A DNA stretch of 64,000 nt from Psococerastis gibbosa (lineage: Eukaryota > Arthropoda > Insecta > Psocodea > Psocidae): assembly GCA_963971405.1 (NCBI GenBank), contig OZ020492.1, positions 7,750,001 through 7,814,000 on the forward strand, written 5' to 3'. Under the pieces are notes generated by a model. That model was not told where the DNA came from and searched no databases. It worked only from the letters and a program-made list of their open reading frames with translations. Both the position numbers and the translations under genes were made by a program. Positions 1-64,000 of this stretch are shown here, piece after piece (position 1 is the first letter of the stretch; each line of letters begins with the position of its first letter).

Positions 1-243
1 AAATAATAATTAATGGTCCCGAGGTGTGATTTTTGTAAACCTACATGCCAAATTTCATCAAAATTTACCGAGTAGTTTGCCCGGAAATCGATGAAAAGAC
101 AGAGCGACTGACAGACAGAGATTTCGTAAAAACCACATTTTGAGTTCCTAGGACCTCAAAACGTGTAAATCCGTTGAAATCTCGGAATCGAAAATTTCGA
201 CCATCACAAAGCTTTCCTTATACTACGTATAAATTGGAAAGAA
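1..243 (+). mobile_element. Family I element, 3' part, cut by window start
   Basis: This is the right-hand part of a repeat also found at 34175-35035, 45279-46130 and, decayed, at 62780-63020. Shared blocks are ATTTCATCAAAAT, a GACAGACAGA track, GACCTCAAAACGTGTAAATC and the terminal TACGTATAAATTGGAAAG. In the full copies the end TATAAATTGGAAAGCA is the inverse of the left end TGCTTTCCAATTTATA, so the family looks like a non-autonomous DNA element. The left end lies outside the window. The class assignment is inference. Confidence 0.6.
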
Positions 244-603
244 AGAAAAAACATATCCTATCAGTATAACCCAGAAATACCTCCCAGCAAGTTATAACTA
301 CCACGTTATCAGTTTACCGGACAGTTTGTCCAGTTGTTTGTCAATCGTCATAGTGAAGATATTCGGCTAATGATTTTTCTTTTATAATTTATCGTAATCT
401 TCTGCCTGGATCGCCTCCCTCCTCTTTAAGGCAACGTTTTCTGTAAATCAACCTACGAACAAATTACAAAACGCTCCTTCTTCAGCCTAAATGTCATCTT
501 AGTTAACTAGTTAATAAAAAGCTCAAATTCCGCCAGTAATAAATACCTTGCAATTCGATAAGGTTTCCTTCGGGAAAATTACTTCAGAATCGGTCGCTCT
601 AAC
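244..603. other. Unassigned AT-rich DNA
   Basis: I see no coding signature, RNA gene or recognised repeat here. Confidence 0.4.
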
Positions 604-984
604 ATGATTGCCCTGCGGGAAAGGGAGGGGGGGGGGGGGTTGGGAGAGATAAAATCAAGGATTCTTCATGCAGATACTTTGAAATTACTTCTGTGGAAAA
701 TATTACCCACATTTTTTTCTTCTCTGCCTCTTGTAAGACGTGCTCTTCACTTTTGTGATGTATCCATTTCTAAATGGGAATATGCACAAACATTTTTCCC
801 TCTGTCGAGATTAAGTGGAGTGTATGATGCTGTTATGTCTATTTTGCTTTGCGACAATGTGAGGATTATGATTTTGAAGGTTTTCCGCGGAAAAGCTTGT
901 TATGAGTTCATGGAGGGGGTCTCAGAGGGATTGGGGTTAAAAAATGTACGTCGGTTTATGAATAGGAAATTAAGTGTTTGCTGA
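604..984 (+). CDS. Unrecognised 126-codon open frame
   Basis: An ATG-started frame of 126 codons has a fairly balanced composition after residue 20, including segments such as FSSLPLVRRALHFCDVSISK and YEFMEGVSEGLGLKN. It starts just before a long G run that would encode a glycine stretch, which is poor for a real start. No family, signal peptide or membrane segment is recognised. It could be a decayed transposon exon, an unannotated exon or a chance frame. Nothing nearby supports a promoter or splice context. Confidence 0.15.
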   Translation: MIALREREGGGGLGEIKSRILHADTLKLLLWKILPTFFSSLPLVRRALHFCDVSISKWEYAQTFFPLSRLSGVYDAVMSILLCDNVRIMILKVFRGKACYEFMEGVSEGLGLKNVRRFMNRKLSVC

Positions 985-1448
985 CTATAGTTTCAGATTT
1001 TGCAGATAATTTTGAAAGCAGACTGGTTTTTTTTTACGCTTTCCATATCTTGCTGAGAAACAAACATATTGCGGATGATTGAAATATGATATTGGTTTTT
1101 TAATATTTGATTATGATGGCAACTGCATTTCAATTGGAAGTGTTCGCCGCTAAATTAGAAATGAAAATAGTGCTAAAGCAACGGAGAAGCTATGATGAAA
1201 CCGATTGTCTCTCTGAAGACTTCAAAGTCCCGGATGTAAAGTAGCTTTTCGGAAAGGATTTAATCACACGAATACTAAAAGGATCGGACTATTATACCTA
1301 TCAGCGTCGCCACACCATTACCCAAGTATCTACTTCTGCCCTCCCAAAAAACCTCTAGCTTTAACTCAGGGACACTCGCAATACGACTTCACAACGCACT
1401 GATGGGACCAGGATTCGCAGACCTTCATACGAAGACGTCAACGAAACA
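985..1448. other. Unassigned DNA
   Basis: No gene or recognised repeat. It runs up to the target duplication of the hAT-like element that follows. Confidence 0.4.
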
Positions 1449-1456
1449 CATTAAAC

Positions 1457-1815
1457 CAGTGGTTCTTAAACTGGGGGTCACGAGAAATTTTCCGGGAGGT
1501 CGGAAGAGCTAGGTTAAAGAAATGTAAAAAACTAAGAAATTATGCTAAAGAAGTAGAATTTTGATTTAAAAGTTTCTTTTAATAAGTTCGTGAATTCGAG
1601 GTCTTATGTTGGTGATACTGACAGATAAGTTGTGGTCCAAGATTTGCCGGCGGTTTCTTCTGTTGCTGGTTTTATTAGTAACCATCGCGGAAAGTCCAGC
1701 TTCACAATGGTATGAGCCATGAGGTACTTTTAAGTGGGTTTTCTTGCTTGGGGGTCGCAAGACCAAGCCGGAATGTCAAAAGCGGTAGCAGTCAAAAAAG
1801 GTTTTAGAACCACTG
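1457..1815. mobile_element. hAT-like MITE, 359 bp
   Basis: The left end is CAGTGGTTCTTAAACT and the right end is GGTTTTAGAACCACTG, an imperfect terminal inverted repeat of the hAT type (CAGTGG...). It is flanked by CATTAAAC (1449-1456) and CATTAAGC (1816-1823), an 8-bp duplication with one mismatch, as expected for hAT insertion. There is no transposase frame inside, so it is a non-autonomous derivative. An unrelated 66-codon frame inside on the minus strand is not considered coding. Confidence 0.8.
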
Positions 1816-1894
1816 CATTAAGCAATAAATTCAAACGTTACTGATGCACACAGGACGAAGTTGATATAGAAGGCGCACTAAGGCACTAATCTGA

Positions 1895-2276
1895 GGTGCC
1901 CATTCCATTGACAGGCTAGGGCTATTTCCAACAACGGTGACGCGGTAGCAGACATTCAAGACTAAGGTGACGTCTCCACCGACCTCGCATTGCAGAATTG
2001 ACGGAAATGTTTATTTTCCTCTATGGCATAGTTAAAATTGATCAATGATCATACAGTAAAATCACAAACAAATAAACTAATATTAAAAAATGGCGTCATG
2101 GGATATGTTAAGTACAAACATTTTAATAGATTTCTATAAAAAGAGAAATTCTAATTTCCGTCAATGTTATTTGCATTCTGCAATGCGAGGTCAGTGGAAA
2201 CGCTACCTAAGTCTTGAATGTCTGCTACCACGTCACCGTTGTTGGAAATAGCGCTAGCCGATCAATGGAATGGGCG
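1895..2276. mobile_element. TWA-type MITE (PIF/Harbinger-like), 382 bp
   Basis: The left terminus GGTGCCCATTCCATTGACAG and the right terminus ending AATGGAATGGGCGCC are inverse. Inside are inverted sub-blocks GTAGCAGACATTCAAGACT and a central AAAATTGATCAATGATCAT. Flanks are TGA and TAA, a decayed TWA duplication. The best copy of the family is at 37208-37576. TWA duplications suggest PIF/Harbinger, but no transposase is present, so the superfamily is inference. Confidence 0.75.
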
Positions 2277-2880
2277 CCTAACATAAACAACGACAACAAC
2301 AACCGCAGTACTACTAGACCAGTCACTTCAATCGGACGTTTACTTAATTATGACTGATTTATTCCCCACCCAAACACATGGTTTCCGCAGTTGGGTGAGG
2401 GCTCCAATGACATAAATTTGTAAAATTGTAGAATACCTCTGTAAATTATATTATTGTGAATACATTTGATTGGATTTCATATGAATGGCTTGTAGGACTA
2501 ATAGCGGTACAGCATTATGCTACTGTCACCTACCTTCTGTATAGAACTCGATGGTTTATTATTACAAAGAAGCAGCAGCGGCCCTATCTCAACGCTGCAG
2601 CTTCATAAATCCTGCAGGAGTGGGAGCTGCAATTTTAACCTTATTATATGCCAGCAGTGTAACGTAATGAACAGCGGATTCATCTAAAGCGTTTTAGCTT
2701 TAGCAGTAATTTTCAGTAAAAACTTGACGCATAAACATTTAATTTGGGTTGGAGAATTTTTGCATAATGGTACCTTTATATAAGGGGTAAATAATTTATG
2801 ATTAATTTTAGCGAAAGAATTGATAATTTTTTTCCTACAGTTGAACATGGCTAGTTGAGTCATTTTGGGTCGATAGTACC
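2277..2880. other. Unassigned DNA
   Basis: A short CAACGACAACAACAACC simple stretch follows the MITE. No gene was recognised. Confidence 0.4.
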
Positions 2881-2881
2881 T

Positions 2882-2983
2882 CTGAAACGCTGGAAGGATG
2901 AGTTGGAAACTGACCTTCGCGAGTTGGGAGTCTTTAGAAGGTGGAGCGATACCCGACTTGCAGCAACCTGCAGTCCGAACAAT
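2882..2983 (+). pseudogene. RTE-type LINE ORF2 C-terminal remnant
   Basis: The frame reads LKRWKDELETDLRELGVFRR before diverging. This matches the conserved C-terminus of arthropod RTE-like endonuclease/reverse transcriptase polyproteins, which reads approximately GRPRxRWxDDxExDLxxLGVRxW. Three related remnants are at 5060-5310, 12296-12450 (minus) and 62262-62402. The copy is strongly 5'-truncated and its 3' end differs from the others. It is a dead fragment. Confidence 0.65.
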
Positions 2984-3161
2984 TTATAATAAAGAATAAT
3001 AGCAATGGTTAATATTATTTCATAAGAAATGGTTGGTTGGACTGCCTTTGCTATGGAAGTCCAATAACCCCTTGTGGAATAATCTATAATAATAATAACT
3101 AATTGTTGTACTTTTCATCAATTTGCTACTTAGCTTGGCCCCCTATACCATCCGGTACCTA

Positions 3162-3335
3162 CTGACTTACTTACTTACTTACTCCTTGGCGCTGCGGCCC
3201 GTGCGGAGCCTTGGTCGGCTCTGCCACATCGCCAGCTCTCATTCGCCAGATATTGACGCCAAGGGTCGCCAGATTCACCTCGCAACGGTGGGCGCCGTGG
3301 TCGCCAAAATTTGTGCCCGTTTTCGACCGTATATA
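3162..3335 (-). pseudogene. LINE ORF2 3' end with (AAGT)n tail
   Basis: On the minus strand a GC-rich block encodes ATLGVNIWRMRAGDVAEPTK then ends in a GVSK stop and a tail of four AAGT repeats. The abrupt rise in GC against AT-rich flanks and the terminal short tandem repeat fit a 5'-truncated non-LTR retrotransposon. The unit at 24445-24568 has the same tail design but different codons. A (TA)n stretch at about 3330-3343 abuts its 5' side. The clade is not determined. Confidence 0.5.
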
Positions 3336-3343
3336 TATATATA

Positions 3344-3859
3344 TTAATTCAAAGTAATTTAAATAGTTTAAAAATTTTTCCAGTATTTTAGCTGTTTCCA
3401 AGTATGTAATGAGTTTTTCTATCGGTCTTTTGGTTTAGGCACAGACGATGTATGTTTGGCAAAATTCTTTCAGTTTTCGCAATTTTCTCATTACATGCTC
3501 ACGCGATAATAATTCCACTGCACTTAGTTTTCACCCGATATGACCGTTTAATACCTCTTTAGAACGAGTATAAATCAAGCTTTTTAACATGTATAAACTA
3601 AAAATTTTCATGTTCCACCTTCCCCCTTTCAAACTAGTTCAAATCAATATTTTTTTATTATTTATTTATTATTTTTATATTTACTCCTTGGTTTGGGCTA
3701 GAATCTGAAGGCACGCTTTTACTACAAAATTGAGGCAGACACTATCAGGTAACAAAAAAATCTAATGAGACCCATGTGCGCAGGATGGTTTGTGTTATTT
3801 AATTGCCGTTAAAGAATCTTATTATAAACGTAGCCTATTTATAAAAAGAGAGAGTTTCA
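3344..3859. other. Unassigned AT-rich DNA
   Basis: It contains short (TTAT)n stretches near 3650. The segment at 3420-3600, including CTCATTACATGC, TAATACCTCTTTAGAA and CTTCCCCCTTTCAAAC, recurs inverted near 46380-46560, so it is probably another dispersed repeat. No gene was recognised. Confidence 0.4.
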
Positions 3860-4147
3860 GGGGAACATGGTGGGACATGATAACGCGCTGAGACTACACC
3901 AGTCAGTCTGAGTGCGGAGCGAGTCCTGGTCACCTCCGATTTAACCGTGTGACTTTACCAAGTTCCCGAAGTGGTTTGAATTCCACTATAATTAGGAGGT
4001 CCACCCTTTCAGTCTACTCCCCTTTCCCCGACATGAAAGAGTCTGCCCTCAGGGTGTCTCAAGTTAACAAACAGACTCACTCCACCCGCCAGGCTGACAG
4101 GGTTGCTTAAAGCAGAAATGCTGAAAGCAGGTGTTAGAAAGTAGAAG
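3860..4147 (+). mobile_element. SINE-B, near full-length
   Basis: It starts GGGGAACATGGTGGGACATG and ends GAAATGCTGAAAGCAGG. It carries the B-box-like GGTTTGAATTCC inside a small hairpin and the tail block GCTGACAGGGTTGCTTAAAG. The minus-strand copy at 28628-28909 matches over the whole length. Four partial copies are at 7649-7745, 45101-45156, 55677-55795 (minus) and 59979-60052. The size of about 290 bp and the lack of a coding frame fit a SINE. The tRNA origin of the head is uncertain. Confidence 0.7.
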
Positions 4148-4924
4148 AAAAAACATGTATAAAAAGGCATAACTCGCATTCTAAAACTATCCTGTCCCTA
4201 GCAACTTTTTTAGTAACTGGCTTTTAAACCCACAAATCTCTGGCTGCGATCTGACTTCCTTATCGTAGGAGTTCCAATAGCGACAGACATATTCCTACAA
4301 AAAACGAACTACCATATAAAGGTATAGTACGTCGGGGTATCCGCAATGCAAGTCCATTTCAATGCGAATTCAATGGCTTTAGGGGGTCATAGAGACATGA
4401 ATATTCCCCTTAGCTTTCCTTTTAGGCTAAATTCGACATTTATATAAGACCCCACTCTGCAAGAGCTCGCCACGCAATTTCGCCGTAGAAACCGTTGCTT
4501 TCAAGAGGATTGTATAGAGTAACTTTCAACACAAACTTGTGGATGCACATTAACGTTGGACTCTAGAGAAAACCATTATGAAATTTAAAAGCTCTTATCA
4601 AGTCCTTGTTTATTAAACATGGCTAAGTACACCTAGGAGAACACGGTGAAATAGCACCTGAAGGTTTGTGGTTTTTGGTTTTCTGAGAGTAAACACTTGT
4701 AACTTAATCTGTAATGGTAATCAAGATTTTAACATATATATACAGGAGTAGGTTGGAGGTTTACCAGGTGCCCTATGCTTGTATATTGTAGGAGGGGAAA
4801 CTAAATATTTTAAATACTTGTATTACACATAAAGTATTAATCATAGACATTTACATACATTAACATTACGTATAACATAAAGTATTAATCATAGACAGAA
4901 TTACATGAATTATAGTATAAGGAA
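4148..4924. other. Unassigned DNA
   Basis: No coding or RNA signature. Short duplicated phrases occur near 4810-4905 (ACATAAAGTATTAATCATAGAC twice, about 55 bp apart). Confidence 0.4.
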
Positions 4925-5007
4925 AACCCTTAAATTATTATGTACAGTGTGTGGCTTCTTGCCATAGCTTGTAGAAACATATTTTTCTTGTCATTTTCCC
5001 ACAAGGC
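4925..5007 (+). repeat. Left copy of direct repeat flanking an RTE remnant
   Basis: The phrase GTGGCTTCTTGCCATAGCTT, followed by GTAGAAACATATTTTTCTTG and TTTCCCACAAG, recurs with changes at 5332-5415. The two copies enclose the RTE fragment. See the matching entry. Confidence 0.7.
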
Positions 5008-5059
5008 GTATAAGAAACAACGCCGAAATAGACGCGATATCCTACGGAGAAGACATCGT

Positions 5060-5310
5060 CCGGTGTGTAAAATCGCAACGGCTGAGATGACTGGGACACG
5101 TCGTAAGAATATCAGACGACTGTATGCCGAACAAGATGTACGTAAAGCAAGCGACTGGCGGGACGTCCTCGAAAACGTTGGAAGGATGAGTTGGAAAATG
5201 ACTTTCGTGAGTTGGGAGTCCGTATATGGTGGAACGTTGTACAAAACCGAGATGACTGGAGGAGTGTTGTCGAGGAGGCCAAAGCCCATCAAGGGCTGTA
5301 GAGCCAGAAA
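5060..5310 (+). pseudogene. RTE-type LINE ORF2 C-terminus, broken
   Basis: One frame reads LGHVVRISDDCMPNKMYVKQ after an in-frame TGA that replaces the usual tryptophan. A frameshift near 5160 then leads to RPRKRWKDELENDFRELGVR and WRSVVEEAKAHQGL before a stop. This is the typical C-terminal region of RTE-like LINE polyproteins downstream of the reverse transcriptase. The premature stop and the frameshift make it a pseudogene. It ends in AGAAAAAGAAGATAG followed by an A-rich run, a plausible 3' end. Overlapping frames on both strands are shadows. Confidence 0.8.
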
Positions 5311-5331
5311 AAGAAGATAGTATATAAAAAA

Positions 5332-5415
5332 AAAGTCCTTAATTTTTTTGCTCAGTATGTGGCTTCTTGTCGTAGCTTGTAGAAAGTAGTTTTTCTTGTA
5401 ATTTCCCACAAGACG
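5332..5415 (+). repeat. Right copy of direct repeat flanking an RTE remnant
   Basis: It reads ATGTGGCTTCTTGTCGTAGC, then GAAAGTAGTTTTTCTTGTAA, about 80% like 4925-5007. It is far longer than an ordinary target-site duplication, so a host tandem duplication or part of the element is also possible. Confidence 0.7.
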
Positions 5416-6965
5416 AAGAATCTTGATCTTGTCATTATGCGCCACTGGACTTGTACTTTCAAGGATAAAAAAAAAAATACATATATATTCAAAATTAAAA
5501 ACCTGACAACCTTTTCCAGTTTTCCAGACAACATTTTCCAGTTTCCCGGCAGTATTTTCCTGAGTGCAGACGATGAAAAATAATCCTTTTTGATCGATGT
5601 AAAGCCGTTCATTTCAGTTGTGGCTGACTCACTTGCGATGACATTTAATTTTGAAGAACGCGTTCAAGGGTAAAGATGCTGGGGCGGCGGTTTGTCCCAC
5701 TAATGATGCTGCGGGGGGTGAGAATCACAACGCTGTATAAAGCCTGGTCGCCATCTTGTATCGGAAGAAATGGACAGGGGTTAAGAGGAAGATATAAGAC
5801 CTAAATGTGTCAGTTGTTATTGCTTTCCATAGATTTTTTTAAAATTCACATATGTTGTAGTCCTTCTTAATGTAAACAGAACGAAATAGGTCGCTTGTCT
5901 CTTGATAGTTTGGTTCTGGGGCGAAAGAAAAATCAAACTCAAACATAAGCTCAATTTTAATTACTAAAAAAAGTCATTTTTCTGCAAAACCTTCAGGCAT
6001 GTTTTAGTTGCTAAATATAGTAATCGAGCTGAACAGGTTACTTTCCCGAGCAATGGCTTGTTTTTTAAGTGAAAATTTTTAATGAAATTGTGGATAATCC
6101 ATACCCCAAGGCTTTGCATACCGTTTCCTTATCGTTGTGTATTATACATATTTATTAGTCTGCTCCCCTTAGACATGCGGCCGGCAGCCGAAATTTAGCC
6201 TTAGGACAATTATGGTAGGTTTTTTAGGTTGAAACTAGTTGGGTTTTGTAGCCCTTCACAACTGACTTTAGCCTATTGTAACCTGGGTCTACTCCAGTTT
6301 GTGAGTTTTTGTTTCATGTGGTTACATTTCTCCCTACCTGAAGTAGCTCCTGTGTCAGTCCGTGGACTGCCCTTATTAGATAATGGTCTTCAATATTTTC
6401 CACTCGCATAAAATCAAATTTATAAGCAGTTTATTTGCTGACGAAGTCTCAGAGTTGAATTAAATCTTGTTACTGTATGAATTGAAGATGCTGTGGCTAT
6501 TAAAAAAAGCTATCCAAAGTAATGAAAGCTTCCATTGGTTTTTTTAGAAATAGCGTCGGGGGAAAAAGAGCTGAGTTAATAAGTATTATAAAGCGCGCTC
6601 TAGCTTATCCCGAAGACTTCCCGGAAAACAAACATGAAGTCGGAAAAACCATTTGGAAAGTTCAACAAGGCAGAAGCTGAAGTGAAGAGGGGTAGAATAA
6701 AAGTAACTAAAAAGGGTCATGGAGATTTTTATTTCTATTTAATAAGCGGCTCAAATTTTTTTTTAATGAAACTGTTAAAACAAGTTAGACTGAGTTTGTA
6801 GTAAGCCTCGTTTTCACAAAAGATTTTCTTTAGTTGACAGGTCTGGTGCCTCAGACCTCTTTGGAAACCGAAGAAAAGTTTTTAGTAAATTTAAATGGGA
6901 CATTCTCTTTCTTTCGCTTGTTGCTATTGTTGGGTGTTAAAGGCTGACACATTATACAATAGTTG
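5416..6965. other. Unassigned DNA, 1.5 kb
   Basis: No coding exon, RNA gene or well-defined repeat was recognised. A GCGGGGGGTGAGAATCAC/GGTCGCCATCTTG block near 5700-5755 loosely resembles the pair at 57144-57310 and 57983-58118. Confidence 0.4.
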
Positions 6966-6967
6966 TG

Positions 6968-7018
6968 GATAGAGTTCTATGTAGGAAAGAACGGTCATTT
7001 TCAAAATAGCTTTCCGTC
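6968..7018 (+). mobile_element. Family E MITE terminus, solo
   Basis: The block AGAGTTCTATGTAGGAAAGA matches the GAGTTCTATATAGG terminus of the family at 57548-57708. No matching right end was found. Confidence 0.45.
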
Positions 7019-7071
7019 GAGCAGTGAGCGAATTCAAATAAGCGGGGCAAACCGCTGATAACAGGACATTT

Positions 7072-7257
7072 AGAGTAGTGGTACGGGCTCTAAATTACCA
7101 CCCGAAAAGTTGTTGGTTCGAGTCACACACTTGCTTCATTTTGTGACCATGCTGCGGAGGACATGTAATGAAGGTGGTCCCTGGTGTCCTAGTTGAGTTT
7201 AAGAGAGAGCTTTATAACCATAATTCCGTTAGGTTGGCTTAGTAATGGAACAAATGT
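7072..7257 (+). mobile_element. SINE-A copy
   Basis: The head has an A-box-like AGTAGTGGTACGGGC and a B box GTTGGTTCGAGTC. The body block GACCATGCTGCGGAGGACAT is followed by the tail TTAGGTTGGCTTAGTAATGG then AACAAA and (TTAT)n. The tail hairpin is degraded here. There are seven further copies in the window. Pol III boxes, a length of about 190-200 bp and a terminal simple repeat identify a tRNA-derived SINE. Confidence 0.8.
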
Positions 7258-7335
7258 ATTATTTATTTCGTTACAATATCCCAAATTGAAATAGAGCAGT
7301 GGTCAAGAGAGAGGATTGTAAAACCGTCTTTAGAC

Positions 7336-7512
7336 CTAGGCCGTGCCCAGGTTTTGATTTCGGGGGGGGGGGGGGTGTTCAAATTTTTTTTACTTAATTT
7401 ATTATTGAATTAATGGGTAAATTCTTCAAACCATACAGGTTTACATACAAAAATTTATTTCGGGGGGGGGGGGGGTCCGGACACCATGGAGCACCCCCTG
7501 GGCACGGCCATG
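7336..7512. mobile_element. hAT-like MITE with G tracts, 177 bp
   Basis: The left end CTAGGCCGTGCCCAGG and the right end CCCTGGGCACGGCCATG are inverse. It is flanked by CTTTAGAC (7328-7335) and CCTTAGAC (7513-7520), an 8-bp duplication with one mismatch. It contains two G runs (about 7363-7375 and 7461-7474). A second copy with the same termini is at 53011-53163. Overlapping minus-strand frames across it are not coding. Confidence 0.85.
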
Positions 7513-7648
7513 CCTTAGACCTAGAACATCTGTGGGTTGTCGTGTAATGGCTTTTTCCGACCAATCGACAGTCATCAATCGTGATTGACCCGCGTTCCAC
7601 ATTTCCCAAATTAATTTGTGTTGTCTCATTGCATGTACGATAAACACG

Positions 7649-7745
7649 CAAGTGGTTCGGAATCCACTATAATCAGTTCACCCTTTCAGTCAACTCCCCT
7701 TGTCCCTGAAGTAAAGGAGTCTGCTCCTGGGGTGCCTCAAGTTAT
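7649..7745 (+). mobile_element. SINE-B middle fragment
   Basis: It matches 3967-4070 (AGTGGTTCGGAATCCACTAT, then GTGCCTCAAGTTA). It ends exactly where a TWA-type MITE begins, and the last TTA is the expected MITE target. The 3' part of the SINE is missing beyond the MITE. Confidence 0.7.
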
Positions 7746-7913
7746 GGCGCCCATTCCACCGACCGGCTAGGGCTATTTACAAAAACGGTGACGTGGTAGC
7801 AGACATTCAAGACTTAGGTGGCGTTTCCATCGACCTCGCATTGCAGAATGCAAATGACATTGACGGAAATTAGAATTTTTCTTTTTATAGAAATCTATTA
7901 AAATGTTTGTACA
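7746..7913 (+). mobile_element. TWA-type MITE, left half only
   Basis: The terminus GGCGCCCATTCCACCGACCG runs through the internal GTAGCAGACATTCAAGACTT and ATGACATTGACGGAAATTAG blocks, then stops in a TGTGCATTGTGCATTG duplication. The right arm is absent. It lies directly against a SINE-B fragment. Confidence 0.7.
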
Positions 7914-8069
7914 TTGTGCATTGTGCATTGGAAAAACAAACAAACAATGTGCGATGAACAAACTTGATGCTCCACATTTCCGCCGTTTTCTGAATTATAT
8001 ACCGACGTTCTAATAGTTGGTTTATAATCTGCATTACTACCTCAATGGCCTATACTTAAATCGACAATC

Positions 8070-8235
8070 GGCTTCGGTGGCAAGGTGGTAGCGTGCTTGT
8101 ACTTGGGCCAGTCTCTACATACCATGTGATTGGAGACGTGTCGTAACTCAACACATGTACTAACCTACAGAGGCGACTAAGGAGGGCACATACATAAACT
8201 TTTTTGCATGCGATTAACCTTTTATTAAGTAAAAA
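8070..8235 (+). mobile_element. SINE-C copy
   Basis: The head GGTGGCAAGGTGGTAGCGTG resembles a tRNA A box. It continues GTGCTTGTACTTG, AGTCTCTAC and GAGACGTGTCGTAACTCAAC, and ends near TTTGCATGCGATTAACC. Five other copies are at 14555, 20915 and 31045 (all minus) and at 40700 and 49208 (plus). Confidence 0.7.
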
Positions 8236-9440
8236 AAACTGTTTGCATTTTGTTTTACATCAAATACCAATTCTTATTTTAATTTAGGTGAGAAAATTCT
8301 TTTAGTTCATCCAATGAACTTAAGAGCAAACACTCCACTAGACTAGACGTTTTTTTACACGAAGTCATATATCGATCATATCGGGCCATAATTGAGATAC
8401 CATATAAATGCACACTTACTGACAATGAATTGTGGATTATGTTAAAGGGGGAGAGAATTAAAGTAAACCAGACTTATAAAATGTGTTCGTGGTCGGGTAG
8501 TATGCACTCGTAAGTTGAGATATTTGAATTTAAAGGCGGTTTGCAAAGAAGTGTTCATGATTCTTGCAGATTAGTGTTTGGTTGTGTATGTATATTTAGT
8601 AATAGAATCTAACTATAGATCTTTTATAGCCGCTAGGAATCCATTTCACAATTTCGCTGCGTTATTGGAGAATTCCATGTAATCTGATTCTGATAGCGGT
8701 TCTCAATTTAAAGTCAGCTATCGTCTGTAAACATTTTTTTAATTAAAATTTGTTCTGCTTGTATGACGCTCTACTTGCCGCTCAAAACGACTATTCTATA
8801 ATATGATGACTTCTGAAATAACGTTTTTTGTTTGTTACACAAACTGCTTTAGTTATTGTAAAAAATTGTTTTTTTTCTCTACCCATGTGAGAGAAGCGAA
8901 AATGTTTGTTTATATATGAGTGGCTATTTGTACAAGGTGACGAGTTAAGAGGAAGCTTATTATATTAAGGATATAGGTAACATGTTGCTTGCGAGAAAAA
9001 AAAAATAGGCTATTTTGTTTAGTGTTTTATTTATTTATTTGTTATTGTGTTTTAGTTTGTAGGACGCCTGTTTTTTTCATTTTAATGATCAATACAGAGA
9101 TATTCTATTAAAAAAAAATAATATTTTAATTGTCAGTGGTAGATAAATACGGAACTTGCAATTCTTCAAATTCTTTTCCTACTTGCGTGAACGCATGTCT
9201 AACGGCATAAATAAACGCAATAATGACAGATTTTTGCGTAACATATAGCTGATTTTCATGCGTAGGCGAGCGTATGAAAAATGTTAGCGATGATATAGTA
9301 CATTCTATCGTTATATACATTTTCTTATAACTTGAAATCCAATAATGCTCGAATATCGAAGAAACATTCTACAAAAACAAGTAAGAATTCTTAATTAAAG
9401 TTTTCATCACTGAAGAGGCCAAGATGCCTGTATATCCTAT
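8236..9440. other. Unassigned AT-rich DNA, 1.2 kb
   Basis: No gene was recognised. It is mostly low-complexity A/T runs, with TCTGATAGCGGTTCTCAA at 8690 resembling a solitary hAT end (see rejected items). Confidence 0.4.
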
Positions 9441-9455
9441 ACGCTCGTGAGTGGG

Positions 9456-9612
9456 AGGGGGGGGGGGTTAAGAGACGCGAGTTTTGGAGTCGTAGAGGGG
9501 GCATGTAGGAACTTTCCTCAATCTATACGTGTCTTGTGAGCTCCTCGGAACTTTGAGAATAGTTTTGCACGGGGGCCGTTGTCGTAGGGGGGGGGGGGCT
9601 TGGGGGGGGGGG
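9456..9612 (+). repeat. Cluster of G homopolymers
   Basis: Three runs of roughly ten or more G lie at about 9459-9468, 9587-9598 and 9603-9612, all on the plus strand. No flanking inverted termini were found, unlike the G runs inside hAT-like elements. Confidence 0.7.
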
Positions 9613-10028
9613 TATTAAGTTAAATTGAGTAATGTCTAAGTTTATCAAAGGCGGAATTGATTAATTACGCTGCTCACACAAGTTGTGGGGATACATACAA
9701 GACAGCATTTGTAGGTGTCGACTTGTACATTTATTTTAATGAATTTCACTCTACTGCAAATTACGAGTTCCGTAATTTACTGTAAAGGAGAGAAATGGGA
9801 TTTTGCACAAGCCTTTTCACTTTCAGTTTATTATGGCCTTTTTGGTTTTCACTGGCTTTATTCCTTTCTTGACAGTTTTTAACTAATCTAATGCTGGCTT
9901 TAGCTTACTTACATCTTGCAAGTTATGAATAATTAATTAATTAATAATGCTTTTTTTCCTATTACTTGTTCTTGGAATTAATTATTCTAGCACAAGCTTT
10001 TTGACACGATGTCGGCTACTTATTTAGA
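9613..10028. other. Unassigned AT-rich DNA
   Basis: No gene, RNA or recognised repeat. Confidence 0.4.
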
Positions 10029-10075
10029 CTCCGCTAGGTTGGCTTAGTAATAGAACAAAAAAGTCCTTATTTATT
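10029..10075 (+). mobile_element. Detached SINE-A 3' tail
   Basis: TCCGCTAGGTTGGCTTAGTA then ATAGAACAAAAAAG and (TTAT)n is the last third of SINE-A without head or body. This fits a 5'-truncated insertion or another SINE sharing the tail. Confidence 0.65.
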
Positions 10076-10194
10076 TAAATAAAGATTCATTAATAATTAA
10101 GAACAGTTACACGTTATACGGGTGCTCACAATGTTTGTATAAACTAGTTATCCCTGTACTTGTTAAGTGTGTTAAGTTAACACTCGCGGAAACA

Positions 10195-10400
10195 GAAAAT
10201 TAAGCTAACCAGTGGACTCGTATGTGTACTTCGTCAAGTCATGCTCCACCTGTTACACTGCGCCAATGGTAAGCTAGTCACAGCTTGTCTATTATCGCTA
10301 ATAGCCGGTGTAGGTTGACATCGAGAACATATACCAGTTTGCCAATGGCCCAAAATTCTTAAGCCATGGGGTCGTTGACATTGAACAAGGGGCCAAACGG
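10195..10400 (+). repeat. Repeat D copy
   Basis: Shared blocks are CAGTGGACTCGTATGTG, AAGTCATGCTCCACCTGTTACA, GCCGGTGTAGGTTGACATC and GGGGTCGTTGACATTG. Copies lie at 19093 and 44880 (plus) and at 22012, 22262, 39560, 56370 and 61930 (minus), with a scrap at 43160. The length is about 200 bp with no coding frame and no clear pol III boxes. Class unknown. Confidence 0.6.
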
Positions 10401-10435
10401 CCACTTTTAGTCCTTCAAGACATCATTATTATTAG

Positions 10436-11070
10436 CTTACCAGCAAAGCGTTTTAGCTAAACGCACTTCAGGGTTGGTTAAAGTGGCACTGCGATCGATA
10501 GTTGAATGGAAAATCAGCTGCCGCCATATATGTTTGTCACGTTTTTTTGGCCGGATACAGTGAAAATATTACCTTGTCTATCATTAAGAACTATATTGTA
10601 AGTCTACTCACAGGTAAAGTTAAAAAAAATATTGTTAGTGTGACGAACTAGTAAATAACCTACTACAGTAAATTGTGTGGTGATCCCAACGCGTCTTTTT
10701 GGCTTTGTGGCACCGGTTCAGTAAAATTTGTTGTTTTTTTGTTTTTTTGATAAATACACGCATTATTATTATTATTACAATGTACAATGTTTTCTTTGCA
10801 TATCGTACTGAGGTGATATTTTGTAACCAACTCGACCAGACAAACCCCTAAGGGGGTTTTTGGTACCCTACCAAAAATTGTATGCCTGTAAGTTATTGTA
10901 TTGCAATATATGCTCCTTGTCCAGGGAGTACTTGGACAAGGAAATAAAAAAAAATAAAATTATTGTAATTTTATTTTGTCCGATGTCCCAGTCGTTCACT
11001 CACGATGTGGGGTAACTTGGCTAACACTTTTAACTCTATAACTTCAGCATTGTAAATACCCCTAATATCG
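10436..11070 (+). repeat. Repeat F, split copy
   Basis: The pieces 10436-10520 (AAGCGTTTTAGCTAAACGCA, GGGTTGGTTAAAGTG) and about 11010-11060 (AACACTTTTAACTCTATAAC) match neighbouring parts of 49395-49555. The 490 bp between them, including a LINE tail, is probably a later insertion. Confidence 0.45.
10844..10975 (+). mobile_element. LINE/SINE 3' tail with hairpin
   Basis: It ends in TGCTCCTTGTCCAGGGAGTA then CTTGGACAAGGAAATAAAA. The arms CCTTGTCCA and TGGACAAGG pair perfectly around an AGGGAGTACT loop (10915-10942). Related tails are at 27036-27145, 27398-27465 and 27650-27770. A conserved 3' hairpin followed by an A-rich tail is typical of LINE RNA recognition. Confidence 0.65.
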
Positions 11071-12009
11071 TGTTTTCTTACGTAACAGAAACTAACCCTG
11101 CTAATTGGCCAATCCCACCGATTGTTAGTATTTTCAATGTTCTGTTTCTGTTCGGACCGGTTCGGTCCATCTGTCTTCGGTCCTCGGTTCTCTCCGACTG
11201 AAAATACGAATCCACCGCTATTTCAATTGTTACGAGAGAAATGGCGATTGAACGCTACCTCAATGCTGCATCGGTTCTAAAGAGCGAGCTAAAGTGTGGC
11301 AATTAGTATTGTATTATATGCAATCAAAACCCTATTGAGCTGTATAATGAACCAATGATACTTCAGGAGCTTTGAATTGAGAATTAGGGGAATATTAGCC
11401 TAAAATTACTTGATTATATCAGACGAGTCCCACCTTTGCGGTCGTCGGTTCCAAAGGAACCAGACTCAAGTGAGATGAACGCAGTCTAATGAGAGACTCG
11501 ACAACTTCCGTTGCTCCTACTATACGTTCAACAACACTGAAATCTACGATACAATCGTTTGTTTTTATTTTTTAAATAATTAAAATAGCGTGATATAATA
11601 TCTTCTGTATCACAGATGGAAAATGATTATTAAATTAAACTTTTTTCTCTTTAATATTGCAACTTTAATATCGGTTTGTAATTTTAAGATATCAAGGAGA
11701 AATTTGGAGTTTCCTTTATAGATGGCGCGGTTTTAGGGGTACCTTCGTTGATAATAACGTAGCTTCGAAAAGTTTTGGTTTGGGGGAGTTGCGGGGGGTA
11801 GGGGGGTGGTATGAAAGTGGGTGAAGCTATTGGATATTTCCGAGGGGCTGGCTCAGCGGGGGAATTTGACTGATGTCGGCCTGTTAATGCCCCTTTCACT
11901 GTGGGCAAAGGATGGGAGGCAAAAGGGGATGAATCGAAAAGGGGTAATTAACCCGATATCACGAAAAGGGAACATTTTAACACTTTGAATCATTGTTGAA
12001 ATTCTGTTT
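11071..12009. other. Unassigned DNA
   Basis: It includes a G-rich stretch near 11790-11810 and CGGTTCGGTCCATC/TCTTCGGTCCTCGGTTCTC phrases near 11155-11190. No gene was recognised. Confidence 0.4.
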
Positions 12010-12262
12010 TGCCTGGATTCATTCATTACCATAACTTGTCAGTAACGTATTGCTCTTTACCGACTTCAATGTTGGCGGTTCGAGTCCAGCCAGAGGAAAA
12101 TTTTATGTCTCCCAATTGTTTTCTTGACAATATTATGTATGTATGTATGTATGTATGTATGTTATGTACATTTAGGTGTAAGAGAGGGCCATAGGCCCTA
12201 ATCTCGCTGTATCTATACATATTTTTTTTTAAATAAAGACTTTATTATTATTATTATTATCA
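12010..12262 (+). mobile_element. SINE with distinct head and SINE-A-like tail
   Basis: A B box GGCGGTTCGAGTCCAGCC lies near 12075. It is followed by a (TATG)n microsatellite (about 12132-12162), then GTGTAAGAGAGGGCCATAGG with the hairpin GGGCC-ATA-GGCCC, and an AATAAAGACTTTATTATT end. The tail hairpin corresponds to that of SINE-A (AGAGGGCTTTATAGCCCT), but head and body differ. Short frames on both strands here are not coding. Confidence 0.55.
12132..12162. repeat. (TATG)n microsatellite
   Basis: About seven TATG units in a row, inside the SINE-like unit. Confidence 0.9.
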
Positions 12263-12295
12263 TTTAATGTTTTATGTAGTAGTTTTTGTTTGGGT

Positions 12296-12450
12296 GGGTC
12301 AACAGCTTCATGAGCTTTGGCCTGCTCGACAACACTCCTTCAGTCGTCTCGGTTTTACGGACTTCCAACTCGCAAAGTTCAGTTTGTAACCCATCCTTCC
12401 AGCGTTTTTGAGGACGTCCTGACAGTCGTCTTCCTGCCATGCTTGCTTTG
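12296..12450 (-). pseudogene. RTE-type LINE ORF2 C-terminus, broken
   Basis: On the minus strand the frame reads MAGRRLSGRPQKRWKDGLQT followed by ELCELEVRK. A deletion then shifts the frame where other copies read NRDDWRSVVEEAKAH. It shares the GRPxKRWKD signature with 5060-5310 and 62262-62402. Non-functional fragment. Confidence 0.75.
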
Positions 12451-12664
12451 AGTGTATAATTCTGGTGGAAGGAAACCTGGAAGGGGTGGGAACGGCAGCG
12501 CTTGTAGCATATACAAGCGGCAATTCAAGAAATGACACTTAATTAAGAGGATGATACATTGTGAGTGGGCCGGAAGTACTGCAAGTAGTAGATGGACCCC
12601 GTGAAGGAGGGGCGCTGACCAAATTATAAATAACATGCCCAGAGATTATTGTCATCTAAACTTG

Positions 12665-13285
12665 CAGACCTGTCTACTCATTTTGATTTATAGCGCAGGA
12701 GGTTGCCTCGCTCTAAATTTTCACATCGTTGCCTTTCTCAAGCACCACCTTTTAACGTGCTCAGCTTGCATAATGGGGCTACGAGGCTCAGTGGCTAGCA
12801 TTGCAATTGGCGTTCCAAGCGGTCTTAGGTTCGAGTCATGTCCGCTCATTTTGATTTCTAGCGCAAAAGGTTGACTCGCTGTAAATTTTCACATCGTTGC
12901 CATTCGCAAACACCGCCTTTTTTCGTGCTCAGCTTTGCAAAATGGTGCTAGTGGCTCAGTGGCTAGCGTTACAACTGACGATCCAAGGGGTCTAAGGCTC
13001 GAATCCTGCCCGCTCATTTTCATTTCTAACTTAAAAGGATGTCTCTCCGCAAATTTTCACATGCCTTTCTCAATAACCTTTAACGTGCTCAGTTCGCATA
13101 ATGGTGCTAGTGACTCAGTGGCTAGCGTTACAATTAACGATCCAATAGGTCTCAGGTTTGAATCCTGTCCGCTCATTTTGATTTCTAGCGCAAAAGGTTG
13201 ACTCGCTGTGAATTTTCACATCGTTCTCAAACACCGCCTTTAAACGTGCTCTACTCGCACAATGGTGCTTTGTGGCTCATTCTAT
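12665..13285 (+). repeat. Tandem array of tRNA-headed units, about 3.7 copies
   Basis: Units of about 160-168 bp repeat: the GGCTCAGTGGCTAGC-like phrase begins near 12785, 12953 and 13112, and a decayed TGTGGCTCATT is near 13270. Each unit has an A-box-like TGGCTCAGTGGCTAGC. About 35 bp later comes a B-box-like motif (GGTTCGAGTC, GGCTCGAATCC or GGTTTGAATCC). A body CGCTCATTTTGATTTCTAG...AATTTTCACATCGTTGCC follows. It looks like a tandemly amplified tRNA-derived element rather than dispersed SINEs. Frames across it merely follow the repeat. Confidence 0.8.
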
Positions 13286-13600
13286 TTCTAAAAATCTCCC
13301 TTTTTACTTTGAAAAGCCGGCACTGGAATGGAACCCGTAAAAGAGCGGAACTTTTGTGATTTTCTGAAGTAAATGTGCATTGAATTGGTAGGGATGAAAG
13401 GGGTAACTGCAGCCATAGCGGATTCCGATAGTCGGGAATAAAATTTAATTATCGATACTCAATATGACTGCAAAAGTCTCCCTTAGTTGCGTACAATTTT
13501 CAGAAATCTGCCGCTATATGTTTTTTTTTTGTTTTTAATCAAAAATTGTATGGCCTTATATGTCCTCCGAATTATGAACGCAGTTTATTAATTAAACTAC
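13286..13600. other. Unassigned DNA
   Basis: No gene or clear repeat. Confidence 0.35.
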
Positions 13601-13665
13601 AGTCTTATTGTTCGCCATTTGTATTGCGATAAAGTCGTTTATTCATTCATTCATTCATTCATCTC
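13601..13665 (+). mobile_element. Retroelement 3' tail with (ATTC)n
   Basis: GTCTTATTGTTCGCCATTTG then CAATAAAGTCG-like sequence and four or more ATTC repeats. The same tail is at 30421-30485 with (TTTCA)n. Head and body are absent. Confidence 0.55.
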
Positions 13666-13957
13666 CTATTAAAAAACAACTTTCAGCTTTGTTTAAAACA
13701 ATATATAACTAAATAAATTGGTGCCTTTATTATCTAAATATGATTCGTATAAGTTAGTCTCTTTATCAGGTAAAACTTACCAGCTGTAGATGTAGGGGTT
13801 TCCCAGAAAGCTATTTTCGTTGTATTTAATATTATCTATTCCCTAGAAGAGCTACCTGGATGGGCGCCGTTATTAGAAATATATTTAAATAGAAATACCA
13901 ATGAATCTATACTTTTGTTTAAGGAGTTTTTTTTTTTAATAAAAATTAAATTTCGCA

Positions 13958-14280
13958 TGAAATATCGATCGTAGAGCCATAAAAATTGTCTCATTGCTTA
14001 GCAGAAAATGTTTATCTATATTTTGATGCATGTTCTGTGGCCATCCATTATATCAATTGGCCACAGTTTTGATGTTCCTTCGACCTGTCATCCCCAGTGT
14101 CCGTTTTTTATATTTTAAATCAAGTTCCAAAACTGTGGGAAATGGGTGTTACATACATTACAATATATTGGTTATATAATAGCGACGGCCACATAATATA
14201 TAGAAAAATGCAGAGGAACATTTCCTCTTAGCAATGAGACATATTTTTTAACTCTACGGTCGATAATTCTGTTCAAATTT
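13958..14280. mobile_element. Family G inverted-repeat element
   Basis: The left arm GTAGAGCCATAAAAATTGTC, CTCATTGCTTAGCAG and TCTGTGGCCATCC is mirrored on the right by GGCCACATAATATATAG, GAGGAACATTTCCTC and AGCAATGAGACATATTTTTT. Arms of about 85 bp surround an AT-rich middle. Copies are at 18570-18830, 60345-60590 and, halved, 39005-39095. No coding frame. MITE-like; superfamily unknown. Confidence 0.6.
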
Positions 14281-14460
14281 TAGTTTTTACCCCCTTAGGT
14301 CCCCCCCCCCCGCTCTGGGGTCGGGTTATCATTCATTACCTCTTACGCTGAAAAAAGCTTCCGATGGACATTGCAATCGAAGCCAATTAATAAATTAATA
14401 ATCGCAGCTAGTTTTTATTCTGTGGATGGGCAGTAGATATCGCAGAGAATGAGTTATGTA

Positions 14461-14538
14461 GTGAAATGAAATGAATGAAATGAAATATCGTCTTTATTTT
14501 CAGGCGAGCTTTAGCCCCGAAGGGCTACTCTTTTTTTG
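14461..14538 (-). mobile_element. Retroelement 3' tail, minus strand
   Basis: Read on the minus strand it is AGTAGCCCTTCGGGGCTAAA, a hairpin, then AATAAAGACGATATTTCATT and (TTTCA)n/(ATTTC)n. The design (hairpin, AATAAAGNC, short tandem repeat) resembles the tails at 12010-12262 and 30421-30485. Confidence 0.5.
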
Positions 14539-14554
14539 GGTTTTCATTTAAAAA

Positions 14555-14735
14555 AACAAACAATTTAATGAATGCATCTGATTCATCCCCTTTAGTCGCC
14601 TCACTAAGTTGCCTAATGGGTACTTGTGCCGAATTTCGACTGGTCTTCGATCGCAAGGTGTGTAGAGACTCGCGCAAATACAAGTACGCTGCTGCCACCT
14701 TGTGATCGAAGCCGGTCTACGCTAATGCCTTGCTA
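14555..14735 (-). mobile_element. SINE-C copy
   Basis: It is the reverse complement of the SINE-C head (AAGGTGGCAGCAGCGTACTT) and of the 3' end (GAATGCATTAAATTG-like, then a T-rich run). The order of blocks is as in 49208-49350. Confidence 0.7.
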
Positions 14736-15400
14736 CCCAGTTCTGTAAGCGTCCCTGAGTTCCTGAAACGCCAAAGGTTCTGGAAATTACAGCTATCAAC
14801 CGTTAGAAATTAGATTGTATGATCCCGCCCCGGAGCAAAATCCTGGATACATGTTAAACTAAAAATGAATTTGCCGACATTATTCCGAGCTCAAAAAATG
14901 CAAAAATTCTATAATGCGATACTTTCAAGACAGTTTTTGTCAAATTTATCAAACTTAGGTAATGTTTTCTAGTCCCCATGCCTTATATCGATCGCATTAA
15001 AACCTTTCTTTAAGTTTGCGAAGCTAAACTAGTTTTCAATGGAAACTTGAAGGAGTTGCAAAACTTAGCGTTTTTCTCATTATCCGACTTCATTTTTACT
15101 TCATAATTTTCTTACAAACTTGAATTGCGAATCTATCGAGAAAAAAAATTAGTAATCATTATTGACCCAATGATTCTGTTAATTAAAATGTAAGCTGATT
15201 GAGATTTTCAGATTACTTTCTTATTGAATGGGAAATCTTTGATTATTTAATTTGAATTGTTCAATTGAGAATTTGCACCTTAGATTAAATTAATTACAGA
15301 TTTTGGAGTCCAAATATTGGAATGTTATCGTTAGTCAGGTATTCAATAGTGACATTAACTATGTTAGTTACGAATGAAGTTTTGTTGGCTGAAACTATTG
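14736..15400. other. Unassigned AT-rich DNA
   Basis: No gene or repeat family recognised. Confidence 0.4.
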
Positions 15401-17547
15401 GGTAAGTGTTTCAATGAGCCCACACACCTTTTCTGACTGTTCAATACCGTGTTTCAAGCCCAAAACATTGAATGTCATCATCGTCCATTATCAACCTAAG
15501 CCTTATCTTCGTTATTCTAGTTCTAGTTTCTCAGGGCGTGATATGTTAGCCTCCTCAGCCTCTTCTTGTCCGTCTACTACTACTACTTCGAATTCAGCCT
15601 CCTGTCCCTGTGCCACTGATTGTCCGCATTCTGGTTTCTGCATATCCCCCTCCCCCTTTTCATGACCCTTCCTTATCTCCTCTTCCAGCCACTTCTTCGC
15701 TCAACGGCTCTTATCCATTTTTCGCTGTTCTCTCCCCCATTGGCTCTTCAGAACCGAACTCTTCAAATCAGCGCTCCATTCCTGAACCTATCCCTTCTTC
15801 GAAAGTACTATTGTCAGTAGTAAGGGTCTTCTTGCGAATTCTTCACACGTCTTCATCGATTAATTATTCTAATTTTTAAAAAAATCTTTGAGGACTAGTA
15901 GAGAGTGTTCTCTCTTGGCCACTGATTTATTAGTGATGTGTTAGTGATTTAGGACAATTGTCAGCACAACAATGTGGTAAGCAACTAGTCCGGCAGCTGC
16001 GTTTTTCTCTTACCTGTAAAGTAAAATTAAGGTACCCATTTAAGTTGAACCGAGGCGTAGTGGGGAACAGTTTTCTCGAACCTCAGCTTCCCCATTTACG
16101 GACTCGTTCTTTACCAACTAGAATTTGCAATTCGTGGATTACCCATTCTTATTCTAATGAAACCCAACTGGAATTGTAACTGTAGTAAGGAAAGTTTACA
16201 AAAAGCCTACCCTAAAAGAGAACGATGAGAGAAAGATGAACGAAAGAATTTCTTTTCGCACGCTAATACAAATACATCATGTGGGTACATCTGTCATTAA
16301 AGTTCAATTTTGATAATGTACGGTTGCCAGGGGTGGGCAACACCACTCACACCCCGCGTTCCCTCAACATTCGTCACCCTACAAGACAATTACTCTTGTC
16401 ACAAATTTCACTGTGATGAAACCATGCAATACTCATCACAATTGATATGATGTGTTGCTATTTTTATATATAGTTTTTATTTCTTTACATAGTTAACTTG
16501 CGGGTGAGAATTTCTGCAAGTGTTGAAACACCCCTAGAAATTTAATAGGGCCTGGGGATGAACCCCTCCTTCTTTGACTAATATATCATCCGTAACAATT
16601 TTTCTGCCCTATCAACGGGAGCTGGCCTTTGTTCTTCGCCTTATTTTTTTTCTGAACGCTCAGTGGTTTCAATCAATGGAAAGCTTTTTTTGATCGTGCA
16701 TTTACGTGGCGTGCCTTCCATTGTAGTTCTTTGTTGAGTACGGTACGTTTGCATTACAAAGCGTTTCCGGTAAATTTATTACCAGCTAATTTCCTATGAA
16801 TGCATATTTGTTGAGGCAACGATTGGCAATAAAATGGATTGGCGATTGCATTGTTCAGCTTATGAAACCATCTAACCCCTTGGAAGCCTGCACTACACGT
16901 TTTTCGCCATAGTCAAATTTCTCGTGAATGTATGAATAGTTAAAGAAATAGAAAAAATGATTTTAATACACCCGTATGCAGCCCTTTCCTGACCTAACTT
17001 GCCTTGCATTTTTTCACGCTTTAAAAAACTGAGGCGTGTTGGTGCCAGGTGCCACGTACGAGACTCAGGCAGACCAGCAAACATTAGAAGAATAAGCACC
17101 TTGTAGTACCTAGAGCATACAATGCAACTTTTAAAAAAACTTACCTATACAAAGCACAAAAATTATTTAACCTACTAGATATTTCCTCTGAGTCTCTGTC
17201 TATAAAAAATTTTCAAAATTCATTCGGGAATGGCTGATGAAACGGGAAAGGTAGAATCCTTATTTGAACTGGTGGATTAGACTTGGACTGTTTGTTACGT
17301 GAGATTTGTTATTAATATGTAGGTTTAGTTGTAGTCGTTGTATGTTTAATTTAATTTAATTTTTTATTTTAGAGCAGGGAACATTGTTATAGTTATATTC
17401 ATGTTTCAATACACATTGGCTGACTTTACTTACTTACGTATTAAAATGTACAGGAACATTTCTTATATTACTTCTACTTCTCATTTACTTTCTTTATTAT
17501 GGTTTTTTTATGAGAAATTTGACTTTTCATAAAACGCCGGTTGCCTG
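15401..17547. other. Unassigned DNA with pyrimidine-rich block
   Basis: 15540-15800 is C/T-rich and gives short serine- and proline-rich frames on the plus strand (up to 89 codons). Composition explains these and no family is recognised. The remainder to 17547 shows no exon or RNA gene. CAGGGGTGGGCAA at 16329 resembles a lone hAT end. Confidence 0.4.
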
Positions 17548-17550
17548 TTA

Positions 17551-17617
17551 GGCGCATATTCCACCTACGTCAATAGTCAATGGTAAATGTGGTATTGACG
17601 TAGGTGGAATAAGCGCC
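17551..17617. mobile_element. Ultra-short TWA MITE, 67 bp palindrome
   Basis: GGCGCATATTCCACCTACGT at the left and ACGTAGGTGGAATAAGCGCC at the right form a nearly perfect hairpin with a short spacer. TTA flanks both sides (17548-17550 and 17618-17620). The termini match the 140-bp element at 40516-40655 and the larger family at 37208-37576. Confidence 0.85.
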
Positions 17618-17683
17618 TTAAGCCCGTTTCAACCCCTCGGATGTAACTGGATTAGTTCGAATCGAGTTAAATACAAAAGAGAT

Positions 17684-17830
17684 GAACATTCGAGTGCGCT
17701 AAAAATATTTATGAATCCTGGGGCCACGTGGTACATCTTTTCAATGGCTGGTAATGGGAGTCATGGCTTCAGGATTCAAAAAATATTTTTGGCGCACTCG
17801 AAATTCCCAACTCGCATATATAGAACTGGA
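17684..17830. mobile_element. Family E MITE
   Basis: The arms TCGAGTGCGCTAAAAATATT and AATATTTTTGGCGCACTCGA are inverse, with inner ATGAATCCTG/CAGGATTCA. The right end runs into CATATATAGAACTGG, the degraded GAGTTCTATATAGG terminus of the family. Confidence 0.6.
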
Positions 17831-17984
17831 AGTTAGCAAGGCTGGCACTAGCACTAGAAATGGATAAATTTTTAATTTTTGGCCAGACGAAAGGTGCGTT
17901 TCAAGTACTCAGGTTGAAGTGAGCTAAGTGTACTGACAAATATGTCAAAAGTCACGACAACCCTTCGGTAGTTTCTTGGCAACT

Positions 17985-18162
17985 GCTCTATTTAAAATGT
18001 GGTCATACTCATTTCCGGTAGCCTCGTTTTTTCTTGTGAAGGTACCCATTAAGGTTGGATGAACCCTGGCCCGGAAAATATTTTCTTTTATGTCGAGTCG
18101 GGATCCCTTGATTCCCTTCCTGTTCATAGTCCACTGCTCTACCAACTGAGCCGTCACGTCTT
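17985..18162 (-). mobile_element. SINE-H copy with tRNA-like head
   Basis: On the minus strand the head GGCTCAGTTGGTAGAGCAGT is an excellent tRNA D-arm/A box. It is followed by a degraded B box (GGGATCCCGACTCGAC) and the body AAAAGAAAATATTTTCCGGG, CCAGGGTTCATCC. The same body is at 25155-25315 and 52165-52345 (plus). A degraded B box and no paired acceptor stem argue against a working tRNA gene. Confidence 0.65.
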
Positions 18163-18565
18163 AGTGGCGTTATGGGGGGAGAGCCGCGTAGTATACAACA
18201 ATAGTAAGCCCCTAGAACATAAAAAGGGTTAAGTACAGCTTTGGGTAATTAAACATGAAACCATCCAATGTATAATGGTCTCTAGAGCTGTTTTATGGTA
18301 GAGCTCAGATTTGCTTATTTCAATGACGGAAATAATAGCTTTTAAACAATAGGTGAATCATTCATTTTGTACATTTTATGAGTGCTTTAAGCACTTTTAA
18401 TTCCATTTTTCATTCATGCCTGCTTACCTTATAAAATCGTTAAAAGTACCATATATTGTTATTACGTTTAATGAAGTATTTTTTTTTTATAACTTGGTCA
18501 TTTGAAAAATGGAGGAACGGATAGGGAATTGTGTTTGTTTCATAAACAACAGGATACGACCACCT
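18163..18565. other. Unassigned AT-rich DNA
   Basis: Nothing recognised. Confidence 0.35.
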
Positions 18566-18569
18566 TTTT

Positions 18570-18830
18570 TTGTCATGTCCAAATTCACGAGAAATTTCAA
18601 TCGTGGAGCTATGAATTATGTCAGGTCCCCTTCTTGAAATGTTCCTCTACATTTTGAAATATACTATGTGACCGTTACTAAAAATTTAAGACTTTTTAAA
18701 TTTAAAAATTTGCCACTATTACTGTACCCGTTTTTTTACAATCAAGTTCCAACGGCACACTATATCAAAATTTAGTTGAACATGTCTTCTAATAGATGTA
18801 ACCTACCTGATAACTTTACGATTAATATTT
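18570..18830. mobile_element. Family G element, decayed
   Basis: CGTGGAGCTATGAATTATGTC, GAAATGTTCCTCTACATTTTG and ATGTGACCGTTACT match the family G arm. Inverse traces follow to about 18820 (GAACATGTCTTCTAATAGATG). Confidence 0.45.
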
Positions 18831-19092
18831 CCGGTGAAATTTGATTCTGTACACCTGTAAAATTCCTTCCCTCTGGGTGTGTTTTAATTTTAAGTAACTA
18901 AATACTACTACTATCGAAGCTGAGGGAAGAAGAAGACGAGGACGAAAGTCCGCCAAAACCTCAGAACTGTAGGACTGCAGCCAAAGCTCAGAACCGCAAG
19001 GAGTGAAAGGGAATCTGCCGTATCGCTGACCCCACCTTGGGATAAAAGCGATGAAAAAGAAGAAGAAAGATACTACTACTATATAAGCTATA

Positions 19093-19290
19093 AGCATAAA
19101 AAAATGTTATGTGACATAAAGGTTCGTTCCCAAACCTGGTTATGTCTGTTACAGTGTCAATGGTAAGCATATGCTTGGGCTTGTCAACTGCCATTGCCAC
19201 TTGTAGCTGGTGTAGGTTGAAATCGCGGTAAACCAGTTTACAAATGTAAATTTATTCGGAAACAATACCAAAAATGTCCGAAAACAGGAA
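19093..19290 (+). repeat. Repeat D copy
   Basis: It includes GTTACAGTGTCAATGGTAAG, AGCTGGTGTAGGTTGAAATC, AACCAGTTTACAAATG and AACAATACCAAAAATGTCCG, in the order seen at 10195-10400 and 44880-45095. Confidence 0.55.
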
Positions 19291-19605
19291 AGGTTTAATG
19301 GACCACATTAGAAGTAGGTCTACGTCCATAACACTACCATCAATAATTAAAACCATTAAAACAATGGAGCGTGAAATATTTGGCAGGTAGGTTCAAGAGG
19401 GAGAATAGATGTACAAATATATGTTTTTCAAATTGAACTGAAATCATGCACGCACAAAGTGATATGAACCCCGAAATCCCCGTGAAATTTCGACAGTACC
19501 GATTTCAGCATTGCTTTTGGAACACATTGCTTCATTTTGAAACTCTTACTTGGCATGAGAATAAAAATTTAAAATAAGAACTATTTTTTTCAGTTCATTC
19601 CATTC

Positions 19606-19765
19606 AGTTCTATATATGAGAGAGATGGGACATTCGTTTCCGTCTGTAGGCAACCGGCCACGTCTGTTGAATGGTTGGGCATATGAAACGTGACAGGTGT
19701 CTTATTAAATTTAAAAAAATATATTTGGTGGGAAGCCAATATCCCATCTCTCCTATATAGACCTC
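19606..19765. mobile_element. Family E MITE, 160 bp
   Basis: The left end AGTTCTATATATGAGAGAGA then TGGGACATTCG is mirrored by the right end ATCCCATCTCTCCTATATAG then ACCTC. The middle has no coding capacity. Confidence 0.65.
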
Positions 19766-19904
19766 TAATAAAAACCTAATCTGAGCCATGTGTACCCTCC
19801 ATGCTATTATCTTTGGTTTCAATGGCCGTGCATGATTGGCAGTAGCCTGTCAGAACGTGCAAGCACTTGCTCGGATCTGATCGTAATGGGCAGAAGTGTA
19901 TTGG

Positions 19905-20450
19905 GCGGTTATTGAATTGTTACGATTCGGGTAATAACCAGTAATAAATTAAGACCTACTAAGGCGGGGTTTCCACCGACCTCTCATTGCAGAATGCACA
20001 TACGTTGACGTGGTAGCAGATATCATTAATAAAGGCGGGGTTTCCACCTATCTCTCATTGCAGAATACAAATGACATTGACGGAAATTTAAATTTTTCTT
20101 TTTTATTGAAATCTATTAAAATGTTTGTACTTAACATATCCCATGACGCCAATTTGTTTGTTTGTGATTTTACTCTATGATCATTGATCAATTTTAACTA
20201 TGGCATAGAGTAAAACAAAAATTTCCGTCAATGTCATTTGCATTCGGCAATGAGAGGTCGGTGGAAACCCCGCCTTTATTAATGATATCTGCTACCACGT
20301 CAACGTATGTGCATTCTGCAATGAGAGGTCGGTGGAAGCCCCGCCTAAGCAATAAAACAAAACAACAATAAAACAAGCAATAATGTCACAATACAGCGCC
20401 AAACGCATAAACACACAAAACTGAGTCTCTCTAGCGTTAGATTGATCAGT
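19905..20450 (+). repeat. Repeat J interrupted by a MITE
   Basis: The flanks GGTTATTGAATTGTTACGAT and AGGCCTACTAA-like on the left, and GCGCCAAACGCATAAACACA on the right, also occur contiguously at 26272-26400. The intervening 19963-20345 is therefore a later insertion. Confidence 0.6.
19963..20345. mobile_element. TWA MITE with nested second set of termini, 383 bp
   Basis: The outer ends GGCGGGGTTTCCACCGACCT and AGGTCGGTGGAAGCCCCGCC are inverse and flanked by TAA (19960-19962, 20346-20348). A second pair of the same ends lies inside (starting about 20035 and ending about 20275), each bordered by AATAAA/TTTATT. Between outer and inner ends is TGACGTGGTAGCAGATATCA. The centre TGATCATTGATCAATTTTAA matches the family at 37208. 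Confidence 0.8.
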
Positions 20451-20914
20451 AAACTATACAAAATTTTAGCCAATTAGTGGGTTTCCATAGAAACGCAGGC
20501 ATTTTGGGGAATTTGAAACCACACAGTGAATTAGCCAAACGTGGAGAAACTTTTCCGTATGCATATTCATAATTATATTATAGTGCACTGTCCTTTAGCT
20601 GATAATATTAATTATATAAATTAATAATGCGATAAAATTTAACATCATTATTACTAATATTTAATATTGTTAACCGCAGCGTCCAGCTGCATTTGCAACG
20701 TAACAAGTCTGTATTTGGGTACGAGTATTTACTAATGATTTTTTTTAAAGGTTAATGCCTACAAACGCCTCCTGATCGCAGTTTGCCACACATCATCAAC
20801 TCATACGCACACAATAGAGACAACGAACACCGGCTAACTGCAAACCAGAAAGCGCGTTTACCCACATGGGTCTGGTGCTTAATTAATTAAAAAAAAAAAA
20901 TTAATTTATTTATC
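20451..20914. other. Unassigned AT-rich DNA
   Basis: Nothing recognised. Confidence 0.35.
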
Positions 20915-21050
20915 CCATTGACCTCTTCAACCGCTTCTGTAGGTTAGTACCCGTGTTGAGTAACAATAGGTCTCCGATCGCCCGGCGTGTAGAGACTAGC
21001 ACAAGTACAAGCACGCTACCACCTTGCCATCGAAGTCGATAACCTTTACC
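20915..21050 (-). mobile_element. SINE-C copy
   Basis: The minus strand carries GGCAAGGTGGTAGCGTGCTT, GTACTTGTGC, AGTCTCTACACGCC and GGTACTAACCTACAGAAGCG. Confidence 0.65.
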
Positions 21051-22010
21051 TCTTTGTTGCAAGCTACTGTGCCAAAGTCAAAGTTCATTAACTTGTTGGT
21101 TATACAATGTTTTACTATAATTTTTTTTTTTTACTCAATCTCATTACCACGGGCGCGCAAGATGGAGTAGCCATCGAAATAAACGCTGCCAGAAGGGAAG
21201 GGGGTCAGAAAAAATGACGAAATTAAGCCCTTGAACACCATGCATTATTTAAATTAAAATAAAACCGCGATGCTTTTAGAAGTTTAATTGTATCCATAAT
21301 TTATGACAGGAAAGGGTGGTGTAAGTAAGTGAGATCACCTTCACATTTTCTTTCATTACTTTGAGTAACTTCTGCGGTGGTTCTTTTGTTATTTTATTTA
21401 TTATTTTATTATCTACCCTTCGCTTTCCAAATTCTATTGAATTAGTTTCTTATTAAAATTTTCATGATGTTTACCCCCTTAGCTGGGTGAATTTTGAACC
21501 ATGTACTTTAAGGGTCCGCCCACCATCATAACTTCAGTTACGAAAATGAAATTTGAACGAAGCCACCATATTTTTTTGCCTTTCCTATACATAGAGACTT
21601 CCTGGGGATTCCTCTTTCCGCTGCTTCACCTTCTATGGTGGGAGCCGTCCTTAATAGCTAAATTGAGTTGGGTATTATAGTCAGCATTTTAGTAACTTTC
21701 AACCTCAATACATCATACATTTCAATTTTATTTCATTTCAATAATTTGATGGATGCATAATGCGCTTTTTACTCTGGCTTCTTCGATATTGAGGTACTTG
21801 CATAAAGCTAATGTTATATCAGTGACATATGGGTAATAAAATCATTTTCATATATCAAATCTCGCATTAAGCTTACCTAAATTATAGAGCTTCTTCAGCA
21901 AAGCTCTTTCATATATCTTGATTCAGCATTCAGGAGGATTTCTTTTTAGCTTTTACCTGATTTTTATTTTTGATGAGCTTTTTATGAACGTAGATCTTGC
22001 CTTGCCGACG
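21051..22010. other. Unassigned DNA
   Basis: No exon or clear repeat family. Confidence 0.4.
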
Positions 22011-22011
22011 A

Positions 22012-22135
22012 CCCTACCGCCGGTTTTTGGACACTATTGGTATTGAACTGCTAGCCCTTGCCAAGCTGGTTCACTCTTATGTCAACCCACAGTACCAATG
22101 GGCAGCTCAGGCATGCTTACCATTGTCATTGTAAC
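22012..22135 (-). repeat. Repeat D copy, partial
   Basis: It includes TTGCCAAGCTGGTTCACTC, TTATGTCAACC and TGCTTACCATTGTCATTGTAACA, the reverse complement of repeat D blocks. Confidence 0.5.
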
Positions 22136-22261
22136 AAGTGGATTTAGCTAAGTATGGGAATTCGTCTCGCGTTCATATGATAGATTTTTATTTTGAAGGG
22201 CTTTTTATAGATATACCTACAGGTACCCTGCCCTACATATTACCCCATTCTTTTTTCGCCG

Positions 22262-22375
22262 TTACTGGTACTGTTTTCGTAGGTACACGTCCGTTATGTC
22301 GCCCCAAACCGGCTACAAGTATAAATATTCTTACCATTGACGCTATGCAACAAGCGTGAGTCTGACTTAGCGAAG
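22262..22375 (-). repeat. Repeat D copy, partial and decayed
   Basis: TACTGGTACTGTTTTCGTAG, CAAACCGGCTACAAGTATAA and TTACCATTGACGCTATGCAA follow the repeat D order. It lies only 130 bp from the previous copy in the same orientation. Confidence 0.4.
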
Positions 22376-22588
22376 TTCGTGAACGAGTCGTTGAAAATAG
22401 GTAGTATAGTAGATTTGCGAAAGAGACCATACATTAAAAATTCTTTGGGGTTTTAGTAAAGCTTTCGATCGGTGCCTGCATTATTGAAATTCGAAACATG
22501 GAGATATAGGAGTGAGGGTCGAGAAAAATTCTGTGACTTTTGAACTTGGCCTGTTCAAAAAAGGGGGAGCTACAATGGTTGTCGTTTC

Positions 22589-22602
22589 GGGGGGGGGGGG
22601 GG
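22589..22602 (+). repeat. G homopolymer
   Basis: A run of about 13 G on the plus strand after GTTGTCGTTTC, with no recognised flanking element. Confidence 0.7.
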
Positions 22603-22764
22603 TAGAGGGTTGGAGAATCTGTTGACCAGTCGACATCCCTGTCTATTGATTTTGCTGTGGACACTGCAGGGATTTGTCGAAATCTGAATTTGCTTACCCT
22701 CTTTTGCCGCCTAATTTAGTTTGGAATTGAGGAATTCCGCCTAATGCCTAACATTTGAAAAGGC

Positions 22765-23115
22765 TATTTTTCAAATGACCGTGGTGTCATATTGCAACAG
22801 ACAGTGGAAATTCTATTCTTCTTTTTATGCTTCATCTTTCTTTTACCTGATGGCTGAATTGAGAATTGCTGATTTTTTTTCACATGACCGTGGTGCCATA
22901 TTACAACAGGGTCAATAATAGGTATCCTGAGAAAATTTAGTTTTCTTTGGAATCTCTTCAAGGAGGGAATGGCCCAGCTCTACTATGGGCATGGACGGGC
23001 TTTGGGTGAAGAAGAAGAAGGGGCAAGCTGATGGGATATTCTGCCTAAAAGTCTAAAATGGCTTTAATTTCCACCATTTTTCACATGGTGCCATATTTAA
23101 GAAGGAGCTATCTAC
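22765..23115 (+). repeat. Three degenerate direct repeats
   Basis: The phrase TTTTTCAAATGACCGTGGTG, then CATATTGCAACAG, near 22768 recurs near 22877 (TCACATGACCGTGGTGCCAT) and in shortened form near 23078 (TTTTTCACATGGTGCCATAT). Confidence 0.5.
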
Positions 23116-23269
23116 ACTGAGAAAGTCATATTTAATTTTTGGAATTTGTGCCGGCCCTTGAGCAATTTCATCCAGCGTTCAATGGTTTCTTATTTACTCG
23201 ACTGTCAAGGAGTGGTTATGTGTTTCGCGCGTTTGTCTGTAAAAATTCTTTATTACCTCATACCTTCCA

Positions 23270-23640
23270 GACGGCTGGATGGATTTTGACAGTTGAGGCA
23301 TCGTTATATTCGTCTTAACTACCCAAGTGTCCTTAGATAGGTTTTAAAAACAATGGCGGAATTTTTAAAATAGTTAGATAATCGTCATATTCTTATGAAA
23401 AAAGTAACCAGACCTATCGTGTTGGGTATAAAAATAATGAACATTAAAACGGGATTAAGAAAATATAAATGTTTTTCGAAAAAATAGCGATTTGGACAGT
23501 TGAGGCATAGTAATATTATTCATAACTATTCTTATTCTTAACTCATATGGGTTTAAAAAAAGAAATGATGGATTTTTATTATAGTTACATAATAGTAATA
23601 CGTTGTAATTAACAGTAAAATCGAAAGTTTGTTCATATTA
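23270..23640 (+). repeat. Degenerate 215-bp tandem duplication
   Basis: GGACAGTTGAGGCATAGTAA near 23494 echoes TGACAGTTGAGGCATCGTTA near 23288. Following phrases (TAGGTTTTAAAAACAATGGC against GGGTTTAAAAAAAGAAATGA) stay in register. No coding frame. Confidence 0.45.
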
Positions 23641-23870
23641 CTATTTAAAGACATTAGAATTTCTGAAAGAAAATCTCTGGATAGATTCCAACACATTCTT
23701 AAAGACTTTTCCAGGATCTGATTCTAATTTCCTGCACTCTTATTACCTAGTCATAGCTGCCTCAAAAAATGGGGGGCTTCGTCGATTGTGACTCTTTTCT
23801 AAATTAACAACCCCTATTTCGTCATTTGTCATCGGAGTGCAGTAAATTTTAATTATAATAAATAATTACT

Positions 23871-24032
23871 TTTGTCCCATTGCTAAGCCAACCTGGTTGA
23901 GTTAAGGCTATACAACCAACCCTCTCTTACACTATAGTAGGAATAGTTGCATCCCCTCCAAAGTATGGCAAACGTTGGGATCAAACCAGCAACTTCACTG
24001 TTGAAAGTCAAAGTCCGTACCACTACTCAGAT
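23871..24032 (-). mobile_element. SINE-A copy
   Basis: It is the reverse complement of the SINE-A tail (GGGACAAAAGTA, AACCAGGTTGGCTTAGCAAT) through the head (ACTTTGACTTTC, AGTGGTACGGACT). The B box is degraded to GGTTTGATCCC. Confidence 0.7.
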
Positions 24033-24429
24033 ATTTGATGGCTCCTTCTGGATAGGAGACTGGTGGCATTAATTCAGACAGGGTCCGCTGGTGGTATTTT
24101 TTAAGAAAATCTATTGTCTAAAAATAGCAATATGAGAATATATCCCATTTTACTTTGCTAATTGCCTATATCCATGGACATTCTCCGGATAATCCTATAT
24201 AAAATAATTCTCCTCACGCGCTCACCCTTTTTTTATACGGTCGGAAGGCAATTTTTGATGGAGACCTGAACTGTGGAACGGACGGTTAGAAAGGGAATAT
24301 TTTTGACTGGGTCCACCCAACCCCAATAAAAAAGATCAGTAGGCAAGATAGTTATAGTGAATCCTCCACTGGTCCCCGGACCAACAACTCAATGCGTTGT
24401 CGCGGCACGCGGTGTTTTTATTATTTCTC
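24033..24429. other. Unassigned DNA
   Basis: Nothing recognised apart from a GGTCCCCGGACC palindrome near 24369. Confidence 0.35.
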
Positions 24430-24444
24430 AAGCAAACCCCATTG

Positions 24445-24568
24445 GACTTACTTACTTACTAGGCAACGCCCACCCTTTGCATTTCGGCCATTTGGTGACG
24501 CGCTGCCCAGTAGCGACGTGCTATACACCTCGCGTCATGCCCGGCGATCGGCCACACGCCAACAAATG
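24445..24568 (-). mobile_element. 5'-truncated LINE end with 15-bp target duplication
   Basis: Identical 15-bp copies AAGCAAACCCCATTG lie at 24430-24444 and 24569-24583. Read on the minus strand the GC-rich insert is open to a stop, ending WAARHQMAEMQRVGVA, then a (AGTA)n tail. This is the expected anatomy of a non-LTR retrotransposon truncated to its last ~110 bp: ORF2 C-terminus, stop, short tandem-repeat tail and target duplication. The perfect duplication implies a recent insertion. The plus-strand frames here are shadows. Confidence 0.8.
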
Positions 24569-24583
24569 AAGCAAACCCCATTG

Positions 24584-25150
24584 TCAAACTAGTTTAAAAG
24601 TCTAAAAAAAGTCGTGGGATGCGATTTTTTAAATTACATTTCTTCCCTTTACAGAGACTATTATGTCGCGTTAAGTGATAAAAGTTCTCAATGATAATGG
24701 CGAAGTACAAGAACTAAACAGCAGATAATGAAAACATGCAAAAGAGCGTTTTTCTTCAAGCACCATTGGAAATTCATTTTCCATACTGAGACGCACAGAA
24801 GGGGGGGAAACAATTGCAATATGTATTTGAAAGAGAGTCGTTCATATTTTCTTCTCATCGCCCCGTTCCCCCAGTCCCCAGTAAGCGATACTTAAGTGTG
24901 GGGAAAGTATGACAAATCACATATAATTTTGATATTTCTACGAGGGATCCGATGCAATTCGAATAGAGTGTACTTCGCTAATCTCCCTTGTATGCTGCTT
25001 ATGGGGGAACTGCTCCGTTATTATTATTATTTTTATCCAGAATTTTATTAATCACACTGTCAGCAGGCAGTTGGCGTCCCACAAATTTTCTTTAGTGTCG
25101 CTTTTCATCAGCGTCATTTGCTAACAATTTCAAATTTAGTACTGTTGGTA
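24584..25150. other. Unassigned DNA
   Basis: No exon or repeat recognised. Confidence 0.35.
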
Positions 25151-25154
25151 GAGA

Positions 25155-25315
25155 AAGATTTCCCCCCGGGCCAGGGTCCACGCAATACTATTGGGTACTC
25201 TACGCTCACTGGTAAGGTAAAACGCGACTTTCGGGCATTTTGCTGACCACAGCATCTCAAATAGAGCAATCGCCGAGAGGTCATCGAGAAGTCCTCAGGT
25301 CTATTCTTATGTATG
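25155..25315 (+). mobile_element. SINE-H body fragment
   Basis: GGGCCAGGGTCCACGCAATA, TTGGGTACTCTACG and TTTCGGGCATTTTGCTGACC match parts of 17985-18162 and 52165-52345. The tRNA-like head is absent. Confidence 0.5.
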
Positions 25316-26271
25316 GATGGTAAATAATATGTATAATTAATAAATATGTTTTTATTTTAATTGTTCTGTTATAATAACCTCCCAACGCGCTACAATGGAT
25401 TAATTGAACTCTATTTATATGATGCATAGAATAGAATAGAATTTACTGATCCATTACGACACAAACAGTCCATTCGGCAATCGTCAGTTAAAAACAATGA
25501 AAATACTAAACACAAAAAATCATTTAGTAAATTTTGTCCGCAAACATTACAACTTAGATGGCACATACAATATATATGGATATATAATCTGATAATAAGA
25601 AAAAGAAATTTCCATTGGCATAAATTGTGGAAACATATGCACTCTGAGAAATGACAGGAAAACAATGTGACTAGTGTGCACCCTAAGTTGCTCTGTGGTC
25701 TCATTCCAGCCATCATTCTGTCAGAACGCACATAATTATACTCACACGGACTGACTCCGCCGGATAGACAGTGGAGGCGACTCCACGACGACTAGTATGA
25801 CTGACTCCAATAAGTCCGACCGGACTTAAAATACAGTCTCATTGCATGTTTAAGGACCCCGGCAGACTCAATATTGCTAGTAATTGGTAACTCATCGAAT
25901 TAAACTTTTGTTCAATATACCTCCAATATTCACCACATTGTAGAATGAAGATCAGTACCTTCAAAATTGTAACTGTGGATAGTTCTTATTATATCAATGA
26001 ACGACACTTGACACTGAAGTATTGTGACTATAAATTGCTGTTCATAGGGTACGTAAGCGATAGTGTTCTGTATCGACTGACTCGACCACATAAGACGGAC
26101 GTATGGTATGGTGGTATGAGCATCGGAATCGGAATTATCGGAATTACAAGCAAGGCTCGCGGAGGATTCAGTCCGATGGAGTCAGACCACTTCCCATTGA
26201 AGTCCGGACTTGATTCCAGCAATTGTGCGGAGTTACACATCACTTTCTGGTGGGGATTGGCAGGAGTGAGT
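25316..26271. other. Unassigned DNA
   Basis: No exon recognised. Dense short motifs around TCGGAATCGGAATTATCGGA (about 26122-26142) and GTCCGACCGGAC (25825) are not explained. Confidence 0.35.
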
Positions 26272-26410
26272 GAGACGGTTATTGAATAGTTACGATATGG
26301 GGACGAATGATCCCACTAATTCTAGGCCTACCAAATAATAAAAAACTGCTCGGAGTTAATGACGCAAAATGGCGCCAAACCTATAAACACAAAATAAAAA
26401 GTACAAAAGT
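26272..26410 (+). repeat. Repeat J copy, uninterrupted
   Basis: GGTTATTGAATAGTTACGAT, TAGGCCTACC and GGCGCCAAACCTATAAACAC run without the MITE found at 19963-20345, marking the empty site of that insertion. Confidence 0.6.
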
Positions 26411-27035
26411 AGAATATGGGGTAATAATTACCGGGAAAACTCTCAATGATTCTTTATCATAAAGAAATTGTAGTTTTGATTATATAATACAGGAAACGAA
26501 GTATTGTAGTATTGTAGTATGGTAATAATAAAATAAGCATGGCGGTTTTCTACATAGTAGGCCCATAAGATACAATATGATGTAGGCTGATGAAATTAGG
26601 CTACATAATAATGCAACAGTCTTGAAGATTGCTTTTAATCTCTTTCTTTGCCTTTGATATACTTGAGAAATTGAAGAGCCTTTTAGAAAGTGTAGTAAAG
26701 CATAACTCAACATTCCTTTACCATCTTTATTATTACACTTTAGAAGGAAATACCTGCGAAATAAAATTTTCTTGCCAATCTTCTGACGTCTATTCTTTTC
26801 TAAGTCTAATTTTACTGCTAAGTTCATTTATTTGGTTTTTTTAGTAATGCTTCGGTCGATTTTTGAGTCGATATGTCTAATAGATTTTATCGACGTCCCC
26901 GTATCGTTGCTACTCAACAATCGTCCCACACACTCCTGCCAATTCCTATCAGATCCAAATACGAGGACGTATATGGTTAATGAGAGCTTAGCAAGAGGTT
27001 GCTCATGTTTCAAATCTACGTAATTGTAACTATTA
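26411..27035. other. Unassigned AT-rich DNA
   Basis: Several 60-115 codon frames exist on both strands but show A/T-driven composition and no family signature. Confidence 0.4.
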
Positions 27036-27145
27036 TTATTATTATTATACCAAAGATGATATTGTATTGTATACTTTTGTAAATATATGCTCCTTGTCCA
27101 GGGAATACTGGGCAAGGAAAAGAAAGAAGAAAGAAAGAAGGATAT
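27036..27145 (+). mobile_element. LINE 3' tail with hairpin
   Basis: TGTAAATATATGCTCCTTGT then CCAGGGAATACTGGGCAAGG with an A/G-rich end. The arms CCTTGTCCAG and CTGGGCAAGG pair with one G-T wobble. See also 10844 and 27398. Confidence 0.65.
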
Positions 27146-27397
27146 TAAATGAACTTCCCCCATAAATGAAAAAATTTAAACAGATGGGTGAGTTAAAAGC
27201 GGGCATCAAGAAATGGTTGGAAGGATGGAAAGAGAAATGAGAAATTGTCAATGGGAGGAAATAATAATAAAAACCGCCTATTAATATTTATATAACAAGC
27301 AAAAATAAAATAAAATGAACTCTATAAAAATAAAAATAAATATACTGTATAAGTCCTTTTTTGTCCCAATCAAGCGCTAGCTTGGGGATGCGGAATG

Positions 27398-27465
27398 TAT
27401 TTCATTTTGTAAATATATGCTCCTTGTCCAGGGAATACTGGGCAGGGAAAAGAAAGAAAGAAGAT
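27398..27465 (+). mobile_element. LINE 3' tail with hairpin
   Basis: It is almost identical to 27080-27145 (TGTAAATATATGCTCCTTGT, AATACTGGGCAGGGAAAAG). It lies about 310 bp downstream of it in the same orientation, so either a local duplication or two insertions. Confidence 0.65.
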
Positions 27466-27649
27466 TGTTCATTTACTTTTTACTTTAATTACTTTACTAT
27501 ACTATTATTACTTTTTACTTTAATTTATAACTTTAAATGGTATGAAACTGATTTGAAATTAAAACTAAGTTCTTTGCTAACACAGACCTGAAATAAAAAA
27601 CATGTTGCATCATCTATAGCGTTTACTGTGCGAGCCCCCAAGTTTATTA

Positions 27650-27770
27650 ACTTAGGGGTCCCACCGGATTTTTGTATTACAAGGGTATAATTGAATAATT
27701 GATTATATTTATAAATATATTCCTCCGGCGCAGGGGAGTACCGGCCGAAGAAGAAGAATTATTATTAAAT
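27650..27770 (+). mobile_element. LINE 3' tail, divergent hairpin
   Basis: GGGGTCCCACCGGATTTTTG, then ATTCCTCCGGCGCAGGGGAG and TACCGGCCGAAGAAGAAGAA. The loop AGGGGAGTAC is conserved against 10915-10942. The arms changed on both sides (CTCCGGC with GCCGAAG) and still pair largely. Confidence 0.55.
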
Positions 27771-28627
27771 TGTAATGCTATTTTTGTTGGCTTATGAAAT
27801 TAGTTGCTTCCAAAATATGAACAATAACTGTGTCTACTTTCACGTCGAAAAATTAGCCGTTTTCTCTCTTAGTGCGCTAAATTGTAAATTTGGAGAAAGA
27901 AAAAAAAGTTACTTTATCAGTCTTTCTCTTAATTTAAACGGTAACTAATTTTAAGTGTAAAGATGAAGGATTTAGAAATAAACGTACTCAGCAATTTTAT
28001 ATAAAAACATTTACATGTAAATTTAGCTCCAGAGCAACTTAAAAAGAAATAAAAACTGAAGTTCCTTCCTTATTTATGTGAAGTGTAATAGGTACTAAAC
28101 TTTACAATGGAGCTCCCTATGCCGGACTGGGGGTCCTTTTACATCATTCCAATTTATGCTGCAAACAATGCTATCTCAATTCAATTTTGCTTGTATTTGC
28201 GAAAGGGAGTCACAAGATTTTATTACTATCACTGATTTTTTTGAATATCTTATTAGCTTCAGCAAAATCGATTGTAAAATAAGGATAGACATTATTGGTT
28301 TTATTTCGTCTCCCTTTTCCGCTTCGTTCACTGTCTGCTGTCGTATGCCCCGAAGTTCAATGAAAATAAGATTGTTAAATTTATTTCAAAATTGTTTTGG
28401 AACTTTTGTGATGATTAATACTTCATTACCCAATAGCTCATAACAATCTTTAATATTATCTCTTTCCTGAAAAAAATTTCTCGGGCTATAATTTTAACGC
28501 GTGGGAACCTCTTTAAGGACGGGAAACTTTTGCAGGTGCATAAAATCAGTTTTCACTGAAAATATCGATCGATCACCTGTCATTGGGGAAAGAAGAGGTA
28601 TTCATCTACATTATTATTTGTTGTTGT
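27771..28627. other. Unassigned AT-rich DNA
   Basis: A 95-codon plus frame at 28156-28443 has no recognisable family and low-complexity composition. Confidence 0.35.
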
Positions 28628-28909
28628 TTCCTACGTCTACTTTCAGCATTTCTGCTTTAAGCAACCCTGTCAGCCGGCGGGTGAAGTGAGTATGTTTGTT
28701 AACTTGGGGCACCCTAAGGGCAGACTCTTTCTCCTCGGGGGAAGGGGAGTTGACTGACAGGGTGGACCTCCTGATTATAGCGGATTCCGAACCACTTGGG
28801 GAACATAGTAAAGTCACACGATTAAAGCGGAGGTGACCAGAACTCGACACGCACGTAGACTGACTGGTATAGTCTCAGCGCGTTATCATGTCCCACCATG
28901 TTCCCCTGC
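28628..28909 (-). mobile_element. SINE-B, near full-length
   Basis: It is the reverse complement of 3860-4147 over its whole length, from CTTTCAGCATTTCTGCTTTA and GCAACCCTGTCAGCC to CATGTCCCACCATGTTCCCC. It carries a CGGGGGAAGGGGAG variation. Frames here follow the SINE. Confidence 0.75.
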
Positions 28910-30420
28910 CACCACTGTGCACACTAGCAAGTTTGCCGCAGTTTGAATTATGCTCTGTTCTCATGGATTCAATATAGTAATCTACATTATTTGACTACTA
29001 GCAGAGTCAGACAGTGGAACTTGATTTGTATACAAATTTATAGTGGAAGTAGTTTAGTTACTGTGGTCTATGGTGGTAGTGACGGCCATATGAAAAAGTG
29101 TAGTTCCCTGATAGCCCTTAAAATGTAGAACCTTTTCTTCTATCTATAGTAGTAATTCATGTATAAGAAACCAGGTACGAGTGAGCCCGTACATGCTTTC
29201 TGTAAGGTAATCTGCAATATGTAAGGTTACTTTAAAGCAGCGAAGTTATTTTTTCCATTGGTAAGTTCGCCAAATTGTAACTTCTTACATCCCATTTAGC
29301 TTCTCTATCGCGCTTAAATCCCCATTTACATTTCATTTTTCGCAAAATATGAGGTGGAAAATTTGGGTTTGCTTTGCATATCACGCAATCAAAAGGTGAA
29401 AGCCAAAATGGGGAAGGCAGGCGCCAAGGAAATCTCTCACAATTTCATTGAGCATTCCATCGAATTCTTTACATTTTCCTAAAAGTGGATACTTAACATA
29501 CTTTCTTTGCCCATTTCCTCAGGCATAAGAAACAATCTATGGTGTAATAAGGGGAAGTTGTAGACATTGAGTTGAGTCGCCCAGACGTGGAATTCCATTT
29601 TTCTTCCCTCTTTCCCCTTTTCTTCTTCTCTACCTCTTAAGGCAACCTCCATTGAACTTTCAAAATAAGTCACAACTTTGCCGATTCTTTCAATTTTTAT
29701 CGCTGACTCACTAGAAACGAAGGAAGTACCATCAACACGTTTGAATCCCTGCAGTATTTTTTGCAGACTACTGACTGAGAAGCATTTTCTGTGGAAATTA
29801 TCAGGAAAACTATCAAAGTGACTGAAAATGAAAAAAAAGTCGACGTTTCTTTAACTTAGTGAGAGGAAGTTTGCGATTTGCGTTGAGAATCATTGTTTAT
29901 TTTCACTTCCTTATGATTTAACGGGAATTGTTACTCTGCTGGGACTTCTACAATTTATACGGGATGTTTTTCTCGTTGAACCTATTAGAAAAGCATTGAA
30001 GTATAAAACAGTAGGTTTAAGATATTTTCTGCCAGACCTACCACCCAATGGGTAGCTTACCTTCTCCAGTTGGGAAAACGTGGCTGCCGATCATGTAATA
30101 ATAATAATAATACGTGTATTTAACCAAAAAAACAGTACACATTTTTCTAGTAACCGGTGACACAAAGCCAATAAAGGCGCGTTGGGATCACCGCTGCTGG
30201 GTTCGGCCCCGATAGCAAAGAAAAAAAATGGTTTGCATATTATTCGGCTTTGTCTGTTTCCAAATAAATGCTTATTTATTTATTTTTATTTAAAGGGTTA
30301 CCATTTGATGGCGGTTTTTTTAGTTGTCTCTCTCTGGAATATTTTTCTCACTGAGCCTATTAGTCAAGAACTGAATATGTAAGAAACCGAAAATTTGTTC
30401 ATTAAGGTTAGCATGAAAAC
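28910..30420. other. Unassigned DNA, 1.5 kb
   Basis: GTACGAGTGAGCCCGTACAT then GCTTTC at 29174-29199 matches the hairpin at the left end of family I, as a solitary terminus. GGGAAAACGTGGCTGCCGAT near 30072 resembles SINE-H. Otherwise nothing recognised. Confidence 0.4.
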
Positions 30421-30485
30421 AAGACTTTATAGTCTTATTGTTCGCCTTTTGTTTGCAATAAAGTCGTTTTTTCATTTCATTTCAT
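30421..30485 (+). mobile_element. Retroelement 3' tail with (TTTCA)n
   Basis: AGTCTTATTGTTCGCCTTTT then GCAATAAAGTCG and TTTCATTTCATTTCA, the same tail as 13601-13665. Confidence 0.55.
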
Positions 30486-31040
30486 AGCCCGATACCCCTA
30501 AGGTGGTAAAATGTTGCATATGGTGAATATTATGTCTTGCCTGCTGGCGTACTTTATTCTAAGGTTAAAAAAGTGAACAAAACAATGTTGAGTAGCATTT
30601 TGCATTCTAAAAATAATTTGTTTATTGCAACCCCAGAATAAGCTTTTCTTAAAACCCCACAGTTTGCCTGCTGCATTATAACACTAAGTGTTACAAATTG
30701 TACGCGATGTAACTAAATAATCTACCAATCTACTAACTTATTTATTGCAGCAAAAATAGACACTGTGAACGCAATACCATGGGATGTCACGCACAGAAAG
30801 GGGGGGGGGGGCGTCCGGGGGCGTTCACAATATCAGGTTTAGATAAGCTTTTCTAGCGAATGCCTTTCAATAAAAACTTGCTTTTTTTAATCGTGTATCG
30901 ACTTTTCTGTTTTTAAGGGTTTTTGTAATGAAATAATATTTTTATTATTGTTTTGGTGTATGGAGTTAGAGGGTGCATTGAAAGAGTGAAGAGCCGTAAG
31001 TAGCTGACCCCTGTAAATTTTTTTTATCATTGTTTAAAAA
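30486..31040. other. Unassigned DNA with G run
   Basis: A run of about 12 G at 30799-30810 is followed by CGTCCGGGGGCG. No gene was recognised. Confidence 0.4.
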
Positions 31041-31044
31041 GATA

Positions 31045-31208
31045 AAATCGCGTACAAACAATTGAATGAATGTATCCGATTAACCTCTTCAATCGCCCCA
31101 ATAAGTAACCTAATAGGTACTTGTGTTGAGTTACGACAAGTCTCCGACCGCAAGGTGTGTAGAGACTCGCACAAGTACAAGCACGCTACCACCTTGCCAC
31201 CAAAGTTG
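31045..31208 (-). mobile_element. SINE-C copy
   Basis: The minus strand has GGTGGCAAGGTGGTAGCGTG, CTTGTACTTGTGCGAGTCTC, the TCGTAACTCAACACAAGTAC body and the 3' end CATTCAATTGTTTGTACGCG. This is the best-preserved member of the family. Confidence 0.75.
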
Positions 31209-31650
31209 CAAGTGGTTATAGAGGCGATAAATACCTACCATATAGTAAATGTATGGTAGATCGTGCTTAGATATCACAGGTACTAGGTAGGATCAGGTAT
31301 CGGCCTGTATCACAATTCATAACACACGATAAGCCCCTCTCCACTCCACTGAAGGAATTATATACATATTATATTGTTTGTAACCAGTCCGTCGGGATTT
31401 CGGCTAATCCAAGACTGACGTTGAGCAGCAATTGCTGACGGCCGTATTAACCCGCCTGCCAATATAACACGTATCTGACAGTCAATAATACAGTATGCTT
31501 TTGTTGCAACAGTGGCAATATCGATTGAAAGCCTACTGTTTGGGCGACAAAGGGACGCATTGCCCTGATTTGTCCATAAAGACTTAATATTTTGACGCTT
31601 TTATTTAAATGGGATCAGATTTTTTTTTAACACCTGCGCTCAAAACCATT
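31209..31650. other. Unassigned DNA
   Basis: Nothing recognised. Confidence 0.35.
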
Positions 31651-31652
31651 TA

Positions 31653-31889
31653 AAATGGAAATTGGAGAAAATTATTTCGATCGTATAAAAGAAGTTTCAT
31701 TGCGTGCGTTTGTTCAAATTTACTCCGGTTTACTGGTCGAAAAGCTCGAGTTGAGTTGATGAACATTTTTAATGTGGAAATTGGAGAAAAATATTACGAT
31801 CGTATTAAGGAAGTTTCATTGCGTGCGTTTGTTCAAATTTACTCCGGTTTACTGGTCGAAAAGTTCGAGTTGAGTCGATGAAAATTTTT
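31653..31889 (+). repeat. Recent 121-bp tandem duplication
   Basis: Two units start with TGGAAATTGGAGAAAA-like sequence (near 31658 and 31779) and share AAGTTTCATTGCGTGCGTTT, GTTCAAATTTACTCCGGTTT and ACTGGTCGAAAAG with very few differences. High identity suggests a recent event. Confidence 0.85.
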
Positions 31890-32129
31890 TTACTAGTAGC
31901 TCAAAGCGTTTTGTAGCAAAAATGTGGCAAAATTGTATGTTAAAAAAAAAGCGGATATGGGCGAAAAAACTGATTCATTGGACCTTCCACGTCACGCTGC
32001 AAAGCTAAAACCCATATGCATTGGCTTATGGTACTTCCGTAAGCTCAGGAAATCCATTGTCCGTCCCAATTGCACCTCCAAGTCACAATGAAAAAGAAAA
32101 AAAAAATCAACAAGGCATTTCTCTAAACC

Positions 32130-32800
32130 AATTACGGAGGAGCAAAATTTATTTACAGCTTTATTTAAAACCGCTCCACAAAGCTGACACATGAGATTTG
32201 TTTGAAAGTTTATTTACTAATTTTAAATAGCTGGTTTTCTCGAGAGACTGACCGGATTTTATTTTGGAGAGCTAAGTAATTTTATGGCAGCTGACACTAT
32301 ATACACCAAATGTTACAGTCAGGGCCGTATTAAGGAACAGTGGCATACGTGTATTGCCCAGGCAAAAGTTCTAATTATTGTGATGGAGCAAAATTAATCC
32401 ACTACTTAATTTATGACCCCAACCAAAATATATTTTTCATTATTGGAGATTTGTTTCAATCAGGACCGTACTAAGGGAGTTGATTTACGAATTTTAAATA
32501 CTTCGGTTAAGGTAAAATTTTGCATACATGTTCTTTAAAATTGTTCGGGCTTTATTTAAAGCTGCTCCTCTAAGCTGATGCAAGGGCTTTGTTTCCCCGT
32601 AATTGAGATATAGCAAAATAAATGCACTACTTTATTTAAGACCACAGCCAAATAATTTTTTTTATTTTTTTCTATCAGGAAAGGGTTAAGGAAGTTAACC
32701 AATTATAAATACGTCGGTTAGGGTAAAATTTTGCATGCATATCCTTCAGAACTGTTTCTTGACGTTTTCAAATGAAAGCTTGAGTCGAAGAGAGGGGTGA
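32130..32800 (+). repeat. Degenerate tandem repeats, about 220-250 bp
   Basis: Phrases such as TTTATTTAAAACCGCTCC (32160), TTTATTTAAAGCTGCTCC (32552), CAGGGCCGTATTAAGG (32320), CAGGACCGTACTAAGG (32460), GGTAAAATTTTGCATACATG (32511) and GGTAAAATTTTGCATGCATA (32720) recur in the same order about three times. Confidence 0.55.
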
Positions 32801-33256
32801 GGGTAGCCAGTTTCTAAGTGTTTAATTCAGGGCCAAAGTGTTCAGTAGATGGTTCTGAATGAGCATAGGCGCATTGGAAGGAGTAAGGAGAGTCCCTGTG
32901 GGGAAGGAGTCATAGTTGCTACATGGCTAATGACTTAAAAAAAATAAATAAACACGAAAACCCGGAATACATTTTTTTAGGACACATGGGATCGATTGGG
33001 ACTTGTGTTTTATGTATAACGGTGTACCCACGGTGTCTTCTCTAAAAAAAAAAATCAGTTATGTGCGAATTTTGCAATTGGCAATCCTCATGATGGGGTG
33101 TCCCCCATTGTATTAATGAAACCAAACCTTACCGCACAAGGCTGTCAAGAATATGTTGGGAAAATTGGAAATGGTTTCGTCACCTGAAATATATAACGTA
33201 ATAAAGTTGACGTAACTTCTTTAATAAATAAAAATCCGGCAATTGCCATTTGAACT
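32801..33256. other. Unassigned DNA
   Basis: Nothing recognised. Confidence 0.35.
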
Positions 33257-33558
33257 GTGTAGTGGTACAGACTCCGACTTTCACCCGAAAGGTTGTTGGT
33301 TCGAGTCAAGGACGGATACAGGGGGGGGGGGTAGGGGGTAGCTGCCCCCCCCCAAATTTGGTAAATCTATTGTAAATTAATTTACTACGCTCTAATTTAA
33401 TCGATCCTACATATGTTTTTCATATTTTGACCCCCCCCCCAAAATGGGCTGGATCCGTCCCTGGTTCGAGTCCCACACTTGCTAAATTTTCTGGCCATGC
33501 TTCGGATGCAAAGCATGTGGTCCAGGGTCTTCTTAGTTGACTAAAACAAAAAGTCAAT
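33257..33558 (+). mobile_element. SINE-A copy split by a hAT MITE
   Basis: The head GTGTAGTGGTACAGACTCCG, ACTTTCACCCGAAAGG and GTTGTTGGTTCGAGT is followed by the MITE, then by CCCACACTTGCTAAATTTTC and GGCCATGCTTCGGATGC. The 3' hairpin and GGTTGGCTTAG tail are deleted before AAAACAAAAAG and (TTAT)n. The insertion lies in the pol III B box. Confidence 0.85.
33307..33463. mobile_element. hAT-like MITE inside a SINE B box, 157 bp
   Basis: The left end CAAGGACGGATACAG and the right end CTGGATCCGTCCCTG are inverse. The 8-bp duplication GTTCGAGT is perfect (33299-33306 and 33464-33471), and removing the element restores the SINE. G runs follow the left end, and C runs precede the right end. No coding capacity. 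Confidence 0.92.
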
Positions 33559-33985
33559 ATTTATTTATTCATGAAAATGTAGCTAAACGGCTGAAGCTGC
33601 TAGTAATCTGTTCAATGCAATGAATTCAATAGGGGAAGCTACACGGATTTTCTGATACCGACGACGAAGGAAAAAGCTCTGCAGGAAGTAAGAGGAAAAC
33701 AGAGGGAAAAGTTACAAAGCAGGTTCATTGTATAAAAGAAGGTGGTTGGGATATAGCGGGGGAGGGGGTACGAACTTTAGGTAACTCACCCCCCTCCGAG
33801 CACGATAGACTCAATGAAGCGTTCATGGGACGCGATAAGAGTTAGGCCCTAGATCCAGTTTTTAATGATTTAGTCCCAAGGGCTTCGGGTATGATTAATT
33901 GACTAAGTAATGGCAGACTTTATCTAGTGCCACGACTACTTCCATTAGTGTCATTTTCCGGTTATGTAATCAAAATGGTTTAGTG
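33559..33985. other. Unassigned DNA
   Basis: Nothing recognised beyond a GGGGGAGGGGG stretch at 33758. Confidence 0.35.
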
Positions 33986-33987
33986 TT

Positions 33988-34172
33988 GAGTTCTATATAG
34001 GAAAGATGGAACATTTACTCCCGCCAAAGATTTTTTATTTTAATTTCTGCTGGCACCTGCCACGTCTTTTTTACCTATCAGAGCACGTCTTTGAGACATA
34101 AAAACAACAAATTTTCCACGTCGCTGTAAGGCGTGCTTTGACTGGTAGCAGTTGAAACCAGAAATTAAAAAC
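33988..34172. mobile_element. Family E MITE, right end displaced
   Basis: The terminus GAGTTCTATATAGGAAAGAT and inner arms TTTTATTTTAATTTCTGCTG and CCAGAAATTAAAAA are inverse. The right terminus is missing where family I begins. Confidence 0.55.
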
Positions 34173-34174
34173 AT

Positions 34175-35035
34175 CCGAGTTTACTCGAACATGCTTTCCA
34201 ATTTATAAATTAGTAGATATAGACATGTGTAATTTCATAGGAAATAATTTCCCTATAGTTAAATTTGAGATCACTCGAGGGGGGGGGGGGGGTCCACCGC
34301 TTAAAACTTAATTGCATATTCTGGAACGAACAGACCAATACATTGTAACAGTAGTAACTGTGACACATAGCACGTAATGTATTGGAGCGTGAATTTTCCA
34401 TAATTTCTCAAAAAATAATTTTTTGCACAGAAACAGTCATTTTTTGGGAATGGAACCTGTCCGTTTTTGTTACCCAATTAAACACCTAAAACATACCTGA
34501 ATGTAGAAATCATCGATAGAAAGGTAACCTGTCTATCGATGATTTCTTTCAATCCTTCCAATATTTTTTTGTCATTTTTCATGAAAATTGAGTTATTTTT
34601 ATTTTTTTACCCCCAGAAGCAAACTATCAAGAGGCAAGCTACTCCCCGCATTTTGTTAACATTAATGACGACTACAATATATGTGAATTTAAAAGAAATC
34701 GTTAGACCCGTTTTTGAGAAATAATTTTTTTATACTTTTTTTTTGGAGTTTTTATGGGAATAAAACCCCCCAAATTGAGTTAGCCCAAAATAAAATAAAA
34801 ATGGTCTCGAGGTATGATTTTTGTAAACCTATATGCAAAATTTCATCAAAATCGGCCGTGTATTTTGAACAGAGTTGAGTTGAACAGACAGACAGAGCGA
34901 CAGACAGACATTTCGTAAAATCCACTTTTTTTGGTTCCTGGGACCTCAAAACGTGTAAATCCGTTCAAATCGCGAAATCGAAAATTTCGACCATCACAAA
35001 GCTTTCCTTATACTACGTATAAATTGGAAAGCAAA
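34175..35035. mobile_element. Family I element, near full-length
   Basis: The left end TGCTTTCCAATTTATA and the right end TATAAATTGGAAAGCA are perfectly inverse. A small hairpin CGAGTTTACTCG precedes the left end. Inside are a G run (34281-34293), TTTGTTACCCAATTAAACAC and a palindrome GAAATCATCGATAGA with its inverse at 34508-34549. The 3' quarter matches window bases 1-243. The copy at 45279-46130 aligns over its whole length. No transposase was seen; the 61- to 79-codon frames are not conserved between copies. Confidence 0.7.
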
Positions 35036-35438
35036 AATAACCTTGACGTTAGCAAATGTCCCAGCTCTCCTGTATCTAGTCTAGTGTGGTATAGTAGTTT
35101 CGGTTACAGATTGAATCGGCTCAGATCGATTCACACCTATGTGCCGAAATTGCCAATGGAAGTCGAGTAACTGATTACATCTCAAGTCATCTGCTTCAAA
35201 ATTTATAAGAAGACTGGGCCTGGTTGTCACTCACTGTTGAAGCAGGACAACCTCTGGCAGGGCAACCAGGTTGCCGCTGATGTGGCCATATAGTTAAAAT
35301 TTTGAATCGCTAGGACACAAAAAATTAAATGAAGTAGGACTGAACTTATTGCCCACACAACTAATTAATGGATGAAGCCCACTTCCTTTGCCCTAGAGAC
35401 GAGACGGAACCACCAAGTCTAGTCTTCTTTTCGTCTAA

Positions 35439-35495
35439 AGCTGCGTCCTCACTATGCCATGTGACTTTGACATATGGCATAGTCAGGACGGAGCT
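35439..35495. mobile_element. 57-bp hairpin flanked by TAA
   Basis: AGCTGCGTCCTCACTATGCC and GGCATAGTCAGGACGGAGCT are inverse arms around ATGTGACTTTGACATAT. TAA lies on both sides (35436-35438, 35496-35498). It is 6 bp from the next MITE. It looks like an ultra-short TWA insertion with termini unlike GGCGC. Confidence 0.7.
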
Positions 35496-35501
35496 TAATA
35501 A

Positions 35502-35929
35502 GGCGCTCATTCCACATACGTACAACGTCAATGAAAATTATGAAATTGAAGGACATTTCAATTTCTCATTGATGGGGGCCATTCCATATGTTTTTCAAAA
35601 ATTGACAATTTTCAATTGAAGCGTATGCGCCAAATTTTTGAAATTTGTTTCTTGAAATTGTATTTGTTTTCTTCGTCGCCTTATTATTTAATCCTTATTA
35701 TAATTTTTATACAGAAATGCTTTCTTTTTAGAGAAATCAATTAAAATAGTTGTACTTGTCATATCTCATGACGCCATTTTTTAATTTTAGATTGTTTGTT
35801 TCATTGTTTGTGATTTTACTCTATTATCAATTGATCATTGATCAATTTTAACAATGGCATAGAGTAAAATTGAAATGCCCTTCAATTTCATAATTTTCAT
35901 TGACGTTGTACGTATGTGGAATGGGCACC
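35502..35929. mobile_element. TWA-type MITE, 428 bp
   Basis: The left end GGCGCTCATTCCACATACGT and the right end ACGTATGTGGAATGGGCACC are inverse for about 60 bp. They include CAACGTCAATGAAAATTATG and GAAATTGAAGG. The centre AATTGATCATTGATCAATTT is shared with 1895-2276 and 37208-37576. Flanks are TAA and TTA. Confidence 0.8.
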
Positions 35930-35977
35930 TTATATGAATGTCAATGAGCGTCATATAACAGGGGAATCGGGGGATAA

Positions 35978-36140
35978 CTGAGGAGACTAGCGAGACAGTT
36001 TAGTAGTAAAATTATTCCTCGGAATGACAGAGATCGTGGGTTCCAGTACCGCTCTGCCCGGGTTTTTTTTTTCTAAATTCGCTTGTTTCGGGTAACTCCT
36101 CTAGGTTCATTTAGTAATAGAACGAAAACCTTGTTTTTAT
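35978..36140 (+). mobile_element. SINE with different tRNA-like head and SINE-A tail
   Basis: The head AGACAGTTTAGTAGTAAAAT then AGATCGTGGGTTCCAGTACC has A- and B-box-like blocks unlike SINE-A. The end GTAACTCCTCTAGGTTCATT then TAGTAATAGAACGAAAA is the SINE-A tail. Confidence 0.55.
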
Positions 36141-37204
36141 TATTTCCTCGTGAGAGCTAACTTCTTTATTCCCCCTTCATATTAACTGGAGTAAATGCAT
36201 TTGGTTGCTCCCTGCCTAGCCCTAATGACTTTAACCGAGGGTTATACCTGGACATAAATCACCAAATGTACTCACTTTCCTTCCACCAGCCATTTCTTTT
36301 ACTCCTTTTACTACCTACATGTATCGTTTACTCCCCTATATGAAAGACCTCCAGATAATAATCTTTTTTAACATTTTAGCTGTAATAAACATAAAATCAG
36401 GTCCCCAAAATTACTAATATGTAGCTCCTAATTTTATATATTTTTTTAAATTCATAAATTCTTGCATTTAAATACCGGAAATAAAGTTTTTAGTAGTATT
36501 TAAGCTTTCTGTGGCTCTCGTTATAAATTTGAGGGGTTAACTTGGGGAAGGTGTTAAGAAACGATTAAGTGCAGACCTACCGACGCCACTGCTGTCTAGC
36601 CATAATCGTTAACCCTGTTTATTACTCTACATTTGCTATATACGAAGAAATATTTTATTTATTTGTTTATCCTTCATTCTTGTTGGAGTAATGTTGTCAT
36701 TTCACTGTGTTATATACTACCCCAACACCTCTTATTTTAAATGCGTCTTTTGATATTAAATTCACGTTCTGTGACGGGTTATATTGAGGTTTATATTCCA
36801 ATTTTATCTTTACTTTGTTATAGAAAGGATATTAATTTATGGTGAAGTACTTATCAGATTTTACTGTTTCTTTTTCCGAGTCCGTGAAAGATAAGGTATA
36901 AACATTATTTATGATTCCTCTCTCAGAGGAAGCGATAAGCTCTCTTACTGGATCTCTCACACGCACTCGTAGTTGGTTAAGTCCATCTAGTTGTGTTCAA
37001 ACTTTAATAAAGGCCTTAAACCCTTTGGTGCCTGATTGGCTCCCACGAACTTCAGAGAAACCTTTCTTAGGTAAATGGGGCAGCTTAGTCCTATCGACAG
37101 TAAATTCAATTTTATCCATAGAATATTTTCGCCATTTGCCATTTACCGAAGGCAAGTTTTCTGCAATTTAGTAGTAGCCACCCTAATCGCCCCGCTCATC
37201 ACGC
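36141..37204. other. Unassigned DNA, 1 kb
   Basis: An 86-codon frame at 36911-37171 has no recognised family. Nothing else found. Confidence 0.4.
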
Positions 37205-37207
37205 TTA

Positions 37208-37576
37208 GGTGCCCATTCCATTGACCGGCTAGGGCTATTTCCAAAAACGGTGACGTGGTAGCAGACATTCAAGACTTAGGTGCCGTTTCCACCGACCTCG
37301 CATTGCAGAATTGACGGAAATGTTTATTTTCCTCTATGCCATAGTTAAAATTGATCAATGATCATACAGTAAAATCACAAACAAACAAACTAAAATTAAA
37401 AAATACAAAGTACAAACATTTTAATAGATTTCTATAAAAAGAAAAATTCTAATTTCCGTCAATGTCATTTGCAATCTGCAATACGAGATCGGTGGAAACG
37501 CAACCCAAGTCTTGAATGTCTGCTACCACGTCACTGTTTTTGGAAATAGCCCTAGCCGGTCAATGGAATGGCCGCC
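37208..37576. mobile_element. TWA-type MITE, best copy, 369 bp
   Basis: The left GGTGCCCATTCCATTGACCG, CTAGGGCTATTTCC, GTGACGTGGTAGCAGACATT is inverse to the right end CCGGTCAATGGAATGGCCGCC. It is flanked by TTA on both sides (37205-37207, 37577-37579). Arms of about 140 bp surround a central AAAATTGATCAATGATCAT. No coding frame. TWA duplication suggests PIF/Harbinger. Confidence 0.88.
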
Positions 37577-37581
37577 TTAGA

Positions 37582-37862
37582 AAAGTTTTCGCGAGGAATA
37601 CTGGCGCACCGCTATCTATTGGAACATGGGGGTACCACGGTTTTCACGGCTGGAGTTACGTGATGAAGCAGTAGAATCCAAGATGATAGGCCGTGGTCGT
37701 TCTGAGAACGTACTTCCCAAGCGACCCAACGGCTTCATCATGAATTCAGACTTCTTTGTCGTGTTTGTTGCCATACAGCTAGGTGGCACCCCCATGTTAG
37801 CATGACCCTGTGCTTTTATTCCTCATGAATACATTTCTAAGCGTGGAGTGGGACCATTCCCC
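37582..37862. mobile_element. Family L inverted-repeat element
   Basis: The left GAGGAATACTGGCGCACCGC, ATTGGAACATGGGGGTACC is inverse in outline to the right GGTGGCACCCCCATGTTAGC, ATTCCTCATGAATACATTTC, TAAGCGTGGAGTGGGACC. The middle (GATGAAGCAG...CTTCATCATGAATTCAG) is partly inverse too, with a GATAGGCCGTGGTCGTTCTG phrase found again near 61790-61815. It abuts the TWA MITE. Confidence 0.55.
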
Positions 37863-38225
37863 AGTCTCAGTGCCTACATTCGTTGATTCTGTCACATAAG
37901 GTAAGCACTTTGGTGAAAGGCTTAATTAAGCTGACACTTCAGCCTGTTAGATTTTCGAATGGGTTACGTGAATAATTCTGCCCCTTGTCTTTCAACGCCG
38001 CCTTACTCCTCCAATTGCTGACTTCACTAACGTCTTCCATTCATCTCTTCCTTGGTCACCCCATGGATCTTTGTGGATCATCGTTCTACAGCTTCTTAGG
38101 CACTCTGTAGTTCCGTCGTCTGAATCCCCCTGCTTTTATGCCGCCAGATGGCTCATACGGATCAAAGCGACCAATAATACTGAACTGTCTTCTCCCACTC
38201 CATTTTTTTTTACTATAACCCTATG
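37863..38225. other. Unassigned DNA
   Basis: Nothing recognised. Confidence 0.35.
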
Positions 38226-38512
38226 CAGAGGCGTAAAGTTTTAGAATGATGGCGGGGGCAAAACTAAGTAGACCTTATGACGTCATCAGGCAGGATAAGG
38301 AAAAATTGAAAATATAAGAGCAAAATAGTAGGGTTCTACGCATTTCAATAGTGGTAAAGTATAGCTGCAGATTTTACAAAGCTTAAAAAAGGGATGCCTA
38401 TATTTATATTGGTGCAAAGGGGACCATGAAGTATGAACCACGTCTTACGATGCTCGAGGCTGGGGGGGGGGGCAAGTTGGACCGTGCCCCCCCCCCCAAC
38501 TTTACGCCCCTG
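38226..38512. mobile_element. hAT-like MITE, 287 bp
   Basis: The left end CAGAGGCGTAAAGTTTT and the right end CAACTTTACGCCCCTG are inverse. The flanks ACCCTATG (38218-38225) and GCCCTATG (38513-38520) are an 8-bp duplication with one mismatch. A G run (38462-38472) and a C run (38487-38497) lie close together near the right end. No transposase frame. Confidence 0.85.
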
Positions 38513-38520
38513 GCCCTATG

Positions 38521-39004
38521 ATCGCTTTGTTTAGGAAGGGGCGCTATTTCCAAGTCTTACCTCATACTAAAATGATGTCACATCTCGGCTCCGGTTGCGT
38601 CAAATTATTCACACAATACTCACCCCTTTCAAAAGGAGCCTTAATACAAAACAGCCCTGCAGGAGTATCAATTTACACAGTTATTGACTAAAACCGTAAA
38701 TTAATCTACTAATAAAGCATTATTCCAATTAGATCTATAGAACATATACTAATAAAGGGTTCCCTTTAGTAAAGGCATGTCAGTTCCTTGTTAAAGGGGA
38801 CTTCCGCTCAGTTCACATGTCTTTCACCAAGATTTGTGTCTTTGTGAATAAGCATGCAATTCAATTTTTTTATATCACCATCGAGACCTATTTATTTATT
38901 TTGCTTTTATCCATTTTTGCCTTTTCTAGCGCAAAAAAATATACTCGCTAGCTATTTTAGGTTATGAGAAGTTTCGTCAATTTCGGTTTCATTAGATGAA
39001 GGAA
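38521..39004. other. Unassigned DNA
   Basis: Nothing recognised. Confidence 0.35.
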
Positions 39005-39095
39005 GAAATTTGTAGAGCCATAAAAATCCCTTTGAAGAAACGCTCCTGAACATTTTCAAATGTGTTTCACTAATACCGATTAGCCATAGTTTCTG
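39005..39095 (+). mobile_element. Family G arm, solo
   Basis: TTGTAGAGCCATAAAAATCC, GAAGAAACGCTCCTGAACAT and CACTAATACCGATTAGCC resemble one arm of 13958-14280. Confidence 0.45.
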
Positions 39096-39555
39096 AAATC
39101 CTTCCTCCGGCCAAAATAGTGCCTATTATAATATTATTAACTATAATTCAATGATGACGCGACGTAGTCCGAGAAAGAACCTTCCAAGGAAATCATTCCT
39201 TAAAAAAAACTTGAGGAATACGTTAAGGACTAATCCTTTTTTGGCCTCTGATTTTTTTTCCAGCATCCTTCCATTCAAGCTTATGGCTTCTAATAATGAA
39301 TTCAGAATTACATGGTCTCCTAAACCTTCACTTTCAGTTTTTTTTATTTTATTTTTATTTTTTAACAAATCTATTTCCAAAAGTGGGCTAATCTGTGTTA
39401 GTAGTGGCCAGATACGATGATATCAAATGTTTTTTTTAATATTCTGAGGGACTTTTATTATTAACCTTGGCCTACTTATAGTGGCGCATTGGTCCTTAGT
39501 CCAATTCCGACCACCCCAAGGATTTTGGCCGTTATTTATATTGTTACCGTAAGAA
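39096..39555. other. Unassigned DNA
   Basis: Overlapping 79- and 89-codon frames on opposite strands are low-complexity and unassigned. Confidence 0.35.
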
Positions 39556-39559
39556 TTTT

Positions 39560-39680
39560 ACTGGTATACGTCTCCGATGTCAACCTACCCCGATTATTAG
39601 CGGTAATAAGCCGAAATAAGCTTACCATTGAGGCAATGTAACAGACAAAGGCATGACTTTCCAAGTACAGATGCAAGTCA
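39560..39680 (-). repeat. Repeat D copy, partial
   Basis: GATGTCAACCTACCCCGATT, AAGCTTACCATTGAGGCAAT and GTAACAGACAAAGGCATGAC are the reverse complement of repeat D. Confidence 0.55.
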
Positions 39681-40512
39681 ACCATGAATCAAAAGGTAGA
39701 GGAGGATTTCCTCTAATTATATTTTTTATTTTCTACGCCGGTAAAGTAAGGATAGATGCTTGGTATTGGGGAATCAGCGTTCGTGCAGGGGAACCTAAAC
39801 ATTGAAAAGAGGGGAAAATCATGGAAAGGTGTAAGGCGCTCCAAAGAAACAAGTCCAAAGCGTACGTCGCATCATATTAAATTAACATTAATTCAAGCAA
39901 AGAAATTTCAGTCCGTCAGCTGATGCAATTAACCCCTGTTCCAGTCACCGAACAAATCAATTGGAACGTAACTAAGTTAATAATATATGGAATGTAACAT
40001 GTTTCAGCTGTAAGCTCCAATATTTTAAAGGTTCGCGCGCCATTAACCTTGGCACCTTTTTTATTTTCCAATTTGCAATTAATTCTTTTTGATGATCCGC
40101 TGGCACTTTTTTACTTGTCCGCTTTTAGAACGGCGGGGTAAACAAAATTTTTAATTTAATAACATTTAAAAATAAAAGTGATTAAGTTTTCTAGTCGAGA
40201 GAGAAACCGTCTGAAAGCTCTCTATTGATTTTTAATAGTGCATGGTATTTATTAAAAAGCTACCTCTTCACTGTTTACCTTGAAGGCAAGTTCCCAGTTA
40301 AGTATTTCATATATTTTTATATAAAAGGTTATTCGCACACAAGCAATTTAATTAATATTAAAAAAAAAATGTATCCAAGTCTTCTGCATAGTATTGTAAC
40401 AAGTTTTACTTTAACGGTGCCTTTGGCTACAGATCATAATATTGCTATTTAAGAGACAACCAAACGGGAAAAACCTTACTGGTGTAAAACATATCCATCG
40501 TAGGGCTATCTA
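39681..40512. other. Unassigned AT-rich DNA
   Basis: Nothing recognised. Confidence 0.35.
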
Positions 40513-40515
40513 TTA

Positions 40516-40655
40516 GGCGCTTATTCCACCAACGTCAATAGTGATAGTAAATGTAGTATTGACGTGGTAGCAGACATTAAAGACAGTCAAAAAATGTCTG
40601 CTACCACGTCAATACTACATTTACTATCACTATTGGCGGTGGTGGAATAAGCGCC
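40516..40655. mobile_element. Short TWA MITE, 140-bp near-perfect palindrome
   Basis: The left GGCGCTTATTCCACCAACGT, AGTGATAGTAAATGTAGTAT, GACGTGGTAGCAGACATT is inverted across a short AAAGACAGTCAAA spacer. TTA lies on both sides (40513-40515, 40656-40658). Arm identity is very high, suggesting recent origin. Confidence 0.9.
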
Positions 40656-40699
40656 TTAGGAAAAATCCATTTAAAGAATTGTTCCTCTTCTTCTTCAAG

Positions 40700-40830
40700 T
40701 TACAGCCGGCTGGTTGGTTGGCAGCAACATGTGGCATCGGTGACAAGGTGGTAGCGTGCTTGTACTTGTGCGAGTCTCTATGCTCCATGCGATCGGAGAC
40801 GTGTCGTAACTCTGCACAAGTATGAATTTA
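40700..40830 (+). mobile_element. SINE-C copy
   Basis: GTGACAAGGTGGTAGCGTGC, TTGTACTTGTGCGAGTCTCT and GATCGGAGACGTGTCGTAAC, then a divergent end. Confidence 0.7.
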
Positions 40831-42330
40831 CTCATTGAGATGACATTTTTAAATTTAAGGGCGCGAGGCCACGTTTGTGGCATATGCGCTAAGGCTCTAA
40901 ATAATCATAGTAAATATATCATTTTTAGAAGTTCAGTGTGTTGGAAAAAGGCTGAATGTGAAATACATTGCTATAGCGTCGTTTTAAAAAAGAAAAAGAA
41001 ATCTATAGCTATCCTTTCAGTCGCCTTTGTAGGCAATCCCTGTCTCGACAGGTCTCGCATAATGTGTATAGACTTGAACAAATGTAATACGTGTGCAAAG
41101 CACCTCTCAATTTTATTTACACTGCACTGGAAATAAGTGATTTGCAGATGTGCCATATAAAGGAGCGATATGTACAACGTGCTTTATAACTACTCTAAAT
41201 TATGAGCAAACACTGAATACATAATTCCATAATATTAAAATTAGAGAAATAGTTGTCTAGTCTGAAACAAATCGCGCAAATATTTCACTACAATTGCAAA
41301 GTTCCCGACAATGGGCATAAAGGATAGGAAAAGCTGTTCAAGCTACTTAAAAGTTTCGTGTAACCAGGGTCGATACGGTGTACAGGAGGGGGGAGGGGTG
41401 CTGCAGGGAGTGTGGGCGTTGGGGGGGGGGCAGGGGGAAGGTTAAGAAGTTTACAACATGAAATGACACCTTAGCAAAACATACGAGCCTTCCTGGTAAC
41501 GTCACTTAGCGCAACTGAATAATATATTAGTTTAGAAAATGGCTGAATCATCATCATGCACACGATTACGTGCATGTTGTATGACAATTGCCTAAGAATA
41601 AAGTACATTATTCGTGTCAAAGTTGGTACGTCTGGTGTTCTAGCCTTGAAGGGCGTTTCTGTCTAAATCCACTCCCACTATGAAGTTGGTACACTTACGA
41701 ACTTATGCCCCCCTCCCCTCCACGTGGAGGTGTGGAAATTATTTTTTTAAAGTAAGTTCAATTCAATAATTTTAACTGTTTTAATTTTTCCCATTAAAAA
41801 AAAATCATAGCTCATAGCCAATAAATTAATATCTCGTTTCGAGATTATTTACAAAAATGCTCGTTGGCCCGCTCCTACGATATTTGACTTGTGATAAAAC
41901 ACAATAGATTTTGTCAAGAGAACTGCTATATTAATGCAACAAATTCTGTATTGTAAGTTCTATTTCTTGAATGCGTCGTCTGCTTTTCCCTTACCGATAA
42001 TCTTATTTTATAGATTAAAAATTGTTTATATACTGATTTTGACGATTTTACTTTATACTTTCTTGTCGATTACTTGTTTATTACTTGATTGTATAACTTA
42101 ATGGAAATATATGTTTTTATTAAATATATATATAACAGAAATATATGTTTTTTTATTTATACTCTTAAGAAAATGCATTGTGTAAGTATTATCAAAGTTT
42201 AGATGCTTCAGGACATTTTCAAAGGGCGATGAAATGACATTGTAGCATTCTATGATATATAATACTGACGTCATTGAACTAACTTAGGTTGAAGAGGCAA
42301 CCTCCTCGTTATAACCGAAATTGAGGATCT
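40831..42330. other. Unassigned DNA, 1.5 kb
   Basis: Contains a G-rich stretch (41386-41437) and (TA)n near 42123. Frames of 60-104 codons on both strands at 40822-41177 are unassigned. Confidence 0.4.
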
Positions 42331-42340
42331 AGAAAAATCT

Positions 42341-42416
42341 GAACTTAGCGGGATTCGAACCCACGATCCATACCTTGCCGGGGCATCTTCATGACCGCTA
42401 GACCACACACAAGCCC
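42341..42416 (-). tRNA. tRNA-like unit, probable pseudogene or SINE head
   Basis: Read on the minus strand this is exactly 76 nt. The seven-base ends GGGCTTG and TAAGTTC can pair fully (four Watson-Crick, three wobble). The D arm carries TGTGGTCTAGCGGTCATG (A box), and the T arm GTGGGTTCGAATCCCGC (B box) has a perfect five-pair stem counting one wobble. A TTTTT pol III stop lies 3 nt downstream (42333-42337 on the plus strand). The anticodon arm does not form a proper five-pair stem, so no anticodon is assigned. A tRNA pseudogene or the head of a SINE is more likely than a working tRNA. Confidence 0.45.
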
Positions 42417-42925
42417 GCCAGTACAGAGTTTGCTAAATCATTTTAATCAAATTAATTGGCTGTTACGTCATGTGTTTTCCAAAAGTTTGCAAAGATTTCC
42501 CTTAACGAGTACTCCGTAATTTTTTTTAGCGCAAATATCCAATTTATATGCGCATGCTTAAAAACCAGTCAGCATTATATAATTTCCCACAACCCTTGCC
42601 CCGAGAATAGGTGGCGCCCTCTCCTACAGAAAGGGGAATACGACAGATTCTACAGTCCTCCGGCATAATTTTATGATATTCCAATGCACGGCAGACCGCA
42701 GAAGTAAGTGGCATTTGTCAGATTCGGCTTTCCGTGGATTTATTGACAGAAGGTGGGAGTGGAGCTTAGTAGCGAACTGTATTGTTTTACAATAGGCTTA
42801 AGTCTGCGCCCCTGATTTCTTGGTGTAAATCCTGGTTGCCAAGTTGAACCCTGGTTGCAGTTAAGGGAGATTTCTCCCAAAACTAAATTCTATGTCTGGC
42901 TATGTTTATATTTTATTTTTAACGT
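42417..42925. other. Probable intron upstream of plexin exon
   Basis: No repeat or exon recognised. It leads into the pyrimidine tract of the splice acceptor. Confidence 0.4.
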
Positions 42926-42943
42926 GTTTTTTTTTCCTTTCAG
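42926..42943 (+). promoter_or_regulatory. Splice acceptor of plexin exon
   Basis: A run TTTTTTTTTCCTTTCAG gives a strong polypyrimidine tract and AG directly before the coding segment. Confidence 0.85.
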
Positions 42944-43120
42944 AGTACTGGGAACATCCTCAACTTCTGCGAGGTAGGACTGAAAATTTCCGGCGTCACT
43001 CCCATACGCAGCCAGGCTTCAGTTGTTTTCAACGACAGCGCCCTAACTTCGGTCACATTAGCCATTACGGAGAAGCACACTGTTGCTTTCCTCGGTACAT
43101 CCAAAGGCTACATCAAGAAG
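42944..43120 (+). CDS. Internal exon of a plexin (Sema domain)
   Basis: Plexins are single-pass axon-guidance receptors for semaphorins. This 177-base, 59-codon exon is open in the frame beginning AGT, bounded by CAG and GTAAGT. It reads STGNILNFC at its start and ends HTVAFLGTSKGYIKK. The motif HTVAFLGTxxGxLxK, with upstream LTSV, is characteristic of the C-terminal part of the plexin Sema beta-propeller and distinguishes plexins from semaphorins. Both boundaries are phase 0 if the exon starts at AGT, so the exon is symmetric. The longer frame 42892-43149, read two bases over, is a shadow with an unrelated product. No other plexin exon was recognised, so introns must be long. Plexin A or B subtype cannot be told from 59 residues. 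Confidence 0.88.
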
Positions 43121-43126
43121 GTAAGT
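43121..43126 (+). promoter_or_regulatory. Splice donor of plexin exon
   Basis: GTAAGT follows the AAG codon, a consensus donor. Confidence 0.88.
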
Positions 43127-43159
43127 TCCTACTTTGTATTAGCTATTGATTATTCGGTC

Positions 43160-43220
43160 CTTGTTGTCACCCTACATCGGCTACAAGTCATAATGGACAT
43201 GCTGAGACCATTCTCACATT
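43160..43220 (-). repeat. Repeat D scrap in plexin intron
   Basis: GTCACCCTACATCGGCTACA and AATGGACATGCTGAGACCAT, CACATTGTAAC follow the order of repeat D in reverse. Confidence 0.35.
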
Positions 43221-43257
43221 GTAACTATCGTGGGCCCGTTTGAACCACGTTCCTCTT

Positions 43258-43445
43258 GAACCCGGTCCCAAACCACGCTTTGAAATGTTTTCATGCGGAA
43301 TAGTAGTACAGCGCAATGCGTTGGAACATAACAATAAACACGGTAAAGAATTCAAAATTCAGGTATGCCCCCTCATGTTCCAATGCATAGTATTCCTCAC
43401 CAAAACTTTTGTAAGCGTGGTGAGAGTGGCCCTTGCCATGATGAA
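43258..43445. mobile_element. Family L inverted-repeat element
   Basis: The left GGTCCCAAACCACGCTTTGA, GGAATAGTAGTACAGCGCAA, TGCGTTGGAACATAA is inverse to the right end CCCCCTCATGTTCCAATGCA, TAGTATTCCTCACC, GTAAGCGTGGTGAGAG. It is about 190 bp with no coding capacity. Overlapping frames are shadows. Confidence 0.65.
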
Positions 43446-44670
43446 TGTACTAATGATGGGTCTGTGGTGGAACTAACAGATGTAGCACCAACCGGAAAGA
43501 ATAACATACTTGGGGAATTATTGAAACTATTTAAATACGGTGTTAAAACTCATCCCCATAAAAGCAGACGAAATTCAATTGTTTCGTCATGTTGGGCCCG
43601 AAAAAGCCTATAACAATGTTCCGTCTACGCCTAGCAAACGCAACAATAAACAGCAATTTCGCTTTAATTCCCGTAAGTCAATTTGCACTCATTAGGGTTT
43701 ATCTAGGATAATGTACTCTTATTCCCGGATAATTGTTTCTTTATTCCTTAAATACCTGATTCGCGTATTTAAGTTTCCTCTATTTTAACTATAGAGAACA
43801 CACATTTCCCCCCGATTTGACCAGTTTTATTACCTTGTTTAGGCCTGTCCTCATAGACGGTCGGTGACACGACAGCAGCGTTTCCACACAATCGTGTTCT
43901 GTGCGTTCTCGGTTGAGAGCCCCAAACTTCTCAAATCTTCTATCATATCTTTCTTCTCAGTGTAACTTCCTCCCTGGTTGCCTTCTTCGTTGTATCTCCC
44001 GGTTCATACCTTTTTTGACTGGGTGGTTTTCGTCTCTACGTCGTAGGTGTACTGTTGGGGAACAGTTCAGCCTCTTTTCTCTTAGTTTCTCCTGTCACGG
44101 CACGGGTTTTCATCTCTTATTACCTTTTTATCTATATCATTTCCAAAAATTAGAAGTGAATGGAAATGCCCCAGGGTGGCGAAATGTAATAATAATAAGT
44201 GATTTATTATAATTAGTGAGTTCGATAATAGAAGAAACAAAAGTAAGTGAAAAATGTGGGAAGTACAGGTAGCCCAATTCACAACTTGGTCAGCAGTTTT
44301 GAAATTTTTGCTGTAATCTGTGAAAAAAAAATACGCCAATCTTTAGGATGAAAAAGGAAATATATAGGGAATGTGAAGCCGTGACGAGATTTTAAAAAAA
44401 AGATATGCAAAAAAGGTCGGGAAAATGACACACGCACACTAATTCAACATAACAGAGGTGAATTCTCTCTTGTTAGTTCCTCCATGTGGAGGAATTTTGG
44501 GAGAATTGAACGGAGTGGGATGAAATTTTTGAGGGGAAAGGGTTATTTGACAAGAATTGAAAATTCATTTCCATGCATTTTCAGCTTCCTACTATCGTTT
44601 AAGGGGTTATTGTGCAAAATCAATTCTTTTGCTTTCCTTTTTTTATGCAAAAGATTACAACTAAATAAAT
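43446..44670. other. Unassigned DNA, 1.2 kb
   Basis: Probably plexin intron. Frames of 80-103 codons on both strands are unassigned. Confidence 0.35.
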
Positions 44671-44676
44671 AATTTT

Positions 44677-44845
44677 AGTTCCATTACTAAACCAATCTAG
44701 CGTTGCAGTAAAGCCGTCTCATGTGCATAAATAGGATAGCCTGCTTTACATGTCCTCCGAGGCATGGCCCGAAAATGTAGGTCGCGAGCCAACAACTTTC
44801 CGAGTGAAAGTCAGGAGTCCTTACCACTGCACTATTTCTAAGAAT
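44677..44845 (-). mobile_element. SINE-A copy
   Basis: It is the reverse complement, from the tail (AGATTGGTTTAGTAATGGAA) to the head (AGTGCAGTGGTAAGGACTCC). The B box is GTTGGCTCGCGAC-like and degraded. Confidence 0.7.
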
Positions 44846-44879
44846 AGCCATAACATCTGATGTTAGGAAAATACTCAGA

Positions 44880-45095
44880 ACCATGGACATGTACATGACT
44901 CGTATCTGTACTTGGTTAAGTCATGCTTTCGCCTGTTTCATTGCAGTAAGCTTGTCTCAATTTGTCCATTATCGCTTGTAGCCGGTGTAGGTTGACATCG
45001 CTGACGTTTGCCAATAGCCAAAAATTCATATGGAAAAAATACAAATAATGTCCGAAATACATGGGGTCGTTGGCATTGGACAAGGGACATAATAA
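44880..45095 (+). repeat. Repeat D, most complete copy
   Basis: ACATGACTCGTATCTGTACT, GGTTAAGTCATGC, AGCCGGTGTAGGTTGACATC, AAATAATGTCCGAAATACAT and GGGGTCGTTGGCATTGGACA, in order. Confidence 0.6.
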
Positions 45096-45100
45096 CCACT

Positions 45101-45156
45101 CCCCCCACCAGGCTGACAGGGTTGCTTAAAGCAGAAATGCTAAAAGCAGGCGTCGC
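45101..45156 (+). mobile_element. SINE-B 3' tail fragment
   Basis: CCAGGCTGACAGGGTTGCTT, AAAGCAGAAATGC and AAAAGCAGGCGTC. It lies directly after repeat D. Confidence 0.65.
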
Positions 45157-45278
45157 GAAAAAAAATATTGCCCATGGAACCTCTCCCTACGAAAATACCT
45201 TTTTTTATTTTTCGGAAAATACCGGAATTCTTTTAACCCATATATAGGCCAATAGGTAATTCGTGCATTATTAAAAGA

Positions 45279-46130
45279 ACCGGTTCGAGTTCACTCGAAC
45301 ATGCTTTCCAATTTATCAAAATTAGTAGATAGAGAAAATGAGTAATTTCATGGTAAATAATTTTCCTATATGGTTAAATTTACGATGTCTCGGGGGGGGG
45401 GGGGGGGGGGGTGTCCACCTGACGTCACTCGTCACTGGTGGTGAGGTAAATTCTAGATAGGTCAGACCAACACATTACCACCCAGCAATACTGGCAGGGC
45501 ACGCAATGCATTTGAGCGTGAATTTTCATCATTTAAAAAAAAAAAAACATTTTTTTGTACAAAACCAATTACTTTTTTGGGAAAGCAACCTGTCCGGTTT
45601 CGTTACTCAATTTAACACCTAAAACATACCTGAAGGTAGAAATCATCGATAGAAAGGTGTCGCAAAAAAATTATTTTTTAGTCATTTTTCATTAAAATTT
45701 AGTCATTTTTATTTTTTTACCCCCAGAAGCAAACTATCAAGGGGCAAGCGACCCCCCGCATTTTATCAACATTAACAAAAACTACTACTACTGAATTTAA
45801 AAGAAATCGATGGAGCCGTTTTGGGGAAATAATTTTTTTAGACGTTTTTTTGAAGTTTTTTGAAAATAAAAACCCCCCAAATTGAGTTAGCCCAAAATAA
45901 AAATAATAGTCCCGAGGTATGATTTTTGTGAACCTACATGCCGAATTTCATCAAAATCGACCGAGTAGTTTGCCCGGAAATCGACGAACAGACAGACAGA
46001 CAGACATTTCGTAAAAACCACTTTTTTGGGTTCCTGGGACCTTAAAACGTGTAAATCCATTGAAATCTCGGAATCGAAAATTTTGACCGTCACAAAGCTT
46101 TCCTTATACTACGTATAAATTGAAAAGCAA
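45279..46130. mobile_element. Family I element, near full-length
   Basis: It starts with the hairpin GTTCGAGTTCACTCGAAC then ATGCTTTCCAATTTAT, and ends TACGTATAAATTGAAAAGCA. It aligns to 34175-35035 throughout, with a longer G run (about 45391-45411). It lacks the second half of the ATCGATAGA palindrome. No transposase seen. Confidence 0.7.
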
Positions 46131-46900
46131 AAATATACAGTACAATCTAAATTCAAGCCTCAAGCCGGAGCGTGTCAGGGTGGCGCAAAATTCCTCTACT
46201 TATTGGTGTTGCTTAATTTATAGACCTAAATATGTGACAGATTGAAGGTTTTCATTCATAATGATCAATTAAACAACTATTTCCAAAAACCACAAACTGT
46301 TCAGACCCAGATATATTAGGCAGATTTCCCAAAATTACCGGATATCTAGCAATACTAACTAAGTTTTAGCGAAATTTTGATTTGGAATCGTTTGAAAGGG
46401 GGTAAGGTGGTCGATGAAATTTTTTAATTGAGACATGCTGGAAAGGCAGATTTATACCGATTCTAAAGAGGTATTAGACAGTCATATCGGTTGAAAACTA
46501 AAGACAGTGAAATTTTTCCCGCGAATGCATGTAATGAGAAAATACCAAATTTCGGGAAAGTTGAGCTAAACAGCCAGGTCTTACCCAATCACCTGGGCCT
46601 AAACCAAAAGACCGATAGTAAACCTAATTACATGTTTGAAAACAGCAAGAATGGTGGAAAATGTTTACACCATTCTAATTGCTTTGAATTAATGTATGGA
46701 CGGCCGAAAATGGGGCATAAAAGGGCCTATTTTGGCAATTTTCCATCATTTTTCACCTTTTGGCGACATTTCCCCCCTCCCCAAACAAAATACACCCACC
46801 CCAAGTGTGCCAATGTCCGTAAAAATAATTATAATACTATAATAAACATAAAAAAGTCAATTCCAAATGAAAAAAAAATGTCAGCCCACTTATGATATAT
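46131..46900. other. Unassigned DNA
   Basis: 46380-46560 is an inverted relative of about 3420-3600 (ATTTTGATTTG, GAAAGGGGGTAAGGTGG, CGATTCTAAAGAGGTATTA). The 134-codon frame at 46491-46895 continues into A-rich sequence and has no recognised family. Confidence 0.4.
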
Positions 46901-46904
46901 GTGG

Positions 46905-46978
46905 TGTCGAACCCGCATGCTTTGGTTCATACATCCACGGCGCTCACCGTTACGCCAAGTAGGGCCCGATTTTGAGGT
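46905..46978 (-). mobile_element. tRNA-like SINE head
   Basis: The minus strand reads TACTTGGCGTAACGGTGAGC (A box) and GCATGCGGGTTCGACACC (B box) 30-35 nt apart. The acceptor ends do not pair, so a SINE head or tRNA relic is preferred. Confidence 0.4.
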
Positions 46979-47039
46979 CAATTAAAGTGCCTATTCAATC
47001 GAGAGCTTCCAAAATTCAACGGGTGGGCGGGGAGTGGGC

Positions 47040-47130
47040 GCGTAGAGTACCCGAGTACCTTCACTTAACCAGCGGAAACCGCGAGGTCGTGGGTTCGAAC
47101 AATGCTTGTGACGGATTTTTTTTTCAATAA
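47040..47130 (+). mobile_element. tRNA-like SINE head
   Basis: GCGTAGAGTACCCGAGTACC then ACCGCGAGGTCGTGGGTTCG (B box) and a run of T. It lies just after a minus-oriented tRNA-like block. Confidence 0.4.
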
Positions 47131-47865
47131 TTAGTGACACAATAATTTTATTTTTATTATTTTGTGTTTAAATTTGCATTACTGGCCGAATCGCCAAATA
47201 AATTGGCCCTAAAATTGATTTAATTGTCAAATTTTGAATAGTACAGTGGTCTCCAAGCACGGATTTGAATGAAACTTTTTTGATATTTAAAATAGTGTTC
47301 CAGAAATCTAAATACCAGAGAAAATATGTTTTTAAGTACTTAGCTACATTACAAAAAAAAAATTGGCTCCGCAAATTAGCTTCTTTTTTCTCTTGTCACT
47401 GTTTTAGGTGGATATGTATCGTAAACAATGGGCACACTAAACCGGATCCCTTCTTATTTTTATTTAATGGTAAAAGTAAGTTATCGATTTGGCCTCAATT
47501 GGTTGTAGAAGACAACTTATCAAAAATAGCATAAAGGGTAATTGTTCCAAACAATACGGCGGGACATAAAAGGAAAAAAAAATAATGGCCTGCGTTCCAC
47601 CGTCCTAATTTTGCATTGGCAAAATCTATCTATATAATAATTGAAGATAGTGGTGAATGAAGGCGTTGAGTTACTTATTTAACGAGAGTTTATGGAAGAT
47701 ACCATTACAAAATATGTAGCACGCACTTCCGTTTGGTAAAGAGAGATGGTCCCATGGGGACACAGAACATATTTTTTCTATCTTTCCATTACACGGGCTC
47801 ACAGGTTGATTTCCCAAGCAAAGATTTGGTTTTGAATAAAGAAAAAAGAAATTATGGATTTGCTT
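47131..47865. other. Unassigned DNA
   Basis: Nothing recognised. Confidence 0.35.
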
Positions 47866-48020
47866 TACACTTGCTACAGTTTCTGGCCATGCTTCGGAGG
47901 GCGTGTAAAGCAGGCGGTCCCGGGTCTTCCTAGTTGAGTGTAAGAGAAGACTTCATAGCCCTAACTCCGCTAGGTTGACTAAGTAATAGAACAAAAGTAA
48001 ATATTTATTTATTTATTTAT
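47866..48020 (+). mobile_element. SINE-A copy, head truncated
   Basis: ACACTTGCTACAGTTTCTGG, CCATGCTTCGGAGGGCGTGT, CAGGCGGTCCCGGGTCTTCC, then TCCGCTAGGTTGACTAAGTA and (TTAT)n. The head with its boxes is missing. Confidence 0.75.
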
Positions 48021-49207
48021 ATGCCCAATACAAGTAGCCCTAGGTCCATAACAAGTCCTTCAGGACATAATTGCTAAACTATGTACATCCAGGCTGAAGT
48101 TGCAAAGATCCAGTCAGAACGTCCAAATACTTGCTGCTCTGTTGGGAGTTGACAGGAGTGTCTGGGGTAGTTATCGGGTAGCTATTGTTTGATTCTACTT
48201 CTAAATTTAGGCCTACAAATTTCGAAAATTTACTCGATGACGTGACGCAAACGTTGCCAGAAGCGTTATTTGAAGAAACTAGATACATAAACTTCCCAGT
48301 TAACGTTATGAATTAGAAAACTTACTGGATTACTAAAAGGATCGGCGTTATTTACGCAAAAAAGCTTCAAACATATTAAAATTATAATGAACGATGTACG
48401 AATGCCACATGACGAATGAATCAGCGAGTGAAAAGGGAATATGTCAAAAATTTATTGAGAACTAATGGATATATTGAGCTCGAGGAGCCACAATTGGTGA
48501 GAGGTCTCAATAACTATGATTGTATGATATTGATGCTTGGTAATGCAATCACTGCTGGCCCTTCACGCCCGATGAATGAAATCTCATAATGCTACATGTG
48601 CATTGTACAAGTCCTACACATTCGCTACCTATCATATACAAGTCATTTTACCGATATTGTTTTGTCGAGTTTTTTTTTAGTACAATAAGGGCTTGATTAA
48701 TTTTGTGCAACCACCGTGTTTGTATAAGTTTGCATTTGTTTTGATGCTTGTGATTTTTTTTTTACTTCTCCACTTATTGCATTTTTTGTTGGTTTGGCTT
48801 TATATTTGCTCAGCTTATACTTATAGGCCCCCTATAGTCTGCTGAAGGGTAGCGCTGTTCTGAGTACCTCGATGAATACAATCTATTGACTCAGTGGCGG
48901 ATCCTCCTTTCGTGTTGATAGAATGGGTATTCACAATGTTGGTGTTAAACAGTTATAACAGTTTAAGCGACTTCGATAGATGATGTAGTCACCATTATTG
49001 CCAACCTAATAATAATTTCATGTATAATTTTATCAAAAAAATCATTATATGAACGAGAAAAATTTTCCCCCTTTGAATGTGGGTTTGACCAAAAATCATC
49101 ATCTCGAATGCCATTTTCCTTACGATTTTTTTGTAATTACTATCATTTTTTTAATTTTTGACGTAGAAATCGCACTAATTTTGCCTGCAATTGACCAAAT
49201 TAATTAA
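48021..49207. other. Unassigned DNA, 1.2 kb
   Basis: Nothing recognised except CAGTGGCGGATCC at 48893, a lone hAT-like end. Confidence 0.35.
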
Positions 49208-49350
49208 TTGTACTTGTGCGAGCGTCTACGCATCTTGCGGTCGGAGACGTGTCGTAACTCGACACCTATTAGGTTACTTAGTGAGGTAATTGAAGAGGTT
49301 GATCGGATGCATTCATTAAATTGTTTGTACGCGATTAACATTTTTATAAA
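49208..49350 (+). mobile_element. SINE-C copy, head truncated
   Basis: GTACTTGTGCGAGCGTCTAC, GGTCGGAGACGTGTCGTAAC, CTATTAGGTTACTTAGTGAG and GTTTGTACGCGATTAAC. It shows the complete 3' half of the family. Confidence 0.7.
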
Positions 49351-49394
49351 GACAGAAGACAGACAGTTTAGTTAATTCTCATGGAAACTAAGTA

Positions 49395-49555
49395 CGAAGC
49401 TAATCAGCGTGTTAGCTAAGCGCAGGGGTTGGTTAAAGCGAGTTAAAGTTGCGGTGCGATTGATAGTTGATTGGAATGTCGGCCGTGTAACTTTTGTAAC
49501 ACTTTTAATTCGATAACTTCAACATTGTGAATGCCCTTAGTTTGTTTTGAATATA
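49395..49555 (+). repeat. Repeat F copy
   Basis: GTGTTAGCTAAGCGCAGGGG, GGTTAAAGCGAG, GTGCGATTGATAGTTGATTG and AACACTTTTAATTCGATAAC. It is the uninterrupted counterpart of 10436-11070. Confidence 0.5.
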
Positions 49556-50785
49556 CCCGGAGACCATGTACTTTTAACCTTATTCATTTCTTCATTCATT
49601 CACTTCGCCACTGTGCTATTTACTAAATAACTCTAAAGCCATTGTAAACAGGGATTACCTCCCCCCCTTCCTGCGTTTACAGCCTTCCTATATGCCATCA
49701 TTAGATTTTCAAATTCAAAATGCTGTTGTAATGCTTGTTATTAACACAAATTTTATTATGTTACGATTTTTTCCTTTGGACGTCCGGCCCCAAACAACTA
49801 TTTTTGGGCCGGCCCACCGGGCAAATGCCCGTCTGCCCACTGGCCCAGTCCACCACTATAGTGATACATTCCACATGTTGAATCTATCTAGGTATAAATG
49901 CTATTACGAAGTTGGCTCAGAAAAGATGAGCAGTTCCAACAACAAATACACAATAGCATTGAGCAGCTTTCGAAATTGTCGAAAAATACAAAGAAAGAAT
50001 CTGATGCGAAAAAAACCATTGCTGAAATACGTAAAAAAAATTTGAACAGTTAAAAAAAATTGCTTAGGAAGGATTTTTATTTTTCTTATTTATTTCAAAA
50101 GAAATGATCAGGATTTAAGCTGCGATGCACAAGAAGTCATCATCCCCCATTTCAGATCGACGGTGGAAACAAGGTGTAGAGGGAGTTGGGGGAGAGATTG
50201 GGGGGGGGGGGGAGGTAAGGGAGGAGGGGGTTGCAGCTGATTGTCGTCAATTCACTGGATGACGCTTGGCTGCTGTAGGAATTCCTTGTGGACAGCATTA
50301 GTCGATCAGGAATTGGGGGAGGGAAAGTATTGGTCTGCACTACAGAGACCCAACATACCTCTTGTTCTTTTTTCCCCCCTCAGAAAATACCTTATGTGGT
50401 GGGATTTCTTCTTTATTTCTTTTGTCTGGCTTTCGTGATCGTTACGCTCGATGCCCGTTTACGATACATCCCCTTTGTCAGCTGCCCCTGTTATATGTGT
50501 ACTGATTTGTTCATGTACTTGATCCAGCTTGTCAGACGCTGGTGGCCTTTACCCCTTCGAAAGTAAATTTTAGGTATATTTATGGAAAGCCTGTTCTGGC
50601 TTATTGGCCCGTGCTTAACACTTACTATAAGAGTGCCGAAAAAGTACTGTCGTGGAACCAATGACAGTGTTGGAAGTGGGTCTTTTTTAATATTTTTTTT
50701 TAGGCAGACTACTACTATATGTCTACGTCTATTAAAAATAACAGTGTGGCTCTATTGATTTTAAGGACCGCTGTTAGAAACGTTA
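49556..50785. other. Unassigned DNA, 1.2 kb
   Basis: The block ending CACTGGCCCAGTCCACCACT near 49840-49860 resembles a lone hAT end. A G run is at 50200-50211. No gene recognised. Confidence 0.35.
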
Positions 50786-50787
50786 CT

Positions 50788-50860
50788 GTCAGGAATAGTA
50801 GCGCACCGCTATGCATAGGATCATGGGGATGCCCTCTTGCTGCATAACTGAGTTCAGAAC
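50788..50860 (+). mobile_element. Family L end fragment
   Basis: CAGGAATAGTAGCGCACCGC, TATGCATAGGATCATGGGGA match the left arm of family L. No right arm was found. Confidence 0.5.
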
Positions 50861-51100
50861 CCTTTAACGTGTCTATTGTTATACAGGAAAACGGCATCCG
50901 CAAGGTTGTACTGGCCGTCACTAGCAGGATTCGATTCAAAGAGCATGTAATTTCCAATATTAAATAGGCTAGGATTTATTCGAACCGCCCCATGCTTGTG
51001 TGTGTGAGTGAGCGAGTGCTTTAGTCTTAAGGAATTAGCAATTCAATTTTAATTTGTATTTTAAAATGTATACTGTTTTTTTTTTTTTTTTTGCTGACCC
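50861..51100. other. Unassigned DNA
   Basis: Nothing recognised. Confidence 0.3.
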
Positions 51101-51185
51101 CTAGTTGAGTGTAAGAAAGGGCCTTATGGTCCTTAACTCCACCAGGGTGGTCCCAGCTGAAAATAAAGTCTTTAAATAAATAAGT
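51101..51185 (+). mobile_element. Retroelement tail with SINE-A-type hairpin
   Basis: CCTAGTTGAGTGTAAGAAAG, GGGCCTTATGGTCCTTAACT, CCACCAGGGTGG, then AAATAAAGTCTTTAAATAAA. The hairpin arms differ from SINE-A but still pair. Confidence 0.5.
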
Positions 51186-51404
51186 AAAGATTTAGGGCAC
51201 TCGTCCTCCAGCACCTTTACTTAAAAACAATAATGGCGCCCATCATAGGACAGACGTTTTCGATTTTTTTAAATCATGAGAAGCAGGCGCAGTCTGCCAC
51301 CAATTTGAGAAAACACATTATTATTTCGTTAATATAAAACTGAGTACCAATGTGGCGCCCCTTTGGTGCACTCTCCCGCGCCCCCTATGGTACCCAGCAC
51401 GACC

Positions 51405-51487
51405 CTACATCCCCATGTTCCATTACAAAGCAGTGCGCTATTCTTCCTCATAAAAAATTTCCAAGCGTGGTGTGGGACCGGGCCTTC
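51405..51487. mobile_element. Family L terminus
   Basis: ATCCCCATGTTCCATTACAA, GCAGTGCGCTATTCTTCCTC and CCAAGCGTGGTGTGGGACC equal the right end of family L. The left arm is not identified. Confidence 0.55.
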
Positions 51488-51565
51488 CTGTTAGATCTAA
51501 ACTTTTGTTTAGTATAGAACCTCGGTTATAAGAGAAATTCTAACTGTCACCAAACCGCGTTCGAC

Positions 51566-51750
51566 TAGTTTCCCATATAGGAGATCCTTCGATTTTTGTT
51601 TTGAAATTCGATTGCTCCCTGCCACGTCAAATGCTGCTGTGGCGTGCTCTGATTGGTTGAAAGACGACGTGTCAATTGGCAGAAGCTGTGATTGGCTGAA
51701 AAAGACGTGGCAAGTGGAACCAGATATAAAAATGTCTTATGTAGAACTCT
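51566..51750. mobile_element. Family E MITE
   Basis: CCCATATAGGAGATCCTTCG at the left and ATGTAGAACTCT at the right. The inner CCCTGCCACGTCAAATGCTG and AAAAGACGTGGCAAGTGG are inverse. It resembles 33988-34172. Confidence 0.55.
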
Positions 51751-52164
51751 AAATTGGACTGTATGAAGATAAGTAAATAGCCTGAGTCCTCTAGCTTCGC
51801 AGTCGCAGTGGCACTTGCATAGACTAGCGAGCGATGACCCTGTTGAACAGCGGCTCGGGTCAAAAGAGTTGGAACATAGTTCTATGGACGAGACTAGAGT
51901 AGAAACGATGGTAAATGTCACGAAATAAAGAGTATTTGATTTATTTGGGCATGCCTTAGCTAGTGCATGCTAAATCGGGTCGTGCCTGTCTCGCTGGAGA
52001 AGTCACATGCCCCATACTGACCATATGGAGAATTGCTAGTTTTTTCACGGTTTTTATATTGAGATCGGGAGCACTTACCGTATTACCGGCAATGTCCGTT
52101 ATGTACACCGTAAATCCACAATGTTGTATGATAATGCAGGAATGCACGAGAGTTCTTTAATAGG
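51751..52164. other. Unassigned DNA
   Basis: Contains a short inverted pair CTAGTGCATGCT and overlapping unassigned frames. Confidence 0.35.
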
Positions 52165-52345
52165 CAACCGCGGAGTCTAGTCGGTAGCGTACTTGACTAT
52201 GAAACGGAAGCTCGAGGCTCGAGACTCAGCCTGAAAGAAAATATTTTCCGCTGTTAATCTGTATTTAACCTTCACCGTCCGTGGGAAAACACGGCTTTCG
52301 GGCATGTTGCTGACCAGAGCTATCAGGCATAGGCTCTCCATGGGT
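52165..52345 (+). mobile_element. SINE-H copy with tRNA-like head
   Basis: GCGGAGTCTAGTCGGTAGCG is an A-box D arm. CTCGAGGCTCGAGACTC fills the B-box position. The body AAAGAAAATATTTTCCGCTG then GGGAAAACACGGCTTTCGGG and GTTGCTGACCAGAGC matches 17985-18162 and 25155-25315. Confidence 0.65.
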
Positions 52346-52680
52346 TTCGTGCAGTGTTTTTTGGGGGATTCCTCTTGCATAATGTAGCATTTTAATTTTG
52401 AAACCACCATATTAAAAGAATGAGTACGCGTATTAATTTTTGCTTGTATTTTGTTTTTTTAATTTATTAAACTAAATTATATAATTAGTGCAGAAAAAAC
52501 ATGACGTCATCTCTCAATGGCTGTGTGTATAGCTGCCATGTTCGATTTCTAAACGAAACAGGTACATTCTCACTCAGCTTATTACAATTCTGAGGGTGCG
52601 TAGGAAGTCAGTATGATAAAATATTATATTATATTATAATATATTAGACTATACCCTAACTATCAAAAATGTCAGGAAAT
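52346..52680. other. Unassigned AT-rich DNA
   Basis: An ATATTATATTATATTATAATA stretch lies at 52620-52646. Nothing else. Confidence 0.35.
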
Positions 52681-52682
52681 GT

Positions 52683-52855
52683 AATAGTGTAGTGGTATAG
52701 ATTCTGACTTTCACCCGAAAGGTTGTTGGTTCGAGTTCGAGCTTACTTAATTTACTTCGGTGTGTAAGCTGTGAGTTGAGTGTAAGAGAGGGTTGTACTG
52801 TCTTATCTCCGCTTGATTGGCTTAGTTATTGATTAAAAATTATTATTATTTAGGC
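52683..52855 (+). mobile_element. SINE-A copy with internal deletion
   Basis: AGTGTAGTGGTATAGATTCT, ACTTTCACCCGAAAGG, GTTGGTTCGAGTT, then a shortened body, GAGTTGAGTGTAAGAGAGGG, TTGATTGGCTTAG and (ATT)n. Confidence 0.75.
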
Positions 52856-53010
52856 CAAACTACCATAATGCAATAAAAGACAAGAACGGTTGCTGATAGT
52901 TGTAAATATTGTTGTAGCTCATTGGTTACCGCAATTCTGTAATGGGAACTTAGCCTTTAGTTAGTTTTTAGCGTACGCACTTCGAACTCTGATTAACTTT
53001 ATTGTACGGA

Positions 53011-53163
53011 CAAGGCCGTGCCCAGGTTTTGATTTCGGGGGGGGGGGGGGGGGTCAACAAATTTTTTACGTAATTTATTAATGAAAGTCCATTCAATCCA
53101 GTGTAGAAACTCAAATAAATTTATTTCCTTGGACCTACCCCCCCCCCCCTGAGCACGGCTATG
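53011..53163. mobile_element. hAT-like MITE with G/C tracts, 153 bp
   Basis: The left CAAGGCCGTGCCCAGG with TTTTGATTTC and a G run (about 53037-53053), and the right end C run (53139-53149) with CTGAGCACGGCTATG. Flanks TGTACGGA (53003-53010) and TTTACGGA (53164-53171) are an 8-bp duplication with one mismatch. Same family as 7336-7512. Confidence 0.85.
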
Positions 53164-53615
53164 TTTACGGACAATTATTCAAGTGGCAAATACTATATAC
53201 AGTATAACAGAATGGAAATATGAAAAATTAGACGGGAATATGATTCGATGCAGAGTCTCCACCTTGCCGGGTAGCGTGCTGATTGCTGACCCACCGTTTG
53301 TTAACACTGGTCATTAGTACAAAAAATTGAAGGCCGTCGTCCATTATAAATTATTAGTATGATTGAAAAGGGGAGGTTACTATATTTTCAACTGGCAGCC
53401 CTTTTTAAAAAAAAAAAGGAATTTGGCTCCTGACTTGCCCGGTCCATCAGCGAATTGAAAACTGAAAAATTTGTTTACGAGTATTTCCTTTCGATAATAT
53501 TTGACGCTGCAGAATAATAATCCTCATGAATGTGAAACCACTTTTTATTTTTATAATATTAATTAATATATGAAAGCTGTACTCAAGACAGAGATTTCCA
53601 TGTACGATATTATGT
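53164..53615. other. Unassigned DNA
   Basis: Nothing recognised. Confidence 0.3.
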
Positions 53616-53619
53616 AAAC

Positions 53620-53818
53620 AAAGGAATAGGACCACCCGGTAGAAGACCTATCGGCAGACCGAGGACAACCCTCGAGGAAAGAGTCGAGCAACTCGCCGGA
53701 GCAAGAGATAATGCAAGGGCCGAGCTCAAGGCATTAGCGTCCGACCGGGGGGGAGGGGGGGCCGAGTGCAAGAAATGGGTACGGGGTGACCCCCTCCTGC
53801 TGCACACCCGGCACTAAG
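53620..53818 (+). pseudogene. LINE ORF2 C-terminal fragment, GC-rich
   Basis: The plus-strand frame runs GIGPPGRRPIGRPRTTLEER, then VEQLAGARDNARAELKALAS, a glycine run from a G tract, and ECKKWVRGDPLLLHTRH before a stop. The GRPR motif, basic charge and terminal position are those of non-LTR retrotransposon ORF2 tails. The clade differs from the RTE copies. The G tract may have altered the frame. Minus-strand frames here are shadows. Confidence 0.5.
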
Positions 53819-53859
53819 AGGGAAGAGGAAAAAGGTGAAGAATGCAAACAAAGGTGGAG

Positions 53860-54024
53860 CAGCCTGATCATGGCGATTATAATACGATTTATATAATCCC
53901 TGGTATTAAAAATGTAAACAAACAGATTTTGAATAGCACTTTCCATTATAAATTTATCTTGTTTACATTTTTAATACCAGGGGATTAAATAAATACCGGT
54001 ATTATAATCGCCATGATCAGGCTG
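53860..54024. mobile_element. 165-bp inverted-repeat element
   Basis: CAGCCTGATCATGGCGATTA, CCCTGGTATTAAAAATGTAA and ACAA at the left are inverse to TTGTTTACATTTTTAATACC and TAATCGCCATGATCAGGCTG at the right. The arms are about 64 bp with a 35-bp spacer. It follows the LINE fragment by 41 bp. A MITE is likely; target duplication not clear. Confidence 0.75.
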
Positions 54025-54051
54025 CTGGTGATCCAACAAACCATTCAAACC

Positions 54052-54322
54052 CAGTGGCTTAATTACCTTCTATTGCCCCCCCCCCCTCGCGCAATATCTT
54101 TGGTACGCTTTACCTTGTCTTATTATTTTTTCATCTTTTTTATAAGGTCAATAGTGGAATTATAGTCAACATGGATCACAAATTGAAATTGAATATTTTC
54201 ATTAATTACGTAGATTTCGAAATTATTATATAATTTTTGGGAGCCGAAGTGGGCCCCCAGAAATGCTGCCCCCCCCCCCCCCCCGGCACCGCAGGGGTTG
54301 TGGGGTGTTATTTATGCCACTG
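54052..54322. mobile_element. Candidate hAT-like MITE, 271 bp
   Basis: The left end CAGTGGCTTAATTACC and the right end TTATTTATGCCACTG are inverse with a few mismatches. A C run lies near the left end (54076-54086) and another (54271-54284) near the right. The flanking 8-mers TTCAAACC and TAATCTAA do not match, so the duplication is lost or the ends are wrong. Confidence 0.45.
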
Positions 54323-55676
54323 TAATCTAACCACAACTATATCTCCCGAGGCTAGAAGCTTGCTTACGAACTAGCTTAATCTTATCGTGCGTGCAGGGTT
54401 CTAAGACTCTTACCATCTAAAGGTTGATTCTAGGAATAGAAAGATAATTAAATTTTTATTAAATACTTGAAACTGTCTTGTTACCAATGAAAAACCTGAT
54501 ACTATGCATAATATACCTTACATAGAAGTGAAACCATAGTTGGGTTGACAGCTGACAGGATTAATTACAATAGCGGTTCTCAAACTTTTTATTATACCTC
54601 TAACTATGTCCATGGGGAAATGTTACAGAATTTAGCAATAAAGCAGTTTTCTGAACTTTGCGTTGGTTAAAAATGGGTAACATTATTGATGAAATTAGCC
54701 TATTACTTAGTATTAAAAAAAAAGATTGAGAAATCTTAATTCTTTTTCAGGAAGGATATTTTAAGTCAAAGTGCCTATAGCGATAAAATCTCTTCGGAAT
54801 TCCAAATTTGCAATATTAATTTCATAATTACAACATACCTTCGCGTTGGATAGTTAAATATATCTCAGGTATTTCCATTTTTTTTTTTTAAATAATAAAA
54901 ATTCACAGTTTCCTAGAACTCCCCGCTCCCTCTGAATGCCGATAATACGTAAACAACAGGGAAAACAAGTTGTACGTTTTTTACAAAGTGCGACAAAATT
55001 TGGTAGCATAATTTTACCAACAATGGACAAAATCAGACATTCGTACCATTTACACATTTTACGATAGCCCGACTTTTCCAAGTTCATGTACGATTCAATA
55101 CCGTACCTATACCAATCTAACGGCGTAATTTTCCACCTTTTTCTGAGTGTTAGCTTACCTTTCGTAAAGCACAGTCTTTTTTTTGTCTTAAGTGCATTTA
55201 AAGCCCCTTTTAGTTAGGTTTTGCTCGCCTTCCTTAAAACAGCAGCTGCGGTAAACCTTCTAATGGAGACCGTGCCCTCTTGCTTAAACCGCTTAAAAGG
55301 TTTTGTCCGTAATAACCAAATGGTGGTTAATCTCGTGCAACTCGGCAACAGTACTTGAAAGCCACCTTTTATTATCGTCTGCCATGAGAGAAGTATAGCA
55401 TAAATGGGCTGCTAGATACAATTTTAATACAGTTGGTGTACGTGTGTATACGGCACTCCATTTGTTTTTTTTTCGGAAGTTCGAGATAATTCATTGCTAG
55501 GTTCCGATCACAAATTCTGTAACAATTTTTTTTTAATGACATCGGTGGGGAACCGTTATATCACAAATGCGCGGTAGTAGTAGTAAGTAGTGTTTGTCGG
55601 GTTAATAACGACTTAGGCCTCATATTTGGGCCCATAGAGCGACCCCGACTTGACTGTCCTATGCCCCTGCCCATAG
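54323..55676. other. Unassigned AT-rich DNA, 1.35 kb
   Basis: CAATAGCGGTTCTCAAACTT at 54569 resembles a lone hAT end. No gene recognised. Confidence 0.4.
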
Positions 55677-55795
55677 GACAGTGGACCTCCTGATTATAGT
55701 GGATTCCGAACCACTTGGGAAACACAGTGAAGTCACACGATTAGTTCGGAGGTGACCAGGACAAGTCCTACCATGTTTCCCTACCGGCACTGTGC
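55677..55795 (-). mobile_element. SINE-B head fragment
   Basis: GACCTCCTGATTATAGTGGA, TTCCGAACCACTTGGGAAAC and CGGAGGTGACCAGGACAAGT match the first half of 28628-28909. Confidence 0.7.
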
Positions 55796-56365
55796 ACATG
55801 ACCAAGTTATCTGCATCTCTGAACCTGCTCTGGTCCGCTGGATTCAACTTGGTATGGCGGCCGGCTATGCGCGATAGTAGTCCTGTTGAGTTTCTTATAT
55901 TCTATATACTTCTATTTTTATTTCTCTGGAGAATATATGTAAAGCAAAATAAACAATTACGTTGCATGTTCGTAAAATTCAATATACATTAAAATACATG
56001 ACAATAAATGAACTTTTCGTTAAGTCAACCGAGCGGAGTCAAGATTATAAAACCCTCTCTTGCACTCAATTATGAATGACTTACATATTACATTTTTTCC
56101 TACAGAAACACAACAAAAGAAAAAGGGAGAAAAAAAAATTATTCAATGTATCACGCACTCATTTATTCACTCTCACACATCACTCCCCAGAAAGTGATGG
56201 CAGGCTGCCCTCAATCTCCCCAAAATGTTTCTCTGCCCTCGTTTCTTCTGGCAAGGAATTCCAAAGCCTAGGGGTGTTCACTGCGAAGGAAGGACAATGG
56301 GTACTTACTAGTTAGTGCTGGTGGCTTGTGATTCTATACCGTTATTATAGGATAAGATAATAATA
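55796..56365. other. Unassigned DNA
   Basis: TTAAGTCAACCGAGCGGAGT near 56020 followed by ACTCAATTATGAATGAC is a decayed SINE-A-like tail on the minus strand. Frames are unassigned. Confidence 0.35.
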
Positions 56366-56369
56366 ATAA

Positions 56370-56575
56370 TATCCTCAAGGACTCTTTATGAACCATGTCC
56401 AATGCCAACGACCCCATGGATTTCAGACATTATTTGTATTTCTTCTATGTGAATTTATGGCCATTGGCACGCTGGTATACGTCCTCGATGTCACCTGCTG
56501 AGGCAACCTTACCATTGACACAATGAAACATCTAAAAGCACAGAAAGTACAGATACGAGTCTACATATAAGATAT
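56370..56575 (-). repeat. Repeat D copy
   Basis: GTCCAATGCCAACGACCCCA, GACATTATTTGTATTTCTTC, CGATGTCACCTGCTG and CTTACCATTGACACAATGAA are the reverse of 44880-45095. Confidence 0.6.
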
Positions 56576-57143
56576 AAGATAGGGTACTTTCTTACTTACT
56601 TCGTCACTCTCTACGTTCTTGAAAATTGACGGTTGACGGCATAACCTTCCTCTCTATTTGCTCATGGCAAGTTTTCTGGACGAGTTCAATAGTTTTTTGT
56701 CTTGTTGAAGTGGTTTTACCAGATTCTCTGCCGTGGTTGAAGAGTGTTCCTGAGCTGATCAGCCGTGATCAACAGCTTTGACACTAAGTGGACGTATAGA
56801 AGGTTGTATTTCGGAGGTTCAGCAGTAACTGCCGAATATCCCGAGTTCTCCTGCTCTATTATTTTTATTATATTCTCAAAGCTTCCTAAGGAATCCCAGT
56901 ATCACAAAAAACTTTATTTCATTTCCTTTACCGCGGATTATAACAGCAAAATGGTGTTTTTGCGTTGGAGCATTTGAAAACGTTCAACTGTGAGCAGCAG
57001 CAGAAGCAGCAGTAATTGTCGGGGTTGAAAGGACGCCAATGTCTGCTGAAAGAAATTTTGAAGCGGGGAAAGCTCAAAGAGTAAACATAGCGTGTGCTTT
57101 TAGACGAATTATCATTTCATCAGATAGGAGTAACTAGCCCGTA
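56576..57143. other. Unassigned DNA
   Basis: Contains a CAGCAGCAGAAGCAGCAG stretch at 56994. No exon recognised. Confidence 0.35.
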
Positions 57144-57310
57144 CTTGGTAAGATTGCCGCGAGATCAGATAACAGTCTCCGGAATGGCGGGGCTGGGGGG
57201 GGGGGGGGTGAGATTGTGAAAGGGATGAATTTTACTCGTACAACCCTCTGGCTGCAGTATTAGCTTAGCTTGATGACAGCACGGTCGCCATTTTATACAA
57301 AGATTAATGA
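57144..57310 (+). repeat. Repeat K copy 1
   Basis: GGTAAGATTGCCGCGAGATC, a G run (57194-57208), AAAGGGATGAATTTTACTC and GGTCGCCATTTT recur in order at 57983-58118. Confidence 0.6.
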
Positions 57311-57547
57311 GAGAAATGTATTGCATTTCTGTGGAGTTATTTTTATTAATACGTGTACGCGGTATGTATGAGTTTTATTTTACAGAAGAACAGGAACCAT
57401 TGAAAACTAAGCAAATTGAGCCAGCAGGAATGTGCGCGCAGCAGGAATTTAGGTGTTAGATATAGATAAAGTTGATTCTTCAGAGGGGCCTTGTCAGCCG
57501 ATAAAAGACCCCATCATCGAGTTGCGCAGCTGTAGTAGGGGGACTTT

Positions 57548-57708
57548 GAGTTCTATATAGGAGAGAAAGGACACTGGAGCGCGCCAGATATATTTTTGGA
57601 ATCCTGGGACATACTGATGCCGCGTCTCCTATGACCAGCCATTGAAAAAGCGTACCAGGTAGACCCATAATTAAAAAAAAAAAAAAATTGGTGCGCTATA
57701 TAGAACTC
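57548..57708. mobile_element. Family E MITE, 161 bp
   Basis: The left GAGTTCTATATAGGAGAGAA and the right GCGCTATATAGAACTC are inverse. It contains a 15-A run. No coding frame; overlapping minus frames are shadows. Confidence 0.7.
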
Positions 57709-57982
57709 TAGGGAAGCCCTGCTTTGGGCCGATACAGCGTATGCCAAATAGGGAAGTGTAGCTGAGAGCGTTTGGGTGTGTTTGCTTGGGTAGGTATGAA
57801 CCCGTGATGGAAACAGTTGACCGTATATGATAGGTGGAAAAAACTACCGATTAAAAAATGGCACAGTCTAACCAACCGCAAGACATTAGAATGTTCTTTC
57901 AAAGCATTTTGATTAAATTTTACCGTGAACGAAGCCACATAAGACGCAGAAACAAAAGTCAATAGCCTCTGGCCGTTAGTGA

Positions 57983-58118
57983 TGGTAAGATTGCCGCTAG
58001 ACAGTTTGTTGAGGGGGGGGGGGGGGTGGAGTGGGGATTCAGGAAAGGGATGAATTTAACCCCAGCTGTAGCATTAGTTCACCCTGATGACATCAGCCCG
58101 GCCGCCATTTTGTTTTTG
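57983..58118 (+). repeat. Repeat K copy 2
   Basis: GGTAAGATTGCCGCTAGACA, a G run (58013-58026), AAAGGGATGAATTTAACCCC and CGGCCGCCATTTTG. About 840 bp from copy 1 in the same orientation. Confidence 0.6.
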
Positions 58119-58424
58119 AGACAACGCGTTACTCGTTTTTACGGCCTCTTTAAGTCAACAGTTGATTTGTAACGGTGACTTTTCATAGTTTTTGGAAGAT
58201 TTGTCCCTAAAACAAATAGACTTATCGTTATTAGACGAAAAGCTTTTGAGTTGTAGCCCTTTGTATGATTTGTGTGTTTTGATTCTATCGACTACTCGCT
58301 GTCAATATTTACGCGTAGTTTTCTTTGGAGGAATCGCCAAATCTTTTGTTAAATCAAGAAAGTTTTTAGTTATAGCTTGCTTTAGGGTTTATTGGACTTG
58401 TGAAAAACAACCTTAATGGGTGCT
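58119..58424. other. Unassigned DNA
   Basis: Nothing recognised. Confidence 0.3.
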
Positions 58425-58535
58425 TTACCACCGGTTGAGAGAAAACGCGGCTGCTGGACAATTTGCTAGCCACATCATCCCAAATAGAACAGCGGTCACC
58501 TAGACCCTCAACGAGTTGTCATGGGTCAACAAAGC
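58425..58535 (+). mobile_element. SINE-H tail fragment
   Basis: GTTGAGAGAAAACGCGGCTG, CAATTTGCTAGCCACATCAT and AAATAGAACAGCGGTCACCT align to 25215-25300. Confidence 0.45.
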
Positions 58536-59224
58536 AAACCTACTGGGACTGTTTATCGAACCTTATTAGAACAGACCCTAAGTAATCCGGGTGGGACTGT
58601 AGTAAAAACGACCGCTCTCCCTTTAAACAGCCGTCCGTTTATAAATTGTCCGGGATTTTTCATTTCTCGCCAAAAAAGACTGGACCTTCTGCAGTTGGGT
58701 TAGAAGGCTGGTTTTAGCTGACAGTTGTCAGACCATGGCACCCTTGTCTGCCTCCTCGCTTTGCAATCCCCCCGTCCCCTCTCCCCTCCCCCTCCCCCAA
58801 AAGTGGGAAACCTCGGGGTTTAACGCTTCCTTTCAGCTTAATTGGTTGCTTGTCTCCTATCAGTTGTTTTTTCGCCCGCGCGTCTACCCGAGTTTCAGTG
58901 TACGCGAGTACCCGTGTTTCCAATTCGGTTTTTGATTTTAATTTAAAGCGCTCATTACTGAAGTGTTCACCATAATTAGCCTCTGCCGCATTCACCGCTC
59001 TTTAATGTTAATTCTGCCCACCCAGTTATCGTACCGCCGGTTTGCGGTGAAACCTTTTTCAAAGCGGTCTGGGTTTATCCCAATGCGTCCCGTTTAGGAA
59101 AGCGCCCCGCGATAGCTGTGGACCTTATGTTTGATGCTCTTTGCATGCCAACTAAATATAGACCATTCATAGACGATTTAGTCACTCTAGATTAACACAT
59201 GGTCACCTTATGGCGGGTAATTCG
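58536..59224. other. Unassigned DNA
   Basis: 58735-58800 is C-rich. Frames of 66 and 93 codons on opposite strands are unassigned. Confidence 0.35.
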
Positions 59225-59370
59225 CCACATTTGTTTTTTAAATCCTGGGGCCACCTGGTACGTTTCTAGGGTTGGTCATAAGAAGCGTGGCGAGTTACTC
59301 CAGAAATAAAAAATATATATTTTTGGTGAGAAGCGAATGTTCTATTTCTCCTATACAGAACGCTTAGACT
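59225..59370. mobile_element. Family E MITE, decayed
   Basis: AAATCCTGGGGCCACCTGGT, AAAATATATATTTTTGGTG and CTATTTCTCCTATACAGAAC match 17684-17830 and 19606-19765. Confidence 0.5.
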
Positions 59371-59656
59371 AGAATAGTGGTATTCGTTCGATTCCAATCC
59401 AAAACCTACAGTTGGTGGGAGCCGTACTTACGCTGTCCACGGAGTTGTTTAGCCACTTCCAGAAGCATCATTCGAAATGTCTAGAAATTGATAGTCTCTC
59501 ATATTGTTGATTGCGCTGAAGTTGCTTTTCCGATCAAATTGGAGGGTGGCTGAGCGACGAGGAAAGAAGCTCCAAAGAGCAAAGTGGTTTAGTAAATAGA
59601 CAAACCTTTTAAGTGGAAAACACTGACGATCCTTCCATAACTAAAGAAATAATGAG
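59371..59656. other. Unassigned DNA
   Basis: Nothing recognised. Confidence 0.3.
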
Positions 59657-59846
59657 TTTTTGTTCGATTACTAAGCCAACCTAGCGGAGTTAGGGCTACG
59701 AAGTCCTTTCCTACACTCAACCAGGAAGGCCCGGGACCGTCCGCTTTACTTGCCCTCCGAAGCATGGCCAGAAAATGCAGCTAGTGTGGGACTCGTGCCA
59801 ACATCTTTCGGATGAAAGTCAGAGTCCGTGCCACTACTCAACATTT
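59657..59846 (-). mobile_element. SINE-A copy
   Basis: It is full in the minus orientation: AAGCCAACCTAGCGGAGTTA, GGGCTACGAAGTCC, AAGCATGGCCAGAAAATGCA and GTCCGTGCCACTACTC. The B box (GTTGGCACGAGTC) is mutated. Confidence 0.8.
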
Positions 59847-59978
59847 CCGGATTGTGGCCAAACGGTATTAGTGACAGATACATACTTTAAGTTAAAATGT
59901 AGAGGAACCTTTCGCATAATTTATCTCATCAGTGGAAATAAAATAAATAAATAAATATAAATATTGACTTTTTTTAAC

Positions 59979-60052
59979 AAACAGACTCACTCCCCCCGCC
60001 AGGCTGACAGGGTTGCTTAAAACAATAAATGCTGAAAGCAGGCGTTAGACAC
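59979..60052 (+). mobile_element. SINE-B 3' tail fragment
   Basis: AACAAACAGACTCACTCCCC, GGCTGACAGGGTTGCTTAAA and GCTGAAAGCAGGCGTTAG. It is sandwiched between two minus-strand SINE-A copies. Confidence 0.7.
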
Positions 60053-60071
60053 AACAAACAACAACTTTTTT

Positions 60072-60255
60072 TTGTTCTATTACTAAGCCAATCTAGCGGA
60101 GTTAGGGCTGTAAAGCCCTCTCTTACACTCAACGAGGGAAGACTCGGGACCGCCTGCTTTACATGCCCTCCAAAGCATGGCCAGAAAATGTAGCTAGTGT
60201 GGGACTCGAACCAACAACCTTTCGGGTGAAAGTTGGAGTCTGTACCACTATTCTA
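60072..60255 (-). mobile_element. SINE-A, best-preserved copy
   Basis: Read on the minus strand: TAGAATAGTGGTACAGACTC, ACTTTCACCCGAAAGG, GTTGTTGGTTCGAGTCCCAC, CTACATTTTCTGGCCATGCT, TGTAAAGCAGGCGG, AGAGAGGGCTTTACAGCCCT, AACTCCGCTAGATTGGCTTA, TAATAGAACAAAAA. Intact A and B boxes and tail hairpin. Confidence 0.85.
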
Positions 60256-60344
60256 CCTGTCCTGGAACTGTTATCAATATTTTCTGTGATTTAAAAAAAC
60301 AGGATAGTGTATAGTGGGGTTTGCGATGAGATGAATGAAAAAAA

Positions 60345-60590
60345 GCTATCTTAAATATCACATGGCTTCGAAGAAATGCTCCTATGCATTTTGATGTATA
60401 ATATGACCGATTGGTCACAATTGTCGAACTTGTTTTTTTGCAAAAAAAAGTTGGTTCGACTGGAAGGAGCTCGGAAACTGTTACTCGGTGTTAGTAACGG
60501 CTACATAGAATATATTAAAATGTAGTGGAGTATTTCTTCTAAGGGATGCAACATTTTTTATGGCTCTGCAATGGATATTTCGAGTGATAT
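60345..60590. mobile_element. Family G inverted-repeat element
   Basis: The left GAAGAAATGCTCCTATGCAT and TTTTGATGTATAATATGACC oppose the right GGCTACATAGAATATATTAA, AATGTAGTGGAGTATTTCTTC and TTTTTTATGGCTCTGC. Confidence 0.6.
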
Positions 60591-61925
60591 TGGACTTTGT
60601 ACAAGAAACGAGTAGCGGGAGGTGTCCAATTTCCCCTTAATACTGTAGTTTATTTTTATGAACAATTCTTTTGGTGTCATGGTCTGGAGAGGCCATGTAA
60701 CTTGCCTATGACTAGTAGAAACTTCCCTTGACGGGAGGGGGGGGGGCGTATTGTTTAATGAAGGGTGTCCGCCGTTCCCCCTGCCCCTTTCCCCGAGTCC
60801 TGCCTAGCCCTCGCGTGTCGCAGGCGTTCGAGTATTCCAGTCATTATTTAAGAAACCTTTTAAGTGAAAATCGCTCGAGACATAGCATTATGGGCACTTC
60901 CACTGAATTTTTCTATTTACTCGCAAACGACATGAAAATTGATTTTCGTTCCGAGGCCAAATTTTGAATTCGCATACATCTGTCTAGATACTTTTTTGGC
61001 TTTATACTCGGGACTTTGACTTGCACTTACTCACCCATGGCTTGTGCACACGTGAAGGGGAAATTTCTTGCTGGTTGTTTTAATTAATTGGTTGAGATTA
61101 ATTTTATTTAGTAAATAACCTCGTTTACAAGAGAATTTCCGACCTTGTCTTCTAAAACCGAGTTGCGATAAAAATCAGGTAAAATAAAATTATTTAACAG
61201 AGATTTCTTTCAAGGGCTGTATGAAAGGGCACTTGAATCTTGAATGCCATGCAAAATACAGCAATCAAAGGAAGTTGGAACTTTCAAAAACTATGCCGAT
61301 TATCGATAAAAGTTGAAATACTTGGGACTATTTGAAGAGAAATGAAGCGTTGGAAAATAGGAGTGAAGCGGTGATTACAAGATTCCAGTCGGAGGAAAAA
61401 TTGGTGGAAACCAATGATTAAAAACCCCCTGAGATTTGAGTTCGAACAATATCCGATATCAAGTCGTGATTTTCAATGGAAATCAAAGTTTGATTTCAAG
61501 TACCTAACAGATGAGGCCCACATTGATTCTGTCTTTTTTTCATAAATGTTGTCCAGTTGGAATTGTTGAGACAAAGTAAAATTGGAAAATAATATTATCA
61601 ATGCAATCTTCAAACCCGTGATTTTCAATGGAAATCAAAGAAACAGTTTGTTTCCACATGCTAAGGCTGTTGATGAAGCAGTACCTCTGAACGTTTCGTC
61701 AACATCTGCGGTCGACATCTTCAGTGACACCGCGTAGACTTCTAAGATTGTATCTCGAAGGCTCAGTAGCAGTTTGGAAGTACCCTTTCAGAAGGACCAC
61801 GGCCTATCATGCCGGATTCTACTGTAACTCCGGCCGTGCAAGCCTTTTAATGATATGGCTGTTATCTTAAAAATGGCGGTTTATATTATTTTTAAAGTGG
61901 TTCATTGAATCTTGCCCTGTCCACG
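60591..61925. other. Unassigned DNA, 1.3 kb
   Basis: A G run is at 60737-60746. ATTTTCAATGGAAATCAAAG occurs twice (61471, 61622). 61650-61850 has GATGAAGCAGTACC...AACGTTTCGTCAAC and GACCACGGCCTATCATGCCG, partly shared with 37650-37740, so another dispersed repeat is likely. Confidence 0.4.
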
Positions 61926-61929
61926 AGCT

Positions 61930-62105
61930 AATTCATTTTTAGGACAATATTGGTATTGTTTTTGTAAGCATTTTTTGGGCGTTGGCAAATTGGTACTTGT
62001 CCTCCATGCCAACCTACAATTGCTGCAAACTCTGCAGCTCAGATATGCTTACAATTGACACATTGTAACAGGCGTCAGCTTGGCTTAATCATGTTCGCGT
62101 ACTAG
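61930..62105 (-). repeat. Repeat D copy
   Basis: GCGTTGGCAAATTGGTACTT, ATGCCAACCTACAATTGC, GCTTACAATTGACACATTGT and GGCTTAATCATG follow repeat D in reverse. Confidence 0.55.
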
Positions 62106-62261
62106 TCAAAATATTGGTTAGTATTAGAGGTAATAAATTGCTCCATATGCACTATGTAGGCTAGTGGCCCTTAGCTCGCGAGCCAACTTTGACTCATTGG
62201 GCTCTCGGTAGTGGCACCTGAAAATGTGTTATTCCAATTAGTAAGAGCCTAAGTCGGGAAA

Positions 62262-62402
62262 ACTCGAAAACGCTGGAAGGATGAGTTGGAAACTGACCTT
62301 CGTGAGTTGGGAGTCCGTAGATTGTGCGAAACCGAGATGACTGGAGGAGTCTTGTCGAACAGGCCGAAGCTCATCAAGCGCTGTACAGCCAGAAGAAGAA
62401 TT
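62262..62402 (+). pseudogene. RTE-type LINE ORF2 C-terminus, broken
   Basis: It reads KTRKRWKDELETDLRELGVR. After a deletion that shifts frame comes WRSLVEQAEAHQALYSQKKN and a stop, with A-rich sequence at the end. The stop after AHQGL in 5060-5310 is read through here (tyrosine codon TAC), so the original protein probably ended a few residues later. Confidence 0.75.
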
Positions 62403-62779
62403 AAGCCGGGGAAATTAAGTGCAGAGCAGGCATACTGTGCAATCTAATTTTGCGGTGAAAATCGTTCTGCAATCGTTTTTGGAAATGTTTCGGCTTCAGA
62501 AAACCCAAAATTTGGCTCAATTGTATAAAAAGCTTGCGGACTGTAGGCTGCGACTGCAGAGGTACAAGTAACAATAATTATCGTGCCATGATGATGTCAG
62601 AGCAGAGCTATGTTGATCACTCCTTACTAAATGAGGCCAAACGCTGTTTTTAATTATGCATTTAATGGGTTGAACGCTTACAATATGGCAATCCTCACAT
62701 AACAGATACTTCGCCTTCCATAAGTAGGTTGTAATTTGGTACTTGCTCCTACTAGATTTAAGACAGGAAAAAAATAAGA
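62403..62779. other. Unassigned DNA
   Basis: Nothing recognised. Confidence 0.3.
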
Positions 62780-63020
62780 ATTGGTACGAGTGAACCCGTA
62801 CGTTTTCCTATTTCACTAGTAGTATATGAAAACATGGGCTGCCCTAGGACAGTAATATTGTTAATCTACATGCTGAATTTCAGAAGAATTCTAATGAGTA
62901 GTTAGCATCACTGGACAGAAAGATATTTTATAATACGTTTTTGGGGGTCCTGGGACCTCAATAGCGGTAATACCGTTCAAATCTCCTATTCGCAATTTGG
63001 CCATCACAAAGCTTGTCAGA
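62780..63020. mobile_element. Family I relative, internally deleted
   Basis: It starts with the hairpin GTACGAGTGAACCCGTAC and ends in TGGGACCTCAATAGCGGTAA, ACCGTTCAAATCTC and GGCCATCACAAAGCTT. The middle of family I is missing. Confidence 0.5.
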
Positions 63021-63756
63021 GTTGAAAACCTCAATTTATTTTCTGAACAGAGAAAAAATTAGATAAATATTAAAATTTGTAGTAATAGTAATTCAGCGCT
63101 ATTTTCTAAAACTGGTTCCTCCATGCATGCATTATGCAACGGTGACACCTTGTAAGACCAAAATACTTGCATCCCTTAAGGAAAGGTTTCTAGTATGTGA
63201 AGCCTACGACCCCATAAAATCATGAACCTGACAATTTTGCCTTGGTTTTTATTATATGGGTACATGTATATTGATTGTACGTATATTGTTAAAAAACAAT
63301 GTATTTATTTATTTGATACACGTGCATGATTTTTGCCCCAAAGCGCGCAATAACAGACATTAGAGTAGAGAATTTCTGATGAATAGCTTTGAATACGTTA
63401 AATAAATTATTCCCAGCTTTCCTTCTATGAAACTAGTTGCCTATCTGACATTGATGGTGTAGCTTAATAACTTCCAATATGCAGATGTAGAAGGTTCTAG
63501 TAAATTCAAAGAGAAACATTCATGTTTAGTCATATGCGGATCTAGATTTTTTTTTTTGGGGGGGGGGGGAATTTAAAATAAATACTTGTTTTGTATTATT
63601 CGGTTCATTTTATCAAAAAAATCTCATTCTTCGTATCTAGTGTTTGATGAAAAATCTGGGTCCTGGGTGCACTCTATTGCATTTTTAACTTAGAAGACAT
63701 CTAGTAAATTAGGATGGGGCTATAGTGTGAAAAGAATGCCAATGGAATGATTGCGA
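63021..63756. other. Unassigned AT-rich DNA
   Basis: A G run at 63558-63569 follows CATATGCGGATCTAG. Weak inverse AAATCTGGGTCC at 63651 hints at a hAT-like element, not established. Confidence 0.35.
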
Positions 63757-64000
63757 GTGAAATTTTTTGGAACTCATAACGATTACCCTGAAATTTCCCA
63801 TCTTACTTGTTCATTTTGTCCCGTCCCGGGCACATATTTTGACTTCTAGACATCTCATTTCTTGCTTCAGATCGTCCCCTAGTATTTTTGCCACCAATTG
63901 TAACGCTGAAAAGTACTACGTGTCAGAAATAAAATACGAATATGTCGAAGCGCGACAACTCATGAAGGATCTAGGCCTAAGGACTGGTAGAGAAGTGGTC
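63757..64000 (+). CDS. Possible exon, runs off window end
   Basis: A plus-strand frame stays open to the window end. After a pyrimidine-rich stretch CATTTCTTGCTTCAG near 63860-63874 it reads SSPSIFATNCNAEKYYVSEI then KYEYVEARQLMKDLGLRTGR. The composition is less A/T-driven than the surroundings and the AG is a plausible acceptor. No family is recognised and it does not match the plexin segment expected after the Sema exon. It could be an exon, a transposon coding piece or chance. Confidence 0.2.

What the first reader, a model, noticed from the sequence alone, without database searches (positions are those of the whole stretch)
42944..43120. Single plexin Sema exon marooned in more than 60 kb of repeats
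Seen: a 177-base exon with strong acceptor and donor, 59 residues ending HTVAFLGTSKGYIKK. Known: this motif is typical of the plexin Sema propeller. Inference: the plus strand belongs to a plexin gene with very long introns. The whole window may be intronic to it, which would place all these elements in a neuronal receptor gene.
Basis: partly seen in the sequence, partly recalled or inferred. Interest (0 to 1): 0.7.

Follow-up and report, generated by a model that had tools for sequence, protein, structure and literature searches.

The report
Plexin exon behind a giant intron
The stretch is a genuine coding piece of an insect-like nerve-guidance receptor gene (a plexin), cut off from the gene's previous coding piece by an unusually long intron of about 116,000 bases; it is an ordinary gene part, with a stray duplicate of the same piece elsewhere in the genome.

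Summary
The exon at 42944-43120 (+) is real: 177 nt, phase 0-0, with the best-scoring acceptor and donor on the window's + strand. It encodes part of a plexin Sema propeller. The window is C20:7750001-7814000 of a 409-Mb genome. An upstream exon on the same strand, with about 384 Sema-side residues, ends in phase 0 at C20:7677176. Joined to the window exon it gives 443 codons without a stop that align with Drosophila Plexin A (E 5e-84). The intron between is 115,767 bp, so window 1-42943 is its 3' part. A true Plexin A on C21 has the same two splice positions and phases around a 63,711-bp intron; the window gene is probably PlexB (inferred). Downstream exons were not found, so 43121-64000 is unproven as intron. 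Unexpected: window 42003-47458, exon included, is copied at C21:443033-447967 (2.7% substitutions) with intact exon and splice sites, bounded on both sides by copies of one 860-bp repeat; a 119-bp fragment lies on C19. 'More than 60 kb of repeats' is not borne out: 19.9% of the window matches elsewhere in the window, a lower bound.

The parts
42944..43120 (+). Second coding exon found of a plexin gene (59 codons, phase 0-0), a Sema propeller segment; its residues 10-59 align with Drosophila Plexin A residues 399-447
42928..42943 (+). Splice acceptor with polypyrimidine tract (TTTTTTTTCCTTTCAG)
   Evidence: sequence; best-scoring acceptor on the + strand
43121..43126 (+). Splice donor gtaagt (AAG|gtaagt)
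   Evidence: sequence; best-scoring donor on the + strand
1..42943 (+). 3' 42.9 kb of the 115,767-bp intron between the preceding coding exon (coding part C20:7676025-7677176) and this exon
42003..47458 (+). Block holding the exon and copied at C21:443033-447967 (123 substitutions in 4,539 aligned sites)
45277..46128 (+). About 852-bp dispersed repeat (E) inserted in the window copy of the block; the C21 copy is empty here; copies of E bound the C21 block

Best explanation
The 177-nt stretch is an internal coding exon of a plexin gene on the + strand, most likely the insect PlexB gene. It encodes one segment of the Sema propeller that in known plexins binds semaphorins. It is joined to the preceding exon, which holds the presumed start codon and about 384 residues, by removal of a 115,767-bp intron of which the window's first 42,943 bases are the 3' part. 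Shown: exon, splice signals, preceding exon, phases, collinearity, and a paralogue with the same intron positions. Inferred: splicing in vivo, the start codon, class B, and guidance function.
For: Exon and splice sites. Pfam Sema above cut-off; PDB best hit Drosophila Plexin A, E 6.5e-5, no semaphorin among the 25 hits at E up to 10. Genome-wide Sema search: 13 matches, two on C20, both +, Sema positions 15-78 then 104-154, 116 kb apart. The preceding exon ends CPTAG in phase 0 at gtaagt, the window exon starts in phase 0. The joined 443 codons have no stop and the protein hits Drosophila Plexin A over residues 37-443 at 286 bits. GC3 of the two exons is alike (0.58, 0.61) against 0.38 GC in the window (one search counts). 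The paralogue on C21 (67.8% identical to Drosophila PlexA) has an equivalent 61-codon exon with the same phases and boundaries after a 63,711-bp intron.
Against: No transcript data. No downstream plexin exon was found: no PSI match on the + strand from the exon to C20:7834000, about 41 kb, and no tblastn match to recalled human plexins beyond the exon itself in C20:7730001-7834000 (next E 4.3). The genome-wide PSI and plexin-cytoplasmic searches did not complete. The exon alone is only weakly like human plexins (tblastn E 0.035 and 0.71; phmmer 0.56). It is duplicated elsewhere with intact signals, so an intact exon alone does not prove use. A five-sequence tree does not resolve class.
Confidence: 0.94

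Rival explanations
1. The exon is a stray duplicated gene fragment that is not spliced into any plexin; the real exon lies elsewhere.
For: The block 42003-47458 has a copy on C21 with intact exon, and a 119-bp fragment lies on C19. No downstream exon of the C20 gene was found.
Against: Of the three places found only the window copy lies on the contig and strand of a matching preceding exon, in order, with fitting phase. The other plexin (C21, 4.09-4.16 Mb) has its own divergent exon.
Confidence: 0.03
2. The exon belongs to a semaphorin or a MET/RON-type receptor with a Sema domain rather than to a plexin.
For: Pfam Sema does not separate these families; MET chains match the joined 443 residues (up to 119.5 bits, above plexin-B1 at 108).
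Against: The best matches of the joined protein are plexins (286 bits for Drosophila Plexin A, 153 for Plexin-A4), and the MET matches end at residue 375-377, before the window exon. No semaphorin was among the hits.
Confidence: 0.02
3. The 115.8-kb gap is not a single intron: a small, skipped or alternative exon lies inside it.
For: About 51 kb of the gap (C20:7678668-7730000) was not fetched, and C20:7730001-7750000 was compared only by tblastn and blastn. The Pfam scan is blind to most Sema pieces: 2 of 9 pieces of recalled human plexin-B1 were seen.
Against: Both phases are 0, and the alignment to Drosophila Plexin A runs through the junction without missing residues. The paralogue has the same two exons adjacent in the protein.
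Confidence: 0.1

Closest known systems
Drosophila Plexin A (PDB 6fkm)
   Same: Collinear over its residues 48-447; 41.1% identical over 394 aligned residues across preceding exon plus window exon.
   Different: The PlexA orthologue in this genome is another gene on C21 (67.8% identical), so the window gene is not PlexA.
Insect PlexB
   Same: Drosophila has only PlexA and PlexB (PMC6695400, passages read), so a second insect plexin is PlexB by elimination. The window gene shares HQG-CEQ with recalled human plexin-B1, where the three A-type sequences differ.
   Different: No insect PlexB sequence was available for comparison; the class is inferred.
Human plexin-B1
   Same: Same Sema segment, gapless tblastn alignment of 46 residues (recalled sequence).
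   Different: 27.1% identical over 369 residues (recalled sequence).

Membership tests
Plexin | N-terminal Sema propeller, plexin-type | tested here: met
   Joined 443 aa: the ten best hits are plexins, best E 5e-84; Pfam Sema in both exons
Plexin | Exon organisation shared with a plexin paralogue in the same genome | tested here: met
   C21 PlexA: same two splice positions, phase 0-0
Plexin | PSI (plexin repeat) domain after Sema | tested here: inconclusive
   None on the + strand to about 41 kb downstream; genome-wide search asked 14 times, never answered
Plexin | Cytoplasmic RasGAP domain (PF08337) | not tested
   The genome search not answered
Plexin class B | Groups with class B rather than class A | tested here: inconclusive
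   Not the PlexA orthologue (286 vs 558 bits to Drosophila Plexin A); the five-sequence tree puts the two human plexins together and leaves the window gene alone
Semaphorin | Semaphorin structures among the hits | tested here: not met
   None of 25 hits at E up to 10, none of 24 at E up to 0.001

The most novel reading that the evidence does not exclude
The exon-bearing block was moved as a composite transposon: two copies of the 860-bp repeat E inserted at the two TCTTATTTT sites bounding 5 kb of the plexin gene, and the unit E-block-E then jumped to C21, carrying an intact, splice-ready Sema exon to a new place (exon shuffling by repeat pairs). The window copy shows the identical 9-mer at 42001-42009 and 47452-47460, at the block ends (read by eye), where the C21 copy has E on both sides in the same orientation.
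Probability: 0.3. Interest if true: 0.45.

Novelty: new member of a known kind. Interest (0 to 1): 0.22.

Why it matters
It anchors a window otherwise poor in recognisable genes to a guidance-receptor gene, and shows that both plexins found in this genome have a very long intron (116 and 64 kb) at the same place between two Sema exons. It also offers a recent (2.7% diverged) case of an exon with its splice sites copied to another contig between two copies of one repeat, a testable example of how exon shuffling can start.

Tried and rejected
tRNA and Rfam searches of the window: nothing. Pfam in all six frames of the window, 30 frame-blocks at E up to 0.1: only Sema (1 block), mitochondrial ND3 (2 blocks) and Fimbrial_CS1 at 0.081 (1 block, taken as chance). 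tblastn and profiles with recalled human plexins: the exon ranks first, weakly for single sequences (tblastn E 0.035 with plexin-B1, 0.71 with plexin-A1; phmmer with plexin-A1 0.56), and no second plexin exon shows in the window. My early doubt that the exon was a lone fragment was dropped after the control (Pfam sees 2 of 9 pieces of a Sema-PSI region, one of them this segment) and the upstream exon. Slower change in the exon than around it between the two block copies: 2 of 177 against 2.8%, P = 0.13, not significant. NCBIfam, a prokaryote library: nothing. Pfam on + frames of five loci downstream in C20 and C21: no plexin domain; RNase H at 6.3e-6 and YABBY_N at 0.0056, the latter taken as chance. 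A five-sequence tree for class: unresolved. Literature searches touching plexin introns or plexin evolution listed no title on this intron; only listings were seen, which is no proof of absence.

Full report
Observation. The stretch 42944-43120 (+) reads ...ttttttttcctttcag|AGT...AAG|gtaagt and is open over 59 codons, phase 0 at both ends. With a generic splice-site matrix that I wrote down, its acceptor and donor are each the only ones on the + strand at or above their own scores; the - strand has one acceptor and no donor at those scores, and among candidates of 150-400 nt the pair is the only open one. Among candidates of 90-600 nt with a combined score of 24 or more there is one on +, none on -, none in 20 dinucleotide shuffles. 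The claim 'more than 60 kb of repeats' is too strong: 12,748 of 64,000 bases match elsewhere in the window, a lower bound.

What it encodes. Pfam gives Sema at 25.4 bits, cut-off 23.7. PDB phmmer gives Drosophila Plexin A first (E 6.5e-5); clathrin heavy chain follows at 0.066 as noise level, plexin-A2 and plexin-B1 lie at 0.6 to 1.2; no semaphorin is among the 25 hits at E up to 10. A profile of four plexin segments (one recalled) finds this ORF first of 2239 at E 1.3e-8, the next at 0.37. A two-sequence profile of recalled human plexins gives 4.7e-5, the next at 2.2. Single recalled human plexins see it only weakly (E 0.035 to 0.71).

Is it alone? Pfam over six frames of the whole window (30 frame-blocks, E up to 0.1) shows no other plexin piece. 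A control shows how little that means: of nine consecutive pieces of the human plexin-B1 Sema-PSI region (recalled), only two are seen by Pfam, the PSI and the segment encoded by this exon. The 'marooned exon' is thus partly an effect of what is recognisable.

The gene. The window is C20:7750001-7814000 of a 409,210,807-bp genome in 68 contigs. A Sema search of that genome gives 13 matches: seven on C1, C2 and C12 (semaphorin-like by inference, not studied), two on C20, three on C21, and one below the cut-off on C19. On C20 the first match (Sema 15-78) lies in a 399-codon open frame on the same strand, 116 kb before the window exon (Sema 104-154). That frame holds an ATG at 7676025 (taken as the start, inferred), a hydrophobic run after it and 384 codons to its end, CPTAG in phase 0 at GGG|gtaagt, the donor at 7677177. 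The acceptor ends at 7792943, so the intron is 115,767 bp. The two exons joined give 443 codons without a stop; the protein aligns with Drosophila Plexin A residues 48-447 at 286 bits, through the junction. GC3 is 0.58 and 0.61.

The paralogue. C21:4092899 and C21:4156874 give the matching two exons of another plexin, 67.8% identical to Drosophila Plexin A (558 bits). Its second exon has 61 codons, KLQTISEDFCG...NGHLKK|gtaaga, phase 0-0, at the same two places, after an intron of 63,711 bp. The TAA reported inside the family match lies past its donor. The window gene is 37.6% identical to this PlexA and 41.1% to Drosophila PlexA. Drosophila has two plexins, PlexA and PlexB (PMC6695400, passages read), so the window gene is probably PlexB. 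A shared HQG-CEQ with recalled human plexin-B1 agrees, but a five-sequence tree does not resolve it, and phmmer scores plexin-A4 and MET above plexin-B1.

How it works. In known plexins the Sema propeller binds semaphorins and the receptor steers growth cones; PlexB in Drosophila binds class 2 semaphorins (PMC6695400, passages read). Here the exon supplies one propeller segment and must be joined across 116 kb of intron. Long neuronal genes are a known trend (PMC7222433, start of abstract in the listing only), and introns grow with genome size in insects (PMC5691397, passages read). No expression data were available.

What is not shown. No PSI exon appears on the + strand up to C20:7834000; the next Sema piece is one that Pfam does not see in human plexin-B1 (piece 8). 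Genome-wide PSI and RasGAP searches did not complete. Whether 43121-64000 is intron of this gene is therefore likely but unproven. About 51 kb of the upstream gap was not fetched.

A duplicate of the exon. A DNA search with the exon and 104 flanking bases gives three places: itself, a 97% copy at C21:444271-444550 and a 119-bp 97% piece at C19:8174730-8174848 (the tool scores only its best candidates, so this is a lower bound). The copied block is window 42003-47458 = C21:443033-447967, same orientation, blastn pieces of 94-97% identity, 123 substitutions in 4,539 aligned sites. Outside it, the other matches of 250 bases or more at 88% or more between the 104-kb and 130-kb regions look like dispersed repeats. 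The C21 exon has 2 changes in 177 (one C to Y), an open frame and both splice signals. No plexin domain shows on the + strand of C21:449400-479399, and the C21 PlexA lies 3.6 Mb away. The C19 piece holds the 3' half of the exon and its donor and is preceded by stops. In C21 the block is bounded on both sides by copies of one 860-bp repeat in the same orientation; in the window the ends carry an identical 9-mer, and one such repeat sits inside. This suggests, without proving, that a repeat pair moved the block. The few other insertion sites of this repeat that I viewed are also T-rich, so the 9-mers may be preferred targets, and AT-rich flanks make target duplications hard to call.

Verdict. 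The finding is correct in its observation and, for the upstream part, in its inference. It is an ordinary exon of a known receptor family with a very long intron; the block copied between repeats is the more unusual part.

Noticed in passing
window 48970-49207 (+): Nuclear piece of mitochondrial ND3 (Pfam Oxidored_q4, E 8e-7 and 0.0013 in two frames, so frameshifted), followed at about 49205 by the body of a SINE-like repeat whose first bases are missing there. A possible head of the same repeat lies before the ND3 piece at 48968-48988: its match to one copy is reached by 12 of 2000 random window stretches, but the match to the consensus by 919 of 2000.
   Followed up: partly
window 8067-8188, 40733-40839 (+); 14556-14714, 20895-21040, 31046-31206 (-): SINE-like dispersed repeat with a tRNA-like head by eye (GGCTTCGGTGGCAAGGTGGTAGCGTGCTTG), several copies alignable; ARAGORN finds no tRNA in the window.
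   Followed up: partly
window 1-253, 34174-35040, 45277-46128; C21:442180-443036, 447968-448813 and others: Repeat E, about 860 bp, a palindrome near one end and a 15-nt inverted repeat between its ends, inserted in T-rich tracts where viewed, many copies on C19, C20 and C21; its class was not determined.
   Followed up: partly
window 1886-2286, 7649-7917, 19958-20349, 37199-37584: About 380-bp repeat with inverted arms (MITE-like by eye), also on C19 and C21 at about 89-95% identity.
   Followed up: no
window 12669-13279 and 31649-31889: Tandem arrays: period 168 (3.7 copies) and period 119 (2 copies, 92% matches).
   Followed up: no
one of L012, L013, L014, L024, L025 (+ strand): RNase H match, E 6.3e-6, perhaps a retroelement remnant; not located further.
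   Followed up: no
C21:4093166-4156876: PlexA of the same genome also has a very long intron (63,711 bp) at the same position as the 115,767-bp intron of the window gene.
   Followed up: yes
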